The notes under the pieces were generated by a model that was not told where the DNA came from, did no database searches, and saw only the letters and a program-made list of their open reading frames with translations. The translations under genes were made by a program, and so were the position numbers. From Isoptericola sp. AK164 (GTDB lineage: Bacteria; Actinomycetota; Actinomycetes; Actinomycetales; Cellulomonadaceae), in contig NZ_CP119106.1 in the NCBI RefSeq assembly GCF_029643425.1, positions 3,224,001 to 3,288,000 on the forward strand: a stretch of 64,000 nt of DNA, given 5' to 3'. Shown here one piece after another: positions 1 through 64,000 of the stretch (its first letter is position 1; every line of letters starts with the position of its first letter).

Positions 1-279
1 GGTGAAGGAGTCCGCGGCGGTGGCCGTCGTGACGCCCGAGGAGGCGGCGACGAGGTCGGCCACGTGCCGCGTGGCGTGCCGGACGGCGTCGCCGTCCAGG
101 GGCGCGTCGACGTCGAGGTACAGCTCGAAGCGGTTGCACGTGGAGATCACCACGGCGCCCTGGACCGGCCGGCACGTGCCCACGACCTCACGGCCCACGG
201 AGTGCGAGCCGGACGACAGGCGCTCGAGCGCGTCCAGGTCCAGCTCGCGGTGGGAGGCGGTGAGGGAGAGGAGAACCAC
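1..279 (-). CDS. hemA: Glutamyl-tRNA reductase, N-terminal part (cut by window edge)
   Basis: Reads leftward from a GTG at 279 and stays open to base 1, giving 93 residues. The product reduces glutamyl-tRNA to glutamate-1-semialdehyde, the first committed step of C5-pathway tetrapyrrole synthesis; hemL at 9176 encodes the next enzyme. The family signature STCNRFELY is present with the presumed nucleophile at Cys48, and SHRELDLDALERL near residue 9 matches the usual N-terminal SHR motif. The start is supported by GGAG at 288-285, five bases upstream. It diverges from hemE. The remainder lies outside the window. Confidence 0.93.
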   Translation of the reverse strand, partial: MVLLSLTASHRELDLDALERLSSGSHSVGREVVGTCRPVQGAVVISTCNRFELYLDVDAPLDGDAVRHATRHVADLVAASSGVTTATAADSFT

Positions 280-328
280 AGTGGCTCCACTTTAAGTTCA
301 CCCCGGCGTGGGGGCAGAATCGTCAACC

Positions 329-1462
329 GTGACATCCCCCACGCCGAGCGTCAGCAACCTGCCGTCCACCCACCCCCTGGCCGACGGCCGCACGTCGGCG
401 TCGCCCCTGGTCAGGGCGCTGCGGGGAGAACGACCGGATCGCCTGCCCGTGTGGTTCATGCGGCAGGCCGGCCGCTCGCTGCCCGAGTACCGCGAGGTGC
501 GCGAGGGCATCGGGATGCTCGAGTCGTGCCTGCGGCCCGACCTGGCCGCCGAGATCACGCTGCAGCCGGTGCGTCGCCACGGCGTGGACGCGGCGATCTT
601 CTTCAGCGACATCGTCGTGCCGCTGAAGCTCGCCGGGGTGGACGTCGAGATCGCCTCCGGCGTCGGCCCGGTCATGGACCGCCCGTACCGCACGGCCGCC
701 GACATCGACGAGCTCGTCTCCCGCGACCTCGACGAGGCCGCGCTGGCCCCGATCACCGAGGCCGTGCACCGCACGGTCTCCGAGCTGTCCGACGGCGCCG
801 CATCCACCCCGCTCATCGGGTTCGGGGGCGCGCCCTTCACGCTCGCCGCCTACCTGGTCGAGGGGCGCCCGTCGCGGGACCACCTGGCCGCACGCACCCT
901 CATGCACGCCGACCCGGAGACCTGGCAGCGCCTGACGACCTGGACCGCCGACCTCACCGGCCGGTTCCTGCGGGCCCAGGTCCTCGCCGGCGCCAGCGCC
1001 GTGCAGCTCTTCGACTCCTGGGCCGGGTCGCTGTCGCTGGCCGACTACGTCACCCACGTCGCGCCGTCGTCCACGCGGGCCCTGCGTCACGTCGCCGACC
1101 TGCGCACGCCCGACGACGCCGGCGTGCCCGGCATCCACTTCGGCACCGCGACCGGCCACCTGCTGCCCGCCCTGCGCGACGTCCTCGTCGACGCCGGGGT
1201 GACCCACCGCACCGTCGGCGTCGACTACCGCACGCCGCTGGACGAGGCCGCCGGCCGCCTCGGCGACGACGTGCCGCTGCAGGGCAACATCGACCCGGCG
1301 CTGCTCGGCGCCCCGTGGCCCGCGCTGGAGGCGCACGTGCGCGACGTCGTCGAGCGGGGTCGCACCGCCCCCGCGCACGTGGTCAACCTCGGCCACGGCG
1401 TCCCGCCGACCACCGACCCGACGGTGCTCACCCGCGTCGTCGAGCTCGTGCACTCGCTGTGA
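329..1462 (+). CDS. hemE: Uroporphyrinogen decarboxylase
   Basis: Decarboxylates the four acetates of uroporphyrinogen III to give coproporphyrinogen III in the cytoplasm. The hallmark RQAGRSLPEYR occurs at about residues 45-55, followed by FFSDIVVPL, and GNIDPALL and HVVNLGHG near the C-terminus, so the domain is full length (377 residues). The start is uncertain: GTG at 329 is chosen, but an in-frame GTG at 308 adds seven residues and neither has a clear Shine-Dalgarno. The last four bases (GTGA) overlap the hemY start, implying translational coupling. Confidence 0.96.
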   Translation: MTSPTPSVSNLPSTHPLADGRTSASPLVRALRGERPDRLPVWFMRQAGRSLPEYREVREGIGMLESCLRPDLAAEITLQPVRRHGVDAAIFFSDIVVPLKLAGVDVEIASGVGPVMDRPYRTAADIDELVSRDLDEAALAPITEAVHRTVSELSDGAASTPLIGFGGAPFTLAAYLVEGRPSRDHLAARTLMHADPETWQRLTTWTADLTGRFLRAQVLAGASAVQLFDSWAGSLSLADYVTHVAPSSTRALRHVADLRTPDDAGVPGIHFGTATGHLLPALRDVLVDAGVTHRTVGVDYRTPLDEAAGRLGDDVPLQGNIDPALLGAPWPALEAHVRDVVERGRTAPAHVVNLGHGVPPTTDPTVLTRVVELVHSL

Positions 1463-2907
1463 GCCAGCAGGTGGACGCCGTCGTCGTCGGCGGCGGGATC
1501 GGCGGGCTCGTCGCCGCCAGCACGCTCATCGACCGCGGCCTGCACACCATCGTGCTCGAGGCGTCCCCGCGCCTCGGCGGCCCCATCCGCGGCGGCTCGT
1601 TCGAGTCGCTGCCGCGCGTGCCGATCGACCTCGGCGCCGAGTCGTTCGCCTCGCGCGGCACGGCGGTCGCCGAGCTCGCCGCCCGTCTCGGCCTCGACGT
1701 CGTCGCCCCCGCGCCGCTGACCGCCTGGGGCTACGCCGCCGGCCGACCCTTCCCGCTGCCCGCCGCCGGTGTGCTCGGCATCCCCGCGGTCCCGTGGGCG
1801 TCCGACGTCCGCCACGTGATCGGCTGGACGGGCGTGGCCCGGGCGTCCCTGGACCGGGTCCTGCCGCGGTTCGTCGGCGCGGACGCCCACGACCTCGACG
1901 CGCTGGTGCGCGCCCGGCTCGGCGCACGGGCCACCGACCGGCTCGTCGCACCCGTCGCCACCGGCGTGCACTCCGCGCCGCTGGACCGGCTGGACGTCGC
2001 CGCGGTCGCTCCCGGCCTGCGCGACCGGTTCGCCGTCGAGGGCTCGCTGACTCGTGCCGTCGCCGGCCTGCGGGCCGCGGCACCGGCCGGGTCGGCGGTG
2101 CGCGGCATCGCGGGCGGGTTGCACGGCATCGTCGAGGCGCTGGCCGGCCAGATCGCCGCGAGCGCCGAGGACTGGACCGACTCGCCCACCACCGACGCGA
2201 CCGGCCCCATCCACACCACGCTGCGGCTCGGTCACGAGGTCGTGGGGATCGAGCGAGCCGACGACGGCGGCTGGGTCGTGCGCTCGCGGGCCACGGCCGC
2301 GCAGGTGCGCGGCGGCCGCGGGTCGGTGCACACCACGACGGCCCCGCGCCTGGTCGTGGCCACGCCCGCCGTGGCACCGATGCTCGAGCCGTGGACCGAC
2401 GTCGTGCCGCGCCCGGAGCAGGGGGCGGACGTGTGGCTCGCGACGCTGCTGCTGGACGCCCCCGAGCTGGACGCCGCCCCTCGCGGGTCCGGCATGCTCG
2501 TGGCGCCGGACGCCGGCCCGGTCCGCGCCAAGGCGATGACCCACGCGACGGCGAAGTGGCCGTGGCTCGCCGACCGGGTCCGCGCCGCCGCCGGCGAGGG
2601 GATGCACGTGGTGCGGTTGTCCTACGGACGGCTGGGCGAGCCCACCGTGCCCCCGACGGCCGAGGAGGCCGCGCGGGACGCCGCCGAGCTGTTCGGCGTG
2701 CCGGTGGCGGACCGGGTGGTCGACCACCTGCTGCAGCGCTGGGACGGTGCGCTGCCCCCGCCGACCCCCGCCTACCGGGCGGCCGTGGCCGACCTGGCGG
2801 CCGCCGTCGGCCGCACGCCGGGACTGGCCACCACCGGCGGGTGGGTCGCCGGGACCGGGCTCGCCTCGATCGTCGCGCACGCCCAGGCGGCGGTCGCGGG
2901 ACTCTGA
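1459..2907 (+). CDS. hemY: Coproporphyrinogen III / protoporphyrinogen oxidase (HemY/CgoX type)
   Basis: FAD-dependent oxidase of 482 residues. The N-terminus carries the dinucleotide-binding signature VVVGGGIGGLVAAS (about residues 8-21), followed by VLEASPRLGG. The C-terminus has GGWVAGTGLASIV, matching the closing FAD-binding segment of this amine-oxidase-fold family. In Actinomycetota such enzymes generally oxidise coproporphyrinogen III to coproporphyrin III. That substrate is inferred from the family's lineage. The GTG start lies inside the hemE stop (GTGA). Neither HemQ nor ferrochelatase, the following coproporphyrin-route enzymes, is encoded in the window. A hairpin at 2915-2954 closes the unit. 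Confidence 0.94.
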   Translation: MSQQVDAVVVGGGIGGLVAASTLIDRGLHTIVLEASPRLGGPIRGGSFESLPRVPIDLGAESFASRGTAVAELAARLGLDVVAPAPLTAWGYAAGRPFPLPAAGVLGIPAVPWASDVRHVIGWTGVARASLDRVLPRFVGADAHDLDALVRARLGARATDRLVAPVATGVHSAPLDRLDVAAVAPGLRDRFAVEGSLTRAVAGLRAAAPAGSAVRGIAGGLHGIVEALAGQIAASAEDWTDSPTTDATGPIHTTLRLGHEVVGIERADDGGWVVRSRATAAQVRGGRGSVHTTTAPRLVVATPAVAPMLEPWTDVVPRPEQGADVWLATLLLDAPELDAAPRGSGMLVAPDAGPVRAKAMTHATAKWPWLADRVRAAAGEGMHVVRLSYGRLGEPTVPPTAEEAARDAAELFGVPVADRVVDHLLQRWDGALPPPTPAYRAAVADLAAAVGRTPGLATTGGWVAGTGLASIVAHAQAAVAGL

Positions 2908-2914
2908 CCGGCGC

Positions 2915-2954
2915 TCCGGCCCGGGCCGTCGGCCGGTGGGACGACCGGGCCGGA
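2915..2954. terminator. Bidirectional hairpin between convergent hemY and methyltransferase gene
   Basis: A 10-bp perfect stem pairs TCCGGCCCGG (2915-2924) with 2945-2954 around a 20-base loop. It occupies the whole gap between hemY (ends 2907) and the leftward gene ending at 2955. There is no T-tract, so termination is inferred from position and stem strength. Confidence 0.45.
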
Positions 2955-3680
2955 CTACCGCGCGGCCCGTCCGCGGGCCACGTACACCGTGTTGGCGGAC
3001 TCCCCGCCCGTGATCGGGTTGGGGAACCGCACCGGGTGGGACGCGCACTCGGCGAAGACCTCGTCGAGGGTCGCCTCGAAGACCGGCTCGGGCGGGTCGT
3101 CCGACCAGAGCGCGAACACGCCGTCCGGCGTGAGGTGCTCGGCCGCCGCCCGCAGCCCGTCGGCGGTGTAGAACGCGGCGTGGCTCGGGTGCAGCACGTG
3201 GTCCGGGGTGTGGTCGATGTCCAGCAGGATCGCGTCGTAGCGGTCCTGCGGGGCGGCACCCATCCGGCGGAAGAAGTCGTCCTGGACCAGCCGGCAGCGC
3301 GGGTCCGTGGCGAGGCCGGCGGTGTCGGGCAGCAGCTCGCGCCGGTGCCAGTCCAGCACGGGCGCGGAGTACTCGACGACGTCGAGGGCCGCGACGCGCG
3401 GGTCGGCCAGCGCGGCGTGGGCCGTGTAGCCGAGGCCGAGACCACCGACCAGCACCCGCAGCCCCGTATCGGGACCTGTGTCGGGACCGGTGTCGAGGAC
3501 GTCGAGCGCCAGGGTCGCCAGCGCCCGCTCGGCGGCGGTGAACAGGCTCGACATCAGGTACTCGTCGCCGAGGCGCACCTCGTAGACGTCCTGGCGCGCG
3601 GCCGGGTCGTACCGACGGCGCAGGCTGATCTCGCCCATCGGGGTCGGCTGGAAGTCGAGCTCCTCGAAGCGCAGGGCCAT
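2955..3680 (-). CDS. Spermidine synthase-like SAM-dependent methyltransferase-fold protein
   Basis: 241 residues with a Rossmann methyltransferase core: VLVGGLGLGYTA (SAM-binding loop), DVVEYSAPV (acidic ribose-binding strand) and DAILLDIDHTPDHVL (motif IV region). Layout resembles the spermine/spermidine synthase superfamily used for many actinobacterial proteins of unknown substrate; polyamine synthesis itself is not demonstrated. A small repeat DTGPDTGPDTG precedes the glycine loop. ATG at 3680 overlaps the mgsA stop (ATGA), so the two are a coupled leftward operon. The pair interrupts what is otherwise a rightward haem gene cluster. Confidence 0.75.
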   Translation of the reverse strand: MALRFEELDFQPTPMGEISLRRRYDPAARQDVYEVRLGDEYLMSSLFTAAERALATLALDVLDTGPDTGPDTGLRVLVGGLGLGYTAHAALADPRVAALDVVEYSAPVLDWHRRELLPDTAGLATDPRCRLVQDDFFRRMGAAPQDRYDAILLDIDHTPDHVLHPSHAAFYTADGLRAAAEHLTPDGVFALWSDDPPEPVFEATLDEVFAECASHPVRFPNPITGGESANTVYVARGRAAR

Positions 3681-4129
3681 CACTCGGCCGGTTCCCCGCC
3701 GACCCAGCCGCGCTGGTCGATCACCGGGCGGTTCGCCGTGTAGTCCTGGTGCATCATCGGCGAGGAGATCATCATGTCCGCCGTGGCGACGTTGCAGGCC
3801 ATCGGCACGTTCCACACGGCGGCGAGGCGCAGCAGCGCCTTGACGTCGGGGTCGTGGGGCTGCGCCTCGAGCGGGTCCCAGAAGAAGATCAGCATGTCGA
3901 TCGTGCCCTCGGCGATCTTGGCGCCGATCTGCTGGTCTCCCCCGACCGGGCCCGAGAGCAGCCGGTGCACCGGCAGCCCCAGCTCGAACTCCAGCATCGT
4001 GCCGGTCGTGCCCGTGGCCCACAGCGCGTGACCAGAGAGCGTGCCCCGGTTGAACTCCGCCCAGCGCAGCAGCTCGACCTTCTTGTTGTCGTGCGCCACC
4101 AGAGCGATGTCGTGCCGGACGGCGTCCAT
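3680..4129 (-). CDS. mgsA: Methylglyoxal synthase
   Basis: Converts dihydroxyacetone phosphate to methylglyoxal and phosphate, a bypass of lower glycolysis during phosphate limitation. Family signatures include LVAHDNKK (catalytic His region), GTTGTMLE (phosphate-binding), [17 protein letters not shown] and [18 protein letters not shown]. At 149 residues it is close to the usual 150. ATG 4129 is chosen because AGGAG lies seven to eleven bases upstream; the frame is open further to 4204 but without a better site. Its stop overlaps the start of the following methyltransferase-like gene. Confidence 0.95.
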
Positions 4130-4295
4130 CGTGCGCTCCTCTCCGTCACCGGGCGCCCGCCGCACCCGCCTGCTGCTCATGCTGTCACGCCGCCCATCCG
4201 CCATCGGAAACAGCCCGTATGGCCGTGGTCTCCCCGAGGTTCAGCTTCATGCCTCCGTCGCCGATGAACACACGTCGGCCTCGCGCGCGTCCTGC

Positions 4296-4332
4296 CCGCC
4301 TAGACGTCTTGCCGCGCTAGACGTCTAGGCGG
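4296..4332. promoter_or_regulatory. Palindromic operator upstream of the AbiE pair
   Basis: A perfect 13-bp inverted repeat (4296-4308 with 4320-4332, 11-base spacer). Each arm carries the palindrome CTAGACGTCT, and the right copy is the full 12-base palindrome CTAGACGTCTAG (4317-4328), so this is also a direct repeat with a 17-base period. GACAAT at 4332-4337 could be the -10 element, placing the operator over the promoter. AbiEi antitoxins are known to repress their own promoters by binding inverted repeats, so AbiEi is the likely ligand. That is an inference. Confidence 0.7.
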
Positions 4333-4362
4333 ACAATACAAGGACACGGAGGGGGTGCAGCA

Positions 4363-5358
4363 GTGTCAGACGTCGACACACTCGTCAAGCGGATCGCAAC
4401 GCGATGGCACGACGACGGGGTCGAACTGACCCTCGCGGGCCCGGTGGCCCGCATCGAGGTCGACGGGATGTCGTCCGAGAGACGGTGGTGGTGGTTCGAC
4501 GCCAAAGACCCGGAGCATCGCCGAGCTCTGCGGGCGGCGGACAGCCTCGAGGACCTCTTGCTCATCGGCGACAAGATCCCCCTCTCCGTCGCTGAGCGCA
4601 CGCGAGAACGCGGAGGCTGGCACATCGATGCCGCGGGGAACGCCTACGTTCGCGCCCCCGGTGTGCACATCGACGTTCATGGACGCCGCACGGCGTCACG
4701 GACCGAGCGGAAGACCAGACTGTCGACGGCACAGGAGACGAACCTCATGAGCGCAGGACGCGCCCAGGTCATCTTCTGCCTGCTCAGCTGGCCAGACCTG
4801 GTGAGCATGCCGATCCGCGCCATCGCCGACGTCGCCGGCGTATCGCCCGGCACCGCGCACACCACCATCAAGGCACTCACGGAGGAGGACTACCTCTTTC
4901 TCGGCGCCTCCGTCATCGCCCGCCGAGAAGAGCTGCTCGATCGATGGGCGACAGCATTCCCCCTCGGACTCGGAAGATCACTCGAGCTCGGCAGATTCTG
5001 CGGGAAGCCCGATCTCAGCGCATGGGAGGCGACGGGGAGCAGCGTCCGTGTGAGCGGCGAGTACGCCGCGGACAACATCCGCGGAACTGACCTCACCCTG
5101 TACGCCAAGGAACTGGAACCCGCACTGATCGCGCGCTCACGTTGGCGCAGGCCCGAACCGGGTGAGTCAGCCAACATCATCGTGCGCCGCAAGTTCTGGA
5201 CCGAGCCGACGTCACCACTCGGCAGGAACACCGGGGCACCCTCGATCCGGAGAGCACCCGCGCTTCTCGTCTACGCCGACCTGCTCGCCTCTCGAGAGCC
5301 GAGACAACAAGAGACTGCACGAGCGATGCGGGGAGACCTGGTTGACCAGGGCGGCTGA
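4363..5358 (+). CDS. abiEi: AbiEi-family type IV antitoxin / repressor
   Basis: 331 residues. A winged-helix-like segment appears around residues 130-185 (MPIRAIADVAGVSPGTAHTT), followed by features common in AbiEi-type proteins: SGEYAADNI, LTLYAKEL, a basic IVRRKFW patch and a closing APALLVYADLLAS. In AbiE systems the antitoxin both represses the operon and counteracts the AbiEii nucleotidyltransferase. GTG 4363 is preceded by GGAGG at about 4347-4351. The next gene starts inside its 3' end. Some 60-base samples of this gene are 62-67 % GC against 75-80 % in hemE, consistent with transfer. Confidence 0.82.
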   Translation: MSDVDTLVKRIATRWHDDGVELTLAGPVARIEVDGMSSERRWWWFDAKDPEHRRALRAADSLEDLLLIGDKIPLSVAERTRERGGWHIDAAGNAYVRAPGVHIDVHGRRTASRTERKTRLSTAQETNLMSAGRAQVIFCLLSWPDLVSMPIRAIADVAGVSPGTAHTTIKALTEEDYLFLGASVIARREELLDRWATAFPLGLGRSLELGRFCGKPDLSAWEATGSSVRVSGEYAADNIRGTDLTLYAKELEPALIARSRWRRPEPGESANIIVRRKFWTEPTSPLGRNTGAPSIRRAPALLVYADLLASREPRQQETARAMRGDLVDQGG

Positions 5359-6220
5359 AGAACACCTCCGGCACTCCGCAGTGGCCACGGTGCTGCACGA
5401 ACTACGCAGGGGCGAAAGGGATCTTCCTGAGGTCATGATCGTGGGCGCCACCTGCCGCGATGCTCTGCACCACGCATGCGGCCACGACGACGCGCTGCGG
5501 CAGACAGACGACTTGGATATCGCACTGGCTGTCGAGGACTGGGACAGGTACCGCGCACTGACAGATCGTCTCGAACGCGTCTCAGGCTCGACGAACGGGA
5601 TCAGGTTCCTCGTGGGAGGCATCCCGGTCGACCTCATGCCCTTCGGTGAGACGATCGAAGAGCCAGATGGTGAAGTCACCCCGCCGCCACGCCAGGACGT
5701 CATGAGCGTCTTCGGCTTCCAGGACGTCTGGAACGACGCGCAGGTGATCGATGTCAACGGCGCTGGACCAGTGCGGCTCCCCACGGTCGCCGGATACACC
5801 CTGCTCAAGCTCAGGGCCTGGCTCGACCGGGTCCAACAGCCGAACTACAAGGACGCCCCCGACCTTGCCTGTGCCATGTACTGGTGCGTGGACCCGATGA
5901 ACCGGGGAACGTTCAGGCACGTCGTCCGCGATCGGCTGTACGACACCGCTGCTGGTCGGGCACATCTCACCGCGACCGACTTCGACGAAGCGACCGCTGC
6001 CGTACGTCAGCTCGCGACCGACGCCATCGACCTCTTGAGTCCCGACCGCCGAGCAGTGCTCCGACGGGACTGGACTGCCGGCTCGGAGGATGCGCTCCTC
6101 GCGGGCAACCTCCGGCTCCCGCTGCCTGGGTGGCCGCGACCCCGTGACGAGCGGCTCGGTCGATACGCTGCTGCTGTGCGTTCCGCGCTCGCCGTCGAAT
6201 CGGCGACTGGTCCTGTGTGA
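5342..6220 (+). CDS. abiEii: AbiEii-like nucleotidyltransferase toxin
   Basis: 292 residues. IVGATCRDALHH followed by TDDLDIALAVEDW matches the nucleotidyltransferase G-S/A-x-R-D and DxD pattern of the AbiEii/toxin family; the two Asp in DLDIA are the likely metal ligands. A second acidic strand is GIPVDLMPFGE. The start is inferred as TTG 5342 because GGGGAG lies at 5330-5335, six bases before it; a GTG at 5381 is an alternative. The 17-base overlap with abiEi implies coupled translation, normal for toxin-antitoxin pairs. Whether it is active as a phage-abortive toxin is not shown. Confidence 0.82.
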   Translation: MTRAAEEHLRHSAVATVLHELRRGERDLPEVMIVGATCRDALHHACGHDDALRQTDDLDIALAVEDWDRYRALTDRLERVSGSTNGIRFLVGGIPVDLMPFGETIEEPDGEVTPPPRQDVMSVFGFQDVWNDAQVIDVNGAGPVRLPTVAGYTLLKLRAWLDRVQQPNYKDAPDLACAMYWCVDPMNRGTFRHVVRDRLYDTAAGRAHLTATDFDEATAAVRQLATDAIDLLSPDRRAVLRRDWTAGSEDALLAGNLRLPLPGWPRPRDERLGRYAAAVRSALAVESATGPV

Positions 6221-6246
6221 GATCCGCCGGAGTGGGCCCGCGGGAG

Positions 6247-6277
6247 TTGTCCCGCACCCCTCGGTTCGCGAGAGACT
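6247..6277 (+). promoter_or_regulatory. Possible hemC promoter
   Basis: TTGTCC at 6247-6252 and GAGACT at 6272-6277 could be -35 and -10 elements, although the 19-base spacing is long. The -10-like element ends six bases before the hemC GTG, the same geometry as other apparently leaderless genes here. hemC needs a promoter because the hemE-hemY unit is cut off from it. Confidence 0.4.
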
Positions 6278-6283
6278 GAACCG

Positions 6284-7324
6284 GTGAGCCCCCTCGACGT
6301 CGAACACCTGCGCCTCGGCACCCGGGCCAGCCGGCTGGCCACCACCCAGTCCGGTTTCGTGGCCCGCCGCCTGACCGAGCTGCTCGAGCACCCGGTGGAG
6401 CTCGTGCACGTCCGCACCCAGGGCGACGCGGACCGCACCACCTCGCTGTCCGCGCTCGGCGGCACGGGCGTCTTCGTCGCAGCGCTGCGCGAAGCCCTGC
6501 TGGAGTCCCGGTGCGACGTCGCCGTGCACTCGCTGAAGGACCTGCCGACCACCCAGCCCCCCGAGCTGGCGTTCGTCACCCCCGAGCGCGAGGACCCCCG
6601 CGACGCCCTGTGCGCCCGCGACGGGCTCACGGTGGAGACCCTGCCCCGCGGCGGCCGCGTCGGCACCGGCTCGCCGCGGCGCGCCGCCCAGCTCCAGGCC
6701 GCCCGTCCGGACCTGGAGATCGTCGACATCCGCGGCAACGTCGAGACGCGGCTGGCCCGCGCGCTCGGCGAGGACGCCGACCTCGACGCGGTCGTGCTCG
6801 CCTTCGCCGGCCTGAGCCGTCTGGGCCGCACCGAGGTCGTCAGCGAGGTGCTCGACCCCGCCGTCGTGGCCCCGGCCCCCGGCCAGGGCGCCCTCGCGGT
6901 CGAGGCCCGCAGCGCCGACCTGGCCGACGGCGGCCCGCTCGCCGAGGCGTTCGCCGCCCTGGACCACCGGCCCACCCGGCTCGCGGTCACCGCCGAGCGC
7001 GCGGTCCTCGCCCGCCTCGAGGCCGGGTGCTCCGCCCCGATCGGCGCCTACGCCCGGCTGGAGGACGGCGAGCTCGTGATGTCGGCGGTCGTCGGCCGGG
7101 TCGACGGCGCCGAGCAGCTCACGCACACCGCGCGCGTCGCCGTCGGGCCGGACCTGGCCGACGCCGCGGCGGACACCGAGGCCCGCGAGCTCGGCGTGCG
7201 CGTCGCCGAGCGGCTGCTGGCCGACGGGGCCGCCCGGCTGGCTCCCCTGACGGCCGCGGCACCGCCGGCCCCGCGCGAGCCGCAGCGGGGACCGACGGGG
7301 ACGGACGACCCGGAGGTCCCGTGA
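6284..7324 (+). CDS. hemC: Hydroxymethylbilane synthase (porphobilinogen deaminase)
   Basis: Polymerises four porphobilinogens into hydroxymethylbilane. 346 residues, with [13 protein letters not shown] at the N-terminus, HSLKDLPT, the substrate-binding arginine segment [33 protein letters not shown], and EAGCSAP with Cys249 as the dipyrromethane cofactor attachment site. The C-terminal tail past about residue 320 is Pro/Ala-rich and looks disordered. GTG start at 6284. The stop overlaps the hemD start (GTGA). Head of the hemC-hemD-hemB-hemL unit. Confidence 0.97.
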
Positions 7325-8121
7325 CCGCACCGGGCCCGGGACCCGACCTGACGGGACGGTCCGTGCTGCTGCCCCGCTCCCCCGACCGCGCGGCCGGGCT
7401 GGCGCGGCGGCTGCGCGACGCCGGGGCGGACGTCACCGTCGCCCCCGTGATCGAGCGCGCACCGGCCCTCGACCAGCACGCGCTGCGCGACGCCGTGGAC
7501 CGCCTGCGCGACGGCCGCTACGCGTGGACGGTGATCACCAGCGTCAACGCCGTCGACGCCCTGGCCGGCGCGCTCCCGGGGTCAGACGCCGGCACCCCGG
7601 CCACGCAGGCCGCGCTCGCCGCCGCACCCACCCGGTGGGCCGCCGTCGGACCCGCCACCGTGCGCGCCCTGCGGTCCGTCGGCATCGAGCCGGAGCTGGT
7701 GCCCACCGACGCCTCCGCCGCGGGTCTGGTCGCCGCGTTCCCCGGTCCGTCCGAGGGGACCGCGTCACCGACCCCGCACCGTGTCCTCCTGCCGCTCGGC
7801 GACCGCGCCCGCCCCTCGCTGCGCGACGGGCTGACCCGGCTCGGCTGGACGCCCGAGGTCGTCACCGCCTACCGCACGGTGCGCTCGGAGCTGCCCGCCG
7901 ACGTCGTCGCCCACGCCTACGACCTCGTGGTCGTCACCTCCGGGTCCGTGGCCCGCGAGGTCGCCGACCAGCTCGGCACCGCCGCCCCCGTCGTCGCGAT
8001 CGGCCGCCCCTCGGCCGAGGTCGCCGGCGAGGTCGGGCTGACCGTCGCGGGCGTCGCGTCCGCACCGACCGACGACGGCCTCGCCGCCGCCGTCACGACC
8101 GCCCTGGAGCAGAACCCATGA
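7321..8121 (+). CDS. hemD: Uroporphyrinogen-III synthase
   Basis: 266 residues; cyclises hydroxymethylbilane with inversion of ring D. Sequence conservation is low in this family, but the two-lobed HemD pattern is visible: [17 protein letters not shown] at the start, [28 protein letters not shown], and the second-lobe [16 protein letters not shown] with [17 protein letters not shown]. Position between hemC and hemB, with four-base overlaps at both ends (GTGA and ATGA), strengthens the call. Confidence 0.93.
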
Positions 8122-9131
8122 GCACGTCCGGCATCGTCTACCGGCCCCGCCGTCTGCGGACCACCCCGCGCATGCGGCGGCTGGCCGCCGAGACCCGCCT
8201 GCACGCGGCGGACCTCGTGCTGCCGCTGTTCGTCAAGGAGGGTCTGACCGAGCCGGCACCGATCGCCTCGATGCCCGGCCAGGTGCAGCACACCGAGGCC
8301 ACGCTGGCCGACGCCGTCACCGCGGCAGCCCGGGCCGGCGTCGGCGGCGTGATGCTGTTCGGCATCCCGGCGGTGCGCGACGCCCGCGGCACCGCCGGGG
8401 ACGCGCCGGACGGGATCCTGCAGCGCGGCATCCGCATCGCGCGCGAGGCCGTCGCCGCCGCCGAGGCGGAGACCGGGCGGCCGGGGCCCGTCGTCATGGC
8501 GGACACCTGCCTGGACGAGTTCACCGACCACGGGCACTGCGGCGTGCTGACCCGCGACGGCGCGGTGGACAACGACGCCACGCTGGAGCGGTACGCCACG
8601 ACGGCCGTCGCCCAGGCGAAGGCCGGGGCCGAGGTCGTCTCGCCGTCGGGCATGATGGACGGCCAGGTGGCGGTGATCCGCGACGCGCTGGACGACGCCG
8701 GCTTCGAGGACGTCTCGATCCTCGCCTACAGCGCCAAGTACGCCAGCGCCTTCTACGGCCCGTTCCGCGAGGCCGTCGACTCGGCCCTGCAGGGCGACCG
8801 CCGGACCTACCAGATGGACGCCGCCAACGCCCGCGAGGGCCTGCGCGAGGCCGACCTGGACATCGCCGAGGGCGCCGACATGGTGATGGTCAAGCCCGCC
8901 GGGCCCTCCCTGGACGTGCTGCGCGGCGTGGCCGACCGGGCCGAGGTGCCGGTCGCCGCCTACCAGGTCTCCGGCGAGTACGCGATGATCGAGGCGGCGG
9001 CCGCGAACGGCTGGATCGACCGCCGGGGCGCGGTCCTGGAGTCGGTGCTGGCGATCAAGCGGGCCGGTGCGGACGTGATCCTCACCTACTGGGCGCTCGA
9101 GATCGCCGACTGGCTCGCCGGAGCCTCCTGA
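8118..9131 (+). CDS. hemB: Delta-aminolevulinic acid dehydratase (porphobilinogen synthase)
   Basis: Condenses two 5-aminolevulinates into porphobilinogen. 337 residues, full length. The metal-site segment reads [15 protein letters not shown], a Cys-Asp-Cys arrangement intermediate between the three-Cys zinc type and the metal-poor type. The two active-site lysines are visible: Lys207 in [13 protein letters not shown] and the Schiff-base Lys259 in [11 protein letters not shown]. The ATG overlaps the hemD stop by four bases. Confidence 0.97.
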
Positions 9132-9175
9132 CGGCCCCTGACGCCCCCGCTGCCACTCTCCACGGAAGGACGACG

Positions 9176-10549
9176 ATGACGGACACCGCAGGCTTCGGCC
9201 AGGTCGAGACGGCGCTGGTGGGCGCCACGCCCCCCGCCGACAACCACACCGCGTTCCTGCGCGCGCAGGACGCGATCCCCGGCGGGGTGAACTCGCCGGT
9301 GCGCGCCTACGGCTCGGTCGGCGGGGACCCGCGGTTCCTCGCCTCCGCGCGCGGCCCGTACGTCACCGACGTGGCCGGGCGCGAGTACGTCGACCTCGTG
9401 GGGTCCTGGGGTCCGGCGCTGCTCGGCCACGCCCACCCCGAGGTGGTCGCCGCCGTGCAGGAAGCGGCCTCGCGGGGCCTGTCGTTCGGGGCGCCCACGG
9501 TGGGCGAGGTCGAGCTGGCCGAGGAGATCCGACGGCGCGTCCCGGCCGCCGAGCACGTCCGGCTCGTCTCGACGGGCACCGAGGCGACGATGACGGCGGT
9601 GCGCCTCGCCCGCGGCGTCACCGGCCGTCCGCTGGTCGTGAAGTTCGCGGGCTGCTACCACGGGCACGTCGACTCGCTGCTCGCCGAGGCCGGCTCCGGC
9701 GTCGCGACGCTGTCCATGCCGGGGTCGGCCGGCGTCACCGAGGCCTCCGCGGCCGAGACGCTCGTCCTGCCGTACAACGACCTGGCGGCCGTCGAGGCGG
9801 CGTTCGCCGCGCACGGTGACCGCATCGCCGCGGTCATCACCGAGGCGGCCCCGGCCAACATGGGCGTGGTGCCGCCGGCGCCGGGCTTCAACGCGGGCCT
9901 GCGCCGGCTGACGTCGCAGCACGGGGCGCTGCTGATCCTCGACGAGGTGCTCACCGGGTTCCGGGTCTCCGACGCCGGTTACTGGGGGCTGGCCCGGGAG
10001 CAGGGCGAGGACTGGACCCCCGACCTGTTCACCTTCGGCAAGGTCGTGGGCGGCGGGATGCCCGTGGCCGCGCTGGCCGGACCGGCGTCGGTCATGGACC
10101 ACCTGGCGCCGACGGGTCCCGTGTACCAGGCGGGGACCCTGTCCGGGAACCCGGTGGCCGTGGCGGCCGGCCTGGCGACGCTGCGGCTGGCCGACGAGCT
10201 CGTCTACGAGCGCGTGGCCCAGGTGGCCGACACCGTCTCGAGCGCGCTCGGCGAGGCGCTGGACGCCGAGGGCGTGCCGCACCGTGTGCAGCGCGTCGGC
10301 TCGCTGTTCTCGGTCTTCTTCGGCGAGGCCGCGGCGCGCGACGGCGTGGCGTCGTTCGCGGACGCCCAGGCCCAGGACGTGTTCCGGCACAGGCCGTTCT
10401 TCCACGCCATGCTCGACGCGGGCGTGAACCTGCCGCCGTCGCTCTTCGAGGCCTGGTTCTGCTCGGCCGCGCACGACGAGGACGCCGTCGGTCGCGTCCT
10501 CGAGGCGCTGCCGTCCGCCGCGCGGGCCGCGGCGGCCGCGACGGCCTGA
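9176..10549 (+). CDS. hemL: Glutamate-1-semialdehyde 2,1-aminomutase
   Basis: PLP enzyme producing 5-aminolevulinate from the HemA product. 457 residues. [11 protein letters not shown] opens the domain; [36 protein letters not shown] and [12 protein letters not shown] follow, with Lys289 as the PLP Schiff-base residue; [15 protein letters not shown] closes the core. ATG 9176 is supported by GGAAGGA at 9163-9169. The gap of 44 bases from hemB is compatible with one transcript. A strong hairpin follows at 10576-10602. Confidence 0.97.
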
Positions 10550-10575
10550 CGCCGCGCGACGCCGGAACCGCCCGA

Positions 10576-10602
10576 CCCCGGTACCCCCAGCGGGTACCGG
10601 GG
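10576..10602. terminator. Bidirectional hairpin terminator between hemL and the BNR gene
   Basis: A perfect 11-bp stem CCCCGGTACCC (10576-10586) / 10592-10602 with loop CCAGC. It sits between convergent genes ending at 10549 and 10619. There is no U-tract, as is common at very high GC. Confidence 0.7.
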
Positions 10603-10618
10603 CCGACGTGCGTCCGCG

Positions 10619-11914
10619 TCACGACCCGTGCAGCACCACCTCGCACCGGTAGTGCTGCGAGGCGGTCATCTCCCCGCGGAACCACAGCAACGGGCGGTTC
10701 CCCGGGTCGCCGGGGGCGACGATCGGACGCAGGTTGTCGACGGCGGAGTCCTCGGTGACGGCCGTCCACGCCCAGGTCGCGCCGCCGTCGGCCGTGCGGC
10801 CGTGGAAGATCTCGTGGTGCGCCAGCACGGTGCCGTCGCGGGGGTCGACGGGGGTCGAGACGTACAGCGAGTCGAGGTCCTCGGGATCGATCGCGGCCAG
10901 GCCCGTGTAGTCCTGCTCGTGCGGCAGCAGCCCGGGGCCGGCCAGGGCGAGGTGGTGGACCTCCCACTCGCCGCCGGGCGCGAGCCGGGCGTAGAGGAAC
11001 CGATGGTCGGTGACGTCGCGGAACCGCTCGAAGGCGTCGGCCGGGTCGTCGGGGGTGTCGTGGCGCGCGGTGACCACCATCGCGACGGTGCCGTCGGCGG
11101 CGCGTCGGACGTCGGTGGTCCAGCAGTGGGTCACGGGCACCCCGCCGTGCACCGAGCCCGCGGCGACGACCGTCGTCAGCCCCTCCTGCGAGAGCCCCTC
11201 GCCGTGCAGCGGGTCGGGGTCGAGCACGCTGCCGTCCGAGCGCCGCAGCGCCCCGTCGGCGAGGTAGCCGTGGTAGATCGAGTTGTCGAAGTCCCGCGGG
11301 TGGTGGTCGGTGGTGACGACGTCGATGCGGTCGGGCGACCCGGGGCGTGAGGAGTACCGCGTGTAGCCGTTGACGTAGCCGACCTTGGGCCGCGTGAACA
11401 GCTTGCCGGCGTAGGCCCAGGTCTCGCCGTCGTCGTCGGAGACGAGCGCGCACTGGTCGTCGTTGACGGCGCGGGCGAAGCAGTACAGCCGCCCGTCGAG
11501 CTCGTGCAGGTTGGCGTAGGTGACGCCGGCGCCGCCGGTGCGCTCGCTCCAGTCGTAGGTGCGTTCCGGCCCCCACGGGCCACGGGGATCGTCCGTGTCG
11601 CTGATCCGCCAGCGGGTGAGGTCGTCGGTCTTGTGCTTGGCGTAGACGGCCAGCCAGCGGCCGTCCCGGCGCCGCCAGAGCGCCGGGGCGTCGTGGTCGT
11701 CGGCCTCGAGCCGTTCGTGCAGCGGGACGACGACGGACCCCCCGGTGGCGAGGTCGACCACCGTCAGCTCGATGGTTCCGGCCCGGGCCTCGCCCCCGGG
11801 GCCCTCGGGCGCCGCCACCGACCCCACCACCAGGGTCCCGGTGCCCGGGTCCGTCAGGGCACGTTCGTCCTGGAACCAGCACCACGCACCGTTGTCGTTG
11901 ATCGTCCGGGTCAT
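10619..11914 (-). CDS. BNR-repeat (sialidase-fold) glycan-active protein
   Basis: 431 residues resembling BNR repeat-containing family proteins with a sialidase-like propeller. Short BNR/Asp-box-like blocks are visible: VSDDDGETWAY and GRTADGGATWAW; aromatic/acidic segments such as NDNGAWCWFQDERAL at the N-terminus and DQDYTGL-type loops suggest carbohydrate contact. No signal peptide is seen, so a cytoplasmic role on imported oligosaccharide is plausible; the exact substrate is unknown. ATG 11914 follows GGAGGGG. A LacI-type operator lies immediately upstream (11926-11939), suggesting sugar-responsive repression. No transporter or LacI gene adjoins it. Confidence 0.7.
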   Translation of the reverse strand: MTRTINDNGAWCWFQDERALTDPGTGTLVVGSVAAPEGPGGEARAGTIELTVVDLATGGSVVVPLHERLEADDHDAPALWRRRDGRWLAVYAKHKTDDLTRWRISDTDDPRGPWGPERTYDWSERTGGAGVTYANLHELDGRLYCFARAVNDDQCALVSDDDGETWAYAGKLFTRPKVGYVNGYTRYSSRPGSPDRIDVVTTDHHPRDFDNSIYHGYLADGALRRSDGSVLDPDPLHGEGLSQEGLTTVVAAGSVHGGVPVTHCWTTDVRRAADGTVAMVVTARHDTPDDPADAFERFRDVTDHRFLYARLAPGGEWEVHHLALAGPGLLPHEQDYTGLAAIDPEDLDSLYVSTPVDPRDGTVLAHHEIFHGRTADGGATWAWTAVTEDSAVDNLRPIVAPGDPGNRPLLWFRGEMTASQHYRCEVVLHGS

Positions 11915-11925
11915 CGTCCCCTCCG

Positions 11926-11939
11926 TGTAAGCGCTTTCC
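11926..11939. promoter_or_regulatory. LacI/cre-type operator
   Basis: TGTAAGCGCTTTCC contains the palindrome AAGCGCTT centred between 11932 and 11933 and matches the general shape of LacI-family operators (a CG centre with AA/TT flanks). It lies 12 bases upstream of the leftward BNR gene's start codon, overlapping the probable transcription start, so repression is expected. Confidence 0.65.
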
Positions 11940-12088
11940 GTCACTCTCTCACGAATTCGCCCCCGCGCGGCACGGCGTCCCACGTCTCGCGCGCATTCAC
12001 GAGACCCTGGTCACGACCGGCACATTTCTGTACGTTTGTGCACCTTGACGCATCGCGCACCCGGAACGGTGGCAGGAGAGGAACAGAG

Positions 12089-12565
12089 ATGAACAAGTCC
12101 GAGCTCGCCGCGGCGGTCGCGGAGCGCACCGAGAGCACTCCCACCGAGGCCCGCCGGCAGGTCGACGCCGTCCTGGACTCCATCGTCGAGAGCGTCTCCG
12201 CAGGCGAGCGCGTCTCCCTGCTCGGCTTCGGCACGTTCACGGGCGCCGAGCGACCTGCACGGACGGCCCGCAACCCGCGCACCGGCGACACGATCGACGT
12301 CCCCGCCGCCGTCGTGCCCCGGTTCCGCGCCGGCTCGGGGTTCAAGGCGCGCGTCTCCGGCAGCGAGCCCGCGCCGGCCCGCTCGTCCGCGTCGGCCGCC
12401 TCGACCGGCACGTCGGCCGCCCCGTCGAAGTCCTCGTCCTCGAAGGCGTCGTCGAAGTCGTCGTCGAAGGACAAGAAGTCCGACAAGGACAAGGGCTCGA
12501 AGAATTCGACGAAGGACTCGAAGAAGAAGTCCAAGAAGAAGAACAAGAAGTCGAAGAAGAAGTAG
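12089..12565 (+). CDS. HU-family nucleoid protein with lysine-rich tail (HupB-like)
   Basis: 158 residues. The first about 90 form an HU domain: MNKSELAAAVAERT, LLGFGTFTGAERPARTARNPRTGD with the DNA-contacting proline arm region. From about residue 95 the protein becomes a Ser/Lys tail ending in repeated KKKSKKKNKKSKKK-type clusters. Mycobacterial and related actinobacterial HupB proteins have comparable basic tails that bind DNA or RNA and are post-translationally modified; that role is inferred. ATG 12089 follows GGAGAGG. It diverges from the BNR gene. A second, tail-less HU is encoded at 22856-23137. Confidence 0.92.
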   Translation: MNKSELAAAVAERTESTPTEARRQVDAVLDSIVESVSAGERVSLLGFGTFTGAERPARTARNPRTGDTIDVPAAVVPRFRAGSGFKARVSGSEPAPARSSASAASTGTSAAPSKSSSSKASSKSSSKDKKSDKDKGSKNSTKDSKKKSKKKNKKSKKK

Positions 12566-12649
12566 CGGTGCGCCGGCCGGTCCGGCCCGCGTCCGGCGTC
12601 GGCCGCGCCGGCGGCGCCGACGCGGCCGCGGTCCTGTGGCGCAGACCTC

Positions 12650-12677
12650 TTGACCGCATACCCCCTGAGGGTATGCT
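12650..12677 (+). promoter_or_regulatory. csoR promoter with overlapping CsoR operator
   Basis: TTGACC (12650-12655) and TATGCT (12672-12677) form a promoter with 16-base spacing. The spacer holds the palindrome GCATACCC-CCTGA-GGGTATGC (12656-12676), the arrangement known for CsoR sites. The -10 ends six bases before the csoR ATG, so the mRNA is probably leaderless. Confidence 0.85.
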
Positions 12678-12683
12678 GGAGCC

Positions 12684-13040
12684 ATGACCGAGACCGCAGC
12701 AGCCGCCCCCGAGAGCGCCGCCGTCCGCGACGACCCGGCTCCCGCGGAGCACGACGGCCCGCACGGGTACGCCTCGGACAAGGCCGCCTACCTCAAGCGC
12801 ATGCGCCGCATCGAGGGGCAGGTCCGCGGCATCGCCCGGATGATCGACGACGACGTCTACTGCATCGACATCCTCACCCAGGTGTCCGCCGTGACCAAGG
12901 CGCTGCAGTCCGTGAGCCTGGCGCTGGTCGAGGACCACCTCAACCACTGCGTCGTCGACGCCGCGCGCGAGTCCGACGAGGCAGGAGCCGCCAAGGTCAA
13001 GGAGGCGACCGCCGCCATCGGCCGCCTCGTCCGCAGCTGA
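12684..13040 (+). CDS. csoR: Copper-sensing transcriptional repressor CsoR
   Basis: 118 residues, all-alpha CsoR fold. After a disordered, acidic N-terminus of about 25 residues come YLKRMRRIEGQVRGIARMI, then VYCIDILTQ and DHLNHCV: the Cys / His-x-x-x-Cys Cu(I) ligand set is intact. Apo-CsoR represses and Cu(I) releases it; the palindrome over its own promoter implies autoregulation of the csoR, HMA-like and copA unit. ATG 12684 has no Shine-Dalgarno and sits seven bases after the -10, fitting leaderless initiation. Confidence 0.95.
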   Translation: MTETAAAAPESAAVRDDPAPAEHDGPHGYASDKAAYLKRMRRIEGQVRGIARMIDDDVYCIDILTQVSAVTKALQSVSLALVEDHLNHCVVDAARESDEAGAAKVKEATAAIGRLVRS

Positions 13041-13062
13041 CCCGAGGAGACACAGGAGCACC

Positions 13063-13377
13063 ATGAGCACCGTCACCACCCTGGGCGTCACCGGCCTGAC
13101 GAGCGCCGACTCGGTCGCCCGCGTCACCGAGCAGCTCGAGACCGTCGAGCGGGTCGAGCACGTCAGCATCGTGCTCGAGTCCGACGGCGAGTCCGAGGTG
13201 AGCGTCTTCTCGGACCAGCCCGTCGACGAGGACGCCCTGCGCGGCGCCGTCGACACCGCCGGCTACGCCGTCGCCTCCGTCGAGGTCCAGACCGACGCCC
13301 TGGCCGCCCAGCAGGCCGAGCAGGCTCCCGCCAAGCAGCGGGCGCACGACGACGCCGCACGCGGCGCCGACGACTGA
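13063..13377 (+). CDS. HMA-fold protein lacking the CxxC metal site (degenerate CopZ-like)
   Basis: 104 residues between csoR and copA, where copper chaperone CopZ is usually encoded. The ferredoxin-like pattern of an HMA domain is recognisable (TTLGVTGLTSADSVARVTEQLETVERVEHVSIVLE ... ALRGAVDTAGYAV in outline), but the metal loop that should read MxCxxC is GLTSADS: both cysteines are missing and the protein has no cysteine at all. The tail after residue 80 is Gln/Ala-rich and disordered. It cannot bind Cu(I) by the usual site. RBS-like AGGAG precedes ATG 13063. Confidence 0.75.
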   Translation: MSTVTTLGVTGLTSADSVARVTEQLETVERVEHVSIVLESDGESEVSVFSDQPVDEDALRGAVDTAGYAVASVEVQTDALAAQQAEQAPAKQRAHDDAARGADD

Positions 13378-13560
13378 GCGCTCCCCGCACCCCCAGCCTG
13401 CGGGAGCACCCGCCACCGCGGACCGTCCGCCGATCCGCCGTCCCCCGGGACGACGCGGACCCTCCGCGCCGCGCCGACCACCCCTCGGCGCCCCGACCAC
13501 GACGGCCGCCACCCCGGACCGTCGCCGGTGACATCCCCGCACGTCCCCAGGAGTCACCCC

Positions 13561-16056
13561 ATGACCACCACCCCCACCCCCGCCGTGCGCGAGGTCGACC
13601 TCGCCGTGTCGGGCATGACCTGCGCCAGCTGCGTCGCGCGGGTCGAGAAGAAGCTCGCCAAGCTGCCCGGTGTCGAGGCCACCGTCAACCTGCCGCTCGA
13701 GAGCGCGCACGTGGTCCTCACCGAGGAGCACGACGACGACGACCTGCTGCAGGCCGTCGCCTCCGCCGGGTACACCGCGACCGTCACGCGGTCGCGGGCC
13801 GCCGCCGTGCCGTCGGAGCCGCAGCCGGAGCCGGAGTCGTCCGCGGAGCCCGCTCCCCCGACCGACGAGACGGCCGCGGGGACCGACGGGGCACCCGCCG
13901 CGAGCGACGAGGCACCCCTCGCGAGCGACGAGGCACCCGCCGCGGGCGGTGCCGAGTACCGCGGGGCGGACCTGCTGCGCCGGCTGCGCGTGTCCGCGGT
14001 GCTGACGGTGCCCGTCGTCGCGCTCTCGATGGTGCCGGCGTGGCAGTTCCCCGGCTGGCAGTGGGTCGTGGCCGCCCTCGCGCTGCCCGTGGTGACCTGG
14101 GGCGCCTGGCCGTTCCACACCGCGGCCGCCCGCGCCGCCCGCCACGGCTCGTCGACGATGGACACCCTGGTCTCGATCGGCGTCGTGGCCGCCACGCTGT
14201 GGTCGCTGTGGGCGCTGCTGCTGGGCGGCGCCGGCGAGATCGGCATGACCATGGACGTCTCCCTGCTCCCCTCGCGGGAGCACGCCGGCGCCCCGGAGCT
14301 CTACTTCGAGGTCGCCGCCGTGGTGACGACCTTCCTGCTGGCCGGCCGGTACGCCGAGCACCGCTCGAAGCGCCGGGCCGGTGACGCCCTGCGGACCCTG
14401 CTGGCCATGGGTGCCAAGGAGGCCGAACGCGTGCGCACGCGGCCCGACGGCACCCCGGTCACCCGCGACGACGGCCGGCACGTCACCGACCTCGTCGCCG
14501 TGTCCGCCCTGCGCGTCGGCGACCTGTTCACCGCGCGCCCCGGGTCCACGATCGCCACCGACGGCGAGGTCGTCGAGGGCACCTCGGCGGTGGACACCTC
14601 GCTGCTGACCGGTGAGCCCGTGCCGGTGGACGTCGGACCCGGCGACGCGGTCACCGGCGCCACCGTCAACACCTCGGGCCACCTGCTGGTGCGGGCCACC
14701 CGCGTCGGCGAGGAGACGACGCTGGCGCAGATCGGCCGCCTCGTCGCCCAGGCGCAGACGGGCAAGGCCCCCGTGCAGCGCCTGGCGGACCGCATCTCGG
14801 CCGTGTTCGTGCCGATCGTGCTGACGCTGTCCGTGCTGACGCTCGGTGGCTGGCTGCTCGCCGGCGCGGACCTGCCGTTCGCCTTCACCGCGGCGGTGGC
14901 GGTGCTCATCATCGCCTGCCCGTGCGCCCTCGGTCTGGCGACCCCCACGGCCCTGCTGGTCGGGACGGGCCGCGGCGCCCAGCTCGGCATCCTCATCAAG
15001 GGACCGGAGATCCTGGAGTCCACCCGCCGCATCGACACCGTGGTGCTCGACAAGACCGGCACCGTCACCGCCGGCGCGATGGCGCTGGAGGACGTCGTCC
15101 CGGCCCCCGGCGTCGACGCCGACGAGGCGCTGCGGTACGCCGCCGCCGTCGAGGCACGCAGCGAGCACCCGATCGCCCGGGCGGTCGCCGAGGCCCCCTC
15201 CGCCGGCGAGAGCCGTCGCCCCGCGGAGACCGGAGACGACGGCGTCGCCGTCGGCGCCCTGCAGGTGTTCGACTTCCGCACCGTCCCCGGCGGGGGCGTC
15301 GAGGCGGTCGTGCGCACGGCCCACTCCGGTCTCGGCGAGACCGGGCTCGGCGTCGGGGGCCTCGGCAGCCGGCGGGTCCTCGTGGGGCGCCCGAGCTGGC
15401 TCGACGAGACCGACGTCCACGTGCCCGACGAGGTGCGCGACGCCGTCGAGCAGGCCGAGAGCGACGGGGCGACCGCCGTCGTCGTCGCCTGGGACGGCTC
15501 CGCGCGCGCCGCGCTCGTGCTGCGCGACCCGGTCAAGCCGACGTCGGCCGAGGCCGTGCGCGAGCTGCGCGACCTCGGGCTGCGTCCGGTGCTGCTCACC
15601 GGGGACGCCGAGGGAGCGGCCCGCGCGGCCGCCGCCGAGGTCGGCATCGACGAGGTGATCGCCCGCGTCCTGCCGCAGGACAAGGCGGCGACGGTGTCCC
15701 GGCTGCAGGGCGAGGGGCGCACGGTGGCGATGGTCGGCGACGGCGTCAACGACGCCGCCGCCCTGGCCACCGCCGACCTCGGCCTGGCGATGGGCACCGG
15801 GACCGACGTCGCCATCGAGGCCAGCGACATCACGCTGGTCCGCGGGGACCTGCGGGCGGCGGCCACCGCCGTCCGGCTGTCCCGCCGGACGCTGCGGATC
15901 ATCAAGCAGAACCTGTTCTGGGCGTTCGCCTACAACGTCGCCGCGATCCCGCTGGCGGCGGCCGGCCTGCTCAACCCGATGATCGCGGGGGCGGCCATGG
16001 CGGCATCGTCGGTGATCGTGGTGAGCAACTCGCTGCGGCTGCGTCGCGCCGGCTGA
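13561..16056 (+). CDS. copA: Cu(I)-exporting P1B-type ATPase
   Basis: 831 residues. An N-terminal HMA domain has GMTCASC with Cys21 and Cys24, followed by a Pro/Ala/Glu linker (about residues 85-140). The membrane and catalytic parts carry TGEP (actuator), the intramembrane metal site ACPCALG, the phosphorylated Asp497 in DKTGT, SEHPIARA (the HP motif), and GDGVNDAAAL; NNLFWAF-like QNLFWAFAYN and a closing MAASS motif fit Cu(I) pumps. ATG 13561 is chosen over GTG 13528 because AGGAG lies at 13549-13553. Third gene of the csoR operon, 183 bases after the HMA-like gene. Confidence 0.95.
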   Translation: MTTTPTPAVREVDLAVSGMTCASCVARVEKKLAKLPGVEATVNLPLESAHVVLTEEHDDDDLLQAVASAGYTATVTRSRAAAVPSEPQPEPESSAEPAPPTDETAAGTDGAPAASDEAPLASDEAPAAGGAEYRGADLLRRLRVSAVLTVPVVALSMVPAWQFPGWQWVVAALALPVVTWGAWPFHTAAARAARHGSSTMDTLVSIGVVAATLWSLWALLLGGAGEIGMTMDVSLLPSREHAGAPELYFEVAAVVTTFLLAGRYAEHRSKRRAGDALRTLLAMGAKEAERVRTRPDGTPVTRDDGRHVTDLVAVSALRVGDLFTARPGSTIATDGEVVEGTSAVDTSLLTGEPVPVDVGPGDAVTGATVNTSGHLLVRATRVGEETTLAQIGRLVAQAQTGKAPVQRLADRISAVFVPIVLTLSVLTLGGWLLAGADLPFAFTAAVAVLIIACPCALGLATPTALLVGTGRGAQLGILIKGPEILESTRRIDTVVLDKTGTVTAGAMALEDVVPAPGVDADEALRYAAAVEARSEHPIARAVAEAPSAGESRRPAETGDDGVAVGALQVFDFRTVPGGGVEAVVRTAHSGLGETGLGVGGLGSRRVLVGRPSWLDETDVHVPDEVRDAVEQAESDGATAVVVAWDGSARAALVLRDPVKPTSAEAVRELRDLGLRPVLLTGDAEGAARAAAAEVGIDEVIARVLPQDKAATVSRLQGEGRTVAMVGDGVNDAAALATADLGLAMGTGTDVAIEASDITLVRGDLRAAATAVRLSRRTLRIIKQNLFWAFAYNVAAIPLAAAGLLNPMIAGAAMAASSVIVVSNSLRLRRAG

Positions 16057-16075
16057 CCGGCCGCCACGCACACCT

Positions 16076-16154
16076 CGCCCTCCCGTTGTGGGCATGAAAT
16101 CTGCAGGTCAGGATCGCTCCTGACCTGCAGATTTCATGCCCACAACGGAGGGCG
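16076..16154. repeat. Long palindromic repeat, copy 1
   Basis: A 30-bp perfect stem (16084-16113 with 16118-16147, loop TCGC), extended by further pairs to 16076/16154 with one bulged base. The arm begins CGTTGTGGGCATGAAATCTG. It fills the gap between convergent copA and the ABC permease, so it can act as a two-way terminator, but the same arm recurs at 18981-19044, so it is also a dispersed repeat. Confidence 0.9.
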
Positions 16155-16158
16155 GGGA

Positions 16159-16956
16159 TCAACGGAAGCGTCGACCCTCGTCACGGCGGTAGGCACGGAC
16201 GGCCAGCGCGGCGAACAGCACGGTCCAGCCGATCAGCACCGGCCACGCCGCGGCATAGGCGGCCTCGCCGGTCAGCGCCTGCACGAGCAGGTCGCGGCCG
16301 GCGCGGGTCGGGGTCCCCTGGGACAGCGTGTTCAGCCAGTCCGGGAACGCCACCGGCGGCAGGAACAGCCCGCCGGCGAACGCCAGCGGGAACAGCACGA
16401 CCTGCACCACCGGCAGGGCCGCCTTGGCCGACAGCGAGTAGCCGACGGCCATGCCGAGCAGCACGAACGGCACCGAGGTGGCCAGGATCGTCGCCACCCC
16501 GGCCAGCAGCTGCAGCAGCGTCACCGAGGCCGCGGTGAACAGCCAGCCGATGACGATCAGCGGCACCAGCCCGAACAGCGCGAAGATCGCGCCGTTGAGG
16601 ATCCGCGCGACCATGCGGGGTGCCGGGCCGGCCGGCAGGGACCGCACGAAGGGGTCGAACGGGAGCTGGCGGTCCTCGGCCACGCCGAGCCCGTAGGTGA
16701 ACAGGCTCGCCGAGCAGACGGCGAAGAGGGCGAGACCGGCCACGGCCATGGTCGCGTACACCGGGTTCTGCGCCACGTCGCTCTGCGGGACCACGAAGAA
16801 GAACATCGCCAGCGACGGGAAGAGCATGTTGCCCAGCACGGCGACGGGGATGCGCACGGTCTCCAGGAACTGGAACTTCAGGTGCAGCCATGTCAGGCGT
16901 GCCGGGCTCACGGTGCCCGACGGCGGGACCTGCGCGGCGGCGGTCGTGGCGGTCAT
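16159..16956 (-). CDS. ABC-2 type exporter permease
   Basis: 265 residues with six hydrophobic segments in the ABC-2 permease pattern (for example LGNMLFPSLAMFFFVV, MAVAGLALFAVCSASLF, ILNGAIFALFGLVPLIVIGWLF, PFVLLGMAVGYSL, VVLFPLAFAGGLFLPP). The PPVAFPDWLNTLSQGTPT segment before the last helix is the family's C-terminal signature. ATG 16956 overlaps the ATPase stop (ATGA). Last gene of a four-gene leftward operon; cargo unknown. Its stop lies five bases from the palindromic repeat. Confidence 0.88.
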   Translation of the reverse strand: MTATTAAAQVPPSGTVSPARLTWLHLKFQFLETVRIPVAVLGNMLFPSLAMFFFVVPQSDVAQNPVYATMAVAGLALFAVCSASLFTYGLGVAEDRQLPFDPFVRSLPAGPAPRMVARILNGAIFALFGLVPLIVIGWLFTAASVTLLQLLAGVATILATSVPFVLLGMAVGYSLSAKAALPVVQVVLFPLAFAGGLFLPPVAFPDWLNTLSQGTPTRAGRDLLVQALTGEAAYAAAWPVLIGWTVLFAALAVRAYRRDEGRRFR

Positions 16957-17846
16957 CGGTGGGCTCCTTCCAGGGTGTCCGCGGCGACCATCTCGGCGAA
17001 GGCCTCCTCGAGGCTGGCCCCGCGGATCTGCAGGTCCGAGAACTCCACGCCGGCCGAGACCAGGTCCCGGACCAGCGCGTCGGAGTCGGTGGTGTAGAGC
17101 TCCTGCGTGCCGTCGTCGCGGCGTTCGCCCCGGGCGACTCCGGGGAGCCCGGTCAGGTCGGTCGCGGCACGCAGCAGCACCCGACGCAGGCCGACGCGGC
17201 GCAGGATCCCGTCCAGGGAGTCGTCGGCCCGCACGACGCCGTGGTCGATGACCACGACGCGCTCGGCCAGCGCCTGCACCTCCTCGAGGTAGTGGCTGGT
17301 CAGCAGCACCGTCCCGCCCTCGGCGTGGTACCGCCGGATCGCGCCCCAGAGGGCCTGCCGCGCGGAGACGTCGAGCCCCGTCGTGGGTTCGTCGAGCAGG
17401 ATCACCCGGGGGCGCCCGACCAACGCCAGGGCGACGGCGAGCCGTCGCTTCTGACCGCCGGACAACGACCCGGTCTGCTTGCGGGCCTTGTCCGTCAGGC
17501 CGAACTGCTCGAGCAGGGCGGCGGTCGGCATCGGGTCCGGGAAGTGCCCGCCGACGAAGTCGACGACCTCGCCGACGCGCAGGGTGGGCGGCAGGCCCGT
17601 CTCCTGCGGGGTGACCCCCAGCCCGGTGCGGGTCGCGGCGTCGCGCGGGTCCCCGCCGAGCACCCGGACACCGCCCGTGTCGGGTCTCCGCTGGCCGCTG
17701 ACCAGCGACAGCAGGGTCGACTTGCCGGCGCCGTTCGGGCCGAGCAGGCCGACGAGCTCGCCGGGGCCGACGTCCAGGGTGACGTCGTCCAGGGCGACGA
17801 CCTCGCCGAACCGGCGGGTGACGCCGTCGACGGAGATGACCGTCAT
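16953..17846 (-). CDS. ABC exporter ATP-binding protein
   Basis: 297 residues. Walker A GPNGAGKST, Q-loop (VTPQETG), signature LSGGQKRRLAVA, Walker B VILLDEPTTGLD and the H-loop TSHYLEE are all intact. The C-terminal about 70 residues form the extra domain usual in DRA/NatA-type exporters. ATG 17846 follows GAGAGGAG and overlaps the stop of the upstream regulator gene (ATGA). Energises the permease encoded next; substrate not predictable. Confidence 0.93.
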   Translation of the reverse strand: MTVISVDGVTRRFGEVVALDDVTLDVGPGELVGLLGPNGAGKSTLLSLVSGQRRPDTGGVRVLGGDPRDAATRTGLGVTPQETGLPPTLRVGEVVDFVGGHFPDPMPTAALLEQFGLTDKARKQTGSLSGGQKRRLAVALALVGRPRVILLDEPTTGLDVSARQALWGAIRRYHAEGGTVLLTSHYLEEVQALAERVVVIDHGVVRADDSLDGILRRVGLRRVLLRAATDLTGLPGVARGERRDDGTQELYTTDSDALVRDLVSAGVEFSDLQIRGASLEEAFAEMVAADTLEGAHR

Positions 17847-18142
17847 GATCCGGCTCCTCTCAACAGGTCCTGCAGGGTGGTGGTGTAGTCCTCGAAGGCA
17901 CGGCGCCCGTCGGACGTCAGTGCCAGGTAGGTCACGGGCCGACGCCCGGCGAACTCCTTGGTCTGCCGGACGTAGCCGGCGTCCTCGAGCTTGCGCAGGT
18001 GCGTCGAGAGGTTGCCCGCGGTCATGTCCAGGAGCTTCTGCAGCTTGGCGAAGGTGATCTCCTCGCCGGCGCTCAGCGCGGCCAGCGTCGAGACCACCCG
18101 CAGGCGCGCCGGGGCGTGGATGACCGTGTCGAGCTCGGTCAC
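17843..18142 (-). CDS. Winged-helix transcriptional regulator (HTH_34/ArsR-like)
   Basis: 99 residues, one compact winged helix: HAPARLRVVSTLAAL, EITFAKLQKLLDMTAGNLSTHLRKLEDAGYV (recognition helix), then wing residues KEFAGRRPVTYLALT and a C-terminal dimer helix. Such one-domain regulators commonly repress an adjacent ABC transporter operon; here it sits between the membrane protein and ATPase genes with four-base overlaps on both sides (GTGA, ATGA). The likely target is the palindrome at 18839-18850. Confidence 0.9.
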   Translation of the reverse strand: MTELDTVIHAPARLRVVSTLAALSAGEEITFAKLQKLLDMTAGNLSTHLRKLEDAGYVRQTKEFAGRRPVTYLALTSDGRRAFEDYTTTLQDLLRGAGS

Positions 18143-18798
18143 GACGGCACCCCGCCCTCGCGGCGGCGCCGGACGAGCAGCACGTGCCACACGAGCGTGA
18201 TGGCGAGGAATCCGCCCCCACCGACCGTGGCCATGACGAGATAGGTGGCCGGCATCCCGGCGAGCGTCGCGGCACCGCCGGTGAGCAGGATCCACACGCC
18301 GAGGACGTACAGGCCCGTGTCGTCGAAGAGCGCTCCTCCGGTCAGGTACATCACGCCGATGATGACGCAGGCCAGCGCGTTGGAGACGAGGCCGACGACC
18401 TCGCCCGACGCGTCCGCCCGTCCGAGCCCGGCCATGACGACCGGGAACACGAGGAAGGCCATCGGCCACGCGGTCCCCCACCGCGCCCCGGCGCGGCGCT
18501 CGGGCCCGCGGGTCCCCGCCGTGCGTCGGAGCGCGTGGACGATCGTGATGACGACGGCGGTGCCGAGCAGCGCCCCGAACAGAGCGAAGGCGAGGGCGTC
18601 CGGCGCGCCACCGAGCGCGCGGGCGCTCCACCACAGCGCCGTGTAGCCGACCAGCCAGGCGACCCCCCACACCAGGCAGAGCAGCCGGCCGTCGGGTTCC
18701 GTCCCGGCACGGGCGCGGCGCTGGGACTGCGCGATGAGGTCCAGCGTGGCGGCGGGGTCGAGCGGTCGGTCGGGACTGCTCTCGGACTCGGTGCTCAC
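18139..18798 (-). CDS. Six-helix membrane protein of unknown function
   Basis: 219 residues. A polar N-terminus (about 40 residues, with ATLDLIAQSQRRAR) precedes about six membrane segments (LVWGVAWLVGYTALWW, ALFGALLGTAVVITIV, AFLVFPVVMAGLG, ALACVIIGVMYLTGG, VLGVWILLTGGAATLAG, FLAITLVWHVLLV). It is the first gene of the regulator/ABC operon. GTG 18798 follows AGGAG. Proteins of this type often accompany HTH_34 regulators, but no function is assigned. It may modulate the exporter or sense an envelope signal. Confidence 0.8.
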   Translation of the reverse strand: MSTESESSPDRPLDPAATLDLIAQSQRRARAGTEPDGRLLCLVWGVAWLVGYTALWWSARALGGAPDALAFALFGALLGTAVVITIVHALRRTAGTRGPERRAGARWGTAWPMAFLVFPVVMAGLGRADASGEVVGLVSNALACVIIGVMYLTGGALFDDTGLYVLGVWILLTGGAATLAGMPATYLVMATVGGGGFLAITLVWHVLLVRRRREGGVPS

Positions 18799-18838
18799 GA
18801 TCGACTCCTGAGGGGGATCCGTTTCGAGGTTTGCGCTA

Positions 18839-18880
18839 CAAACTACTTTGCATCATGCCACGGGCCGAGCGGTCCGACAA
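18839..18880 (-). promoter_or_regulatory. Promoter and candidate operator of the regulator/ABC operon
   Basis: On the minus strand TTGTCG (18880-18875) and CATGAT (18857-18852) are separated by 17 bases. Directly downstream of the -10 lies the imperfect palindrome CAAACTACTTTG (18839-18850), overlapping the expected transcription start, as expected for autorepression by the winged-helix regulator. Confidence 0.6.
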
Positions 18881-18980
18881 GACCCGACAATGTGATCGCG
18901 GCCCGCGACGACCTCCGCCACGCAAGCAGGTGCTGCTGCGCGGTCCGGGCCGTCCGCCGTCGAACCCCTGACCACCCCCT

Positions 18981-19044
18981 CGTTGTGGGCATGAAACCTG
19001 CAGGTCCGCACCGGTCCGGACCTGCAGATTTCATGCCCACAGCG
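18981..19044. repeat. Long palindromic repeat, copy 2
   Basis: 28-bp arms 18981-19008 and 19017-19044 around an 8-base loop, sharing the arm CGTTGTGGGCATGAAA and CTGCAGGT with copy 1. Within the stem there is one G-T wobble and one C-A mismatch; the tip sequence differs from copy 1 but still pairs. It lies between divergent genes (18798 leftward, 19072 rightward), so a terminator role alone does not explain it. Confidence 0.88.
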
Positions 19045-19059
19045 GGAGGCCGGCGCACT

Positions 19060-19065
19060 TAGGCT
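19060..19065 (+). promoter_or_regulatory. -10 element TAGGCT of the CPBP gene
   Basis: TAGGCT ends six bases before GTG 19072 and no Shine-Dalgarno is present, the usual geometry of a leaderless actinobacterial mRNA. No -35 match was found; the repeat's right arm occupies that position. Confidence 0.55.
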
Positions 19066-19071
19066 GGCGCC

Positions 19072-19908
19072 GTGACCGCACCGGAGCCCGCCGTCCAGGA
19101 CCGCTGGACCCCGCCCGCGCCCGCCGCGCCGGCCCGCACGCCGCAGGAACGCCGTCGGACCGGGGCCGAGATCTGGCTCGTCCTCGGCCTCAGCCTCGGA
19201 CAGAGCGCGATCTACGCGGTCGTCAACATCCTCGCCCGGCTCACCTCCGGCACCGCGCTGGCCGAGCAGTCCGCCACCCTGAACGCCACCCGGTCGGCAC
19301 GCCCCTACCTCGACCTGACCTACCAGCTGCTCGGCATCGCCTTCGCCGTGCTGCCCGTCGCCCTCGCGATCTACCTCCTCAGCGCCCGCGGGCCCGGGAC
19401 CCTGCGCCGCATCGGGTTCGACGCCGCCCGCCCCGGCCGCGACACCGCCTGGGGGTTCGCGCTCGCCGCCGCGATCGGCATCCCCGGGCTGGCGTTCTAC
19501 ACGCTCGGCCGCGCGCTCGGCATCACCGTGGAGATCCAGGCCAGCGCCCTGGCCGACTACTGGTGGACAGTCCCCGTGCTCGTCCTGGCCGCCCTGCAGA
19601 ACGGCCTCCTCGAGGAGGTCGTCGCCGTCGCCTACCTGCACGAACGCACCGCGGACCTCGGCTGGCACCGGGTGACGTTCGTCGTGACCAGCGCGCTGCT
19701 GCGCGGTTCGTACCACCTCTACCAGGGCTTCGGGCCGTTCCTCGGCAACGTGGTGATGGGGATCGTCTTCTCCTGGTTCTACACCTCGCGCTGGGGGCGG
19801 CACCGCGTGCTGCCCCTGGTGATCGCGCACACGCTGCTCGACATCGTGGCGTTCGTGGGCTACGCCTTCCTGCCGGCCGACTGGCTCGCGGCCCTCGGCG
19901 TCGGATGA
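19072..19908 (+). CDS. CPBP-family intramembrane metalloprotease-like protein
   Basis: 278 residues, about seven hydrophobic segments. The conserved CPBP positions appear as LLEEVVAVAYL (motif 1, EE), RGSYHLYQG (motif 2 His) and IAHTLLD (motif 3 His), all within the C-terminal half. Motif 1 lacks the usual FR after EExx, a variation seen in this actinobacterial subgroup. The family includes CAAX prenyl protease-like and bacteriocin self-immunity proteins; the function here is unknown. A proline-rich cytosolic N-terminus of about 25 residues precedes the first helix. Confidence 0.85.
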   Translation: MTAPEPAVQDRWTPPAPAAPARTPQERRRTGAEIWLVLGLSLGQSAIYAVVNILARLTSGTALAEQSATLNATRSARPYLDLTYQLLGIAFAVLPVALAIYLLSARGPGTLRRIGFDAARPGRDTAWGFALAAAIGIPGLAFYTLGRALGITVEIQASALADYWWTVPVLVLAALQNGLLEEVVAVAYLHERTADLGWHRVTFVVTSALLRGSYHLYQGFGPFLGNVVMGIVFSWFYTSRWGRHRVLPLVIAHTLLDIVAFVGYAFLPADWLAALGVG

Positions 19909-19978
19909 CCTGACCGACCGACGGTCGACCCGGGCACGGATCACCCTCTCTCGACCGGCCCGACGCGGCCCGCGCACC

Positions 19979-19984
19979 TAGACT
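19979..19984 (+). promoter_or_regulatory. -10 element TAGACT of the flippase-like gene
   Basis: TAGACT ends seven bases before ATG 19992, with no ribosome-binding site between, implying a leaderless message. Confidence 0.55.
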
Positions 19985-19991
19985 CGCCGAT

Positions 19992-22763
19992 ATGTCCCGA
20001 GCCAGCGGCGAGGCCCCCGCGGGCCCCGGCACCCCGCCGAGCACGGTGCACGACGTCGGCTCCTCCCGCCGGGAGGACGCCCAGCCGCCCACCGGCGCCT
20101 TCGACGCGCTCTTCCTCGCCGGCGGCGTCCCCGACGACGACGCCGGCCTCGTCCGCGTCGTCGACACGCCCGAGCAGCGGGTGCGCAACCCCTCCGACCT
20201 GCTCGGCATCATCAGCAGCGCCGTCGGCGTCGCACTGGTGCTGGTGCTGTCGGTCGTCGCCCACGGCACCACCGAGGGCGTCACCGCCGACGTGCGCGCG
20301 TTCAACACCCTCCTCGGCGAGCTGCTGTTCATCCCCGTGGTCGTCCTCGAGGGACTCGTCACGCTGTTCGTGCCCGTCGTGGTGCTCGTCGAGCTCGCCG
20401 TCCGGCGCCTGGGCCGCCAGGTCGTCGAGTCGATCGTCGCCGCCACGTTCGGGCTCGTGCTCGGCGTCCTCGCGGTGCTGATGGTCGACTGGTGGGGCGG
20501 CGACGAGCTGCTGCGGTCGCTGTCGATCTTCCGCGACGGCGCCTGGCAGATCACGATCCCCGGGTACGTGGCGGGCCTGGCGGCACTGCTCACCACCGCC
20601 GGCCCGCGCACCCGCCGGCGCACCGTGCGCTGGTCGTGGAACGTCCTCTACCTCGCCCTGATCATCGCCCTCATCACCGGGCAGGCGCCGCTGCCGGGCG
20701 TCCTGGTCGCCCTGCTGCTCGGCCGCCTGGCGGGCCAGACCGTGCAGTACGCCTCCGGCGTGCGCTCCGAGCGGGCCTACGGCGGCGAGCTCGTCACCGC
20801 CGTGCGCCGCGCCGGCTTCCGCCCGACGACGCTGGTGCGCGTGCGCGACGTCACGGCGCCCGCCGACGCCGGGGCCGCGGAGGACGCCGCTCGCCCGGAG
20901 CTGCCCGACGAGACGGTCACCGACGTCGACGCCTCCGGCGAGGTCACCTCGCGCACCACGCTGCGGGCCCTGCTGCGCAACCGACCCCGGTACGGCACCC
21001 GCCGCACCACCGGCACCGGTGCCGACGACCCACGCTCCCGGATCCCGTCGGCGCAGACCCTCGCCGACCCCGCCACCCGGGCCCTGACCCGCACCGGCGA
21101 CGCCCGGGTCTACGCGATGTTCACCCCGGACGGGGACCGCCGCGACGTCGTCGTCCTCGACGGGGACCGCCACGTCGTCGGCGTGCTCACCCGGCTGTGG
21201 CGCGGCCTGCGCCTGCGGGGCCTGGAGGGCCGGGCGCAGGTGTCGCTCAAGGCCGTCGCCGAGCGCACCGCGATGCTCACCTACGCGGCCGACGCCGCGC
21301 ACGTCCGCACCCCGCGCCTGCTCGGCGTCGGCGAGGCCGCAGACTCGATCGTGCTCGTCACCGAGCACGCCGTCGGTGCCGTGCCCTGGCGCGACCTGCC
21401 CGACGCGGCGCTCGCCGGGGCGCGCGGCGACGCCGTCCTGGCCGCCGCCTGGGCGCAGCTCGGGCGGGCGCACGAGGCCGGACTGACGCACCACGCGCTC
21501 ACGCCGGACGTGCTGCTCGTCGACTCCGACGGCCCCCGACCCCGCGTCTGGCTGACGGGCTGGGAGCAGGGCGAGATCGCCTCGACCGTCCTGGGCCGCC
21601 GGCTCGACCTGGTCCAGATGCTCGCGCTGCTGGCCCTGCGGGTCGGCCCGCGCCGCGCCGTCGCCTCGGCGGTGCGGGCGCTCGACGCCGACGACGTCGC
21701 CGCCGTCGGGCCGCTGCTGCAGTCCATCGCCCTGCCGGCCGTGACGCGCGTGGCCGTGCGGCAGCGGCGCGGGATGCTCGACGAGCTGCGCGACGCCCTC
21801 GTCGAACGGCTGCCGCAGGTCGACGTCCAGCCGCAGAACATCACACGGTTCGGCGCACGGACCGTCGTCACGCTCGCGCTGTCGATCGTGGTGGTGACCG
21901 CCCTGGTCACCACCATGAACCTCGACGAGATCACCGACGCCGTGAGCCGGGCCAACCCCTGGTGGGTGGTCGCGTCCTTCGCCCTCGGGGCGATCACGTG
22001 GTTCGGGGCCGCCCTGACGTTCGTCGCGTTCTCCCCGCGACGGCTGCCGCTCTGGCGCGCCACGCTGACGCAGATGGCGGGGTCGTTCGTGGCGCTCGCG
22101 GCACCGGCCGGCATCGGTCCCGCGGCGCTGAACCTGCGGATGCTCACCCGGCGCGGCGTCGAGCTGCCGATGGCCGTCGCGACGGTGGCGCTGGTGCAGG
22201 TGTCGCAGTTCGTCGTCACCGTGGTGCTGCTGGTCGTGCTGTCGATCTTCACCGGGTCGGGCGGGCTCATCGAGCTGCCCTCGATCACGGTGCTGCTCAC
22301 CATCGCCGGGGTGGCGACCGTCGTCGTGGCGACGCTGCTGGTCCCGGCGATCCGCCGCTGGGTGTGGGGCAAGATCCGGCCCACGCTGGAGCAGGTCTGG
22401 CCGCGGCTGTCGCAGATGCTCGGCCAGCCGACCCGTCTGGCGCTCGGCATCGGCGGCAACGTGGTGATGTCGCTGGGGTACGTGCTGGCGTTCGACGCAG
22501 CGCTGGCCGCCTTCGGCCAGTCCCTCAACCTCATCGACGTCGCCGTCATCTACCTGGTGGGCAACGCGCTGGGTGCGCTGGTGCCGACTCCGGGCGGTCT
22601 GGGCGGTGTCGAGGCGGCGCTGACGGCCGGTCTGACGGCCGCGGGCATCCCGGCGTCGATCGCGCTGTCCACGACCATCCTGTTCCGGCTGGTCACCTAC
22701 TGGGGCCGGGTGCCCTTCGGGTGGGCGGCGATGCGCTACCTGGAGCGCAAGGGCGACCTCTGA
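19992..22763 (+). CDS. Large flippase-like (LPG synthase TM) protein with degenerate kinase-like middle
   Basis: 923 residues in three parts. Residues about 65-270 hold an N-terminal membrane bundle. Residues about 360-560 look like a kinase fold: a phosphate-acceptor-like strand pair, then AHEAGLTHHALTPDVLLVD where an HGDLxxxNVL catalytic loop is expected, and TGW in place of DFG, so both catalytic aspartates appear lost. Residues about 615-920 match the lysylphosphatidylglycerol synthase transmembrane (AglD/YbhN) region, ending with VPTPGGLGGVEAAL. This C-terminal module is linked to lipid-linked substrate transport or flipping in other systems. Function unassigned. Confidence 0.8.
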   Translation: MSRASGEAPAGPGTPPSTVHDVGSSRREDAQPPTGAFDALFLAGGVPDDDAGLVRVVDTPEQRVRNPSDLLGIISSAVGVALVLVLSVVAHGTTEGVTADVRAFNTLLGELLFIPVVVLEGLVTLFVPVVVLVELAVRRLGRQVVESIVAATFGLVLGVLAVLMVDWWGGDELLRSLSIFRDGAWQITIPGYVAGLAALLTTAGPRTRRRTVRWSWNVLYLALIIALITGQAPLPGVLVALLLGRLAGQTVQYASGVRSERAYGGELVTAVRRAGFRPTTLVRVRDVTAPADAGAAEDAARPELPDETVTDVDASGEVTSRTTLRALLRNRPRYGTRRTTGTGADDPRSRIPSAQTLADPATRALTRTGDARVYAMFTPDGDRRDVVVLDGDRHVVGVLTRLWRGLRLRGLEGRAQVSLKAVAERTAMLTYAADAAHVRTPRLLGVGEAADSIVLVTEHAVGAVPWRDLPDAALAGARGDAVLAAAWAQLGRAHEAGLTHHALTPDVLLVDSDGPRPRVWLTGWEQGEIASTVLGRRLDLVQMLALLALRVGPRRAVASAVRALDADDVAAVGPLLQSIALPAVTRVAVRQRRGMLDELRDALVERLPQVDVQPQNITRFGARTVVTLALSIVVVTALVTTMNLDEITDAVSRANPWWVVASFALGAITWFGAALTFVAFSPRRLPLWRATLTQMAGSFVALAAPAGIGPAALNLRMLTRRGVELPMAVATVALVQVSQFVVTVVLLVVLSIFTGSGGLIELPSITVLLTIAGVATVVVATLLVPAIRRWVWGKIRPTLEQVWPRLSQMLGQPTRLALGIGGNVVMSLGYVLAFDAALAAFGQSLNLIDVAVIYLVGNALGALVPTPGGLGGVEAALTAGLTAAGIPASIALSTTILFRLVTYWGRVPFGWAAMRYLERKGDL

Positions 22764-22790
22764 GCCCTGTCGGGGACCCCGGACGCGCGA

Positions 22791-22849
22791 AGGCCCGCCG
22801 TCCGCGACTCCGCAGACGACGGGCCTCCGAGGCGCTGACCGAGGTCAGC
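22791..22849. terminator. Two hairpins between the flippase-like and HU genes
   Basis: The first stem pairs 22791-22802 (AGGCCCGCCGTC) with 22815-22826, with one mismatch that reads as a G-U pair on the minus-strand transcript. The second pairs CGCTGACC (22832-22839) with 22842-22849. They separate convergent genes and probably terminate hup on the minus strand. Confidence 0.6.
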
Positions 22850-22855
22850 GGAGGA

Positions 22856-23137
22856 TCACTTGGCGACAGCCTTCTTCAGCAGCGAGCCGGCGCTGATCTT
22901 GACGCCGTATCCGGCCGGGATCTGGATCTCCTCACCGGTGCGGGGGTTGCGGCCGGTGCGGGCGGCACGCTCGACGCGCTCGACCGACAGCAGACCGGTG
23001 ACCTTGACGGCCTCGCCCTTGCCGAGGGACTCGATGAGCACCTCCTGGAAGGCGTTGAGCGCAGCCTCGGCGTCCGACTTGGTCAGGTCGGCCTTGGCGG
23101 CGATGGCCGAGGCGAGCTCGGACTTGTTCAGCGACAT
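22856..23137 (-). CDS. HU-family DNA-binding protein (short)
   Basis: 93 residues, a single HU domain: MSLNKSELASAIAAKADL, then ARTGRNPRTGEEIQIPAG (the DNA-bending arm) and a short basic end KKAVAK. Histone-like protein that bends DNA and compacts the nucleoid. ATG 23137 is preceded by AGAAGGGA. Monocistronic, with terminator hairpins downstream. Compare the tailed HU at 12089: this one is the minimal form. Confidence 0.95.
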   Translation of the reverse strand: MSLNKSELASAIAAKADLTKSDAEAALNAFQEVLIESLGKGEAVKVTGLLSVERVERAARTGRNPRTGEEIQIPAGYGVKISAGSLLKKAVAK

Positions 23138-23298
23138 GTGAATCCCTTCTCCGGATCACGACGCACGGAGCCGTGCGCCGTCACGTTCACGGTCAGCCCG
23201 GTGGAACCGGTGGACCGGGAACACACTATGGAACATCCGCGGGTTCCTGCGACTTTTGGCCTCTTCGGCGCGCCAGCCGGACCCGTACGGACGGTTGG

Positions 23299-24060
23299 TC
23301 AGCTCAGCGGCCCCTGGGTGGGGCCCTGGCCGTGGTCGTCGTGCAGACGGCGTCGCGTCCGCATCAGCAGCACGGCCGCGACACCGATGATCGCCACGAG
23401 CGCGGCACCGTACAGCACCGGCATGGCCCCGGCGGCGGACGCGTCGTCCTCGGCGGGCGCCGACGGCGAGGACTCGTCGGCCGGGGCGGCCGCTCCGAGC
23501 CCCTCCATCTCGCCCGACTCGGACAGCTCGGCCTCGGCGGACGCGGCGGGCACCGGCTCGTCGGCCTGCTCGGCGGTGTCCTGGCCGCCCGTCACCGTGT
23601 AGGCGAAGCCGCCCTCGATCGGGTGCCCGTCCGAGGAGACGGCGCGCCAGGCGACCTCGTACTCGCCACCGGCGACCTGCTCGCCCACCGTGGCGGTCAC
23701 CACGGGGCCGTCGACGCTCACCTCGGCGTCGACGGCTTCGCCCGACGGCGGGGTCACCCGGACCTGGGTGCCGTCGGCGATGATGTCGGAGCTGTACGTC
23801 AGGGTCAGCGTGTCGACCGGCTCGTCCAGCGACGCCCCGTCCTCGGGGTCGGTGGACAGCAGCTGGTCGTGCGCGCTGGCGGACAGCGCGCCGAAGAGCA
23901 TCGCGGCCGTGCCGCCGACGGCGGTCAGCAGCATCGCGAGCGCCACGATCGCCGCGATGAGCCGGTTCCGTCGCTGCGGGCGGACCGGTGTCCAGTCCGG
24001 CCCCTCGGACGAGGCGGACGGTCGGGATCGAGGCCGGGGGCCCTCGGAATTCTGCGCCAC
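23299..24060 (-). CDS. CopC-domain copper resistance protein, membrane-anchored
   Basis: 253 residues. A cytosolic N-terminus of about 32 residues is followed by a signal-anchor (about 33-60), then a mature domain starting SASAHDQLLSTDPEDGA: His64 close to the cleavage site and the downstream DGHPIEGGFAYTVTG segment match the CopC Cu(II) site (N-terminal His plus DxH). An acidic, Ser/Ala-rich linker leads to a C-terminal helix (VLYGAALVAIIGVAAVLLM) and a basic tail. Periplasmic-side copper binding or delivery is inferred. GTG 24060 sits seven bases after a -10 (24073-24068). Confidence 0.88.
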   Translation of the reverse strand: MAQNSEGPRPRSRPSASSEGPDWTPVRPQRRNRLIAAIVALAMLLTAVGGTAAMLFGALSASAHDQLLSTDPEDGASLDEPVDTLTLTYSSDIIADGTQVRVTPPSGEAVDAEVSVDGPVVTATVGEQVAGGEYEVAWRAVSSDGHPIEGGFAYTVTGGQDTAEQADEPVPAASAEAELSESGEMEGLGAAAPADESSPSAPAEDDASAAGAMPVLYGAALVAIIGVAAVLLMRTRRRLHDDHGQGPTQGPLS

Positions 24061-24067
24061 GTGGCCG

Positions 24068-24073
24068 ACGATA
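24068..24073 (-). promoter_or_regulatory. -10 element TATCGT of the CopC-like gene
   Basis: On the minus strand TATCGT is followed after seven bases by GTG 24060; no Shine-Dalgarno is present, so leaderless initiation is likely. Confidence 0.5.
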
Positions 24074-24131
24074 GCCCCGCCGTCCGACGCTCGGCCAACG
24101 TCGACCCGGTGTCGTCGGGCACACTCGGGGT

Positions 24132-26180
<2,049 letters not shown>

Positions 26181-26220
26181 GGACCGGGTGAGGCCACCCC
26201 GCCCCGGATCTCGTCGTCGC

Positions 26221-26254
26221 CTGTCAGGATCGGGAGGGTGCCGGCCACTGACAG
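26221..26254. terminator. Hairpin downstream of nadE
   Basis: CTGTCAG (26221-26227) pairs perfectly with CTGACAG (26248-26254) around 20 bases. A weak terminator or a processing site is possible; no T-tract follows. Confidence 0.3.
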
Positions 26255-26325
26255 GGTGAAGGCCGGACCGCGTCGGGCGTGAGGCGGGCCGGTCGTGCCC
26301 CTGCTCCCGCCCGGAGGTGACCCTG

Positions 26326-26598
26326 ATGCTCGGCCCCTGGTACGACGTCGTCTGGAGCGTGCTCGCCCTGACAGCGCTGGTCCTGTTCGTCACCAGCGTC
26401 GTGCTGTGGGCACGGACGGTCTTCGCCACGGCGCCCCGCCAGCTGCTGTGGCTGGCGGTGATCGTCCTGCTGCCGGTGCTGGGACCGGTCGCGTTCCTCC
26501 TCGGTCGCCCGGCCGGACCTCGGTCCCCGGCCTCTCCCGCGCCACGCGCACCGGCGCGTCAGGACGCGTCCGATGCCCGAGGCAAGATGGCCCCATGA
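26326..26598 (+). CDS. PLDc_N-type small membrane protein
   Basis: 90 residues. Two hydrophobic helices (VVWSVLALTALVLFVTSVVLWAR and LLWLAVIVLLPVLGPVAFLLGR), the second with the LPxLGPxxF pattern of the phospholipase D N-terminal (PLDc_N) domain that is often found alone, then a Pro/Ala tail. ATG 26326 is fixed by a perfect GGAGGTGA at 26313-26320; a GTG at 26317 inside that site is rejected. The stop overlaps the amidohydrolase start (ATGA). Confidence 0.85.
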   Translation: MLGPWYDVVWSVLALTALVLFVTSVVLWARTVFATAPRQLLWLAVIVLLPVLGPVAFLLGRPAGPRSPASPAPRAPARQDASDARGKMAP

Positions 26599-27860
26599 CT
26601 TCCACGCAGCAGCCCACCACCCCGGGCACCACCCGCAGCTCCGTCGCCATCACGAACGGCCACGTCGTCCCCGTCGCCGGCGACCCGATCGAGCACGGCA
26701 CGGTCCTCGTCGAGAACGGTGTCATCACCGCCGTCGGCGCCGGCGTCGAGATCCCCGACGGCGTCCCCACCGTGGACGCGGGCGGCCGGTGGGTGCTGCC
26801 CGGGTTCGTCGAGTCCCACGGTCACGTCGGCGTGCACGAGGAGGCCGAGGGCTGGGCCGGCGACGACACCAACGAGAAGACGGCCCCGAACGGTGCCGCG
26901 TTCCGCGCGCTCGACGGGATCAACATCGAGGAGGAGGGGTTCCGCGATGCGCTCGCCGGCGGCGTGACCTCCGTCGTCGTCAAGCCGGGGTCCGCCAACC
27001 CCATCGGCGGGCAGACCGTCGCCATCAAGACCTGGGGCGGGCGCACCGTCGACGAGCAGGTCCTGCGCGAGGCCGTGTCGGTCAAGAGCGCGCTCGGCGA
27101 GAACCCGAAGCGAGTGTACGGCGAGCAGAAGAAGACGCCGTCGACCCGGCTCGGGGTGGCCTCGGTGATCCGCCAGGCCTTCCTCGACGCCCAGCACTAC
27201 GCGGCCGCACGCGCCGCCGCCGAGGCCAAGGGCGAGCCGTTCGCCCGCGACCTGACCAAGGAGACGCTGGCCCGCGTGCTCGACGGCGAGCTCGCCTGGG
27301 ACCAGCACACCCACCGCGCCGACGACATCGCCACCGCGATCCGCCTCGCGGACGAGTTCGGCTACCGGCTCGTGGTCAACCACGGCACGGACGGCGCCGC
27401 GGTCGCCGACGTGCTCGCCGAGCGCGAGATCCCGGTGATCTTCGGGCCGATGTTCACCACGCGCACCAAGGTCGAGCTGCGGAACCGCGACATCGCGCAC
27501 CTGGCCCGGCTGGCCGAGGCCGGCGTGACGGTCGCGATCACCACCGACCACCCGGTGGTGCCGATCAACTTCCTGGTGCACCAGGCCTCCCTGGCCGTCA
27601 AGGAGGGGCTGGACCGGCAGGTGGCCCTGGAGGCGCTCACCACCAACCCGGCGAGCATCCTCGGGCTGGACGACCGGATCGGCGCGCTGCGCCCCGGCCT
27701 GGACGGCGACGTCGTGGTCTGGTCCGACGACCCGCTGGACGTGAACGCCCGCGCCGAGCGCGTCTTCGTCACCGGCACCGAGGTGTACTCCTGGGACGCC
27801 ACGGCCGACGGCGGGCGGGGCGCGGGGCGCGTCGTCGAGCGGTCGGCACGCTTCGCATGA
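26595..27860 (+). CDS. Amidohydrolase-family metalloenzyme (imidazolonepropionase-like)
   Basis: 421 residues of the amidohydrolase TIM-barrel superfamily. Metal-binding positions visible: SHGHVGVHEE (the HxH of strand 1), WDQHTHRADD, VVNHGTDG, and TTDHPVVP with the terminal Asp. The opening ITNGHVVPVAGDPIEHGTVLV and closing GDVVVWSDDPLD strands form the urease-like beta sandwich. The subgroup resembles imidazolonepropionase-like hydrolases of unknown substrate. Coupled to the PLDc_N gene upstream by a four-base overlap. Confidence 0.88.
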   Translation: MTSTQQPTTPGTTRSSVAITNGHVVPVAGDPIEHGTVLVENGVITAVGAGVEIPDGVPTVDAGGRWVLPGFVESHGHVGVHEEAEGWAGDDTNEKTAPNGAAFRALDGINIEEEGFRDALAGGVTSVVVKPGSANPIGGQTVAIKTWGGRTVDEQVLREAVSVKSALGENPKRVYGEQKKTPSTRLGVASVIRQAFLDAQHYAAARAAAEAKGEPFARDLTKETLARVLDGELAWDQHTHRADDIATAIRLADEFGYRLVVNHGTDGAAVADVLAEREIPVIFGPMFTTRTKVELRNRDIAHLARLAEAGVTVAITTDHPVVPINFLVHQASLAVKEGLDRQVALEALTTNPASILGLDDRIGALRPGLDGDVVVWSDDPLDVNARAERVFVTGTEVYSWDATADGGRGAGRVVERSARFA

Positions 27861-27942
27861 GGCGGTCCCGGGGCGCCAGGCCGTCGCTCCGGCGCCCCGG
27901 GACCTGACCACCATGTGAGACACGCCACGAGAGGCCCGAGCA

Positions 27943-27963
27943 AGTTGCCTGCCCGGGGCAACT
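27943..27963. promoter_or_regulatory. Short hairpin or operator before the lipoprotein gene
   Basis: AGTTGCC (27943-27949) and GGCAACT (27957-27963) are inverted repeats around seven bases, 19 bases before the lipoprotein ATG. It could be a regulator-binding site or a terminator of the amidohydrolase gene. Confidence 0.3.
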
Positions 27964-27981
27964 CGGTGTCGAATCGTTCCT

Positions 27982-28431
27982 ATGCGCTCCTTCTTCGCCG
28001 CGACCGCGGCTGTCTCCGCTGCCCTCCTGCTCACGGCCTGCGCCGGACCGGACTCGGTCGAGCCGGCGGCGGACTCCTCCCCCACCCCGGAGGCCTCCAC
28101 GGAGACGGAGGGTGCTGTCGACATCGCCGCCACCTGCGCGGGCTACTACGACGGCGGCGAGCTCTCGATCGACCACCGGGTCACGACGTGGGCTCCGGAG
28201 GTCTCCTCCCCGGCGACCGAGGAGAACACCGCGGAGCTCACCATCGTCCGCGACCGCCTCGACGCCCAGATCCGTTACGCCGACACCGGTCCCGCAGCGA
28301 TCCTGCAGGCCATCCAGGAGCCGTTCGACGACGCGTTGAACGGCACGTCGGGGGATCCGGGCGCCGTCGAGGACGCCGTGACCGCGCTGGAGGCGATGTG
28401 CGACGACGCCGGGTTCGTGCGCCCCGAGTGA
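27982..28431 (+). CDS. Small secreted lipoprotein of unknown function
   Basis: 149 residues. A signal peptide ends with the lipobox LLTAC at about residues 16-20, so lipid attachment at Cys20 is expected. A Pro/Thr/Glu-rich spacer (about 20-45) is followed by a compact domain with two further cysteines (AATCAGYYDGGE near 51 and AMCDDAG near 141), possibly disulfide-bonded. No known family recognised. Closed by a strong hairpin at 28448-28483. Confidence 0.8.
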   Translation: MRSFFAATAAVSAALLLTACAGPDSVEPAADSSPTPEASTETEGAVDIAATCAGYYDGGELSIDHRVTTWAPEVSSPATEENTAELTIVRDRLDAQIRYADTGPAAILQAIQEPFDDALNGTSGDPGAVEDAVTALEAMCDDAGFVRPE

Positions 28432-28447
28432 CGACCCGTCGGCTGCT

Positions 28448-28483
28448 CGTCGTCCGGCCGGATCCCTGACCGGCCGGACGACG
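28448..28483. terminator. Bidirectional hairpin terminator
   Basis: A 14-bp perfect stem (28448-28461 with 28470-28483; arm CGTCGTCCGGCCGG) with an 8-base loop, placed between convergent genes ending at 28431 and 28518. Confidence 0.7.
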
Positions 28484-28517
28484 GACCGCCGCCCGGCGCG
28501 CGCCGGGACCCGGGCGC

Positions 28518-30620
28518 TCAGCGCCCGGTGAGGAACCGGCCCATCAGCGGGCCCGCCGTCGTCGACCCGTACTCGCCGTCCTCGACGAAGACCGCGACCG
28601 CCAGGTCGTCCGCGATCGCCAGCATCCAGGCGTGCTGCCGGGACCCGTCCCCGTACTGCGCCGTCCCCGTCTTCGCGCCGCTCACCCCGGGCACGTCCGC
28701 CAGCGCCGAGGCGCTGCCCTCGGCGACGACGGCGCCCATCAGGTCGTGCAGGTCGGCGGCCTCGGTCTGCGTCAGGCCGCCCGCCGACCCGGCCGGCTCC
28801 GGCGCGTCGGAGGCGGCCTCGGAGGAGTCCGAGCCGTCCGGCGAGGCGCTCGCCGAGGGCGAGGCCCCCGTGCCTCCGTCGTCCGCGGCGCCGTCGTCCG
28901 TGCCGCCGTCGTCCGTGCCGCCGTCGTCCGCGGCGCCGTCGTCCGTGCCGCCGTCGTCCTCGACCGGCCGGACCAGCACGGGCTCGACCCGCTCCCCCGC
29001 CGCGACCGACGCGGCGACGGTGGCCATGCCCAGCGGGGAGGCGAGCACCGCACCCTGGCCGATGAGCGCCTCGGCGTGCCCCGTGGCGGACGCCTCGGTC
29101 GGCACCTCGCCCAGGAACGCCGGGGCCCCGACGGACGACGCCGCCCCGAGCCCCAGGTCCACCGCCGCGGCGGCGAGGTCGGCCTGCCGCACCTCCGCCC
29201 CCTCGCCGATCATGGCGGTGTTGCACGAGTGCGCGAACGCCGTGCGCAGCGACACCGCCCCCGTGGCGTCCTGCGGGTAGCCGGGCACGTTCTCGTACGT
29301 GCGGCCGTCCACGGTGACCGACGTCGGGCAGGTGACCTCGTCCTCGGGGAAGACCCCGGCACGCATCAGCGAGAGCGCGGTGGCCACCTTGAAAGTCGAC
29401 CCCGGCGCGTACTGGCCCAGCGTCGCCGTCGACCAGCCCTCGCCGCCCGGACCGCTGGCGGCCGTCAGGACCTCGCCCGTCGAGGGCCGGACCGCCACGA
29501 TCGCGCTGGCCGGCTCGACGTCGGACAGCACCTCCTCGGCGAGGATCTGCAGGTCGGGCTCGAAGGTCGTGGCGACGTCCGCACCGTCGACGGCCTCGAC
29601 GCGGTACGCGTCCCGCACGACCTCGCCGTCACCGTCGACGACGTGGACGGCCAGACCCTCGCTGCCGGTCAGCGCCGCGTCGTACTGCCGCTGCAGACCG
29701 GAGATCCCGACGACGTCGCCCTGCTCGACCGCGCCGTCGGACTGTTCGATGATCTCGGCCGTCGCCTCCCCCGCGCGACCGAGGACCGACCGCGCGAACG
29801 ACGACGTCGGGGCCAGCTCCATCGTGTCCGCCAGCACGTTCACCCCGTCGATCGCCCGGGCGTCGTCGGCGGTGAACGAGACCCCTGACGTCGCCTCGTC
29901 CTGGCGGATCGTGATCGCCAGGACGTAGGCCTTCTCCCCGGCGGAGGCCACGCGGTCCGCGTACGCCGCGGGGTCGAGCCCGACCAGCTCGGCCAGCGCC
30001 TCGGCCTGCTCCGCGTACCGCGGGGGCTCGAGGTAGGTCTTGTCGATGCCGATGCGCCACACGTCGCGCTCGGTGACCAGCGGTTCGCCGTGGATGTCCA
30101 GCAGGTCGCCGCGGTCGGGCTGCAGGCTCTCGAGCTCGAGGCGCTCGCCGCCGGCGAGGTCGGGGGCGACGAGGTCGTGCTGCCACTGCACCTCCCAGGT
30201 GCCGGCCTCCTCGGAGTCCTCGGGCGGCGGCGCCCAGACCAGCTCGGTCCCGGTCGTGTAGTCCCAGGTGTGGCCCGGCGCGAGCGGCCAGCTCCAGGTC
30301 AGCGTGACCGCGGCCCGCGGCGGCTCGTCCTCGGCCGTCTCGGCCTCGACGACCTCGGCCACCTCGACGCTCGGCGCGGCGCCCGTCTCCTCGGCGGCCG
30401 CGAGCAGGGGCTCGACGACCTCGGCCAGGTGCTGCTCCGGCAGGGCGCTGGTGTCGGACACCAGCGTCAGCGCCGACAGGTCCTGGCGCGCCAGGCCGTC
30501 GGCCAGCGCCTGCGCCGTCTCGCCGGGAGCCGGCCGCTCGGGCCCGGTGCACGCCGCGGCGGCGGCGAGCACGGCAGGAGTCAGGAGGACGGTCAGGGCA
30601 CACGATGTCCGACGGCGCAC
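28518..30620 (-). CDS. Penicillin-binding protein transpeptidase with NTF2-like domain, lipoprotein-type
   Basis: 700 residues. The N-terminus ends a signal sequence with AAAAC, a lipobox-like site. An NTF2-like (MecA_N) region spans about 35-150 and a dimerisation domain follows. The transpeptidase domain has GSTFKVA (SxxK), HSCNTAM (SxN) and AKTGTAQYG (KTG). About residues 553-612, between motifs two and three, a low-complexity Gly/Thr/Asp/Ala and Ser/Pro stretch is inserted. GTG 30620 follows the -10 TACGCT after six bases; an ATG at 30707 is less likely. Role: peptidoglycan cross-linking. Confidence 0.92.
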   Translation of the reverse strand: MRRRTSCALTVLLTPAVLAAAAACTGPERPAPGETAQALADGLARQDLSALTLVSDTSALPEQHLAEVVEPLLAAAEETGAAPSVEVAEVVEAETAEDEPPRAAVTLTWSWPLAPGHTWDYTTGTELVWAPPPEDSEEAGTWEVQWQHDLVAPDLAGGERLELESLQPDRGDLLDIHGEPLVTERDVWRIGIDKTYLEPPRYAEQAEALAELVGLDPAAYADRVASAGEKAYVLAITIRQDEATSGVSFTADDARAIDGVNVLADTMELAPTSSFARSVLGRAGEATAEIIEQSDGAVEQGDVVGISGLQRQYDAALTGSEGLAVHVVDGDGEVVRDAYRVEAVDGADVATTFEPDLQILAEEVLSDVEPASAIVAVRPSTGEVLTAASGPGGEGWSTATLGQYAPGSTFKVATALSLMRAGVFPEDEVTCPTSVTVDGRTYENVPGYPQDATGAVSLRTAFAHSCNTAMIGEGAEVRQADLAAAAVDLGLGAASSVGAPAFLGEVPTEASATGHAEALIGQGAVLASPLGMATVAASVAAGERVEPVLVRPVEDDGGTDDGAADDGGTDDGGTDDGAADDGGTGASPSASASPDGSDSSEAASDAPEPAGSAGGLTQTEAADLHDLMGAVVAEGSASALADVPGVSGAKTGTAQYGDGSRQHAWMLAIADDLAVAVFVEDGEYGSTTAGPLMGRFLTGR
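28873..28959. repeat. 15-bp tandem repeat inside the transpeptidase gene
   Basis: Nearly six copies of a 15-base unit (of the type GCCGTCGTCCGTGCC) encode the alternating DDGGT / DDGAA blocks. In-frame unit size means gain or loss of copies changes only the length of the protein insertion. Confidence 0.85.
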
Positions 30621-30626
30621 CCGGCG

Positions 30627-30632
30627 AGCGTA
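30627..30632 (-). promoter_or_regulatory. -10 element TACGCT of the transpeptidase gene
   Basis: TACGCT on the minus strand ends six bases before GTG 30620; no Shine-Dalgarno follows, so the message is probably leaderless. It supports the shorter start. Confidence 0.5.
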
Positions 30633-30805
30633 GCGGGGCCGGCACGTGGGCGGAAGGTTCCGCGCGGCAACAAAGTCGAGCGGGTGAAATCCGGCCGCGC
30701 ACGACACACGGTCCCGTCCGGGCCCTCCTGCTCGGTACGGTCGGAGGCGACCGGAGCGCCCGGCCGTGCCGGGATCATGTCCACGGATCGAAGACGAGGA
30801 AGCAC

Positions 30806-32002
30806 ATGGGGTTCATCAAGGCATTCGCCGGCGCTCTCGGCGGGACGCTCGCCGACCAGTGGAAAGACTTCATCGTCCCGCCCCCGGGCCTCGCGCCCAC
30901 GGCGGCGCTGTTCCCGGCGGTCCGCCAGGGCCAGGACGCCGGACGCGGCGCGAACACCCAGGGGTCCGAGCACATCATCACCAACGGTTCGCGGATCGTC
31001 GTCCCCGAGGGGTACGCGCTGATGACGTTCCAGGACGGCGAGCTGACCGGCCTCGTCAGCGACCCGGGCGGCTACGTCTTCACCTCCGACGACCAGAACT
31101 CGCGGTCCGTGTTCGCCGACGACGGCTTCCTCAGCGCGACGGTGAAGACCTCCTGGGAGCGGTTCAAGTTCGGCGGGCGGCCCGGCTCCCAGCAGCTCGC
31201 GTTCTACGTCAACCTCAAGGAGATCCCGAACAACCGCTTCGGCACGCAGTCGGAGATCTACTGGGACGACGCCTACCTGCGCGCCCAGGTCGGCGCGATC
31301 ACGCGCGGCAGCTACTCGCTGCGGATCGTCGACCCCGTGCTGCTGGTCAAGAACTTCGTGCCGCTGACGTACCTGAGCTACGACGCGAAGGTCTTCGACT
31401 TCGGCGACTTCGACAACGACGCGGCCAGCCAGCTCTTCAACGAGCTGGTGGGGTCGTTGGCGGCCGCGTTCTCCCACTACACGAACGACCCGAGCAAGGG
31501 GAACCGGATCGCCCGCATCCAGGGCGACGCGATCGGCTTCGCGCAGTCGCTGAGCCACGCCGTCGAGGAGTCCTACCGGTGGACGTCGGACCGGGGGCTG
31601 ACCATCGTCAAGGTGGCGCTGCAGGCGATCGAGTACGACGCGGACACCCGCAAGCTGCTCTCCGACGTCAAGAAGGCGGACGCGCTCGGCGGCGCACGCG
31701 GCAACTCGTTCATGCAGCAGGCCGCCGCCCGCGGGTTCCAGGCGGCCGGGGAGAACGGCGGGGGCGGGGGCTCCGACATGGCGTTCCTCGGCATGGGGAT
31801 GAACGCGACCGGCGCGGCCATGGGCGGTCTGCAGCAGCCCGCCGGCCAGGTCCCCCCGCAGCAGGCGCCGCCCCAGGCGTCCGCGGAGCCGGCCGAGGAG
31901 GACGCCATGGCGAAGCTCACCCGGTTCAAGGCGATGCTCGACGCCGGTCTCATCACCCAGGAGGACTACGACGCCGCCAAGAAGAAGGCGCTCGGGCTGT
32001 AG
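30806..32002 (+). CDS. SPFH-domain protein (YdjI/virion-core-protein-like)
   Basis: 398 residues. The first about 310 residues resemble bacterial YdjI-type SPFH proteins: IITNGSRIVVPEGYALMTFQDGEL, FVNLKEIPNNRFGTQ-like, and IVDPVLLVKNFVP. A Gly/Gln/Pro-rich linker follows and the C-terminus MAKLTRFKAMLDAGLITQEDYDAAKKKALGL in outline is a SHOCT-type helix pair. In Bacillus subtilis the homologous gene sits with a PspA gene and a zinc-ribbon gene in a membrane-stress operon; here pspA is absent. ATG 30806 follows GAGGAAG. First gene of a three-gene operon. Confidence 0.85.
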   Translation: MGFIKAFAGALGGTLADQWKDFIVPPPGLAPTAALFPAVRQGQDAGRGANTQGSEHIITNGSRIVVPEGYALMTFQDGELTGLVSDPGGYVFTSDDQNSRSVFADDGFLSATVKTSWERFKFGGRPGSQQLAFYVNLKEIPNNRFGTQSEIYWDDAYLRAQVGAITRGSYSLRIVDPVLLVKNFVPLTYLSYDAKVFDFGDFDNDAASQLFNELVGSLAAAFSHYTNDPSKGNRIARIQGDAIGFAQSLSHAVEESYRWTSDRGLTIVKVALQAIEYDADTRKLLSDVKKADALGGARGNSFMQQAAARGFQAAGENGGGGGSDMAFLGMGMNATGAAMGGLQQPAGQVPPQQAPPQASAEPAEEDAMAKLTRFKAMLDAGLITQEDYDAAKKKALGL

Positions 32003-32005
32003 GCG

Positions 32006-33256
32006 ATGGACGACGTGACCGAACCGGCCTCCGACGAGCAGGCCCCCGCCCCACCGACGGCACCGCCGGAGCCCGACCACGGCCCCCGCGTGATCGACAC
32101 CGACGCCGACGCCGTCGACGGACTGACCAAGTGCCCGCGCTGCGGGGCGACGCAGATCGCCCTGAACATCGGCTCGGGGATGCTGCGGTGCCACTACTGC
32201 CGCGACGAGTGGTCGACGCCGAGCGCCAACGAGGCGTTCGGCCTGGACGCCGGCGTCGGTGAGCTCCGCGGCGTCACGATGGGGTCGGGCTCGTCCGACA
32301 TCGTCCCGTCCGCCGAGATCGTGCTCACCTTCAAGTGCAGCGCGTGCGGCGCGGAGATCGTCATCGACACCGCGAGCAGCACCCAGGCGCGCTGCCACTG
32401 GTGCCGCAACACCCTGTCGATGAACCAGCAGGTGCCCAACGGCGCCGTGCCCGACATGGTGCTCCCGTTCAGCCTCCCGAAGGAGGAGGCCGTGCGGAAG
32501 ATCGCCACGTTCGTGCGCAAGCGCCGCTTCTTCGCCCACCCGCGGTTCCGCAAGGAGTTCAACCCGGACAACGTGCTCGGCGCCTACCTGCCCTACATGG
32601 TCGTCGACGTCAACGCCCACGCCGCGTTCCGCGGACAGGGCGAGCACCAGACCCGCAGCTACACCGTCTCGGTGGGCGAGGACCGGTCGGAGACCCGCTA
32701 CGACGCGGACCTCTACGACGTCGGCCGCGCCTTCGACGTCGAGGTGCACGACCTCGCCGTCGTCTCGTCGCAGCAACGCCTCGACCAGGGGCTCAGCACC
32801 ACCAACAACGTCATCAACGCGATCCGGCCCTTCGACCTCGAGAACGCGGTCACCTACGACTCGAACTACCTGGCCGGGTTCACCTCCGAGCGTCGCGACA
32901 CCAACATCGGCGACCTGGCGCCGATCGTGGACGCGCAGTCGAAGGACGTCGCCCGGCACGCCGTCCACGACACGCTGCGCTTCTACGACCGCGGGGTGCG
33001 GTGGCACAGCGAGCAGCTCGACGTGCGCGGGCAGCGGTGGGTGTCGGCCTACCTGCCGGTGTGGCTGTACAGCTACCACCAGACCGGACGCGACGGCCGG
33101 TCGGTCACGCACTACGTCGCGGTGAACGGCCGGACCGGCGCGGTGATGGGCAGCGTGCCGATCAACTATCCCCGGCTGCTGCTGACGTCGGCGGTCGTGG
33201 AGGCCGCGGGCATCGTCGTCGGCACGGTGGTCCTCGTCCTCGGAGGTGGCTCATGA
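32006..33256 (+). CDS. Double zinc-ribbon membrane-associated protein (YdjG-like)
   Basis: 416 residues. Two zinc ribbons are visible: CPRCG...CHYC near residues 43-65 and CSACG...CHWC near 111-132. A long globular region follows (LPFSLPKEEAV, YLPYMVVDVNAHAAF, QRWVSAYLPVWLYSYHQ), and the C-terminal LLTSAVVEAAGIVVGTVVLVLGG is a membrane helix. Partner of the SPFH protein encoded three bases upstream; the stop overlaps the next ATG. A membrane-stress or scaffold role is inferred from the B. subtilis ydj operon. Confidence 0.85.
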   Translation: MDDVTEPASDEQAPAPPTAPPEPDHGPRVIDTDADAVDGLTKCPRCGATQIALNIGSGMLRCHYCRDEWSTPSANEAFGLDAGVGELRGVTMGSGSSDIVPSAEIVLTFKCSACGAEIVIDTASSTQARCHWCRNTLSMNQQVPNGAVPDMVLPFSLPKEEAVRKIATFVRKRRFFAHPRFRKEFNPDNVLGAYLPYMVVDVNAHAAFRGQGEHQTRSYTVSVGEDRSETRYDADLYDVGRAFDVEVHDLAVVSSQQRLDQGLSTTNNVINAIRPFDLENAVTYDSNYLAGFTSERRDTNIGDLAPIVDAQSKDVARHAVHDTLRFYDRGVRWHSEQLDVRGQRWVSAYLPVWLYSYHQTGRDGRSVTHYVAVNGRTGAVMGSVPINYPRLLLTSAVVEAAGIVVGTVVLVLGGGS

Positions 33257-33582
33257 TCGCGGCGGCCGTCCTGGCTTCCACCGGCTCGGACGGGGATCCC
33301 GGTGCCTTCGGGCTCGTCTTCTTCCTGTCCGGGTTCGTCTTCTTCTTCGTGATCTTCGCGCGGTACCGCAACGCGGACAAGCGCTACCGGCACGAGAAGC
33401 AGACCCGCACGGTCACGAAGAACATCGAGGTCCGCGACGACTTCGTCCGCTCCCGCAAGGGGCTGAGCAACCGCACCATGGACGGAGCGAACCACGACTC
33501 CGTCTCCGGGTCGCTGAACCCGACGGCTCGCAGCGTCCACGGTCTGATGCGGGAGATCAACCGCTACCGACACCTCGGCTGA
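33253..33582 (+). CDS. Small membrane protein of the SPFH operon
   Basis: 109 residues. One hydrophobic segment (FGLVFFLSGFVFFFVIFARY) near the N-terminus is followed by a basic cytosolic region with KRYRHEKQTRTVTKN. ATG 33253 overlaps the zinc-ribbon gene stop (ATGA). No family recognised beyond its position; likely an accessory subunit of the SPFH/zinc-ribbon complex. Confidence 0.78.
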   Translation: MIAAAVLASTGSDGDPGAFGLVFFLSGFVFFFVIFARYRNADKRYRHEKQTRTVTKNIEVRDDFVRSRKGLSNRTMDGANHDSVSGSLNPTARSVHGLMREINRYRHLG

Positions 33583-33629
33583 CCCGGAGCGCGTAGCCAG
33601 GGGAACGACCGGTCTGGCAGAGTGCGGGC

Positions 33630-34628
33630 GTGCCCGCTGCCCTGCTCCGACGTCGTTGGCGTGCCCTCGTGACCGCGACAGCCGTCGCCGTGCCGCTCGC
33701 CGTCCCTGCCACGGCGGCGGCGTTGTCCCTGCCGTACCCGCCCGGGCCGACCCCGCCAAGTGCGCACACGGGCGTCGTGGGCTGGTCCCCGCTCGAGGAG
33801 CGGACCGCGGGGACCGACTGGGCGGACGGCGTGGCGATCGCCCCGGGCGAGGGCAGGACGCTCGAGCTGCAGCAGGAGGTCGACGGCCGCTGGGTGACAC
33901 GGTGGACCACCACGATGCCCGACGACGGCACCTACTCCGCCGCGATGGAGCTCACCCGGCACTGGCGACAGGCACCGGTCACCCGCTGGCGGCTCTTCGC
34001 CCCCGGCACCGCGCAGGTGGCCCCCGCCGTCAGCGGGGTCAAGGTGGTCCGCACGACGTGGGAGGCGTCCACGGACCCCCGCGACCTCACCGTGCTCGTG
34101 ACCAAGGACCGCGGCGTCACGCCCCGCGACTTCGTGCCGGACCGGCTCGTCGCGCCCGACATGGCGGTGCAGGGCACCTGGGTCGAGCTGCGACCGGCGG
34201 CGGCCGACGCCCTCGCCGAGCTGGCCGAGGCCGCGGAGGGGGCCACCGGGAAGCGGCTGGTCCTGGTCTCCGGGTTCCGTCCCGCCGGCTACCAGGAGCG
34301 CCTCTTCGAGCGGTACGCCTCCCGGTACGGCGCCGAGGCCGCGTCGCGCTTCTCGGCACGGTCGGGGCACTCCGAGCACCAGACCGGGCTCGCGGCCGAC
34401 GTCACCCAGGCCGGGGTGCCGTTCACGGAGTTCGGCGGCACGCCCGCCTCGGACTGGGTCGCGGACCACGCGTGGCGGTACGGCTACGTCGTGCGCTACC
34501 CGGCCGGCGGCGAGGAGATCACCGGCTACCGGGGCGAACCGTGGCACCTGCGCTACGTCGGCGAGGACCTCGCCGCCTACCTGCACCACAGCGGCGACAC
34601 CCTCGAGGAAGCGTTCGGCGTGGCGTGA
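33630..34628 (+). CDS. VanY-type D-Ala-D-Ala carboxypeptidase, secreted
   Basis: 332 residues. A signal peptide spans about 1-31 (ending VPATAAA). A beta-rich N-terminal region (about 40-150) precedes the peptidase domain, whose zinc and active-site motifs are present: VSGFRPAGYQ, SEHQTGLAADV (SxHxxGxAxD) and EPWHLRYVG (the ExWH). It trims D-alanine from peptidoglycan stem peptides outside the cell. GTG 33630, with CAGAGT six bases upstream as a possible leaderless -10. Ends in the long inverted repeat at 34636-34733. Confidence 0.93.
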   Translation: MPAALLRRRWRALVTATAVAVPLAVPATAAALSLPYPPGPTPPSAHTGVVGWSPLEERTAGTDWADGVAIAPGEGRTLELQQEVDGRWVTRWTTTMPDDGTYSAAMELTRHWRQAPVTRWRLFAPGTAQVAPAVSGVKVVRTTWEASTDPRDLTVLVTKDRGVTPRDFVPDRLVAPDMAVQGTWVELRPAAADALAELAEAAEGATGKRLVLVSGFRPAGYQERLFERYASRYGAEAASRFSARSGHSEHQTGLAADVTQAGVPFTEFGGTPASDWVADHAWRYGYVVRYPAGGEEITGYRGEPWHLRYVGEDLAAYLHHSGDTLEEAFGVA

Positions 34629-34635
34629 CGTGTGG

Positions 34636-34733
34636 GGCCGGGCGGGGCGTGACCCGGCACGGTCGCGTTCACGGGCGCTGCGCGCCCTCCACTTCGGGGT
34701 TGACGACCGTGGCGGGTCACGCCCCGCCCGGCC
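34636..34733. terminator. Very long inverted repeat between convergent genes
   Basis: 30-base arms 34636-34665 (starting GGCCGGGCGGGGCGTGACCC) and 34704-34733 match with a single mismatch, around a 38-base loop. The structure occupies almost the full intergenic space between the VanY-like and aminotransferase genes, so bidirectional termination is the likely role. Confidence 0.65.
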
Positions 34734-34738
34734 GCCCC

Positions 34739-35944
34739 TCAGCGCCCGAGCGCCGTCCCCAGCCGCTCGACGGCCTCGGTGAGGATCTCGGACGAGGTGG
34801 CGAGGTTGAGCCGCAACCACCCGGCGCCGTTGCTGCCGAAGTCCCGCCCGTCGCCGAGCGCCACCTTCGCGGTGCGCAGCACGTGCCGGTGCGGGTCGAC
34901 GTCGGCGGGGACGGCGTCGCGCACGTCCAGCCACATCAGGTAGGTGCCCTCGCCCGGGTGGACCCGGACGGCCGGGGCGTGCTCGGCCAGGAGCGTCGTG
35001 ACCAGTTCGCGGTTGCGCACGATGCCGGCCCGCAGCGCGTCCAGCCAGGTGTCTCCCTCGGTGTACGCGGCGGCGTGCGCCAGCACCGCGAGGTGGTTGA
35101 CGGCGTGCCCGGCCTCCTCGGGGATGCGGCGCAGGTCGTCGGCCGCGTCGGGGCCGGCGAGCGCCGTCGCCGCACGCAGCCCGGCGAGGTTGAAGGCCTT
35201 GGAGGCCGAGTGCACGGCGATCGCCGAGCCGCTGCCGGGCACGGACAGCAGCGGCGTGAACGGCGTGGCGCCGTCGGTCAGGTCGGCGACGGTGAACGGG
35301 GCGTGGATCTCGTCGGCCACGACCCGCACGCCGTAGCGGCCGGCGAGCGCCAGCACCGCCTCGAGCTCGTCGCGGGTGTGCACGGTGCCGGTCGGGTTGT
35401 GCGGGCTGCACAGCAGCAGCACCGCACGGCGGCCCGACCCGGGCCGGGTGCTGGTGGGTCCGCCGCCGGTGGCCTCGCGGAACGCCGACTCCAGCGTGCC
35501 CAGGTCCAGCCGGCCGGCGTCGGTCAGCGGCGCCTCGACGATCCGGCGACCCTCGTTGCGGGTGTACCCGTAGAACGGCGGGTAGACGGGCGGGGTGACG
35601 ACGACCGCGTCCCCGGGAGCGGTGAGCACGCGCAGGATCTCGACGACGGCCACCATGACGTCGGGCAGGGTGCGGCTGGTGCGCTCGTCGGGCGTCCAGC
35701 CCCAGCGGCGCTGCGCGAACGGCACGAGGGCGGCGGCGTAGGCCGTGCCCCGGTCGTAGCCGGTGTCACCGACCTGCAGGGCCCGGGTGACGGCGTCGAC
35801 GACGAACGGCGCCTGCGGCACGTCCATCTCGGCGACGAAGAGGGGCAGGACGTCCTCGGGGTAGGCGGTCCACTTCACGGAGGTCCGCCGGCGCAGGTCG
35901 GCGAGGCTGAGCTGGTCGAGCGGGCTGGCGCTGGTTTCGATCAC
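34739..35944 (-). CDS. PatB/MalY-type PLP aminotransferase (C-S lyase)
   Basis: 401 residues, fold-type I PLP enzyme of the MalY/PatB cystathionine beta-lyase group: MDVPQAPFVVDAV, VVVTPPVYPPFYG, LLLCSPHNPTGTVHTRDEL, VVADEIHAPF (the Asp binding the pyridine N), HSASKAFNLAGLRAA with the Schiff-base lysine, and LRLNLATS near the end. It probably cleaves cystathionine or cysteine conjugates. GTG 35944. Ends at the long inverted repeat shared with the convergent VanY gene. Confidence 0.9.
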   Translation of the reverse strand: MIETSASPLDQLSLADLRRRTSVKWTAYPEDVLPLFVAEMDVPQAPFVVDAVTRALQVGDTGYDRGTAYAAALVPFAQRRWGWTPDERTSRTLPDVMVAVVEILRVLTAPGDAVVVTPPVYPPFYGYTRNEGRRIVEAPLTDAGRLDLGTLESAFREATGGGPTSTRPGSGRRAVLLLCSPHNPTGTVHTRDELEAVLALAGRYGVRVVADEIHAPFTVADLTDGATPFTPLLSVPGSGSAIAVHSASKAFNLAGLRAATALAGPDAADDLRRIPEEAGHAVNHLAVLAHAAAYTEGDTWLDALRAGIVRNRELVTTLLAEHAPAVRVHPGEGTYLMWLDVRDAVPADVDPHRHVLRTAKVALGDGRDFGSNGAGWLRLNLATSSEILTEAVERLGTALGR

Positions 35945-36017
35945 GTCTCCGGTCTACCAGACCGCGTGCGCGCGGGCCGTTCCCCGGGTCACACCCGGGT
36001 CCGGGGCACCTGTCGGC

Positions 36018-36713
36018 TCAGACCTCGGCGGGACGCACGACGTCGGACCACTGGTCCTCGCGCAGCGCGGTCCCCGTCTCCTCGAGCCCGGCCCAGCGGC
36101 GGGCGTCGGCGATGGTGTCGCCCAGCAGGTTCCGCAGGCGGTCGTCCGCGTCGCCGACGTAGGCCTCGCTGATGCCCTGCACGGCCGTGGACACGACCGA
36201 CGGGGCGGCGTCCCGCACGAACCGCTTCGGCTTGACGTGGGTGCCGGCGCAGAACCGGCGGGCCCACTCGGAGGTCTTCGGCACCGCGCTCAGCGCCTCG
36301 ACGCTCTCGACGGACATCGTGCCCTCGGGCCGGGCGTCCAGGACGTCGAGCATGCGCTCGGCGCCGTAGATCGCCACCGCGAGGGTCTGCTGCCGGTCGG
36401 CGGGCGCGACCGGGAGAGCCGTCTGGGCGGCACGCAGGGCGATGTGCACGTCCCAGCGCGGGTCGTCGCTGTTCAGCCCGATCACCGAGGGGATCATGGG
36501 CGCGAGCTGCGGACGGTTCCGGTCCGACATGAGGTCGTTGACGGCACGCGCCAGCATCGCCAGGAGCGGGTGCGTGCACTGCGGATGATCGCTCCAGCGC
36601 TCCCCGGCGAGGAACGACGCGAGCTCCATGAAGCAGGCGCCCTTCTTCGGGTTGCGGTGCTTGCCACGGCCCAGCATGGGCAGGGCGTCGAACGTTCCAG
36701 CGGTTCCCACCAC
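36018..36713 (-). CDS. Conserved protein of unknown function
   Basis: 231 residues, soluble, no membrane segment or signal. Distinctive blocks are ACFMELASFLAGERWSDHP, CTHPLLAMLARAVNDLMSD, LAPMIPSVIG and AERMLDVLD. I do not recognise the family. GTG 36713 (followed by a second GTG at 36710) is preceded by a GGGGGTGG ribosome-binding-like stretch; the frame is open further upstream but without another site. Divergent from the GAF/PP2C regulator, sharing a 157-base gap. Function not assigned. Confidence 0.65.
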   Translation of the reverse strand: MVGTAGTFDALPMLGRGKHRNPKKGACFMELASFLAGERWSDHPQCTHPLLAMLARAVNDLMSDRNRPQLAPMIPSVIGLNSDDPRWDVHIALRAAQTALPVAPADRQQTLAVAIYGAERMLDVLDARPEGTMSVESVEALSAVPKTSEWARRFCAGTHVKPKRFVRDAAPSVVSTAVQGISEAYVGDADDRLRNLLGDTIADARRWAGLEETGTALREDQWSDVVRPAEV

Positions 36714-36858
36714 GGTGCCACCCCCGTCTTGGTCCTGACTCCCAGTGTGCGCGCGGTGTGACGTAGATCGCAACGGGAAGCCGCGAACTGGCTGGTCGCC
36801 GGGACGCCGGATCACCGACGTGGCCCGGATCCGTCCCCCGGACCCGGGCCGGCCGGGC

Positions 36859-36864
36859 CATACT
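36859..36864 (+). promoter_or_regulatory. -10 element CATACT of the GAF/PP2C gene
   Basis: CATACT ends six bases before GTG 36871 with no Shine-Dalgarno, indicating a leaderless start and deciding against the in-frame upstream GTG/ATG codons. Confidence 0.5.
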
Positions 36865-36870
36865 GGGACG

Positions 36871-39213
36871 GTGCCCGCGACCCACGTCCTGGGTTCGCTG
36901 ACCCACGGCGCTCCCGGGGACCACACCGCGGACGAGGTGTTCGACCGCATCGTCCGGATCGCCCGCCGTACGCTCGACGTGCCGGCGGCGTGCTTCATCG
37001 TGCTCGGAGACGGCCCCGTGCAGCACCTCCCGGGCGCCTCGGGGCTGCCCGACGACGTCCAGCGCAGCCGGGTCTACGAGCTCGACCGTCCGGCCACGGG
37101 CATCGTCGCCGAGAGCCGGACGCCGCTCATCGTCCCGGACGTCGCCGCGGAACCGCTGGTCGCGGGCCGCGGCCTCATCGCCGAGATGGGCGTGCGCGCC
37201 ATCGCCGGCTACCCGGTCGAGGACGGCCGCGGCGAGGTGGTCGGGGCGCTGTGGGCGCTGTGCGACGACCCGCGCGACTGGACCGACGCCGACCTGGCCA
37301 CGCTGTCCGACCTGGCCGCCGCCTGCACCGGCGAGCTGCGGCTGCGCGCCGAGCGGGAACGCGCCCGGCGCGCCGAGCAGGTCGCCTTCCGCGCCCACCA
37401 GCGTGCCCAGTTCCTGCTCGGGCTGTCCGAACGGTTCGCCGGCGTCACCACCATCGAGGAGGTCGAGGAGACCATCGCCCAGGTGGTCGGCACCGGGATG
37501 GGGGCCCGCTGGTGCTCCCTGGCCCTGGTCGACGCCGACCGCCGCCACCTGCGCTACGTCACCGTCGGGCACCAGGAGCCGGGCTTCCCCGACGAGATGC
37601 GCAGCCTGCGCCTCGACGCCCCCCGGCCGGACGCCGCCGTCGTGCGCGAGCACCGCACCCGGTTCTACCGCGACCACTCCGAGATGATCGCCGCGTACCC
37701 GGCGATGGCCGGCCTCGGCCTGACGTCGACGGGAGCCCGCTCGTTCCTGCCGGTGATCGCCGACGACGACGTGATCGGCGTCGTGGTCTGCGTCTGGGAC
37801 GAGGCCCGCGACCACGACGCCGGCACCGCCGCCCTGGAGACGACCGTCACGCGGTACGTGGCGATGGCGCTGGAACGCGTCGCGCTGCTCGAGGCGCGCC
37901 GGCGCGTCGCCACCACCCTGCAGGAGTCGCTGCTGACCGACCCGCCCGACGTCGCTCACCTCGACATCTCCACGACGTACGCCCCGGCCGCGCGCACCGA
38001 CCAGGTCGGCGGGGACTGGTACGACGCGGTCGTCCGCGAGGAGGGCACCGCGATCCTGACGATCGGGGACGTCGCGGGGCACGACGTCAACGCGGCCGCC
38101 CAGATGGGCCAGCTGCGCTCGATGCTGCGCGTGCTGGCCTGGAGCCACGACGAGGGCCCGGCACAGCTGCTGTCCCGGCTCGACCGGGCGGACGCCCAGC
38201 TCGGGCTGCACGCCCTGGCGACCGCCGTCGTCGTCCGGCTGGACCACGACGCCGAGCCGCAGGGCGACAGCGGGCCCGACGGCACCCCGGAACGCGGCTA
38301 CACGCTGACCTGGTCCGACGCCGGCCACCCGCCGCCGCTGGTGCTGCGCCGCGACGGCACGGTCGAGCAGCTCGCGGCGCGTCCGGACATGCTGCTGGGC
38401 ATCGACCCGAGCACGGTCCGGCACGACCACGTCGACCGTCTGCTGCCCGGCGACACCCTCGTGCTGTACACCGACGGCCTGGTCGAGCGGCGCGGCGTCC
38501 AGGTGAACGACCGGATCGCCGAGCTCGAGCAGGCGCTCGCCGACGTGCACGGCGAGGCCACCGCCGCCCTGCCCCGCGCGCTCGTGCGCCGGCTGGTCGG
38601 CCGCTCGCAGCGCGACGACGTGGCGGTCCTCGTCGCGCGGGCCCGCGTGCCCGCGCCGTCCGGTCCGCCGTCCGAGGACGGCCCCGCCACGGCCGAGCGC
38701 AAGGTCGCGCACGAGGACCTCAGCGACCTCGGGCCCGCTCGCCGCTGGGTCGACGACGTGCTCGAGTCCTGCAGCGTCGACCCCGAGCACCGGCGCACGG
38801 CGATGCTGCTGTCCAGCGAGATCCTCACCAACGCGCTGGAGCACGGGGCGGGGCCGATCGTGGCGACCGTCGAGGTCGACGCCCACCGGTTGCGCGTCGG
38901 GGTCCGGGACGGCTGCACCCGCGCACCCGTGCTGCGTGCCCCCGAGCCGCAGGACCTGTCCGGACGCGGCGTGCAGTTCCTCGAGCGCCTGGCCTCCCGC
39001 TGGGGCGTGGAGCAGCACCTGGCCGGGGACGCGGTCGGCCGGCACGTCGCCCAGGGCGCGGGCAAGACGGTCTGGTTCGAGATCGACCGGTCGGCGCGCC
39101 CCCTGACCGGCGTCGTGCCCGTCGTGCGCCGCACCTCGCCCACCAGCTCGATCCCGCTGGTCGAACGGGTGCTGCCGTGGACGCGCGCGGAGGCCCGCCG
39201 CCGGCGCACCTGA
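36871..39213 (+). CDS. GAF-GAF-PP2C phosphatase with HATPase domain (RsbU/RsbW-type regulator)
   Basis: 780 residues. Two GAF domains (about 15-165 and 185-340) precede a SpoIIE/PP2C phosphatase (about 355-590) with VGGDWYDAV, IGDVAGHDV (metal-binding Asp), WSDAGHPPPL and LVLYTDGLVERR, and SQRDDVAVLV at its end. A HATPase_c anti-sigma kinase-like domain (about 610-735) has LLSSEILTNALEHG and VRDGC. The combination is typical of actinobacterial partner-switching regulators that control anti-sigma antagonists in response to stress or redox/light cues. The ECF sigma gene lies 43 bases downstream on the same strand. Confidence 0.92.
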   Translation: MPATHVLGSLTHGAPGDHTADEVFDRIVRIARRTLDVPAACFIVLGDGPVQHLPGASGLPDDVQRSRVYELDRPATGIVAESRTPLIVPDVAAEPLVAGRGLIAEMGVRAIAGYPVEDGRGEVVGALWALCDDPRDWTDADLATLSDLAAACTGELRLRAERERARRAEQVAFRAHQRAQFLLGLSERFAGVTTIEEVEETIAQVVGTGMGARWCSLALVDADRRHLRYVTVGHQEPGFPDEMRSLRLDAPRPDAAVVREHRTRFYRDHSEMIAAYPAMAGLGLTSTGARSFLPVIADDDVIGVVVCVWDEARDHDAGTAALETTVTRYVAMALERVALLEARRRVATTLQESLLTDPPDVAHLDISTTYAPAARTDQVGGDWYDAVVREEGTAILTIGDVAGHDVNAAAQMGQLRSMLRVLAWSHDEGPAQLLSRLDRADAQLGLHALATAVVVRLDHDAEPQGDSGPDGTPERGYTLTWSDAGHPPPLVLRRDGTVEQLAARPDMLLGIDPSTVRHDHVDRLLPGDTLVLYTDGLVERRGVQVNDRIAELEQALADVHGEATAALPRALVRRLVGRSQRDDVAVLVARARVPAPSGPPSEDGPATAERKVAHEDLSDLGPARRWVDDVLESCSVDPEHRRTAMLLSSEILTNALEHGAGPIVATVEVDAHRLRVGVRDGCTRAPVLRAPEPQDLSGRGVQFLERLASRWGVEQHLAGDAVGRHVAQGAGKTVWFEIDRSARPLTGVVPVVRRTSPTSSIPLVERVLPWTRAEARRRRT

Positions 39214-39243
39214 GTCCTCCGCGCGGGTGTCGGAGGGACCGCC

Positions 39244-39249
39244 TAGCGT
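39244..39249 (+). promoter_or_regulatory. -10 element TAGCGT of the sigma factor gene
   Basis: TAGCGT ends seven bases before ATG 39257; no ribosome-binding site is present, so leaderless translation is likely and the gene is transcribed separately from the upstream regulator. Confidence 0.5.
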
Positions 39250-39256
39250 GTGAGGC

Positions 39257-40258
39257 ATGACACAGACGGCCTCCCCGGACGCCGGCACCTCTCGCGACCT
39301 CGCCGCACGGCTCGAGGTCCACCGCCGTGAGCTGACCGGCTACTGCTACCGGCTGCTGGGCGGTGCCGCGGACGCCGACGACGCGGTGCAGGAGACGATG
39401 CTGCGGGCCTGGCGCGCGTACGACCGGTTCGAGGGGCGGTCCTCCCTGCGGTCCTGGCTGTACCGGATCGCGACCAACGTGTGCTTCGACGCGCTCGGGT
39501 CCGCCAGGCGGCGCGAGCGCCCCATGGGCATCGGCGGCCCGCAGCCGGCCGAGATCGAGTACCTGGGCGAGACCCTCACCGAGGAGCGCTGGGTCGAGCC
39601 CGTGCCGGACGACGCCGTGCTGCCCCGCGAGGGCGACCCGGCGGACATGGCCGTGGGCCGGGAGTCGGTCCGGCTCGCCTTCGTCGCAGCGCTGCAGCAC
39701 CTGCCGCCGCGGCAGCGTGCGGTGCTGGTGCTGCGGGAGGTGCTGCGCTGGTCGGCCGCCGAGACGGCCTCGCTGCTCGACACGACCGTGGCCTCGGTGA
39801 ACAGCGCGCTGCAGCGGGCCCGCGCGACCCTCGGGTCGAAGAACCTCTCCCGGGACGCCGACCGCTGGGGCGAGGTCGACGAGGCACTGCTCGAGCGGTA
39901 CCTCGACGCGTTCGAGCGGTACGACATGGACGCCCTGGTCGCGTTGCTGCACGACGACGCGGTGCTCAACATGCCGCCGTACACGCTGTGGGTGTCCGGT
40001 CCGGCGGAGGTCGTGCGCTGGATGGTCGGCCCGGGCCACGGGTGCCGCGGGTCGCGGTGCCTGCGCGTGCACGCCAACGGCTCGATGGCGTTCGGGCAGT
40101 ACCGGGCCGCGCCCGAGGGCGGCTGGACCCCGTGGGGGCTGGTCGTGCTCGAGGACGACGGCGCCGGCCGCATCACGGGGATCACCACGTTCCTCGACAC
40201 GGCCACCTGGTTCCCCCGGTTCGGGCTGCCGGACCGGCTGCCGGCCGAGCACGCGTAG
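39257..40258 (+). CDS. ECF sigma factor with SnoaL-like C-terminal domain (SigX5/TIGR02960-type)
   Basis: 333 residues. Region 2 is seen as YRLLGGAADADDAVQETMLRAWRAYDRFEGRSSLRSWLYRIATN (in outline), region 4 as LPPRQRAVLVLREVLRWSAAETASLLDTTVASVNSALQRAR. After about residue 205 a SnoaL-like domain follows (RYDMDALVALLHDDAVLNMPPY, WVSGPAEVVRWM), as in the ECF subgroup where the C-terminal domain replaces a separate anti-sigma. No anti-sigma gene adjoins it. Nearby GAF/PP2C regulator may or may not be functionally linked. Confidence 0.93.
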   Translation: MTQTASPDAGTSRDLAARLEVHRRELTGYCYRLLGGAADADDAVQETMLRAWRAYDRFEGRSSLRSWLYRIATNVCFDALGSARRRERPMGIGGPQPAEIEYLGETLTEERWVEPVPDDAVLPREGDPADMAVGRESVRLAFVAALQHLPPRQRAVLVLREVLRWSAAETASLLDTTVASVNSALQRARATLGSKNLSRDADRWGEVDEALLERYLDAFERYDMDALVALLHDDAVLNMPPYTLWVSGPAEVVRWMVGPGHGCRGSRCLRVHANGSMAFGQYRAAPEGGWTPWGLVVLEDDGAGRITGITTFLDTATWFPRFGLPDRLPAEHA

Positions 40259-40297
40259 CCACGGTCGGGTGGACCTCCGCCGGGTGGTCACCCGAGG

Positions 40298-40762
40298 ATG
40301 GGCACCGTGACCGCCGACCGCGCCCCGCACCGGGACCTCCGGCTCCTCGCCCTGGTGGCGGCCGGAGGTGCTGCCGGTTCGATGGCCCGCTACGGGGTCG
40401 GGCTGCTCCTCCCGCCGTCCTCGGGCGGCTGGCCGTGGGGCACCTTCGCGGTCAACGTCCTCGGCGCGTTCCTGCTCGGCTGGCTGCTCGAGGCGGTCGC
40501 CCGCCGAGGCCCGGAGACTCCGCGGCTGCGACGGGTCCGGCTGTTCGCGGGCACGGGTGTCCTGGGCGGCTTCACCACCTACTCCTCCCTGGCGTTGGAG
40601 ACCACCGGGCTCACCGGGGACGGCGCCTGGCTCGTCGCGGCCGGCTACGTCGGGGCCACGCTGGTCCTCGGCACCCTGGCGGCGCTGCTGGGCGCGCTCC
40701 TCGGCCTGCGGGGCCGACGCAGCACTCTCGGGCGCCTGCTGCACCCGGAGGAGGGCCGGTGA
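40298..40762 (+). CDS. crcB: Fluoride channel FluC (CrcB), subunit 1
   Basis: 154 residues, four membrane helices. FluC signatures: GGAAGSMARYGVG, WGTFAVNVLGAFLLGWL and GVLGGFTTYSSLALET (the fluoride-path Phe/Thr/Ser box). Expels fluoride, protecting the cell. ATG 40298 is chosen; GTG 40307 is an alternative. The stop overlaps the second subunit's GTG (GTGA). Actinobacteria and firmicutes frequently use such gene pairs to form heterodimers. Confidence 0.93.
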   Translation: MGTVTADRAPHRDLRLLALVAAGGAAGSMARYGVGLLLPPSSGGWPWGTFAVNVLGAFLLGWLLEAVARRGPETPRLRRVRLFAGTGVLGGFTTYSSLALETTGLTGDGAWLVAAGYVGATLVLGTLAALLGALLGLRGRRSTLGRLLHPEEGR

Positions 40763-41145
40763 GCGGGCTGCTGGGGGCGCTGCTCGTGGGGCTCGGCGGC
40801 GGGCTCGGTGCGGCGGCCCGCTTCTGGCTCGCGGACACGATCAAGGCGCGACGCCCGGACGGATTCCCGTGGGGGACCTGGCTCGTCAACGCGCTCGGGT
40901 CGTTCCTCATCGGCCTGGCGGCGGGATGGCTGGCCCTCGGCACGGCGGGGCCCGCCTGGGAGCTCTTCCTCGTCGTCGGGGTGTGCGGCGGCCTCACCAC
41001 GTTCTCGACGTCGATCCTGGAGACCGCGGCGATGCTGCGCACAGGCCGCCCCGCCCGGGCCGTGCTGCACGCGCTGAGCACGCTGGCGGTCTCGGTGCTC
41101 GCCGTCGTCGCCGGGCTCGGGCTGGTGGCGGCGCTGCTCGGCTGA
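40759..41145 (+). CDS. crcB: Fluoride channel FluC (CrcB), subunit 2
   Basis: 128 residues, four membrane helices, second half of the fluoride channel pair: GGLGAAARFWLAD, WGTWLVNALGSFLIGLA, GVCGGLTTFSTSILETA. The Phe/Thr/Ser box is canonical here, while subunit 1 has TTYSS. GTG 40759 overlaps the upstream stop by four bases, implying co-translation of equal amounts. Confidence 0.93.
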   Translation: MSGLLGALLVGLGGGLGAAARFWLADTIKARRPDGFPWGTWLVNALGSFLIGLAAGWLALGTAGPAWELFLVVGVCGGLTTFSTSILETAAMLRTGRPARAVLHALSTLAVSVLAVVAGLGLVAALLG

Positions 41146-41197
41146 GGGCCCGCGTGCGGGTGGCGCGCCCCGGGTGCCGGCACGACCGGCGAGGTGG

Positions 41198-41203
41198 AAG
41201 GCT
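41198..41203 (+). promoter_or_regulatory. -10-like element AAGGCT of the exonuclease gene
   Basis: AAGGCT (one base off TAGGCT) ends six bases before ATG 41210, the same spacing as the other leaderless starts. Confidence 0.4.
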
Positions 41204-41209
41204 GGCCCC

Positions 41210-42211
41210 ATGCGCCTCCTGCTGCTCGACACCGCGTCGCTGTACTTCCGCGCCTACTTCGGGATGCCGGACTCGCTGCGCTCCCCCGACGGCCGACCCG
41301 TCAACGCCGTGCGCGGCCTGCTCGACATGATCGCGTTCCTCGTCGCCGAGCACCGGCCCGACCGCCTGGTGGCCTGCTGGGACGACGACTGGCGCCCGGC
41401 GTTCCGCGTCGAGGCGATCGGCACGTACAAGGAGCACCGGGTCGCCGAGCTGCGCGCCGACGGACCCGACGTCGAGGAGATGCCCGAGGACCTGCGCGCC
41501 CAGATCCCGGTGATCGTCGACGTGCTCGCCGCGCTGGGCATCGCCCGCGTCGGATCGCCCGGCTTCGAGGCCGACGACGTGATCGGCACGCTCGTCGCCC
41601 GGGAGCTCGCCGGCCGGGGTTCCGGCGCTCCGGGGGACGACGGCGGCACCCCGGCCGACGGCGGCACCCCGGACGCGCACGCTCGCTCCGGCCCGGACGT
41701 CGGCATCGTCACCGGCGACCGCGACCTGTTCCAGCTCGTCGACGACGACGCCGGGATCGCCGTCCTCTACCCGGCCCGCGGCGTGCGGGACCCGGACGTC
41801 GTGGACCAGGCACGGCTCGCCGAGAAGTACGGCGTGCCGACCGGCACGGCCTACGCCGAGATGGCGGTCCTGCGCGGCGACCCGTCCGACGGACTCCCCG
41901 GCGTGGCCGGCATCGGGGAGAAGACCGCGGCCAAGCTGCTGGCCGCGTTCGGGACCCTGGACCGTGTGCTTGAGGCGGCGGCCACCGGGGAGAAGGGCGT
42001 CACGCCGTCGCAGCGCACCCGGATCGCCGCCGCGGCGGACTACCTCGCCGTGGCCCCCGGCGTCGTCCGCGTGGCCGACGACGCCCCGCTGGAACCGTTC
42101 GACGACACCCTGCCCGACGCTCCTGCCGACCCCGAGGCTCTGGACGCGCTGGCCGCCCGGTGGGGCCTCACCTCGAGCGTGCACCGGGTGGTGAGCGCCC
42201 TGCAGGCGTGA
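41210..42211 (+). CDS. Stand-alone 5'-3' exonuclease (FEN/PolA N-domain-like)
   Basis: 333 residues matching the 5' nuclease domain of DNA polymerase I as a separate protein. Metal-ligand and helical-arch features: LLLDTASLYFRAYF, VACWDDDWRPAFR, GFEADDVIGTLV, VGIVTGDRDLFQLV, and the helix-3-turn-helix GVAGIGEKTAAKLL. It would remove 5' flaps or RNA primers during replication/repair. An insertion rich in Gly/Asp (about 140-160) is likely a loop. Leaderless-type start at ATG 41210. Confidence 0.93.
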   Translation: MRLLLLDTASLYFRAYFGMPDSLRSPDGRPVNAVRGLLDMIAFLVAEHRPDRLVACWDDDWRPAFRVEAIGTYKEHRVAELRADGPDVEEMPEDLRAQIPVIVDVLAALGIARVGSPGFEADDVIGTLVARELAGRGSGAPGDDGGTPADGGTPDAHARSGPDVGIVTGDRDLFQLVDDDAGIAVLYPARGVRDPDVVDQARLAEKYGVPTGTAYAEMAVLRGDPSDGLPGVAGIGEKTAAKLLAAFGTLDRVLEAAATGEKGVTPSQRTRIAAAADYLAVAPGVVRVADDAPLEPFDDTLPDAPADPEALDALAARWGLTSSVHRVVSALQA

Positions 42212-42255
42212 TGGTCTGTGGGGACCCACCACGCCGTCGGAACGGAGCCCCTGAG

Positions 42256-43020
42256 ATGCCCCCTGTGGAGAAGCTGCCCGAGGGGGCGCCCGGCTGGATG
42301 GACCTGGCCGCCACCGACCTCGACGCCGCGGTCGCCTTCTACACCGCGCTGTTCGACTGGGAGCACCGGGATCTCGGTGAGCACTTCCGGCACTACGGGC
42401 AGTTCACGCACCGCGGCGCGCCCGTTGCGGGCATCGTGCCGCTGCAGGGCGACGAGCAGACGCCGGGCTGGCACGTCTACCTGTGGACGACGGACGCCGA
42501 GGCCGTCGCCGGTCGGATCGGCTCCCACGGCGGCACGGTCGACGTCCCGCCGCAGGACGTGCCCGGGATGGGCCGCTACCTGTTCGCCACCGACCCCGTC
42601 GGCGGGCAGATCGGCTGCTGGCAGGCCACCGGGCACCCGGGTTTCGTCCGGCTGGCCGAAGCCGGTGCGCCGTGCTGGTTCGAGCTGTGGACGACCGACT
42701 ACGACACGGCGCTGCCGTTCTACCGCGACGCGCTCGGCTGGGACGTCCACGAGATGCCCGGCGGGGACGACTTCCGCTACGCCACGCACGGCGCCGAGGA
42801 CGCGGCGACCGCGGGACTCTTCGACGCCGCCGCCGTGCTCGGCGAGCACGGCCGCCCGACCTGGATGGTCTACCTCGGTGCGGCGGACGTCGACGCCGCG
42901 GCCGCGCGGGCGGTCGACCTCGGCGGGACCGTGGCCGACGCCCCGGCCGAGACGCCGTACGGACGGATGGTCGACGTCGCGGACCCGAACGGTGCGCCCC
43001 TGCGGATCATCGCCGCCTGA
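42256..43020 (+). CDS. VOC-superfamily protein with two glyoxalase-like domains (Cfp32-like)
   Basis: 254 residues in two tandem VOC half-domains: MDLAATDLDAAVAFYTALFDW... YLWTTDAEAVAG and WFELWTTDYDTALPFYRDALGW... VDAAAARAVDLGG. The layout resembles mycobacterial CFP32-type glyoxalase/bleomycin-resistance proteins, whose substrates are largely unknown. Metal ligands of true glyoxalases are not obvious. ATG 42256 follows GGAG with an 8-base spacing. Convergent with cutC. Confidence 0.88.
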   Translation: MPPVEKLPEGAPGWMDLAATDLDAAVAFYTALFDWEHRDLGEHFRHYGQFTHRGAPVAGIVPLQGDEQTPGWHVYLWTTDAEAVAGRIGSHGGTVDVPPQDVPGMGRYLFATDPVGGQIGCWQATGHPGFVRLAEAGAPCWFELWTTDYDTALPFYRDALGWDVHEMPGGDDFRYATHGAEDAATAGLFDAAAVLGEHGRPTWMVYLGAADVDAAAARAVDLGGTVADAPAETPYGRMVDVADPNGAPLRIIAA

Positions 43021-43038
43021 CCCGCCCCGGAGCCCGGG

Positions 43039-43836
43039 TCATCGCGCGACGCTCAGGGCGGCGGCTGCTGCGGCGGCCACGACCGGGTCGGTGACCTCGT
43101 AGCCGCTGCCTCCCCCGCCGCCGGGCCCGCCGTCGTCGGTCACGACGCGCTTGGCGGACAGGTGCACGGCGTCCACACCGGCCTCGACGAGCACGGGGAC
43201 GTCAGTGACCCGCACGCAGCCGCCGGCCATGACCTGGACGGCACCGTCGAGGACGTCCCGGCTGTGGACGGCGCAGGCCCGCAGCCGGTCGACCCCGTCG
43301 GCGCAGCGGGGCGCCCCGCCGGAGGTGAGGACCCGGGTCACGCCGAGCCCGGCCAGCGCGTCCAGGGCGGCCGTCGGTGCGGCGAGCTGGTCGAACGCGC
43401 GGTGGAACGTCACCTCGGTGCCCTCGGCCGCCGCCACCAGCTCGCGCAGCGCGACCGTGTCCACGGTGCCGTCCGCGCTCAGCGCGCCGACGACCACGCC
43501 GTCCGCTCCGGCAGACACCGCAGCGGCGACCTCGCGCACCTGCACGTCCAGCTCGCCGTCGACGAGGACGAACCCGCCGGGTCGCGGCCGCACCAGCACG
43601 TGCACCTCGACCGCGGTGGCCCGCTCCACGGCCGCGGCCAGCAGCCCGGGACCCGGCGTCATCCCGCCCGTCGCGCCCAGGGCGGCGCACAGCTCCACCC
43701 GACGGGCACCGACCGACGCCGCGACCTCGACACCGGCGACGTCCTGGACCGCCAGCTCGAGGGCCGGCGCCGCGGACACGCCGGGACCGGCTCCCGCGGG
43801 CGCCGCAGCACCCGCGGGAGCCCCGCCGTCGGACAC
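43039..43836 (-). CDS. cutC: CutC-family protein (copper homeostasis)
   Basis: 265 residues, a TIM-barrel family member. Signature blocks: VGARRVELCAALGATGGMTPG, VLVRPRPGGFV, AGADGVVVGALSADGTVD, TFHRAFDQ, VLTSGGAPRCADGVDRL and AVQVMAGGCVR. CutC has been linked to copper tolerance, though its biochemical role is debated. The N-terminus (to about residue 25) is Ala/Gly/Pro-rich and probably disordered. GTG 43836 starts two bases after the ppc stop (43839), so the two are cotranscribed. Confidence 0.9.
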   Translation of the reverse strand: MSDGGAPAGAAAPAGAGPGVSAAPALELAVQDVAGVEVAASVGARRVELCAALGATGGMTPGPGLLAAAVERATAVEVHVLVRPRPGGFVLVDGELDVQVREVAAAVSAGADGVVVGALSADGTVDTVALRELVAAAEGTEVTFHRAFDQLAAPTAALDALAGLGVTRVLTSGGAPRCADGVDRLRACAVHSRDVLDGAVQVMAGGCVRVTDVPVLVEAGVDAVHLSAKRVVTDDGGPGGGGGSGYEVTDPVVAAAAAAALSVAR

Positions 43837-43838
43837 CG

Positions 43839-46562
43839 TCAGCCCGTGTTCTGCACGCCGGCGGACACGCCGTTGACCGTCAGCAGCAGCAGGTGGCGCC
43901 AGCGGTCCTTGTACCCGCCGTCGACCCACTCGCCCTCGTCCAGCGACAGCCCCTCGCTCGCACCCTGCGTGCGCAGCGCCCGCAGCGCACGGACCTGCAG
44001 CAGCGACAGGGCGTCGACGTAGGGCGACCGGAGCTGCACGGCCCGGCCGAGCACGCGACGACTGGCCAGCGGCCACTGGTTGCCGGTCACCTTGAGCACC
44101 CACTCGTAGGTGAGGTGCATCTCGGTGAGCACCATGTCGGCCAGGTCGTCCCGGTCGCCGAGCGCCAGGTACATCCTCGCGATGCGCTCGTCCGCCTTCG
44201 CCAGGGACATCTCGATGTTGTCCAGCAGCGTGGTGAACAGCGGCCACTCCTCGTAGGCGGCCCGGAGCTGCTCCAGGTCGCCGTACTCGCGCAGCGCGGT
44301 GCCGAGGCCGTACCAGCCGGCGAGGTTGATGCGCGCCTGCGACCAGGAGAAGACCCACGGGATCGCGCGCAGGTCGTCCAGGGAGTTGACCGAGAGGCCG
44401 CGCTTGGCCGGGCGGGAGCCGATCGGCAGCAGACCGACCTCCTCCAGCGGCGTCACCTCGGCGAACCACTGCGGGAAGCCCTCGGACTGCACGAGCTCGT
44501 GGAACCGGGCCCGCGAGGTGGCGTCCAGCGCGGACGCCATGCCGGCGAACCGCTCGGTGGCCTCCGCGTTGCGCTTCTCCGTCGACGGTGCCGAGGCGAG
44601 CAGCGTCGCCGCGGCCACCTGCTCGATGTGCCGCGCGGCGATGGTCGGGTTGCCGTAGCGGGCCAGGATGACCTCGCCCTGCTCGGTGAGCTTGAACCGG
44701 CCGTCCACCGAGTGCGGCGGCTGGGCCAGCACGGCGCGGTTCGCCGGGCCGCCGCCGCGGCCGAGGGCACCGCCGCGACCGTGGAAGAGCGTCAGCGTGA
44801 TGTCGTGCCGCTGCGCCCACTGCGCGATGCGGGACTGCGCCGAGTGCAGCGCCAGCGTCGCCGCCACCGGGCCGACGTCCTTGGAGGAGTCGGAGTAGCC
44901 GAGCATGACCTCGACGCGGCGGCCGTTCTCGGCCAGCCGCTTCTGGACCTGCGGCATCTCGAGCATCGCCTCGAGGATCTCCACCGAGTTCTCCAGGTCG
45001 GCGAAGGTCTCGAACAGCGGGATCGCGTCGACGACGGGCGGGTCGTCGGTGCCCTCGAACGCCAGGGCGGCCAGCTCGTACACGGCCGCCATGTGCTCCG
45101 GCGCCTGGGTGAACGACACGATGTAGCGGCGCGCGGCCCGCTGGCCGAACCGCTTCTGCACCGCGCCCAGGGCACGGAACGTGTCCAGCACCTCGCGGGT
45201 GCGGTCGGACAGGTCGCCGTGCACACCCTTGTCGTGGATCTCCTCCAGCGCGGCGGCGTGCACCTGCGAGTGCTGGCGGACCTCGATCTCGGCGAGGTGG
45301 AAGCCGAAGCTCTGCACCTGCCACACCAGCCGCTGCAGGTCGCCGTAGGCGGCGCGGTTCGCACCGGCCTCGACCAGCGAGTCCTGGACGATCTGCAGGT
45401 CGGCCTCGAGCTCGGCCGGCTCGCGGTAGGCCAGGTCGGCGTCGCGGGCGCGGGTCGCACCGACGCGGCCGGCGATGGCCAGCACGGCGGCACGGTGCGG
45501 CTCGTTCGGGGACTCCGCCGCCGCCTGGGCGGCCAGGTCCTCCGAGAGCTGGCGCATCCGCTGCCACAGCGCCTTGAGCTCGTCCGACGCCGGGGTGGAC
45601 GCCTCCTCGAGAGTGAGCTTGCGACCGGTGGCCCGCGCCGCCTGCTCCAGCGCCGTGAGCGCGTGCTCGGCGGCCAGCGTGGCCGCCTGGCGCGTCACCT
45701 CGGCGGTGACGTTCGGGTTGCCGTCCCGGTCGCCGCCGATCCACGACCCGAGGTAGACGAACGGGCTCGCGACGGGCTTCGTCCGACCCGCGTCGCCGTC
45801 GAGCAGCCAGTCGTCCAGACGCCGGTAGACCTCGGGGTAGGTCTCGAACAGCGTGGCGTCGAAGACGCCCATCGCCGTCTTGACCTCGTCGAGCACGGTC
45901 GGCTTCGCGGCACGGATCGGCGAGGTGCGCCACATCGTGTCGATCTCGGCGATGAGCCGTCGCTCGTTCTCCGAGCGGGAGGTGCCGCCCAGCTCGACGG
46001 TGTCGCGGTCGGCCAGCAGGTCGGAGATGCGCCGCACGGCACCCGAGACGGCCCGACGGCGGGCCTCGGTGGGGTGCGCGGTCAGCACCGGGCGGAACTC
46101 GAGCTCGGACAGGCGACGCAGCGCCTCGTCACGCCCGACCTCCTCGGTCAGCTGGGTGAAGGCCGCCGGCAGCGACTCCTCGATCGCCGCCCCGGACTCC
46201 GCCTCGCGCTGCCGCAGCACGCGCACGCGGTGGTACTCCTCGGCCAGGTTCGCCAGGTGGAAGTAGCAGGTGAAGGCACGCGCGACCTGCTCGGCCCGCT
46301 CCAGGCTGTAGCCGGCGACGACGTCGGAGGCCTCGGCCAGCGCGGCACCGCCGTCGTCCACTCCGTAGGCGCGGATCGTCAGCTCGCGCAGGCGTTCGAC
46401 GTCGTCGAGCAGGTCCTGGCCGCCGGCCTCGCGCAGGACGTCGCCCAGGAGGCCGCCGAGCAGGCGGATGTCGTCGCGCAGCGGGTCGGGCATCTCGTGA
46501 CGGGCGACCACACGCTCGATCGCGCCCGTGCTCGGGCTCTGGTGTCCGTAGTTGTCGCTCAC
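43839..46562 (-). CDS. ppc: Phosphoenolpyruvate carboxylase
   Basis: 907 residues; carboxylates PEP to oxaloacetate for anaplerosis. The catalytic His is in VLTAHPTEARRR, the second active-site block reads GYSDSSKDVG (Lys), and LFHGRGGALGRGGGP is the glycine-rich loop; the C-terminus ends in NTG, matching the allosteric/active-site tail. Full length compared with the family. GTG 46562 is preceded by TAGTCT at 46575-46570, seven bases away. Coupled to cutC downstream. Confidence 0.97.
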   Translation of the reverse strand: MSDNYGHQSPSTGAIERVVARHEMPDPLRDDIRLLGGLLGDVLREAGGQDLLDDVERLRELTIRAYGVDDGGAALAEASDVVAGYSLERAEQVARAFTCYFHLANLAEEYHRVRVLRQREAESGAAIEESLPAAFTQLTEEVGRDEALRRLSELEFRPVLTAHPTEARRRAVSGAVRRISDLLADRDTVELGGTSRSENERRLIAEIDTMWRTSPIRAAKPTVLDEVKTAMGVFDATLFETYPEVYRRLDDWLLDGDAGRTKPVASPFVYLGSWIGGDRDGNPNVTAEVTRQAATLAAEHALTALEQAARATGRKLTLEEASTPASDELKALWQRMRQLSEDLAAQAAAESPNEPHRAAVLAIAGRVGATRARDADLAYREPAELEADLQIVQDSLVEAGANRAAYGDLQRLVWQVQSFGFHLAEIEVRQHSQVHAAALEEIHDKGVHGDLSDRTREVLDTFRALGAVQKRFGQRAARRYIVSFTQAPEHMAAVYELAALAFEGTDDPPVVDAIPLFETFADLENSVEILEAMLEMPQVQKRLAENGRRVEVMLGYSDSSKDVGPVAATLALHSAQSRIAQWAQRHDITLTLFHGRGGALGRGGGPANRAVLAQPPHSVDGRFKLTEQGEVILARYGNPTIAARHIEQVAAATLLASAPSTEKRNAEATERFAGMASALDATSRARFHELVQSEGFPQWFAEVTPLEEVGLLPIGSRPAKRGLSVNSLDDLRAIPWVFSWSQARINLAGWYGLGTALREYGDLEQLRAAYEEWPLFTTLLDNIEMSLAKADERIARMYLALGDRDDLADMVLTEMHLTYEWVLKVTGNQWPLASRRVLGRAVQLRSPYVDALSLLQVRALRALRTQGASEGLSLDEGEWVDGGYKDRWRHLLLLTVNGVSAGVQNTG

Positions 46563-46569
46563 GCGCTTC

Positions 46570-46575
46570 AGACTA
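46570..46575 (-). promoter_or_regulatory. -10 element TAGTCT of ppc
   Basis: TAGTCT on the minus strand, seven bases before GTG 46562, with no Shine-Dalgarno; leaderless initiation is likely. Confidence 0.5.
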
Positions 46576-46638
46576 AGCGGAACCGCGCTTGAGACATAGT
46601 TTGCGTCCGCCAGGCGGGCGGACGACCGACGACCGACG

Positions 46639-47463
46639 TCAGCCGGTGAAGGCGCCCTGCCAGACGGTGTCGAAGGAGGTGTGCGCGGCGACCCGGGCAC
46701 GGATGCCGGCCGTGACCATGTCCTTGGCGACCTCGACGGCCGCCGGGACGTCGGCTCCCTTGGCCAGCTCGGCGGTGATCGCGGCCGCGAACGTGCAGCC
46801 GGCACCCGAGACGCGCTCCTCGCCGATCTTCGGGGCCGTGAGCACCGTGACCTCCTCGCCGTCGAACAGGACGTCGACGGCGTCGGGGCCGGGCAGCTCG
46901 GCCCCGCCCTTGGCGACCACGTAGCGGGGGCCCGCGGAGGTGTCGAGCAGCGCGTGGACGCGACGGGCGGCCTCGGTCAGGTCGGCGACGTCGTCGATCC
47001 GGTCCATGCCCGCCAGCGTCGCCGCCTCGAACAGGTTGGGGGTGACGACGGTCGCGTGCGGCAGGACGCGCTCGCGCAGCGCCGTGTCGGTGTCGAGCGC
47101 GGCACCGGGCTCCTGGCCCTTGCAGATGAGGACCGGGTCGAGGACCACGTGCCGCCAGGGTCGCGTGGACACGGACTTCGCGACGACGTCGACGGTCGCG
47201 GGCGTGCCGAGCATGCCGATCTTCACCGTGTCGAGGTCGTGGGTGGCCGTGGCCGCCTCGATCTGGTCGACGATCACCTGCGGCTCGACCGGGACGAACC
47301 GGTGCGCCCAGTCGTTCAGCGGGTCGAAGGAGACGATGCAGGTCAGCGTGCCGACGCCGTAGACGCCGCGCTGCTGGAAGGTCTTGAGGTCGGCCTGGAT
47401 GCCGGCGCCGCCCGTGGCCTCGGAGCCGGCGATCACGTAGGCGAGCGGGGGTGTGCTGGGCAT
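46639..47463 (-). CDS. pdxK: Pyridoxine/hydroxymethylpyrimidine kinase
   Basis: 274 residues, ribokinase fold. VIAGSEATGGAGIQADLKTF is the substrate-binding N-terminus, followed by QRGVYGVGTLTCIV; DPVLICKGQ and VTPNLFEAATL are nucleotide-binding strands; GAGCTFAAAI near the C-terminus is the catalytic anion-hole/base signature. Closest to the PdxK group of pyridoxal kinases, which share ancestry with ThiD, so a role in B6 salvage is favoured over thiamine synthesis. ATG 47463 sits seven bases after TAGGCT (47476-47471). Confidence 0.9.
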   Translation of the reverse strand: MPSTPPLAYVIAGSEATGGAGIQADLKTFQQRGVYGVGTLTCIVSFDPLNDWAHRFVPVEPQVIVDQIEAATATHDLDTVKIGMLGTPATVDVVAKSVSTRPWRHVVLDPVLICKGQEPGAALDTDTALRERVLPHATVVTPNLFEAATLAGMDRIDDVADLTEAARRVHALLDTSAGPRYVVAKGGAELPGPDAVDVLFDGEEVTVLTAPKIGEERVSGAGCTFAAAITAELAKGADVPAAVEVAKDMVTAGIRARVAAHTSFDTVWQGAFTG

Positions 47464-47470
47464 GTCGACC

Positions 47471-47476
47471 AGCCTA
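47471..47476 (-). promoter_or_regulatory. -10 element TAGGCT of pdxK
   Basis: On the minus strand TAGGCT ends seven bases before ATG 47463; leaderless start likely. Confidence 0.55.
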
Positions 47477-47507
47477 CGACGACGGTGACCCGGCCGGGAC
47501 CGGCCGT

Positions 47508-47738
47508 TCAGAGCGTGCCGAGCAGGCGGGCGCGGGCGTCGGCACGCTCGACGTCGCTGATCCGGCCGGCGGCGTGCAGCCGGTCGAGGTGCTCCAGCCG
47601 CTGCTCGAGCAGTCCGGGCCGGTCGGTGGGCACGGAGGCGCCGCGCGCACCACCGCGGACGAGCGCCACCGCGATCGCGACCAGAGCGAGCGCGACGACG
47701 ACCGGCACCAGCATGTTGGCCAGCATCACCAGGGACAT
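47508..47738 (-). CDS. SHOCT-domain small membrane protein
   Basis: 76 residues. An N-terminal membrane helix (MLANMLVPVVVALALVAIAVALV) is followed by a basic linker and a SHOCT-type helical hairpin LEHLDRLHAAGRISDVERADARARLLG, a short domain often found at the ends of oligomeric membrane proteins. ATG 47738 is preceded by a GTGAGGG-rich stretch. No neighbour indicates function. Confidence 0.6.
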   Translation of the reverse strand: MSLVMLANMLVPVVVALALVAIAVALVRGGARGASVPTDRPGLLEQRLEHLDRLHAAGRISDVERADARARLLGTL

Positions 47739-47815
47739 CCGCACCCTCACCCGTCGACTTGGTTGACCGGAGACACCGTAGCGGACGCTCCCGAGGCGTC
47801 GTCGGACCCTGCTCG

Positions 47816-47821
47816 TAGGCT
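47816..47821 (+). promoter_or_regulatory. -10 element TAGGCT of the endonuclease IV-like gene
   Basis: TAGGCT ends seven bases before ATG 47829; no Shine-Dalgarno, so leaderless initiation is likely. Confidence 0.55.
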
Positions 47822-47828
47822 GTCGGGC

Positions 47829-48614
47829 ATGAGCATGCCGATCGGTGCCCACGTCAGCCTCGCCGACGCCGTGACCGAGGCCCAGGAGATGGGGGCCGAC
47901 GTCGTCCAGGTGTTCCTGTCCGACCCGCAGGCGTGGAAGGTGCCGCCGCTGGACTACCCGGGCGGGGCGGAGGCCTTCCGGACCGCGACGTCGGAGGCCG
48001 GGATCGACGTCGTCGTGCACGCGCCGTACGTCATCAACGTGGCCTCGACGAACAACCGCATCCGCATCCCGAGCCGCAAGCTGCTGCAGCAGATCATGAC
48101 CGGCGCCGGCGAGATCGGCGCGCGGGGCGTGGTCGTGCACGGCGGGCACGTCACGGCGAAGGACGACCCGGCGAAGGGGTTCGACAACTGGCGCAAGGCG
48201 ATCGAGGCGCTCGACACCGACGTCCCGGTGCTCATCGAGAACACGGCCGGGGGCGACCACTCGATGGCACGGCGGCTGGACCGCATCGCGGAGCTGTGGA
48301 CAGCGGTGCAGCAGGCGGACAGCGACGTCGAGGTCGGCTTCACGCTCGACACGTGCCACGCCTGGGCCGGGGGCCTCGACCTGTCCACGGTGGTGGACGA
48401 CGTGCGGGCGATCACCGGCCGGATCGACCTCGTGCACGCCAACGACTCGCGCGACGCCGCCGGCTCCGGGGCTGACCGGCACACGAACTTCGGGGCCGGC
48501 GAGATCCCGCCCGAGCTGCTCCTCGACGTGATCCGCGCCGCCGGTGCACCCGTCGTGTGCGAGACGAAGGGCGACGTCGCCACGGACATCACCTGGTTGC
48601 GCGAGCGCCTCTGA
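47829..48614 (+). CDS. Endonuclease IV-like AP endonuclease (Nfo family)
   Basis: 261 residues, AP-endonuclease TIM barrel. Metal-ligand strands: MPIGAHVSLADAV at the N-terminus (HVS), VVVHAPYVINVAS, GVVVHGGHVTAKD, PVLIENTAGG, GFTLDTCHAWAGG, VHANDSRDAAGS and VVCETKGD. These Zn-binding His/Glu/Asp residues match endonuclease IV, which cuts abasic sites. Subfamily members may instead act on other barrel substrates, but the full metal set favours DNA repair. Confidence 0.9.
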   Translation: MSMPIGAHVSLADAVTEAQEMGADVVQVFLSDPQAWKVPPLDYPGGAEAFRTATSEAGIDVVVHAPYVINVASTNNRIRIPSRKLLQQIMTGAGEIGARGVVVHGGHVTAKDDPAKGFDNWRKAIEALDTDVPVLIENTAGGDHSMARRLDRIAELWTAVQQADSDVEVGFTLDTCHAWAGGLDLSTVVDDVRAITGRIDLVHANDSRDAAGSGADRHTNFGAGEIPPELLLDVIRAAGAPVVCETKGDVATDITWLRERL

Positions 48615-48680
48615 GCGTCCCGGCGGACGACGTCCCGGAGGCGGGCTCCGGCCAGGTCGGCCACGCACCGGTGAGCAGTG

Positions 48681-48814
48681 TCCTACCTCGTGGAGGAGTT
48701 GCCTACCTCGGCGAAGAATCGCCTACCTCGCGGAAGAGTTGCCTACCTCGGCGAAGAGTTGCCTACCTCGGCGAAGAGTTGCCTACCTCGCCGAGGACTT
48801 GCCTACCTCGCGAG
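48681..48814. repeat. 20-bp tandem repeat (7 copies)
   Basis: Units of 20 bases start at 48681, 48701, 48721, 48741, 48761, 48781 and 48801, the core being GCCTACCTCGGCGAAGAGTT; copies 4 and 5 are identical, others differ at one to six positions and the last is partial. The array lies between the endonuclease IV-like gene and the response-regulator gene, whose stop codon falls inside the last copy. The unit length is not a multiple of three and no consistent coding frame runs through it. Confidence 0.9.
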
Positions 48815-49477
48815 TCCGGCGTCGTGCACGGCGATCGCCGCCTGCACCCGGTTCCCCGCCGCCAGCTTGTCGAGGATCCGCGAGACGTGCGTCTTCACGG
48901 TGGGCACGCTCATGTACAGCTCACCGGCGATCTCCGCGTTGGACAGTCCCCGGGCGAGCACGACGGCCACGTCCCGCTCCCGCGCGGTCAGGGTCTCCAC
49001 CCGGCGGCGTGCCGCCCGGCGACCGACCTCCGACTCCGCGGCCGCGCCGCCCGAGACCCGGTCGATGAGCTGGGCCGTCACCGACGGCGACAGCGTCGGC
49101 TCCCCTGCCGCGGCCGCCCGCACGGCGGCGACCAGCCGGTCCGGCGGCGTGTCCTTGAGCAGGAACCCCGCCGCCCCGGCGCGCAGCGCCCGCACGACCA
49201 TGTCGTCCGTGTCGAACGTGGTCAGGACGATCACGCGCGGCGCGTCGGCGTCCGTCGAGGCCAGCTGCCGCGTCGCCTCGATCCCGTCGACACGGGGCAT
49301 GCGGATGTCCATGAGCACCACGTCCGGCCGGAGGCGGCGTACCAGGGCCACGCCGTCGTCGCCGTCCCCCGCGTCGCCCACGACCCGCACCTCGGGCGCC
49401 CCGCCGAGGATCAGGCCCAGCCCGGCCCGCACCAGGGGGTCGTCGTCCACCACCACCACGGAGATCGCGTCGGTCAT
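48803..49477 (-). CDS. LuxR-family response regulator
   Basis: 224 residues. Receiver domain with VVVVDDDPLVRAG (acidic pocket), VLMDIRMPRVDG (phosphoacceptor Asp), VLTTFDTDDMV and FLLKDTP; LuxR-type HTH LTARERDVAVVLARGLSNAEIAGEL with the SVPTVKTHVSRIL recognition helix. Partner of the histidine kinase encoded just upstream (ATGA overlap). Its gene ends in the tandem repeat array. Probably controls the divergent ABC exporter gene pair beginning at 50869. Confidence 0.95.
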   Translation of the reverse strand: MTDAISVVVVDDDPLVRAGLGLILGGAPEVRVVGDAGDGDDGVALVRRLRPDVVLMDIRMPRVDGIEATRQLASTDADAPRVIVLTTFDTDDMVVRALRAGAAGFLLKDTPPDRLVAAVRAAAAGEPTLSPSVTAQLIDRVSGGAAAESEVGRRAARRRVETLTARERDVAVVLARGLSNAEIAGELYMSVPTVKTHVSRILDKLAAGNRVQAAIAVHDAGLAR

Positions 49478-50739
49478 GACGCCCACGGTAGCCACGCCCG
49501 CACCGCGAAGGAGTCGCCGGACGCGCCTGCGGTGAGAGACCCCCCGGCGAGCTCGGCCCGCTCCTCCAGACCCAGCAGGCCGAGCCCCGACGGCGACACC
49601 ACCGCGCCGTCACCGCGGCGCGGCACGGGCTCCGCCTCCGCGACCGGGTTCGACACCGTGATCCACAGCCCCTGACCGGGGCCGCCCCGCAGCACCACCG
49701 ACGCCGGCATCCGCGCGGCGTGCTTGCGCACGTTCGTCAGCGCCTCCTGCACGATCCGGTACGCGGTGCGGGACGTCGCCGTCGGCAACCGGTCCACGTC
49801 GACGGTGCGGTCGACCAGACGCACCGGCACCCCGGCGTCCCGGGTCGCGGCCACGAGCTCCTCGACGGCGGCCAGCGTCGGCTGCGGCCCCTCGGGCGGG
49901 CCCTCGGCGTCCGCACCGTCCAGCCCGCGCAGCACCCCGAGCACCTCGCGCAGCTCGCCGAGCGCCTCGTGGGCGCTGTCGCGGACCAGGCCGGCGGTCT
50001 CGGCGACCTTCTCCGGCGGCAGGTCGCTGCGGTACGCGAGCGCGCCGGCGTGCATCGCCACCAGCGACATGCGGTGCGCGAGCACGTCGTGCATCTCCCG
50101 GGCGATCCGCGCCCTCTCGTTCGCCCGTGCCTGGGCGACCCGGCTCGCCTGCTCGCGCTCCGCCGTCGCGACCCGCTCGTGCAGCTCGGCGACGTGCTCC
50201 CGCCGCAGCCCGACGTACGCGCCGATCCAGACCATCAGCGCGAACAGTCCGACACCGCTGGCGACGTCGACGACCCAGGTCGTGCCGTCGTCCACCGGGT
50301 AGAGGACCCCGTAGGCCCAGCCGCCCACGACGAAGACCACCCCGACCAGGCCGATGCGCCACCAGCGCCGGTGCGTCGCGAGCGAGACCACCGCGAGCGT
50401 CAAGGGTCCCGAGGCGAACACCGAGACCGTCGACGCCGCCGCGATCAGCAGCGCGACAGCCGTGGGGAACCGGTGGCGCAGCACCACCAGACCGAAGCAG
50501 AGCAGCCCCACGGCGATGTCCAGGGCGAGGCGGTCGGGGCTGGACGCGCGCTGGCCGGTCTCCACCTCCCACACGACCGCACCGGCCACCAGCATGCTGA
50601 CGGCGAAGGCCGCCAGCAGCCGCCACGTCTCGGCCCAGACCCGCCGCCACCGGACCGGAGGTCCGTCCGGCGCACCGGCGGCCGGGGACGGAGCGTCGCT
50701 CGGGTCGACCCGGTACGGGTCGGCGGACGGGGTGGGCAC
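49474..50739 (-). CDS. DesK/HisKA_3-type sensor histidine kinase
   Basis: 421 residues. A proline-rich cytosolic start, then about five membrane helices (about 35-180). The HisKA_3 dimer domain shows ARIAREMHDVLAHRMSLVAMHAG, with the phosphoacceptor His in MHDVLAH, and the ATP-binding domain ends in SGLGLLGLEERAELAGGSL. It phosphorylates the response regulator encoded immediately after (four-base overlap). GTG 50739 is leaderless-type after TAGGCT (50751-50746). Ligand unknown. Confidence 0.95.
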   Translation of the reverse strand: MPTPSADPYRVDPSDAPSPAAGAPDGPPVRWRRVWAETWRLLAAFAVSMLVAGAVVWEVETGQRASSPDRLALDIAVGLLCFGLVVLRHRFPTAVALLIAAASTVSVFASGPLTLAVVSLATHRRWWRIGLVGVVFVVGGWAYGVLYPVDDGTTWVVDVASGVGLFALMVWIGAYVGLRREHVAELHERVATAEREQASRVAQARANERARIAREMHDVLAHRMSLVAMHAGALAYRSDLPPEKVAETAGLVRDSAHEALGELREVLGVLRGLDGADAEGPPEGPQPTLAAVEELVAATRDAGVPVRLVDRTVDVDRLPTATSRTAYRIVQEALTNVRKHAARMPASVVLRGGPGQGLWITVSNPVAEAEPVPRRGDGAVVSPSGLGLLGLEERAELAGGSLTAGASGDSFAVRAWLPWAS

Positions 50740-50745
50740 GTGGCG

Positions 50746-50751
50746 AGCCTA
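50746..50751 (-). promoter_or_regulatory. -10 element TAGGCT of the histidine kinase gene
   Basis: TAGGCT on the minus strand six bases before GTG 50739; leaderless start likely. The divergent ABC gene starts 118 bases away. Confidence 0.55.
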
Positions 50752-50868
50752 GGCCGCGGCCCGACGCCGGGCATCAGCCGAAGGGATGAGCCGGAACCTC
50801 CGACCGGACGAGACGGACCCGCCGCACGGGCGATGTGCGCGCCCGCGTCCGGACGGGAGCCTGAGGGC

Positions 50869-51768
50869 ATGATCACCGTGGAGCACCTGACCAAGAGGTA
50901 CGGCCCGGTCCTGGCCGTGGACGACGTCTCGTTCACGGCCGATCCGGGGGTCGTCACCGGCTTCCTCGGCCCCAACGGCGCCGGCAAGTCGACCGCCATG
51001 CGCATGATGTGCGGCCTGACACCGCCGACGAGCGGCACGGCCCGCGTCCTCGGCCGGCCGTACGCGGCCCTGGCCAACCCTGGACGGCGCGTGGGCGTGC
51101 TGCTCGACGCCTCGGCCCAGCACGCCGGTCGCACCGGCCGCGAGACGCTGACGCTGTCGGCGCTGCTGACCGGGGTCGACCGGCGCCGCGTCGACGAGGT
51201 GCTCGACGTCGTCGGGCTCACTCCCGCCGAGGCCGGACGTCGTGTGCGCACCTACTCGCTGGGGATGCGTCAGCGGCTCGGCCTCGCGACCGCGCTGCTC
51301 GGAGATCCCGACGTCCTGATCCTCGACGAGCCCGCCAACGGCCTCGACCCCGCCGGCATCCGGTGGATGCGGGACCTGCTGCGCGACTTCGCGGGCCGTG
51401 GCGGCACCGTGCTGCTGTCCAGCCACCTGCTGGCCGAGATCGAGCAGGTCGCCGACCGGCTCGTCGTCATCGGCCGCGGCCGGGTCGTGGCGGAAGGCAC
51501 CAAGGACGAGCTGCTGCGCGCGGCCGGCATGGTGGTCCGCTCGCTGGACGACGTCGCCCTGGCCGCCGCGCTGCGCCGCGCCGGCGTCGACGTCGAGCCG
51601 GGTGCCCAGGGCGGGCTGGCCGTCGCCGCGGACGCCGAGACCGTGGCGCGGACCGCCGTCGGCGCGGGCGTCCTCGTGACCGAGCTGCGCCCCGCCGACT
51701 CCCGCGGGCTGGAGGAGCTGTTCCTCGAGCTCACCGCCGCGGACGCCCGCGAGGAGGTGGCGGCATGA
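50869..51768 (+). CDS. ABC exporter ATP-binding protein
   Basis: 299 residues: Walker A GPNGAGKST, DASAQHAG-region Q-loop, signature YSLGMRQRLGLA, Walker B VLILDEPANGLD, and SSHLLAEIEQ H-loop. A C-terminal regulatory extension follows residue 220. ATG 50869 is preceded by GAGG. The stop overlaps the permease start. Divergent from the histidine kinase gene, suggesting the two-component system regulates this exporter; cargo (lipid, peptide or drug) not predictable. Confidence 0.93.
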   Translation: MITVEHLTKRYGPVLAVDDVSFTADPGVVTGFLGPNGAGKSTAMRMMCGLTPPTSGTARVLGRPYAALANPGRRVGVLLDASAQHAGRTGRETLTLSALLTGVDRRRVDEVLDVVGLTPAEAGRRVRTYSLGMRQRLGLATALLGDPDVLILDEPANGLDPAGIRWMRDLLRDFAGRGGTVLLSSHLLAEIEQVADRLVVIGRGRVVAEGTKDELLRAAGMVVRSLDDVALAAALRRAGVDVEPGAQGGLAVAADAETVARTAVGAGVLVTELRPADSRGLEELFLELTAADAREEVAA

Positions 51769-52580
51769 GCGCCGTCGACCAGACCCGGACCGGCCACCGC
51801 CCCGGCACGCGCACCGGCGCGCGCACCGCGGCCGAGATCCGCCCCGTCCCCTTCTCCCGCCTGACGCTGGTCGAGTGGCGCAAGCAGCTCGACACCCGGG
51901 CCGTGCGGTGGCTGTTCGTCACCATCGCGCTGCTGACGGCCGGCGTCGTCACCGTGACGGCCCTGGTCGGCGAGGGCGACGTGTCGTTCGAGACGTTCGT
52001 CTCGAACACCTCCACACCCCTGGCCATGCTGCTGCCGATCGTCGCCATCCTGGCCACCACGGCGGAGTGGTCGCAGCGCACCGCGCTGACCACGTTCACG
52101 CTCGAACCCCGGCGCGGGCGGGTCGTCGGGGCCAAGCTGCTGACCGCCGTCGGCTCCGGGCTGGCATTCTTCGTCGTGGCCGTGGGGATCGCCGCCGTCG
52201 CCCACCTCGGTGTGGTGACGCTGCGCGACGCCTCGCCGGACTGGGGACTCGGCGCGATGACCGCCGGCATGGCCCTGATGATCGTGCTGTGGATGGTCCA
52301 GGGCGTCGCGTTCGGCCTGGCGCTGCAGAGCACCCCGGCCGCGATCGTCGTCTTCCTCGCGGTGCCGACCATCGTCGGGGCGATCACGATGCTGCTGACC
52401 GCCTGGTCCGACGTGTGGCCCTGGCTCGACCTCTCCACGTCGTCCGTCCCGCTGATCATGGGCGAGCCGCTCGGCGGCACCGGGTGGGCGCAGCTGGCGA
52501 CGTCGGCGGCGATCTGGGTCGGCCTGCCCCTGGCGGTCGGCGTCCGGCGCGTGCAGCGCGGGGAGGTCAAGACCTCCTGA
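51765..52580 (+). CDS. ABC-2 exporter permease
   Basis: 271 residues with about six hydrophobic segments (WLFVTIALLTAGVVTVTALVG, TPLAMLLPIVAILATTAEW, LLTAVGSGLAFFVVAVGIAAVAHL, MALMIVLWMVQGVAFGLAL, IVVFLAVPTIVGAITMLLTAW and a last helix near LATSAAIWVGLPLAV). Forms the membrane half of the exporter encoded with the upstream ATPase (ATGA overlap). Ends five bases before the convergent endonuclease gene. Confidence 0.88.
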   Translation: MSAVDQTRTGHRPGTRTGARTAAEIRPVPFSRLTLVEWRKQLDTRAVRWLFVTIALLTAGVVTVTALVGEGDVSFETFVSNTSTPLAMLLPIVAILATTAEWSQRTALTTFTLEPRRGRVVGAKLLTAVGSGLAFFVVAVGIAAVAHLGVVTLRDASPDWGLGAMTAGMALMIVLWMVQGVAFGLALQSTPAAIVVFLAVPTIVGAITMLLTAWSDVWPWLDLSTSSVPLIMGEPLGGTGWAQLATSAAIWVGLPLAVGVRRVQRGEVKTS

Positions 52581-52585
52581 CCCGC

Positions 52586-53476
52586 TCAGCGGGGACCGAG
52601 GGTGATGGCGGCCGGCTCGCTCAGCTCCGTCCAGCCCGCGGACGGCGGGCCGGCCGCCGCCAGCGGCTCCAGGGCCCTGCGCTCGGTGGGCACCACGTCC
52701 GCCCCGACCAGCGGGCCGAGGTCGAGGCCGGTCAGGTCCGCGAGGTCGGCGACCGGTACCTGGAAGGTGCGGTACGGGCCCAGCGGCGGGACGTTCCCCA
52801 CCGCGAGCGCCCGCCCGGTGGCGGTGCTCAGCTCGGCGTCGGTGAGCAGGGGCGACTGGTCGAGCAGGAACCCCGCCGAGCGCAGGACGCGTTCGCCGTC
52901 GACCTCCGTCACCCAGGCGGCGGCCTTCCAGAACCGTCGCGGCAGGGGGACGCCACGGTAGACGGGGTCGGCGTCGGCGAAGACGCAGCCGGTCAGCACG
53001 ACGACCCGGTGGTCGTGGGCGTCGGCGAACGCCAGGACGTGGTCCTCCAGCCCGTTCCACAGGCTCTTGGACTGGTTGAACTCGTCGACCTGCGGGGCGG
53101 CGTTGGTGTAGACGAAGGTCGCCTCGCCGGCGTCGCGCGCCTCCTCCTCGGTGCCCCACATCGGGTCCAGGCGGCGCACGAGATGACCGCGGTCGAGGAC
53201 GTTGTGGTGGTACAGGTCGTTGTCGGCCTGCTCCGCGGGCGGCGCCTGGGGGTCGAGCCGCCACGACCCGGAGCGGGCCAGCGGCTGCAGGCGGGCGCCG
53301 TCGATCATGCAGGCGGTGGCGACCGCCAGCCGGCGCCCGGAGTGCAGCAGCACGCTGAAGTGCGGGTGGTCGAGCCGGCGCAGCTCGGCCGGGTCGGGCC
53401 CGCCGTCGGCCGGTACCGGCAGCGGGACGCGCAGCCGGTCGTCGCGGTCGAGAAAGCAGGCGTCGTACCCCGTCAT
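52586..53476 (-). CDS. DNA/RNA non-specific endonuclease (DRGH type)
   Basis: 296 residues. The family signature VLDRGHLVRR supplies the catalytic His of the DRGH motif, followed by the metal-binding Asn segment TNAAPQVDEFNQ. No signal peptide is seen, unlike many secreted relatives, so an intracellular or regulated role is possible. ATG 53476. It lies immediately downstream of the four-gene propeller array on the same strand (34 bases), which may or may not be meaningful. Confidence 0.88.
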   Translation of the reverse strand: MTGYDACFLDRDDRLRVPLPVPADGGPDPAELRRLDHPHFSVLLHSGRRLAVATACMIDGARLQPLARSGSWRLDPQAPPAEQADNDLYHHNVLDRGHLVRRLDPMWGTEEEARDAGEATFVYTNAAPQVDEFNQSKSLWNGLEDHVLAFADAHDHRVVVLTGCVFADADPVYRGVPLPRRFWKAAAWVTEVDGERVLRSAGFLLDQSPLLTDAELSTATGRALAVGNVPPLGPYRTFQVPVADLADLTGLDLGPLVGADVVPTERRALEPLAAAGPPSAGWTELSEPAAITLGPR

Positions 53477-53510
53477 GCCGTCGAGCCAACCACGGTCCGC
53501 CGTCGGACGC

Positions 53511-55190
53511 TCACGATCCGGTCGTGTAGCCCGTCAGGCCCCGCGGGGACCACCGCAGCAGGTGGCCCGACGCCGCCAGCTCCAGCCCCCAGCCGTCCGC
53601 GGCCAGCTCGGTGGACCACAGGTCCTCCCCCGTCCTGACGTCGACGGCACGCCACCGGGAGACCACCCGCTCGCCGGTGTAGGTGGGCACGACCACGGCC
53701 ACGACGGCGCCGTCGGTGAACGCCGCCTCGAGCTCGCCGCTCCGGCCGCCGCCCTCCAGGGCCGTGAACTGGGTGACGACGTCGTCGCGCACCCAGCGCA
53801 CGGTGCCGTCGGACCGGTCCAGCCCGAGGACGCGGTCCTGGACGTCCAGGACGACGGCGACCTCCTCGGTCCGGGCCAGGAACGTCTGTGTGTTCACGTC
53901 CGCCGTCCACAGCTCCTGACCGTCCTGGTCCAGCGCGACCGTGCGGGCGGCGTGGGCGACCAGCTGCTGGCCGCCGCCCCCGCCCACGGTGGACAGGGGT
54001 TCGAGCAGCCTCCCCTCCACGGTGTACCAGTGCTCGCCGTCCGGACCGAGGACGGCGTGGTCCCACACCGGCAGGTTCCAGACGCCGGAGGAGACGACGA
54101 AGCCGCCGTCGGCGAGCGGCCGGACCCGGCGCACCGTGCCCGCCTCGTCGTCGCCGTCGTCGTCCGGCAGGTCCAGCCGCTTCCCGTCGGGGGTGACGTA
54201 GGCGAGGATGCCGCAGCCGGCGACCCCGATCAGCTGCTGGCTGACCGCGTGGTCGAGGGTGGCCCGCCGGTCGACCTGCGCGTTGCGGCCCCCGGTGTCC
54301 CAGCTGACGCACTGCGTGGCGTCGCGGACGGTCCCGAAGGGCACCGTCGTGGCCCAGCGCTCCTCGTCGGTCACGGCGTCCACCGCCCGCAGCTGCAGGT
54401 CGTACCCGTCGTCGATGTCGCCGAGGACGGTGAGGTTCGTCAGCGGGTCGCCGCGCAGCTCCACGTCGACGTCGTCCGGGTCGCCGGTCCACGTCGCCGA
54501 CACCAGGGTGCCGCGGGGTCCCGGCACGAGCAGGTCGTGCTCGCCCTCGACGGTGCGGCGCACCAGGACGCTGCCGTCGTCCTCCACGACGGTGACGTCC
54601 ACCGCGTCGTCGGTCGTCCCGGCGACGCAGACCACGAGCTCCGCCGGTCGCAGGTCGACGGTGTCGCCCCAGATCGCCAGCCCGGGCCCGCAGCTCGCGT
54701 CGGTCGCGGTCAGCTCGACGGTCCAGACGGGCTGACCGGTCCGCAGGTCGACCCCGACGAGCTCGTCGTGGTGCAGCACGGCGGCCACGTCGCCCTCCAT
54801 CGCGATCAGTCCGCCGGTCAGCCCGATGCCGCCGACGTCCTCGTCGAGGCGCCAGGACTCGAACGGCGGACCCGACAGGTCGCTCACCCCGCCCGCCGCC
54901 GCCCGCAGGTCGTCCCCGCGCCACCGGTCGACGACGCCCTCGACCACGACCACCGCGGCGAGCGCGACCACCGCGGCCACCGGCACGCCCCACCGCAGCA
55001 GGCGGGGCCGGTCGGCCCAGCGCCGTCGGGCACCGGCGAGCAGGGCGGGGGGCTCGGCCTCCGGGGCGGTACCCGGCTCGGGTTCCTCCGCGACCCGCCG
55101 GCCCGCAGGGTGCTGCCCGGCCTCGGACCCGTCCTCGGGCACGAGGTCGAACGTGAACGCCCCCTGGGGGGCACCGCGTCGTCGCCCCAC
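53511..55190 (-). CDS. Membrane-anchored PQQ/beta-propeller-like protein, array member 1
   Basis: 559 residues, transcriptionally the last of four paralogues. Short basic cytosolic start with GRRRG ... FTFDLVPED, one membrane helix (about residues 68-85, VAAVVALAAVVVV), then an ectodomain with repeated W-containing propeller strands: GVDLRTGQPVW, GLDRSDGTVRW, AVDVRTGEDLW. It carries the shared AAGGVSDL element after the helix and the paired cysteines SCGP...CVAG. GTG 55190 follows the -10 TAACGT after six bases. No catalytic signature was recognised. Confidence 0.85.
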   Translation of the reverse strand: MGRRRGAPQGAFTFDLVPEDGSEAGQHPAGRRVAEEPEPGTAPEAEPPALLAGARRRWADRPRLLRWGVPVAAVVALAAVVVVEGVVDRWRGDDLRAAAGGVSDLSGPPFESWRLDEDVGGIGLTGGLIAMEGDVAAVLHHDELVGVDLRTGQPVWTVELTATDASCGPGLAIWGDTVDLRPAELVVCVAGTTDDAVDVTVVEDDGSVLVRRTVEGEHDLLVPGPRGTLVSATWTGDPDDVDVELRGDPLTNLTVLGDIDDGYDLQLRAVDAVTDEERWATTVPFGTVRDATQCVSWDTGGRNAQVDRRATLDHAVSQQLIGVAGCGILAYVTPDGKRLDLPDDDGDDEAGTVRRVRPLADGGFVVSSGVWNLPVWDHAVLGPDGEHWYTVEGRLLEPLSTVGGGGGQQLVAHAARTVALDQDGQELWTADVNTQTFLARTEEVAVVLDVQDRVLGLDRSDGTVRWVRDDVVTQFTALEGGGRSGELEAAFTDGAVVAVVVPTYTGERVVSRWRAVDVRTGEDLWSTELAADGWGLELAASGHLLRWSPRGLTGYTTGS

Positions 55191-55196
55191 ACCCCG

Positions 55197-55202
55197 ACGT
55201 TA
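55197..55202 (-). promoter_or_regulatory. -10 element TAACGT overlapping the previous gene's stop
   Basis: TAACGT ends six bases before GTG 55190 on the minus strand, and its first three bases are the TAA stop of array member 2. Internal promoter of the array, apparently leaderless. Confidence 0.45.
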
Positions 55203-56888
55203 GCGCGGTTCGAGCATCTTCACCGCAGCGATCCGCGGCCAGGCGGCGAATCCCCCGCCGCCCGGGTCGAGCTCGTGAAGCAGCAGGTGGCCGTCGACGG
55301 CGGTGACCCACGGCAGCCCGTCCCCGTCCAGCTCCGTCCGGCGGGCGTCCCCGGTGGCGAGGTCCACCGTCACCAGGCTGCCGGCCCAGGTCGGACCGCC
55401 GTCGAGGCCCTCCACGAGCGCGACCGTGACCCGCTCACCGTCGGTGACCGCCGAGGTGGGCTGGACCCAGCGACCGTCCGGGGCGGGGTGGACCAGGTCG
55501 ACGCGCCACCGCTCGCGCCCGTCGGCGTCGTCCAGCGCCACCAGCTCCGAGGACGCGTCGGTCGCCACCACCGTCGTCCCGGCCGCGCGGGCGAGCACGT
55601 CCGGGTCGCCCCCGAGCTCCGCCTCCCAGCGGACGGCGCCGTCGCCGCCGATCCCGACGGCGGTGCTGAGCTCGCGGACGACGACCAGCTCCGGCTCGAC
55701 CGGCCCCACCTGCGCCACGGGGACGCGGACTCGACCGCCGAGGTCCTCCCGCCGACCTTCCTCGGCGGTCACGAGCACGGTGCCGCCCCGGGGACCGGGA
55801 ACGACCTGCCCACCGCCCGGGAACGGCTCCACCACGCCGAGACCCTGCAGGTCGGCGAACGAGACGCCGGTGACGTCGGCCACGTCGAGCGGCGTGCCAT
55901 CGGTCGCCAGCCCGGTGCCGCCCTGGCACATCTGGTAGCCCACGACCGACGGCGTCGCGACGGGCTGCCGCACCCCCCACAGCTCGATCCGGGTGGTCGC
56001 CGGTCGCGGTCGTCCCTCGGCGTCGGCGCTGAACCACACGCAGTCCTGCAGCGACATCGGCCAGCGGTTCGCCGTGCTCTCGGCACGCACCTGCCCGGTG
56101 AGCGCGTCCTCCACCCGCAGCGTCGCCGCGCCCAGGCCGTTCGGGTCGATCTCCTCGACGAGCTGCTGGGTGGTCGGCGAGTTCTCGACCGTCCGACGGC
56201 CGGGCAGGTCGATCACGTGCTCGACCACGGCCAGGCCGCCGGCGGCGGCCGGCGCGACCCGCACGTGCTCGCCGCCGTAGACCTCCGGGTCCAGGACGCG
56301 GTCCCCGACGACGGCACCGTCGGCGTCCAGGACCGTCACGGTGCGCTCACCGTCGTCGCCGTGCACGCACGTCAGGGTCGTGCTCGGCATCGTCCACTCG
56401 ACCCCGCTGCTCAGCCGCGGTCGCGGGCCGCACTCCAGGTCGGGTCCGAGCGCGGCGCGCCACACCTCGCTGCCGTCGGCCGCGTCGTGCACGACCAGCG
56501 TCCGGTCCTCGACGAAGGCCAGCCGGCCGCCGTCGAGCACGGCGACCACCCCGGACCCGTCCCGGCTCCACGCCTCGGTCAGCTCGCCCGCGAGGGAGAG
56601 CACGCCACCCGGTGCCGCCCGCAGCCGCTCCGACTCGAGGTGGGCCGCCGCCGCCCCGCCGGCGACCAGCCCGCCCACCAGGACGAGGACCGCGCCGCCG
56701 CCGACACCCACCGTCGCGCGCCGCCGACGCGGGGACGCCGCCCGCCACCACGCCGCGGCACGCTCGAGCCACCCCGGCCGCGGCGGCTCCGGCGTCCTCG
56801 CCCCGCCGTCGTGCCCCGCGCCGGCGTCGACGGACGTGTCGACCGAGACGTCGAAGGAGACCATCGCGTCGTCACGGCGCCTCGCCAT
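55200..56888 (-). CDS. Membrane-anchored PQQ/beta-propeller-like protein, array member 2
   Basis: 562 residues. Starts MARRRDDAMVSFDVS, single helix near residues 60-80 (VGVGGGAVLVLVGGLVAG), then APGGVLSLAGELTEAWSRD and the cysteine pair ECGPRPRLS...TCVHG. Propeller-type strands: VVHDAADGSEVWRA, ALDDADGRERWRVDL, TVDLATGDARRTEL. ATG 56888 shares its A with the TGA of array member 3 (TGATG), so translation is coupled. Most similar to member 3 by eye (the ECGPRPRL...EWT...CVHG block). Confidence 0.85.
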   Translation of the reverse strand: MARRRDDAMVSFDVSVDTSVDAGAGHDGGARTPEPPRPGWLERAAAWWRAASPRRRRATVGVGGGAVLVLVGGLVAGGAAAAHLESERLRAAPGGVLSLAGELTEAWSRDGSGVVAVLDGGRLAFVEDRTLVVHDAADGSEVWRAALGPDLECGPRPRLSSGVEWTMPSTTLTCVHGDDGERTVTVLDADGAVVGDRVLDPEVYGGEHVRVAPAAAGGLAVVEHVIDLPGRRTVENSPTTQQLVEEIDPNGLGAATLRVEDALTGQVRAESTANRWPMSLQDCVWFSADAEGRPRPATTRIELWGVRQPVATPSVVGYQMCQGGTGLATDGTPLDVADVTGVSFADLQGLGVVEPFPGGGQVVPGPRGGTVLVTAEEGRREDLGGRVRVPVAQVGPVEPELVVVRELSTAVGIGGDGAVRWEAELGGDPDVLARAAGTTVVATDASSELVALDDADGRERWRVDLVHPAPDGRWVQPTSAVTDGERVTVALVEGLDGGPTWAGSLVTVDLATGDARRTELDGDGLPWVTAVDGHLLLHELDPGGGGFAAWPRIAAVKMLEPR

Positions 56889-58558
56889 CAGGCCCCGCCC
56901 TCGCCGGGAGCCAGCACCCGCAGCCCCACCACCGGCGTCGTGGCGTCGCCGAGGAGCACCTCGTCGGCCGGCAGCTCGGGCACGACGAGGTGGCCGTCGA
57001 CGGCCAGCACGGTGCGCGTGGCGACGTCCCGCACCCGCGGGGCCACCTCCTGCCCGGTGCGCAGGTCGAGCGTGAACAGCGACAGCTCGGCCGTGGCCTC
57101 GACGGAGACGTCCATCAGCACGCCCGTCATCCGGACGCCGTCGGTGACCGCCGAGAGCACGTACCGCCGCGGACCGGCGTCGGGGGCCAGCCGCCACCGC
57201 TCGGTCCCGTCGGCCGCGTCGTAGCCGACCAGCTCGTCCCAGCCGCTGACCACCACGAGGTCGTCGGTGCGCACCAGGACGCGGGGGCTCTCACCCGGCG
57301 CGCTCCATCGCTCGCTCCCGTCCTCGGCGAGCAGGACGACACGCTCGGCGCCCTCCACGGCGACGTACCCGTCGCCGGCGGTCCCGTCCGTCGCGGGCAC
57401 CTCCAGACGCAGGCCGGGGACGTCGAGGACCGGTTCGCCGTCGTCGGCGAGGAGGCTGCTGCCCTCCCCGGCCGGCACGACGAAGCGCTCGTCCGGGTAC
57501 GGCTGGCGCACGGACTGCCGCGGCCACGTCGTGGCGAGCGCGGACCGGTACCCCAGGGGGACGCCCGTGTAGGTCGCGGCGCCGTCGGCGGCGCAGCCCG
57601 CGAAGCCGACCATCGTCGGCGTCCCCAGCGTCGCGCCGAGGTCCAGCGTGGCCCGGCCGGCCGTCCCCAGGCCGGAGGAGTCGACCTCGTCCTCCCCCAG
57701 CGTGTAGCAGTCGACGCCGTGCGCCCACGGCAGCTCGACCAGGTCCAGGGTCTGCCGACGTTCCCCGGTCAGCGCGTCCTCGAGCCAGGTCCGCGTGTCT
57801 CCTCCGTCGACCTCCATCTGGCTCAGCTCGGAGAACATCTCGTCCGGCGTGGCGAAGGTGAGGCGCTCCGGCAGGTCGGTGTCGTGCTCGGTGACGGCCA
57901 GCGCGCCGTCCGCCGCCGCGACCACCGACCGGGCCTGGCCGCCGTACCGTTCGGCCGCCAGCCCGCGCTGCCCGACGACGGCACCGTCGGCGTCGAGCAC
58001 CGTGACGGCACGGTTCCCGGCCCGGCCGTGCACGCACGTCACCGTCTCGACGGGCACCGTCCACTCCGCGACGCTGTCCAGCCGCGGCCTGGGACCGCAC
58101 TCCACCGCCCCGGTCAGGGTGACCTCCCAGCGTTCGGCACCGGTGGCGACCTCCCGGGCGACGACCCGGGGACCCTCGGTGGTGACGATCCCGCCCGCGG
58201 GCAGCACGGCCGCGATGCTGCTGACGTCGGCGCTCCAGACCTCGGTGAGCGGCCCGTCCAGGGAGAGCACCCCGCCCGGGGCGGTGCGCAGCCGCTCGGC
58301 CTCGACGTGGTTCGCCAGCGTCGACGCCGCCACGGTGCCGCCGGTCAGCACCACGGCCGCGCCGGCGACGAGGGCGGTCGCCGTGCGGCGCTGGCGCCGC
58401 GTCGCGGCCCGCCACCAGCGGCGGACCCGGTCATGCCGGGGCGCCGCGGCGCCGCCGTCCGCCCGCCCGTCGCCGGTGCGGGCGGCGTCGTCGACCCCGT
58501 CGTCGGCGTCGTGGGAGACGTCGAAGGTGACGACGTCGTCCCGGCGTGGTCGGCCCAT
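56888..58558 (-). CDS. Membrane-anchored PQQ/beta-propeller-like protein, array member 3
   Basis: 556 residues. Starts MGRPRRDDVVTFDVSHD, one helix (about 60-80, ATALVAGAAVVLTGGTVAA), then TAPGGVLSLDGPLTEVWSADV and ECGPRPRLDS...TCVHG. Propeller strands: AREVATGAERWEV, GYDAADGTERWRLAPD, TLDLRTGQEVAP. ATG 58558 lies six bases after TAGATT, which itself overlaps the TAG stop of member 4. Function unknown; an extracellular sensor or scaffold is conceivable. Confidence 0.85.
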   Translation of the reverse strand: MGRPRRDDVVTFDVSHDADDGVDDAARTGDGRADGGAAAPRHDRVRRWWRAATRRQRRTATALVAGAAVVLTGGTVAASTLANHVEAERLRTAPGGVLSLDGPLTEVWSADVSSIAAVLPAGGIVTTEGPRVVAREVATGAERWEVTLTGAVECGPRPRLDSVAEWTVPVETVTCVHGRAGNRAVTVLDADGAVVGQRGLAAERYGGQARSVVAAADGALAVTEHDTDLPERLTFATPDEMFSELSQMEVDGGDTRTWLEDALTGERRQTLDLVELPWAHGVDCYTLGEDEVDSSGLGTAGRATLDLGATLGTPTMVGFAGCAADGAATYTGVPLGYRSALATTWPRQSVRQPYPDERFVVPAGEGSSLLADDGEPVLDVPGLRLEVPATDGTAGDGYVAVEGAERVVLLAEDGSERWSAPGESPRVLVRTDDLVVVSGWDELVGYDAADGTERWRLAPDAGPRRYVLSAVTDGVRMTGVLMDVSVEATAELSLFTLDLRTGQEVAPRVRDVATRTVLAVDGHLVVPELPADEVLLGDATTPVVGLRVLAPGEGGA

Positions 58559-58564
58559 ACCGTG

Positions 58565-58570
58565 AATCTA
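58565..58570 (-). promoter_or_regulatory. -10 element TAGATT overlapping the previous gene's stop
   Basis: TAGATT on the minus strand ends six bases before ATG 58558; its TAG is the stop codon of array member 4. Leaderless start for member 3. Confidence 0.5.
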
Positions 58571-60172
58571 GTTCGCCAGGCCGACGAGTGCGGCGTCGGA
58601 GGTCTCGACCTGCACCCCGTCGACGGTGCGGATGTACCCTCCGCCCATCGCGTCGGCGAGGACGACCCGCCCGTCGATCACCGTCACCTGCCCGTAGCGG
58701 GCGTCGTACGCCTGGTTCCAGCGGGTGCGACCGTCGGCGAGGTCGAGGGCGACGAGGTCGGTCTGCGGGCCGCCGGACACGGTCACCAGGACGATCTCCC
58801 CGTCGGTGGCCGCTGCCCCGACACCCCCCTGCTCGGTCGTGACCACGTCGTCGCGTGTCCACCGGATCTCCCCCGTGTCCAGGTCGACGGCCTGGACGCG
58901 GTTCTCCGGGACCATCGCGAGAACCGCCGTGCCACCGGCACGCGCCAGGTACCGCGGAAAGCCCGCCACGTCGATCGTCCACAGGCGCTCCCCGGCGTCG
59001 TCGACGGCGGACAGCCGGTCGGACCCGACGAACACGAGGCGCGGCCCGCCCGGTGCGTCCAGAGCCGGCGGCGGGAGCACGGACCCCGGCACCACGGCCT
59101 CCTCGGCGCCGGAGGCGTCCAGCACGCGCGTGCTCTCGTCGGCGGTGTACTCCAGGAACCCGCCGTCGACCGACGGCACGCGCATCGCCTCGTGGCGCTC
59201 GCCGTCGGGGGTCACCGTCACCGACCGCCCGCACACGTCGAGCCGGACGGCGAAGCCCCACGCCCACAGCGAGGGGTTGACGAACACCCGGTCGCGACTC
59301 GTACCCGTGCCACAGGGTGCGAGGTCCTCCGCGCGGACCACGAGCGTCTCCTCGGCGCGGACCTCGCCGGTCAGCACGTCCTCCACCCGGACGGTCGGGT
59401 CCTGCCAGCGGCCGTCGGCGCGGGCCTGCGCCAGGCCGGTCTCCAGATCCTCCCCGTCGAGCGTGAGCTCCCGCGCGCCGCCCTCGAGCACCGCGACGGT
59501 GCCGTCCCCCGCCGGGAGGACCTGCGGTGCACCGTCGACCCAGGCACCCCGCTGCCCGTGGTTGGCGACACCGAGCTCCCGGTCGCCGAGCACCGTGCCC
59601 GAGGCGTCCAGCACGGTGGCGGTGCGCTCCGGCGTGCCGTGCACGCACACGAGGGCCTCGATACCGGTGGAGAGCAGTCCGCGCAGGTTGTCCGGGCCGC
59701 ACTCGACGAGAGCCCCCAGCTCGTGGCGCCACACCTCGTCCCCCGTGGCGACGTCGACCCCGAGCACGTCGGTCCCGTCGCGCGTGACGACGACCCCGCC
59801 GGGCAGCACCGCGACGACGCCCTCGTCGGTCTCCACCCGCCAGGTCTCCTCCAGCGGGACGGACAGGTCCGCGACGCCGCCCGGCATCTCTGCCATGTGC
59901 TCGGCGTGCGCGGCGTCGGACCGGGCGTCGAGCGCGGCGACCCCGGCCGCCGTCCCGACGACGGCGACCGCGGTGACGCCGACGATCCCGGCCCGCAGGC
60001 GGCGCGGCGTCGCCCGCCAGCGCTCCCGGACGGGTCCGGCGACGCGGCGGCCGAACCAGCCGGGCTCGACGGGCTCGCCGGCCGACCCGGCAGCAGCACT
60101 CGTCCCTGCGTCTCCTGGCCCGTCCTCGTCCGGGACCAGGTCGAACTGCACGGGATCACGTCGTCGAGCCAT
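58568..60172 (-). CDS. Membrane-anchored PQQ/beta-propeller-like protein, array member 4
   Basis: 534 residues, first of the array in transcription order. Starts MARRRDPVQFDLVPDED, one helix (about 60-80, AGIVGVTAVAVVGTAAGVAAL), then EMPGGVADLSVPLEETWRVE and ECGPDN...VCVHG. Propeller strands: GVDVATGDEVWRHE, AVDLDTGEIRWTRD, ALDLADGRTRWNQA. ATG 60172 follows TAGATT after seven bases; an upstream in-frame ATG at 60193 is less likely. Shares the N-terminal DLVPDEDG with member 1 (DLVPEDG). Confidence 0.85.
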   Translation of the reverse strand: MARRRDPVQFDLVPDEDGPGDAGTSAAAGSAGEPVEPGWFGRRVAGPVRERWRATPRRLRAGIVGVTAVAVVGTAAGVAALDARSDAAHAEHMAEMPGGVADLSVPLEETWRVETDEGVVAVLPGGVVVTRDGTDVLGVDVATGDEVWRHELGALVECGPDNLRGLLSTGIEALVCVHGTPERTATVLDASGTVLGDRELGVANHGQRGAWVDGAPQVLPAGDGTVAVLEGGARELTLDGEDLETGLAQARADGRWQDPTVRVEDVLTGEVRAEETLVVRAEDLAPCGTGTSRDRVFVNPSLWAWGFAVRLDVCGRSVTVTPDGERHEAMRVPSVDGGFLEYTADESTRVLDASGAEEAVVPGSVLPPPALDAPGGPRLVFVGSDRLSAVDDAGERLWTIDVAGFPRYLARAGGTAVLAMVPENRVQAVDLDTGEIRWTRDDVVTTEQGGVGAAATDGEIVLVTVSGGPQTDLVALDLADGRTRWNQAYDARYGQVTVIDGRVVLADAMGGGYIRTVDGVQVETSDAALVGLAN

Positions 60173-60179
60173 GTCCGGC

Positions 60180-60185
60180 AATCTA
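60180..60185 (-). promoter_or_regulatory. -10 element TAGATT of the propeller array
   Basis: TAGATT ends seven bases before ATG 60172 on the minus strand with no Shine-Dalgarno; main promoter candidate of the four-gene array. Confidence 0.5.
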
Positions 60186-60217
60186 TCTCTCATGATTGCC
60201 CCAAGAAAGTCCCTCGA

Positions 60218-61459
60218 CTAGCCCTGCGGGCGCAGCGCCTGCCGCCAGGAGATGCGTCCGCCGGTCTGCAGCAGCGACCCGCGGAACGCCCGCTCCGAGA
60301 CGAGCAGCGCCACGGCGGCGAACGCGGCCAGGAGCACCAGCGCGATCACGGGCTCCCACCACGCCGCGTCCCCGGAGAGGATCCGGGCCGGCATGGCCAC
60401 CACGGAGGCGATCGGCACGTACGACAGCACGGTCAGGAACGTGCCCGAGGCCGTGAACGTCACGAAGTACACACCCATGACCAGGAACGTCATCGGGGTC
60501 GCCGTGTACTGCAGGTCCTCGGCGCGGCTGGCCAGGGCACCGGCCACGGCGTACAGCGCCGCCAGCGCGAGGAACCCGACGGCGAAGAACACCACGAACC
60601 AGATCAACGACGTCGACAGCGCGGGCAATGCCATCGACACCGGGCTCGCCGAGACCGCGACCATCCCGACGCCGGCGAACAGCAGGTTCTGCCCGACGGC
60701 GATCACCGAGCTGCCCAGGATCTTGCCCGCCAGGAGCTGGCGCAGCGGCACCGCCGTCGCGATGATCTCCACCAGCCGCGACTGCTTCTCCTCGACCACC
60801 GAGCTGGCGATCATGTTGCCCGACGTGATCGCCCCCGCGAAGAACAGGAACGACAGCGCGAACGTCGCGAAGAACAGCGCCTGCTCGCCGACCGCGTCGG
60901 GCTCGAGGGCCTCGGTGGTCAGCTCCGCACCGGCCGACAGCTCGGCCACCGACGTGCCGGCGGCCTCCGCGTTCGCGGCGACGACCTGCTGCTCGACGGC
61001 GGTGGACACGTACCGCTGCAGGTCACCGCCGGGCTCGCCCTGGCCGGCCAGCACCCAGCCGTCGTCGCCCGGGTGCAGCCAGGCGTCGGCGTCGCCGGAC
61101 TCCAGCGCCGCGCGCGCGGCGTCCGCGTCGGCGGTCTCGAGCACCTCGACCTCGGTGTTGCCCCCTTCCGCCGCCGCGACCTCGCCGGCCGAGGTGGCCG
61201 CGGCGACAGCCGCGCTGTCGGCGCCGCTCACCGCGACGGTGGAGGTGTCGACCCGGTTGGCCTGCCAGGCGAAGAAGGCCGCGAGCGCCGCGATGACGAC
61301 CAGTGAGGTCACGAGCCCGATGACGAACGCCTTGTTCATCACCCGCGTGACGATCTCGCGCTGCATCACCAGACGCCAGGCGCCGCGGGTGCTGTCGTCC
61401 GGGGACTCGGGCGCCGGGGTCGGTACGAGCCGGGCCTGCTCCTGGGTGGACGTGGTCAT
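60218..61459 (-). CDS. ABC-2 permease (NatB-like sodium/drug exporter family)
   Basis: 413 residues. A first helix (AFVIGLVTSLVVIAALAAFFAW) follows the MQREIVTRVMNKAF segment typical of NatB-like permeases, then a large extracytoplasmic domain (about 65-215) and five or six C-terminal helices; SGNMIASSVVEEKQSRLVEII is the characteristic cytosolic loop. ATG 61459 overlaps the ATPase stop (ATGA). Ends 45 bases upstream of the propeller array, same strand. Confidence 0.9.
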   Translation of the reverse strand: MTTSTQEQARLVPTPAPESPDDSTRGAWRLVMQREIVTRVMNKAFVIGLVTSLVVIAALAAFFAWQANRVDTSTVAVSGADSAAVAAATSAGEVAAAEGGNTEVEVLETADADAARAALESGDADAWLHPGDDGWVLAGQGEPGGDLQRYVSTAVEQQVVAANAEAAGTSVAELSAGAELTTEALEPDAVGEQALFFATFALSFLFFAGAITSGNMIASSVVEEKQSRLVEIIATAVPLRQLLAGKILGSSVIAVGQNLLFAGVGMVAVSASPVSMALPALSTSLIWFVVFFAVGFLALAALYAVAGALASRAEDLQYTATPMTFLVMGVYFVTFTASGTFLTVLSYVPIASVVAMPARILSGDAAWWEPVIALVLLAAFAAVALLVSERAFRGSLLQTGGRISWRQALRPQG

Positions 61460-62343
61460 GAGGTCACCTCGCGGTAGATCTGGGCCAGGGAGGGGCGGAC
61501 CGGGGAGAGCTCGCGGACCGCACCGCGCTCGAGCGCCGTGGCGAGCAGGCGCTGGGCAGCCGCGTCGTCGGCCAGCTCGAGCAGCGCCGTCGGACCGTCC
61601 ACGTCGACGGCGTGCACGCCGGGTACACCCCGGACCCAACCGGCGTCGCCGTCGAGCACCAGGCGGTGCCGCAGCGTGCCGGTCTCCTGCAGCTCGGCCG
61701 GCGTGCCGTCCGCGACGACCCGGCCGCCGCGCAGGATCACGAGACGCTCGCACAGGCGCTCGACCAGGTCGAGCTGGTGCGAGCTGAACAGTACCGGGAC
61801 CCCCCGGGCCGTGTGCTGTCGCAGCAGGTCGACCATGTCGTCCACCGCGGTGGGGTCCAGCCCCGAGAAGGGCTCGTCGAGGATCAGTGCGCGCGGCCGG
61901 CCCATGAGGGCCGCCGTGATCTGGACGCGCTGCTGGTTGCCGAGGCTGAGCTTCTCCACGTGGTCGCGGGCGCGCTCGCCGAGCCCCAGCCGCTCCAGGT
62001 GCTCCAGGGCCTCGGCACGCGCCGTCGCGGCGGGGATGCCACGCAGCCGGGCGAGGTAGACGAGCTGGTCGAGCGCCGGCTGCTTGGGGTACAGGCCGCG
62101 CTCCTCGGGCATGTACCCGAACGTGCGCCGGTCCGCGCGGGTCACCGGGGCGCCGTCGAACAGCACCTCCCCGGAGGTGGCCGCGAGGACACCCATCATC
62201 ATGCGCATCGTGGACGTCTTGCCGGCGCCGTTGGAGCCGACGAACCCCGTGAGCATGCCGCCCCGGGCGGCGAAGGAGACGCCGTCGACCGCCCGCAGGT
62301 CGCCGAAGGTTCTGGTCAGGTCCCTGACCTCGAGAGTGGACAT
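61456..62343 (-). CDS. ABC exporter ATP-binding protein (NatA-like)
   Basis: 295 residues. Walker A GSNGAGKTS, YMPEERGLYP (the NatA-type Q-loop region), signature LSLGNQQRVQI, Walker B ALILDEPFSGLD and SSHQLDLVERL. The C-terminal extension is typical of NatA. ATG 62343 lies seven bases after TAGGTT (62356-62351); an upstream start at 62412 is rejected on this basis. Pairs with the downstream NatB-like permease. Substrate unknown. Confidence 0.94.
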   Translation of the reverse strand: MSTLEVRDLTRTFGDLRAVDGVSFAARGGMLTGFVGSNGAGKTSTMRMMMGVLAATSGEVLFDGAPVTRADRRTFGYMPEERGLYPKQPALDQLVYLARLRGIPAATARAEALEHLERLGLGERARDHVEKLSLGNQQRVQITAALMGRPRALILDEPFSGLDPTAVDDMVDLLRQHTARGVPVLFSSHQLDLVERLCERLVILRGGRVVADGTPAELQETGTLRHRLVLDGDAGWVRGVPGVHAVDVDGPTALLELADDAAAQRLLATALERGAVRELSPVRPSLAQIYREVTS

Positions 62344-62350
62344 GGCTCCC

Positions 62351-62356
62351 AACCTA
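62351..62356 (-). promoter_or_regulatory. -10 element TAGGTT of the NatA-like gene
   Basis: TAGGTT on the minus strand, seven bases before ATG 62343; leaderless start likely. Confidence 0.5.
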
Positions 62357-62431
62357 CGGAGCACGGGCCGCGGGCGGATCCGCCGGAAGGGGGATTCGCG
62401 CGGGTCCACCACGCGGGCGACGACGCGAATC

Positions 62432-62458
62432 GTCAGGCATCACCGTCGGACGGCTGAC
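62432..62458. repeat. 27-bp GTCAG element, copy A
   Basis: 27 bases that begin GTCAGGCATC and end GGCTGAC, giving imperfect palindromic ends. One of four members around the gene at 62594-63583. Confidence 0.8.
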
Positions 62459-62494
62459 GCAGCACGTCGTCGCTCGCTGCTGACGTCGTCCGCG

Positions 62495-62521
62495 GTCAGC
62501 GTTCGGCGACGGATGCCTGAC
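62495..62521. repeat. 27-bp GTCAG element, copy B (inverted)
   Basis: Same 27-base length; its complement begins GTCAGGCATC and ends GCTGAC. Inverted relative to copy A across 36 bases, so A and B could form a cruciform. Confidence 0.78.
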
Positions 62522-62593
62522 CGGGCACGTCGCCGTGTCCACACCCTGTGGACGACCGGTCCGGGGGATCCCGCCGGCTGGTCTGCTGGGACG

Positions 62594-63583
62594 GTGCCCT
62601 CCCCACCGCTCGTCGTCCCGGACCGCGCTCACCGGATCGCTTCCCGGCAGGAGGGACTGCTCTCGATCGACCAGTGCCGGTCGTCCGGGGTCACCCGCCA
62701 GCAGGCGGCACGCCTGGTCGCCCAGGGGCGCTGGAGCCGACCGGTCCGCGGTGTGTACGACGTCGGCGTCGGCGGGGACCCGGCGCGGGACCGGCTGGAC
62801 CGTGCTCGCCGCCGGGCCTCCCTGCTCGGGCCGCTGGCGTGCCCCGGCACGGTGGTCACCGGCGTCGCCGCGCTGGTCCTGCACGGCGTCCACGGCGCAC
62901 CGCTCGACGTCCGGCCCGAGGTCACGGTCCCGGACGGGTCGGCCCGCCGGGGCCCCGACCCGGTCCGCGTCCGCCGGCTGCGGCTCCGCCGCTGGTCGGA
63001 GGTCGACGGCGTCGCGTGCGCCCTCCCGGAGGACGCGTTGGCCCAGGCGGTCCCCGCCCTGCCGCGGTACCGCGCCGTCGCGATGATGGACTCGGCGGGC
63101 CACCGCGGCCTCGTCTCGCGCGCCGGCCTCGACCGGGCCCGGGAGAAGTCCGGCGACCTCGTCGGGGCGGCCGCGCGCCGGTCCTGGTGGGACGAGTGCG
63201 ATCCCCGGGCAGAGTCGCCGGCCGAGACCTGGGCACGCCTTGGCTGCGTCGACGCCGGCGTCGCGCCGGACGCGCTGCAGCTCCGGCTGGTCACGTCGTC
63301 CGGGCTGGTCGTGGCCCGGGTCGACCTGGCGTGGCTGCTCCCCGGCGACAGCGCGCTCCTGGTCGAGATCGACGGTCGTGACGTCCACTCCCGGCTCGAC
63401 GCCGTCGTCGCGGACCGCGCCCGGCAGAACCGGATCGCCGGCCGACGGACGCTGGTACGCCGCTACACCGGACGGGACGCCTGGGACGGCACCGTCGCCC
63501 GGGAGGTGGCTGCCGTCCTGGCCGCCGAGGGCTGGTTCCCGCAGCGTCCCCCGGTGGACCACCGGTTCGTCCTGCCGTCGTGA
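62594..63583 (+). CDS. AbiEi-like N-domain plus DUF559/Vsr-like nuclease-fold protein
   Basis: 329 residues. The N-terminal part (LLSIDQCRSSGVTRQQAARLVAQGRW ... RPVRGVYDVG) resembles the winged-helix AbiEi-type domain. The C-terminal part (SALLVEIDGRDVHSRLDAVVADRARQNRIAGR ... LVRRYTG) has the EIDGxxxH and D-R-N pattern of DUF559/Vsr-like nucleases. Such proteins are common, usually solitary, in Actinobacteria; neither nuclease nor antitoxin activity is shown here. GTG 62594 is used; no clear ribosome-binding site. Bracketed by four 27-bp GTCAG elements. Confidence 0.8.
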   Translation: MPSPPLVVPDRAHRIASRQEGLLSIDQCRSSGVTRQQAARLVAQGRWSRPVRGVYDVGVGGDPARDRLDRARRRASLLGPLACPGTVVTGVAALVLHGVHGAPLDVRPEVTVPDGSARRGPDPVRVRRLRLRRWSEVDGVACALPEDALAQAVPALPRYRAVAMMDSAGHRGLVSRAGLDRAREKSGDLVGAAARRSWWDECDPRAESPAETWARLGCVDAGVAPDALQLRLVTSSGLVVARVDLAWLLPGDSALLVEIDGRDVHSRLDAVVADRARQNRIAGRRTLVRRYTGRDAWDGTVAREVAAVLAAEGWFPQRPPVDHRFVLPS

Positions 63584-63608
63584 GGTGACCGCCCCGACGT
63601 CGCGGCGG

Positions 63609-63635
63609 GTCAGGTATCGGGGCCGGACGGCCGAC
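63609..63635. repeat. 27-bp GTCAG element, copy C
   Basis: 27 bases, begins GTCAGGTATC and ends GGCCGAC. Downstream of the DUF559 gene, same orientation as copies A and D. Confidence 0.72.
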
Positions 63636-63671
63636 CGGCGACGCCGTCGCGGCCACGTGGCGACGCGGACG

Positions 63672-63698
63672 GTCAGGCATCACCGGCTGATGGCTGAC
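63672..63698. repeat. 27-bp GTCAG element, copy D
   Basis: 27 bases, begins GTCAGGCATCACCG and ends GGCTGAC; the closest match to copy A. Lies 15 bases before the stop of the leftward LuxR-type gene. Confidence 0.8.
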
Positions 63699-63712
63699 CG
63701 GCGACGACACCG

Positions 63713-64000
63713 TCAGGCGTTCCCGGCCAGTCCGTGCCGGTGGACGTAGACGACCGCCTGGACCCGGTCGCGCAGGTGGAGCTTGCCCAGGACGTTCGAC
63801 ACGTGGGTCTTGACCGTCGCCTCGCCGAGGAACAGCTCCGCGGCGATCTCCGCGTTGGACATCCCCCGGCCCACCAGCACGAGCACCTCGCGCTCGCGGG
63901 CGGTCAGGCGGTCCAGGTCCGGGGCCGACGGCGGCACCCCGGCGCCCCGGACCGCCCCGGCACCCGTCGTCCCGGCGCCGGCCCGCCCGGTATCGACCGT
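63713..64000 (-). CDS. LuxR-family response regulator, C-terminal part (cut by window edge)
   Basis: 95 residues remain: a Gly/Ala-rich linker and a complete Lux[29 protein letters not shown] then [26 protein letters not shown]. The receiver domain lies beyond base 64000. No stop interrupts the frame to the window end. Very similar in its HTH to the regulator at 48803-49477. A cognate kinase would be expected just outside the window. Confidence 0.93.

Follow-up and report, generated by a model that had tools for sequence, protein, structure and literature searches.

Gene array and its neighbours

The window, a 64 000-nucleotide stretch of the Isoptericola sp. AK164 genome, contains four consecutive genes for membrane-anchored propeller proteins on the minus strand. 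The gene w1 (53511–55190, 559 aa) begins with GTG and belongs to the E clade (endonuclease side). The paralogues w2 (55200–56888, 562 aa), w3 (56888–58558, 556 aa) and w4 (58568–60172, 534 aa) belong to the P clade. One base is common to the ATG of w2 and the stop codon of w3, and w2 is the nearest relative of w3. For w4, which adjoins a permease gene, the ATG fitting the orthologues was taken as the start; an upstream ATG at 60193 would give a protein of 541 aa. All four proteins begin with a basic tail and a single membrane helix; a GGVxxL...W junction then leads into a PQQ/BamB-like propeller. The four consecutive open reading frames of 534–562 aa with one shared design confirm the array proposed in the preliminary description. 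Searched with a profile built from w1–w4, the one-contig genome of 3.58 Mb gives no match beyond these four genes at E 0.01, and a strict DNA pattern for the N-terminus picks out w1 and w4 alone.

The neighbouring genes are also located on the minus strand. A DNA/RNA non-specific endonuclease gene (52586–53476; Endonuclease_NS, PF01223, E 7e-38) lies 34 bases past w1. On the other side, 45 bases separate the w4 ATG at 60172 from the upstream ABC-2 type permease gene (60218–61459; ABC2_membrane_3). The gene for a DrrA/NatA-like ABC exporter ATPase (61456–62343; ABC_tran/DrrA1-3_C) shares 4 bases with the start of the permease gene. These domain matches agree with the earlier identification of an ABC exporter pair upstream and a 'DRGH endonuclease' downstream on the same strand. 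A response regulator gene (63713–64000) is cut by the window end, and a histidine kinase gene follows just outside the window (2433–3821 of locus L077). A scan for promoters and terminators gave no promoter-like site and one terminator-like site, within the permease gene. A defence function was rejected, as none of the four propellers, nor the endonuclease or permease, has a PADLOC match; the 11 matches for the ABC ATPase are taken as generic ATPase similarity.

Homology and family assignment

According to full-length BLASTP comparisons, w2 and w3 are 39% identical (E 8e-70), and w1 and w4 are 31% identical (E 5e-21). Using the ectodomains only (from GGV on, without the helix), all six pairs match with 28–38% identity and E values from 9.9e-60 to 2.6e-7. 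Thus, the homology extends beyond the helix, and similarity arising from the helix or composition alone is ruled out. The ectodomains had been described as PQQ/beta-propeller-like, and w1–w4 all score above the cut-off of the Pfam model PQQ_2 (PF13360), with 30.7–43.7 bits against 27.6 bits. PQQ_2 is the only model passed at its cut-off, and this broad repeat family implies no function. No characterised family takes in all four proteins, and the homology of the ectodomains is clear; the preliminary description stands on both points. Propellers of such a kind are usually annotated by their repeats alone, as PQQ-like or BamB-like.

The PQQ-type repeats, together with a weak match to PF01011, might suggest PQQ-dependent dehydrogenases. 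Quinoprotein dehydrogenases have a vicinal Cys-Cys disulfide. No vicinal Cys-Cys is present in any of 84 family members, PF01011 is below its cut-off in all four proteins, and no enzyme site was recognised in the propeller proteins. This reading is very improbable, and a PQQ enzyme was rejected on the absent Cys-Cys and the sub-threshold models.

BamB (YfgL) of the BAM complex is a Gram-negative lipoprotein with eight blades. The array proteins share the PQQ-type propeller with BamB, but they have a membrane helix instead of a lipoprotein Cys anchor, and also have invariant cysteines. Their ectodomains are longer (about 440–470 residues, against 327–392 in BamB PDB chains). They score at most 27.3 bits against the NCBIfam BamB models, the cut-offs of which are 285.2 and 423 bits, and membership was rejected.

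The Rv3212 family (NF050114) may resemble the array proteins in the N-terminal helix and the following first-blade segment. w4 matches the model with 33.0 bits (E 3.6e-8; residues 73–157 of the 541-aa form) against a cut-off of 150 bits, and w3 matches with E 2.7e-5. By hhalign, the family profiles align over 106 columns with E 6e-5 and a probability of 65%, using a template of three rows. The remainder of the array proteins does not align with this family of about 400 aa. Among the 14 genomes above the cut-off, the Rv3212 family has one match per genome, and a helicase gene was found beside it at the three loci read. Membership was rejected on the partial match below the cut-off, and a distant partial kinship is possible. 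PMC6872210 lists Rv3212 with nine spectra in an FtsB pull-down, close to the bottom of the rows shown, and PMC8093794 lists it with 12 spectra in an Rv0954 pull-down, in the upper part. The array proteins might be scaffolds like Rv3212 in the envelope or divisome, with no tie to the exporter. We regard this as improbable, as only the N-terminal part matches, far below the cut-off, and the 1–7 copies and fast change of the array family are unlike a core divisome part.

Predicted fold and conserved residues

The AlphaFold models of w1 and w2 have pLDDT values of 83.3 and 85.0, and pTM values of 0.80 and 0.82, respectively. The strand order of the two models suggests nine blades, the last of which would be closed by an N-terminal strand; in w1 this order reads as eight C–D hairpins and one closing blade. 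BamB is the top structural match of both models, with best E values of 4.9e-13 and 1.3e-12, and the target-normalised TM-score of the models to this eight-bladed protein is about 0.5. A sequence search of solved structures with w1 gave no convincing propeller, and the best match was a designed pentatricopeptide protein (E 0.003). The family profile matches short stretches, mostly of 1–3 blades, in BamB, in quinoproteins and in the designed Cake proteins. Cake9 (6tjh), an artificial protein and the 14th match of the w2 model, has a nine-fold backbone design according to PMC7734218, which also states that truncated variants adopt folds of eight or nine blades.

Conservation is lowest in the loops on one predicted face (1.45 bits), compared with 1.85–2.27 bits for the strands and 2.16–2.61 bits for the loops of the other face. 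Such a difference between faces may be usual in PQQ-type blades, in which the C–D turns are structural.

In w1, the AlphaFold2 secondary structure and a hydrophobic stretch in the sequence place the long N-terminal helix, the putative membrane anchor, at residues 63–97 (54900–55004, minus strand). The GGVxxL...ExW junction follows at residues 100–113 (54852–54893, minus strand), and the next strand appears to close the last blade. Gly100, Gly101, Val102, Trp113, Cys167 and Cys188 (w1 numbering) are invariant across w1–w4. The cysteine pair noticed in the preliminary description is thus genuine; however, a second invariant pair, Cys294 and Cys326, had been overlooked. The anchor helices of the window proteins have no cysteine, and all four cysteines of each protein are in the ectodomain. 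Two predicted disulfides probably brace the propeller. For a wider comparison, the 36 loci gave 87 family matches, from which three of 430 aa or less were removed. The four cysteines are kept in 84 of the 84 remaining relatives; past residue 90, four cysteines are present in 52 proteins, six in 25 and five in seven. The alignment A2 comprises 36 of 38 rows, excluding the truncated L044 and the second L042 piece.

Of the 84 family genes, 75 encode the N-terminal F-D/E-L/V motif, compared with 13 of 503 neighbouring genes. Counting against an exporter link, it is absent from the three Myceligenerans P-type copies and is present in copies far from the exporter.

Distribution and rate of change

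Family matches are present in 97 of 150 genomes of the bacterial family, with 1–7 matches per genome. In the tree, w1 falls in one clade and w2–w4 in another, and the branch between them is supported at 96/96; the E and P clades were delimited by us from an earlier quick tree. I. sediminis has orthologues of all four proteins, with 60.6–74.1% identity and dN/dS of 0.34–0.58. The orthologues, the ratios below 1 and the clade support at 96/96 favour retention after duplication, as first proposed. By the tree the array is old, and a recent duplication of the whole array is rejected by the trees.

The propeller genes change faster than their neighbours, seven of which have dN/dS of 0.08–0.34; the value for 63713–64000 (0.742) was excluded, because the cut gene had been compared with a regulator that is not its orthologue. 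Duplication within single lineages and loss of blades recur across the family. Both features favour a role as rapidly evolving surface proteins that meet phages, antimicrobials or competing organisms and are retained as a varied set. This explanation is nevertheless rather improbable: all four ratios are below 1, PADLOC has no match for the propellers, and the P type holds the same place across genera.

Association with the ABC permease

The permease is present at 15 of the 36 loci examined. At all 15, the nearest propeller gene lies downstream of the permease on the same strand; it is the gene right after the permease in nine and overlaps it by 4 bases in three. At L035, L036, L057 and L058, 1.4–3.8 kb separates the permease from the nearest propeller. 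The permease-nearest propeller is P-type at 14 of the 15 loci, and at 13 of 13 loci that are informative on this point. The product of the fractions is 3e-6, a value that assumes independent loci, whereas these loci come from four genera and are non-independent.

Further counts were made by hand. In the same genus, 13 of 14 genomes with the permease (AK164 included) have a downstream propeller on the same strand and contig, with a gap of up to about 3 kb in several; in the 14th, G006 (440 contigs), permease and propellers are on separate contigs. All 36 genomes with a close permease (E 1e-104 or better) have propellers, whereas 61 of the other 114 do; these appear to be the same 150 genomes as above. 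The association is not universal: numerous genomes carry propellers but not this permease. Within the genus, G001 (a single contig) and G015 (110 contigs) have propellers and no permease match at E 1e-40 among the 12 candidates scored in each. In Isoptericola sp. 4D.3 and Krasilnikoviella, a second array is located far from the exporter, and a further propeller is located near the permease. Cellulosimicrobium has propellers, and its best permease matches are just 34–36% identical. The ABC and endonuclease neighbours are conserved in only part of the family. The dN values of 0.17–0.31 for the propellers, against 0.06 for the permease, were also counted against an exporter link.

A response regulator gene lies at most four genes upstream in 10 of the 15 permease loci, and in this genome a kinase gene lies upstream as well. 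With the variable loop face and the conserved cytoplasmic motif, these observations are compatible with free-standing extracytoplasmic sensors or co-receptors for a ligand. This ligand of the propeller would be a small molecule or a piece of the wall, and the tail would signal the state, perhaps to the upstream histidine kinase. We consider this unlikely: the cytoplasmic tail is short and has low predicted confidence in the w1 model, and no two-component pair was seen near Cellulosimicrobium-type arrays.

Proposed role

Literature searches on propellers in Isoptericola, and on actinobacterial operons combining propellers with ABC exporters and two-component systems, gave nothing on this family. 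The partners of other extracytoplasmic propellers offer precedents. According to PMC12802301, the propeller MMAR_1667/Rv3035 co-purified with FecB and was modelled in complex with FecB and AftB. This actinobacterial protein (PDB 9p3g) ranks 13th among the structural matches of the w2 model (E 3.2e-11) and is absent among the 60 sequence matches listed for the family profile against solved structures. It differs in having eight predicted blades and, in MMAR_1667, a lipoprotein signal (PMC12802301). According to PMC6689063, the zinc chaperone AztD, also a propeller, acts outside the membrane for an ABC system, passing zinc to an ABC binding protein; this partner belongs to an importer. AztD is the 23rd match of the w2 model.

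We propose, with a probability of roughly 40%, that the array proteins are docking platforms or scaffolds outside the membrane, the P-type copy being a NatAB/DrrAB-like exporter accessory and the others serving other partners. This reading is strengthened by the gene order with the ABC permease and by the published precedents. The propeller would be held outside the membrane, with the short basic tail and its F-D/E-L/V motif inside, and each protein would most likely dock extracytoplasmic partners. w4 would most likely be an accessory subunit of the exporter and may share its transcript, controlled by a NarL-type two-component system. Further splitting would have given the P-type paralogues w3 and w2; w1 would be an older paralogue and have a different partner.

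More tentatively, the proteins could represent an undescribed class of ABC exporter accessory. These would be anchored, probably nine-bladed, disulfide-braced propellers, in an array growing and shrinking behind a two-component-controlled NatAB-like exporter. One ancient type would be coupled to the permease, and sister copies would diverge on one face for other partners via the shared tail motif. If the link is physical, an extracytoplasmic subunit would be added to an exporter class usually regarded as two-part, and the diversification of a propeller array would be seen. If it is not, the family is still a clear case of fast lineage-specific expansion under purifying selection. The family is tractable, with a permease-linked type and variable sister copies within one cluster. 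In Isoptericola sp. 4D.3 and Krasilnikoviella, a second array is located far from the exporter, and a further propeller is located near the permease.

Gene order of the array

The minus-strand array is read in the order ABC ATPase (62343–61456), permease (61459–60218), the four propeller genes w4 (60172–58568), w3 (58558–56888), w2 (56888–55200) and w1 (55190–53511), and endonuclease (53476–52586), within a 3.58 Mb genome of one contig. The successive gaps are −4, 45, 9, −1, 9 and 34 bases. Thus, a single transcript from the ATPase to the endonuclease is likely. The four propellers had been proposed to be paralogous, and this was borne out by whole-length and ectodomain-only comparisons. PQQ_2 is the sole Pfam model above the cut-off for w1–w4, and no NCBIfam model reaches its cut-off against them.

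A histidine kinase gene comes after the response regulator gene, just past the window end. In the same stretch beyond the window, a lipoprotein-like gene without Pfam match (L077:3942-5306:-), whose product has a His/Glu-rich C-terminus, may resemble AztD. Between the response regulator gene and the ABC pair, a plus-strand gene without Pfam match (62753–63583) has relatives in two of the 35 other loci examined. On the other side, a second histidine kinase/response regulator pair (48803–52580) faces another ABC ATPase gene, accompanied by a probable permease gene without Pfam match, and this group is convergent with the endonuclease gene. A tandem repeat (48682–48810; period 20, 6.4 copies) lies almost entirely inside the gap between an AP_endonuc_2-type gene and a response regulator gene.

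Distribution and evolution of the family

The array is real and well conserved, and it is assembled from known parts. No earlier description of the propeller family was found in the literature searched. In a 28-genome search, propeller matches were detected in all 17 other genomes of the genus (1–5 each) and in one of ten genomes of other families, where the match was weak and partial. In the bacterial family, 97 of 150 genomes (18 of 25 genera) have matches at E ≤0.001, 1–7 each; at most nine candidates were scored per genome, and part of the matches are weak or partial. The named array relatives belong to Isoptericola, Cellulosimicrobium, Myceligenerans, Xylanimonas and Krasilnikoviella, the nearest being those of Isoptericola sediminis.

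We studied 36 loci, namely the window, 15 named loci and 20 stretches picked from the stronger matches; this set is non-random and includes near-copies (L041 and L073 are identical, L038 and L064 nearly identical). Genes were called with a simple codon-usage caller, whose starts are often too short, and the proteins were then clustered. Adjacent propellers share one strand in 47 of 48 pairs.

In the careful tree, w2, w3 and w4 fall within a P group (28 members) and w1 within an E group (12 members). Each group is one side of a branch with support 96/96, although the groups were delimited on a quick tree, so that the careful tree is a support check and not an independent test. The w2/w3 split occurred inside Isoptericola, and separate duplications are found in other genera. 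Against I. sediminis, w1–w4 show identities of 60.6–74.1% and dN/dS of 0.34–0.58, whereas seven neighbour genes show 81.8–94.6% and 0.08–0.34; the w1 value of 0.34 is at the upper edge of the neighbour range. These values indicate that the propellers change faster than their neighbours, still under purifying selection.

Linkage to the permease and the endonuclease

The permease is present in 15 of the 36 loci, and as some flanks are short, its lack elsewhere is no proof of absence. All 15 have the propeller closest to the permease downstream of it and on its strand, as the adjoining gene in nine loci, two genes away in three and three or four genes away in three, with a gap of −4 bases at three of the 15. 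Fourteen of these 15 closest propellers are of P type, including 13 of 13 at loci offering a choice; L036, which differs, has an E-type copy only. Among the 16 loci with the endonuclease, the propeller closest to that gene is of E type in 10, the identical L041 and L073 included, and the remaining six lack an E-type copy. A response regulator gene lies within four genes upstream of the permease in 10 of 15. According to hand-read whole-genome matches, a propeller is downstream of the permease on the same strand and contig in 13 of 14 same-genus permease genomes, in agreement with the loci. By hand count, all 36 genomes that carry a close relative of the permease (E ≤1e-104) also have propellers, compared with 61 of the 114 remaining genomes, a contrast inflated by the kinship of the genomes. 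In genus g100, a Peptidase_M15_4 gene (D-Ala-D-Ala carboxypeptidase-like; L058:4152-4721:-) with a relative in L057 lies between exporter and array.

Other contexts speak against this link. Cellulosimicrobium-type arrays adjoin branched-chain amino-acid ABC genes, a GGDEF gene and a prolyl oligopeptidase gene. In Isoptericola sp. 4D.3 and Krasilnikoviella, one propeller lies near the permease, and a second array is flanked by enoyl-CoA hydratase and DUF3048 genes. In G001 and G015, two genomes of the same genus, propellers were detected but no permease match at E 1e-40. The association with the permease is thus ancient within one branch and not universal.

Predicted fold and conserved residues

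The AlphaFold2 models of w1 and w2 show good overall confidence except for the N-terminal tail. The w1 strand list is counted as blades A to I, with the C–D hairpin within eight of them. The ninth would be closed by the strand after GGVxxL, the element following the membrane helix, and the strand lists suggest a closed ring. The w2 list parallels this count, with a thin blade E. The best Foldseek matches are BamB, to which the overall match of the models is poor because the TM-scores are near 0.35 (query) and 0.5 (target) and the r.m.s. difference is near 10 Å. The nine-fold design Cake9 is the 14th match of the w2 model. Most of blade B is missing from three Myceligenerans copies and most of blade E from three others. 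These losses fit modular blades, so the blade number probably varies. The copies lie at L040, L046 and L047, and the blade affected differs between P and E types.

Residues were counted in 84 family proteins longer than 430 residues (83 distinct), after three shorter matches were dropped. Cys167, Cys188, Cys294, Cys326 and Trp113 (w1 numbering) are kept in all 84, Gly100 in 76 and Gly101 in 71. Beyond residue 90, 52 proteins have four cysteines, 25 have six and seven have five; the conserved ones are predicted to pair as disulfides. The N-terminal motif [FI][DE][LVF] plus one more residue occurs in 75 of 84 family proteins versus 13 of 503 controls, and a stricter form in 49 versus none, the controls being identically read non-family genes neighbouring propellers and not a whole proteome.

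Functional considerations

The anatomy, the conserved cysteines and the absent enzyme signature favour a binding platform, and the permease link favours the P type as a putative exporter accessory. The functional reading as a whole rests on gene order. In PMC12802301, the propeller MMAR_1667/Rv3035 is placed with FecB and AftB by co-immunoprecipitation and predicted complexes; an AftB co-purification attempt failed, and a FecB–Rv3035 structure is cited from a preprint. AztD (PMC6689063) is a propeller outside the membrane serving an ABC system. These cases, which are analogies only and imply no membership, show that propellers outside the membrane can join envelope complexes or serve ABC systems. 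Rv3212, a weak and partial relative of the array propellers, is named in the partner lists of FtsB (PMC6872210) and Rv0954 (PMC8093794).
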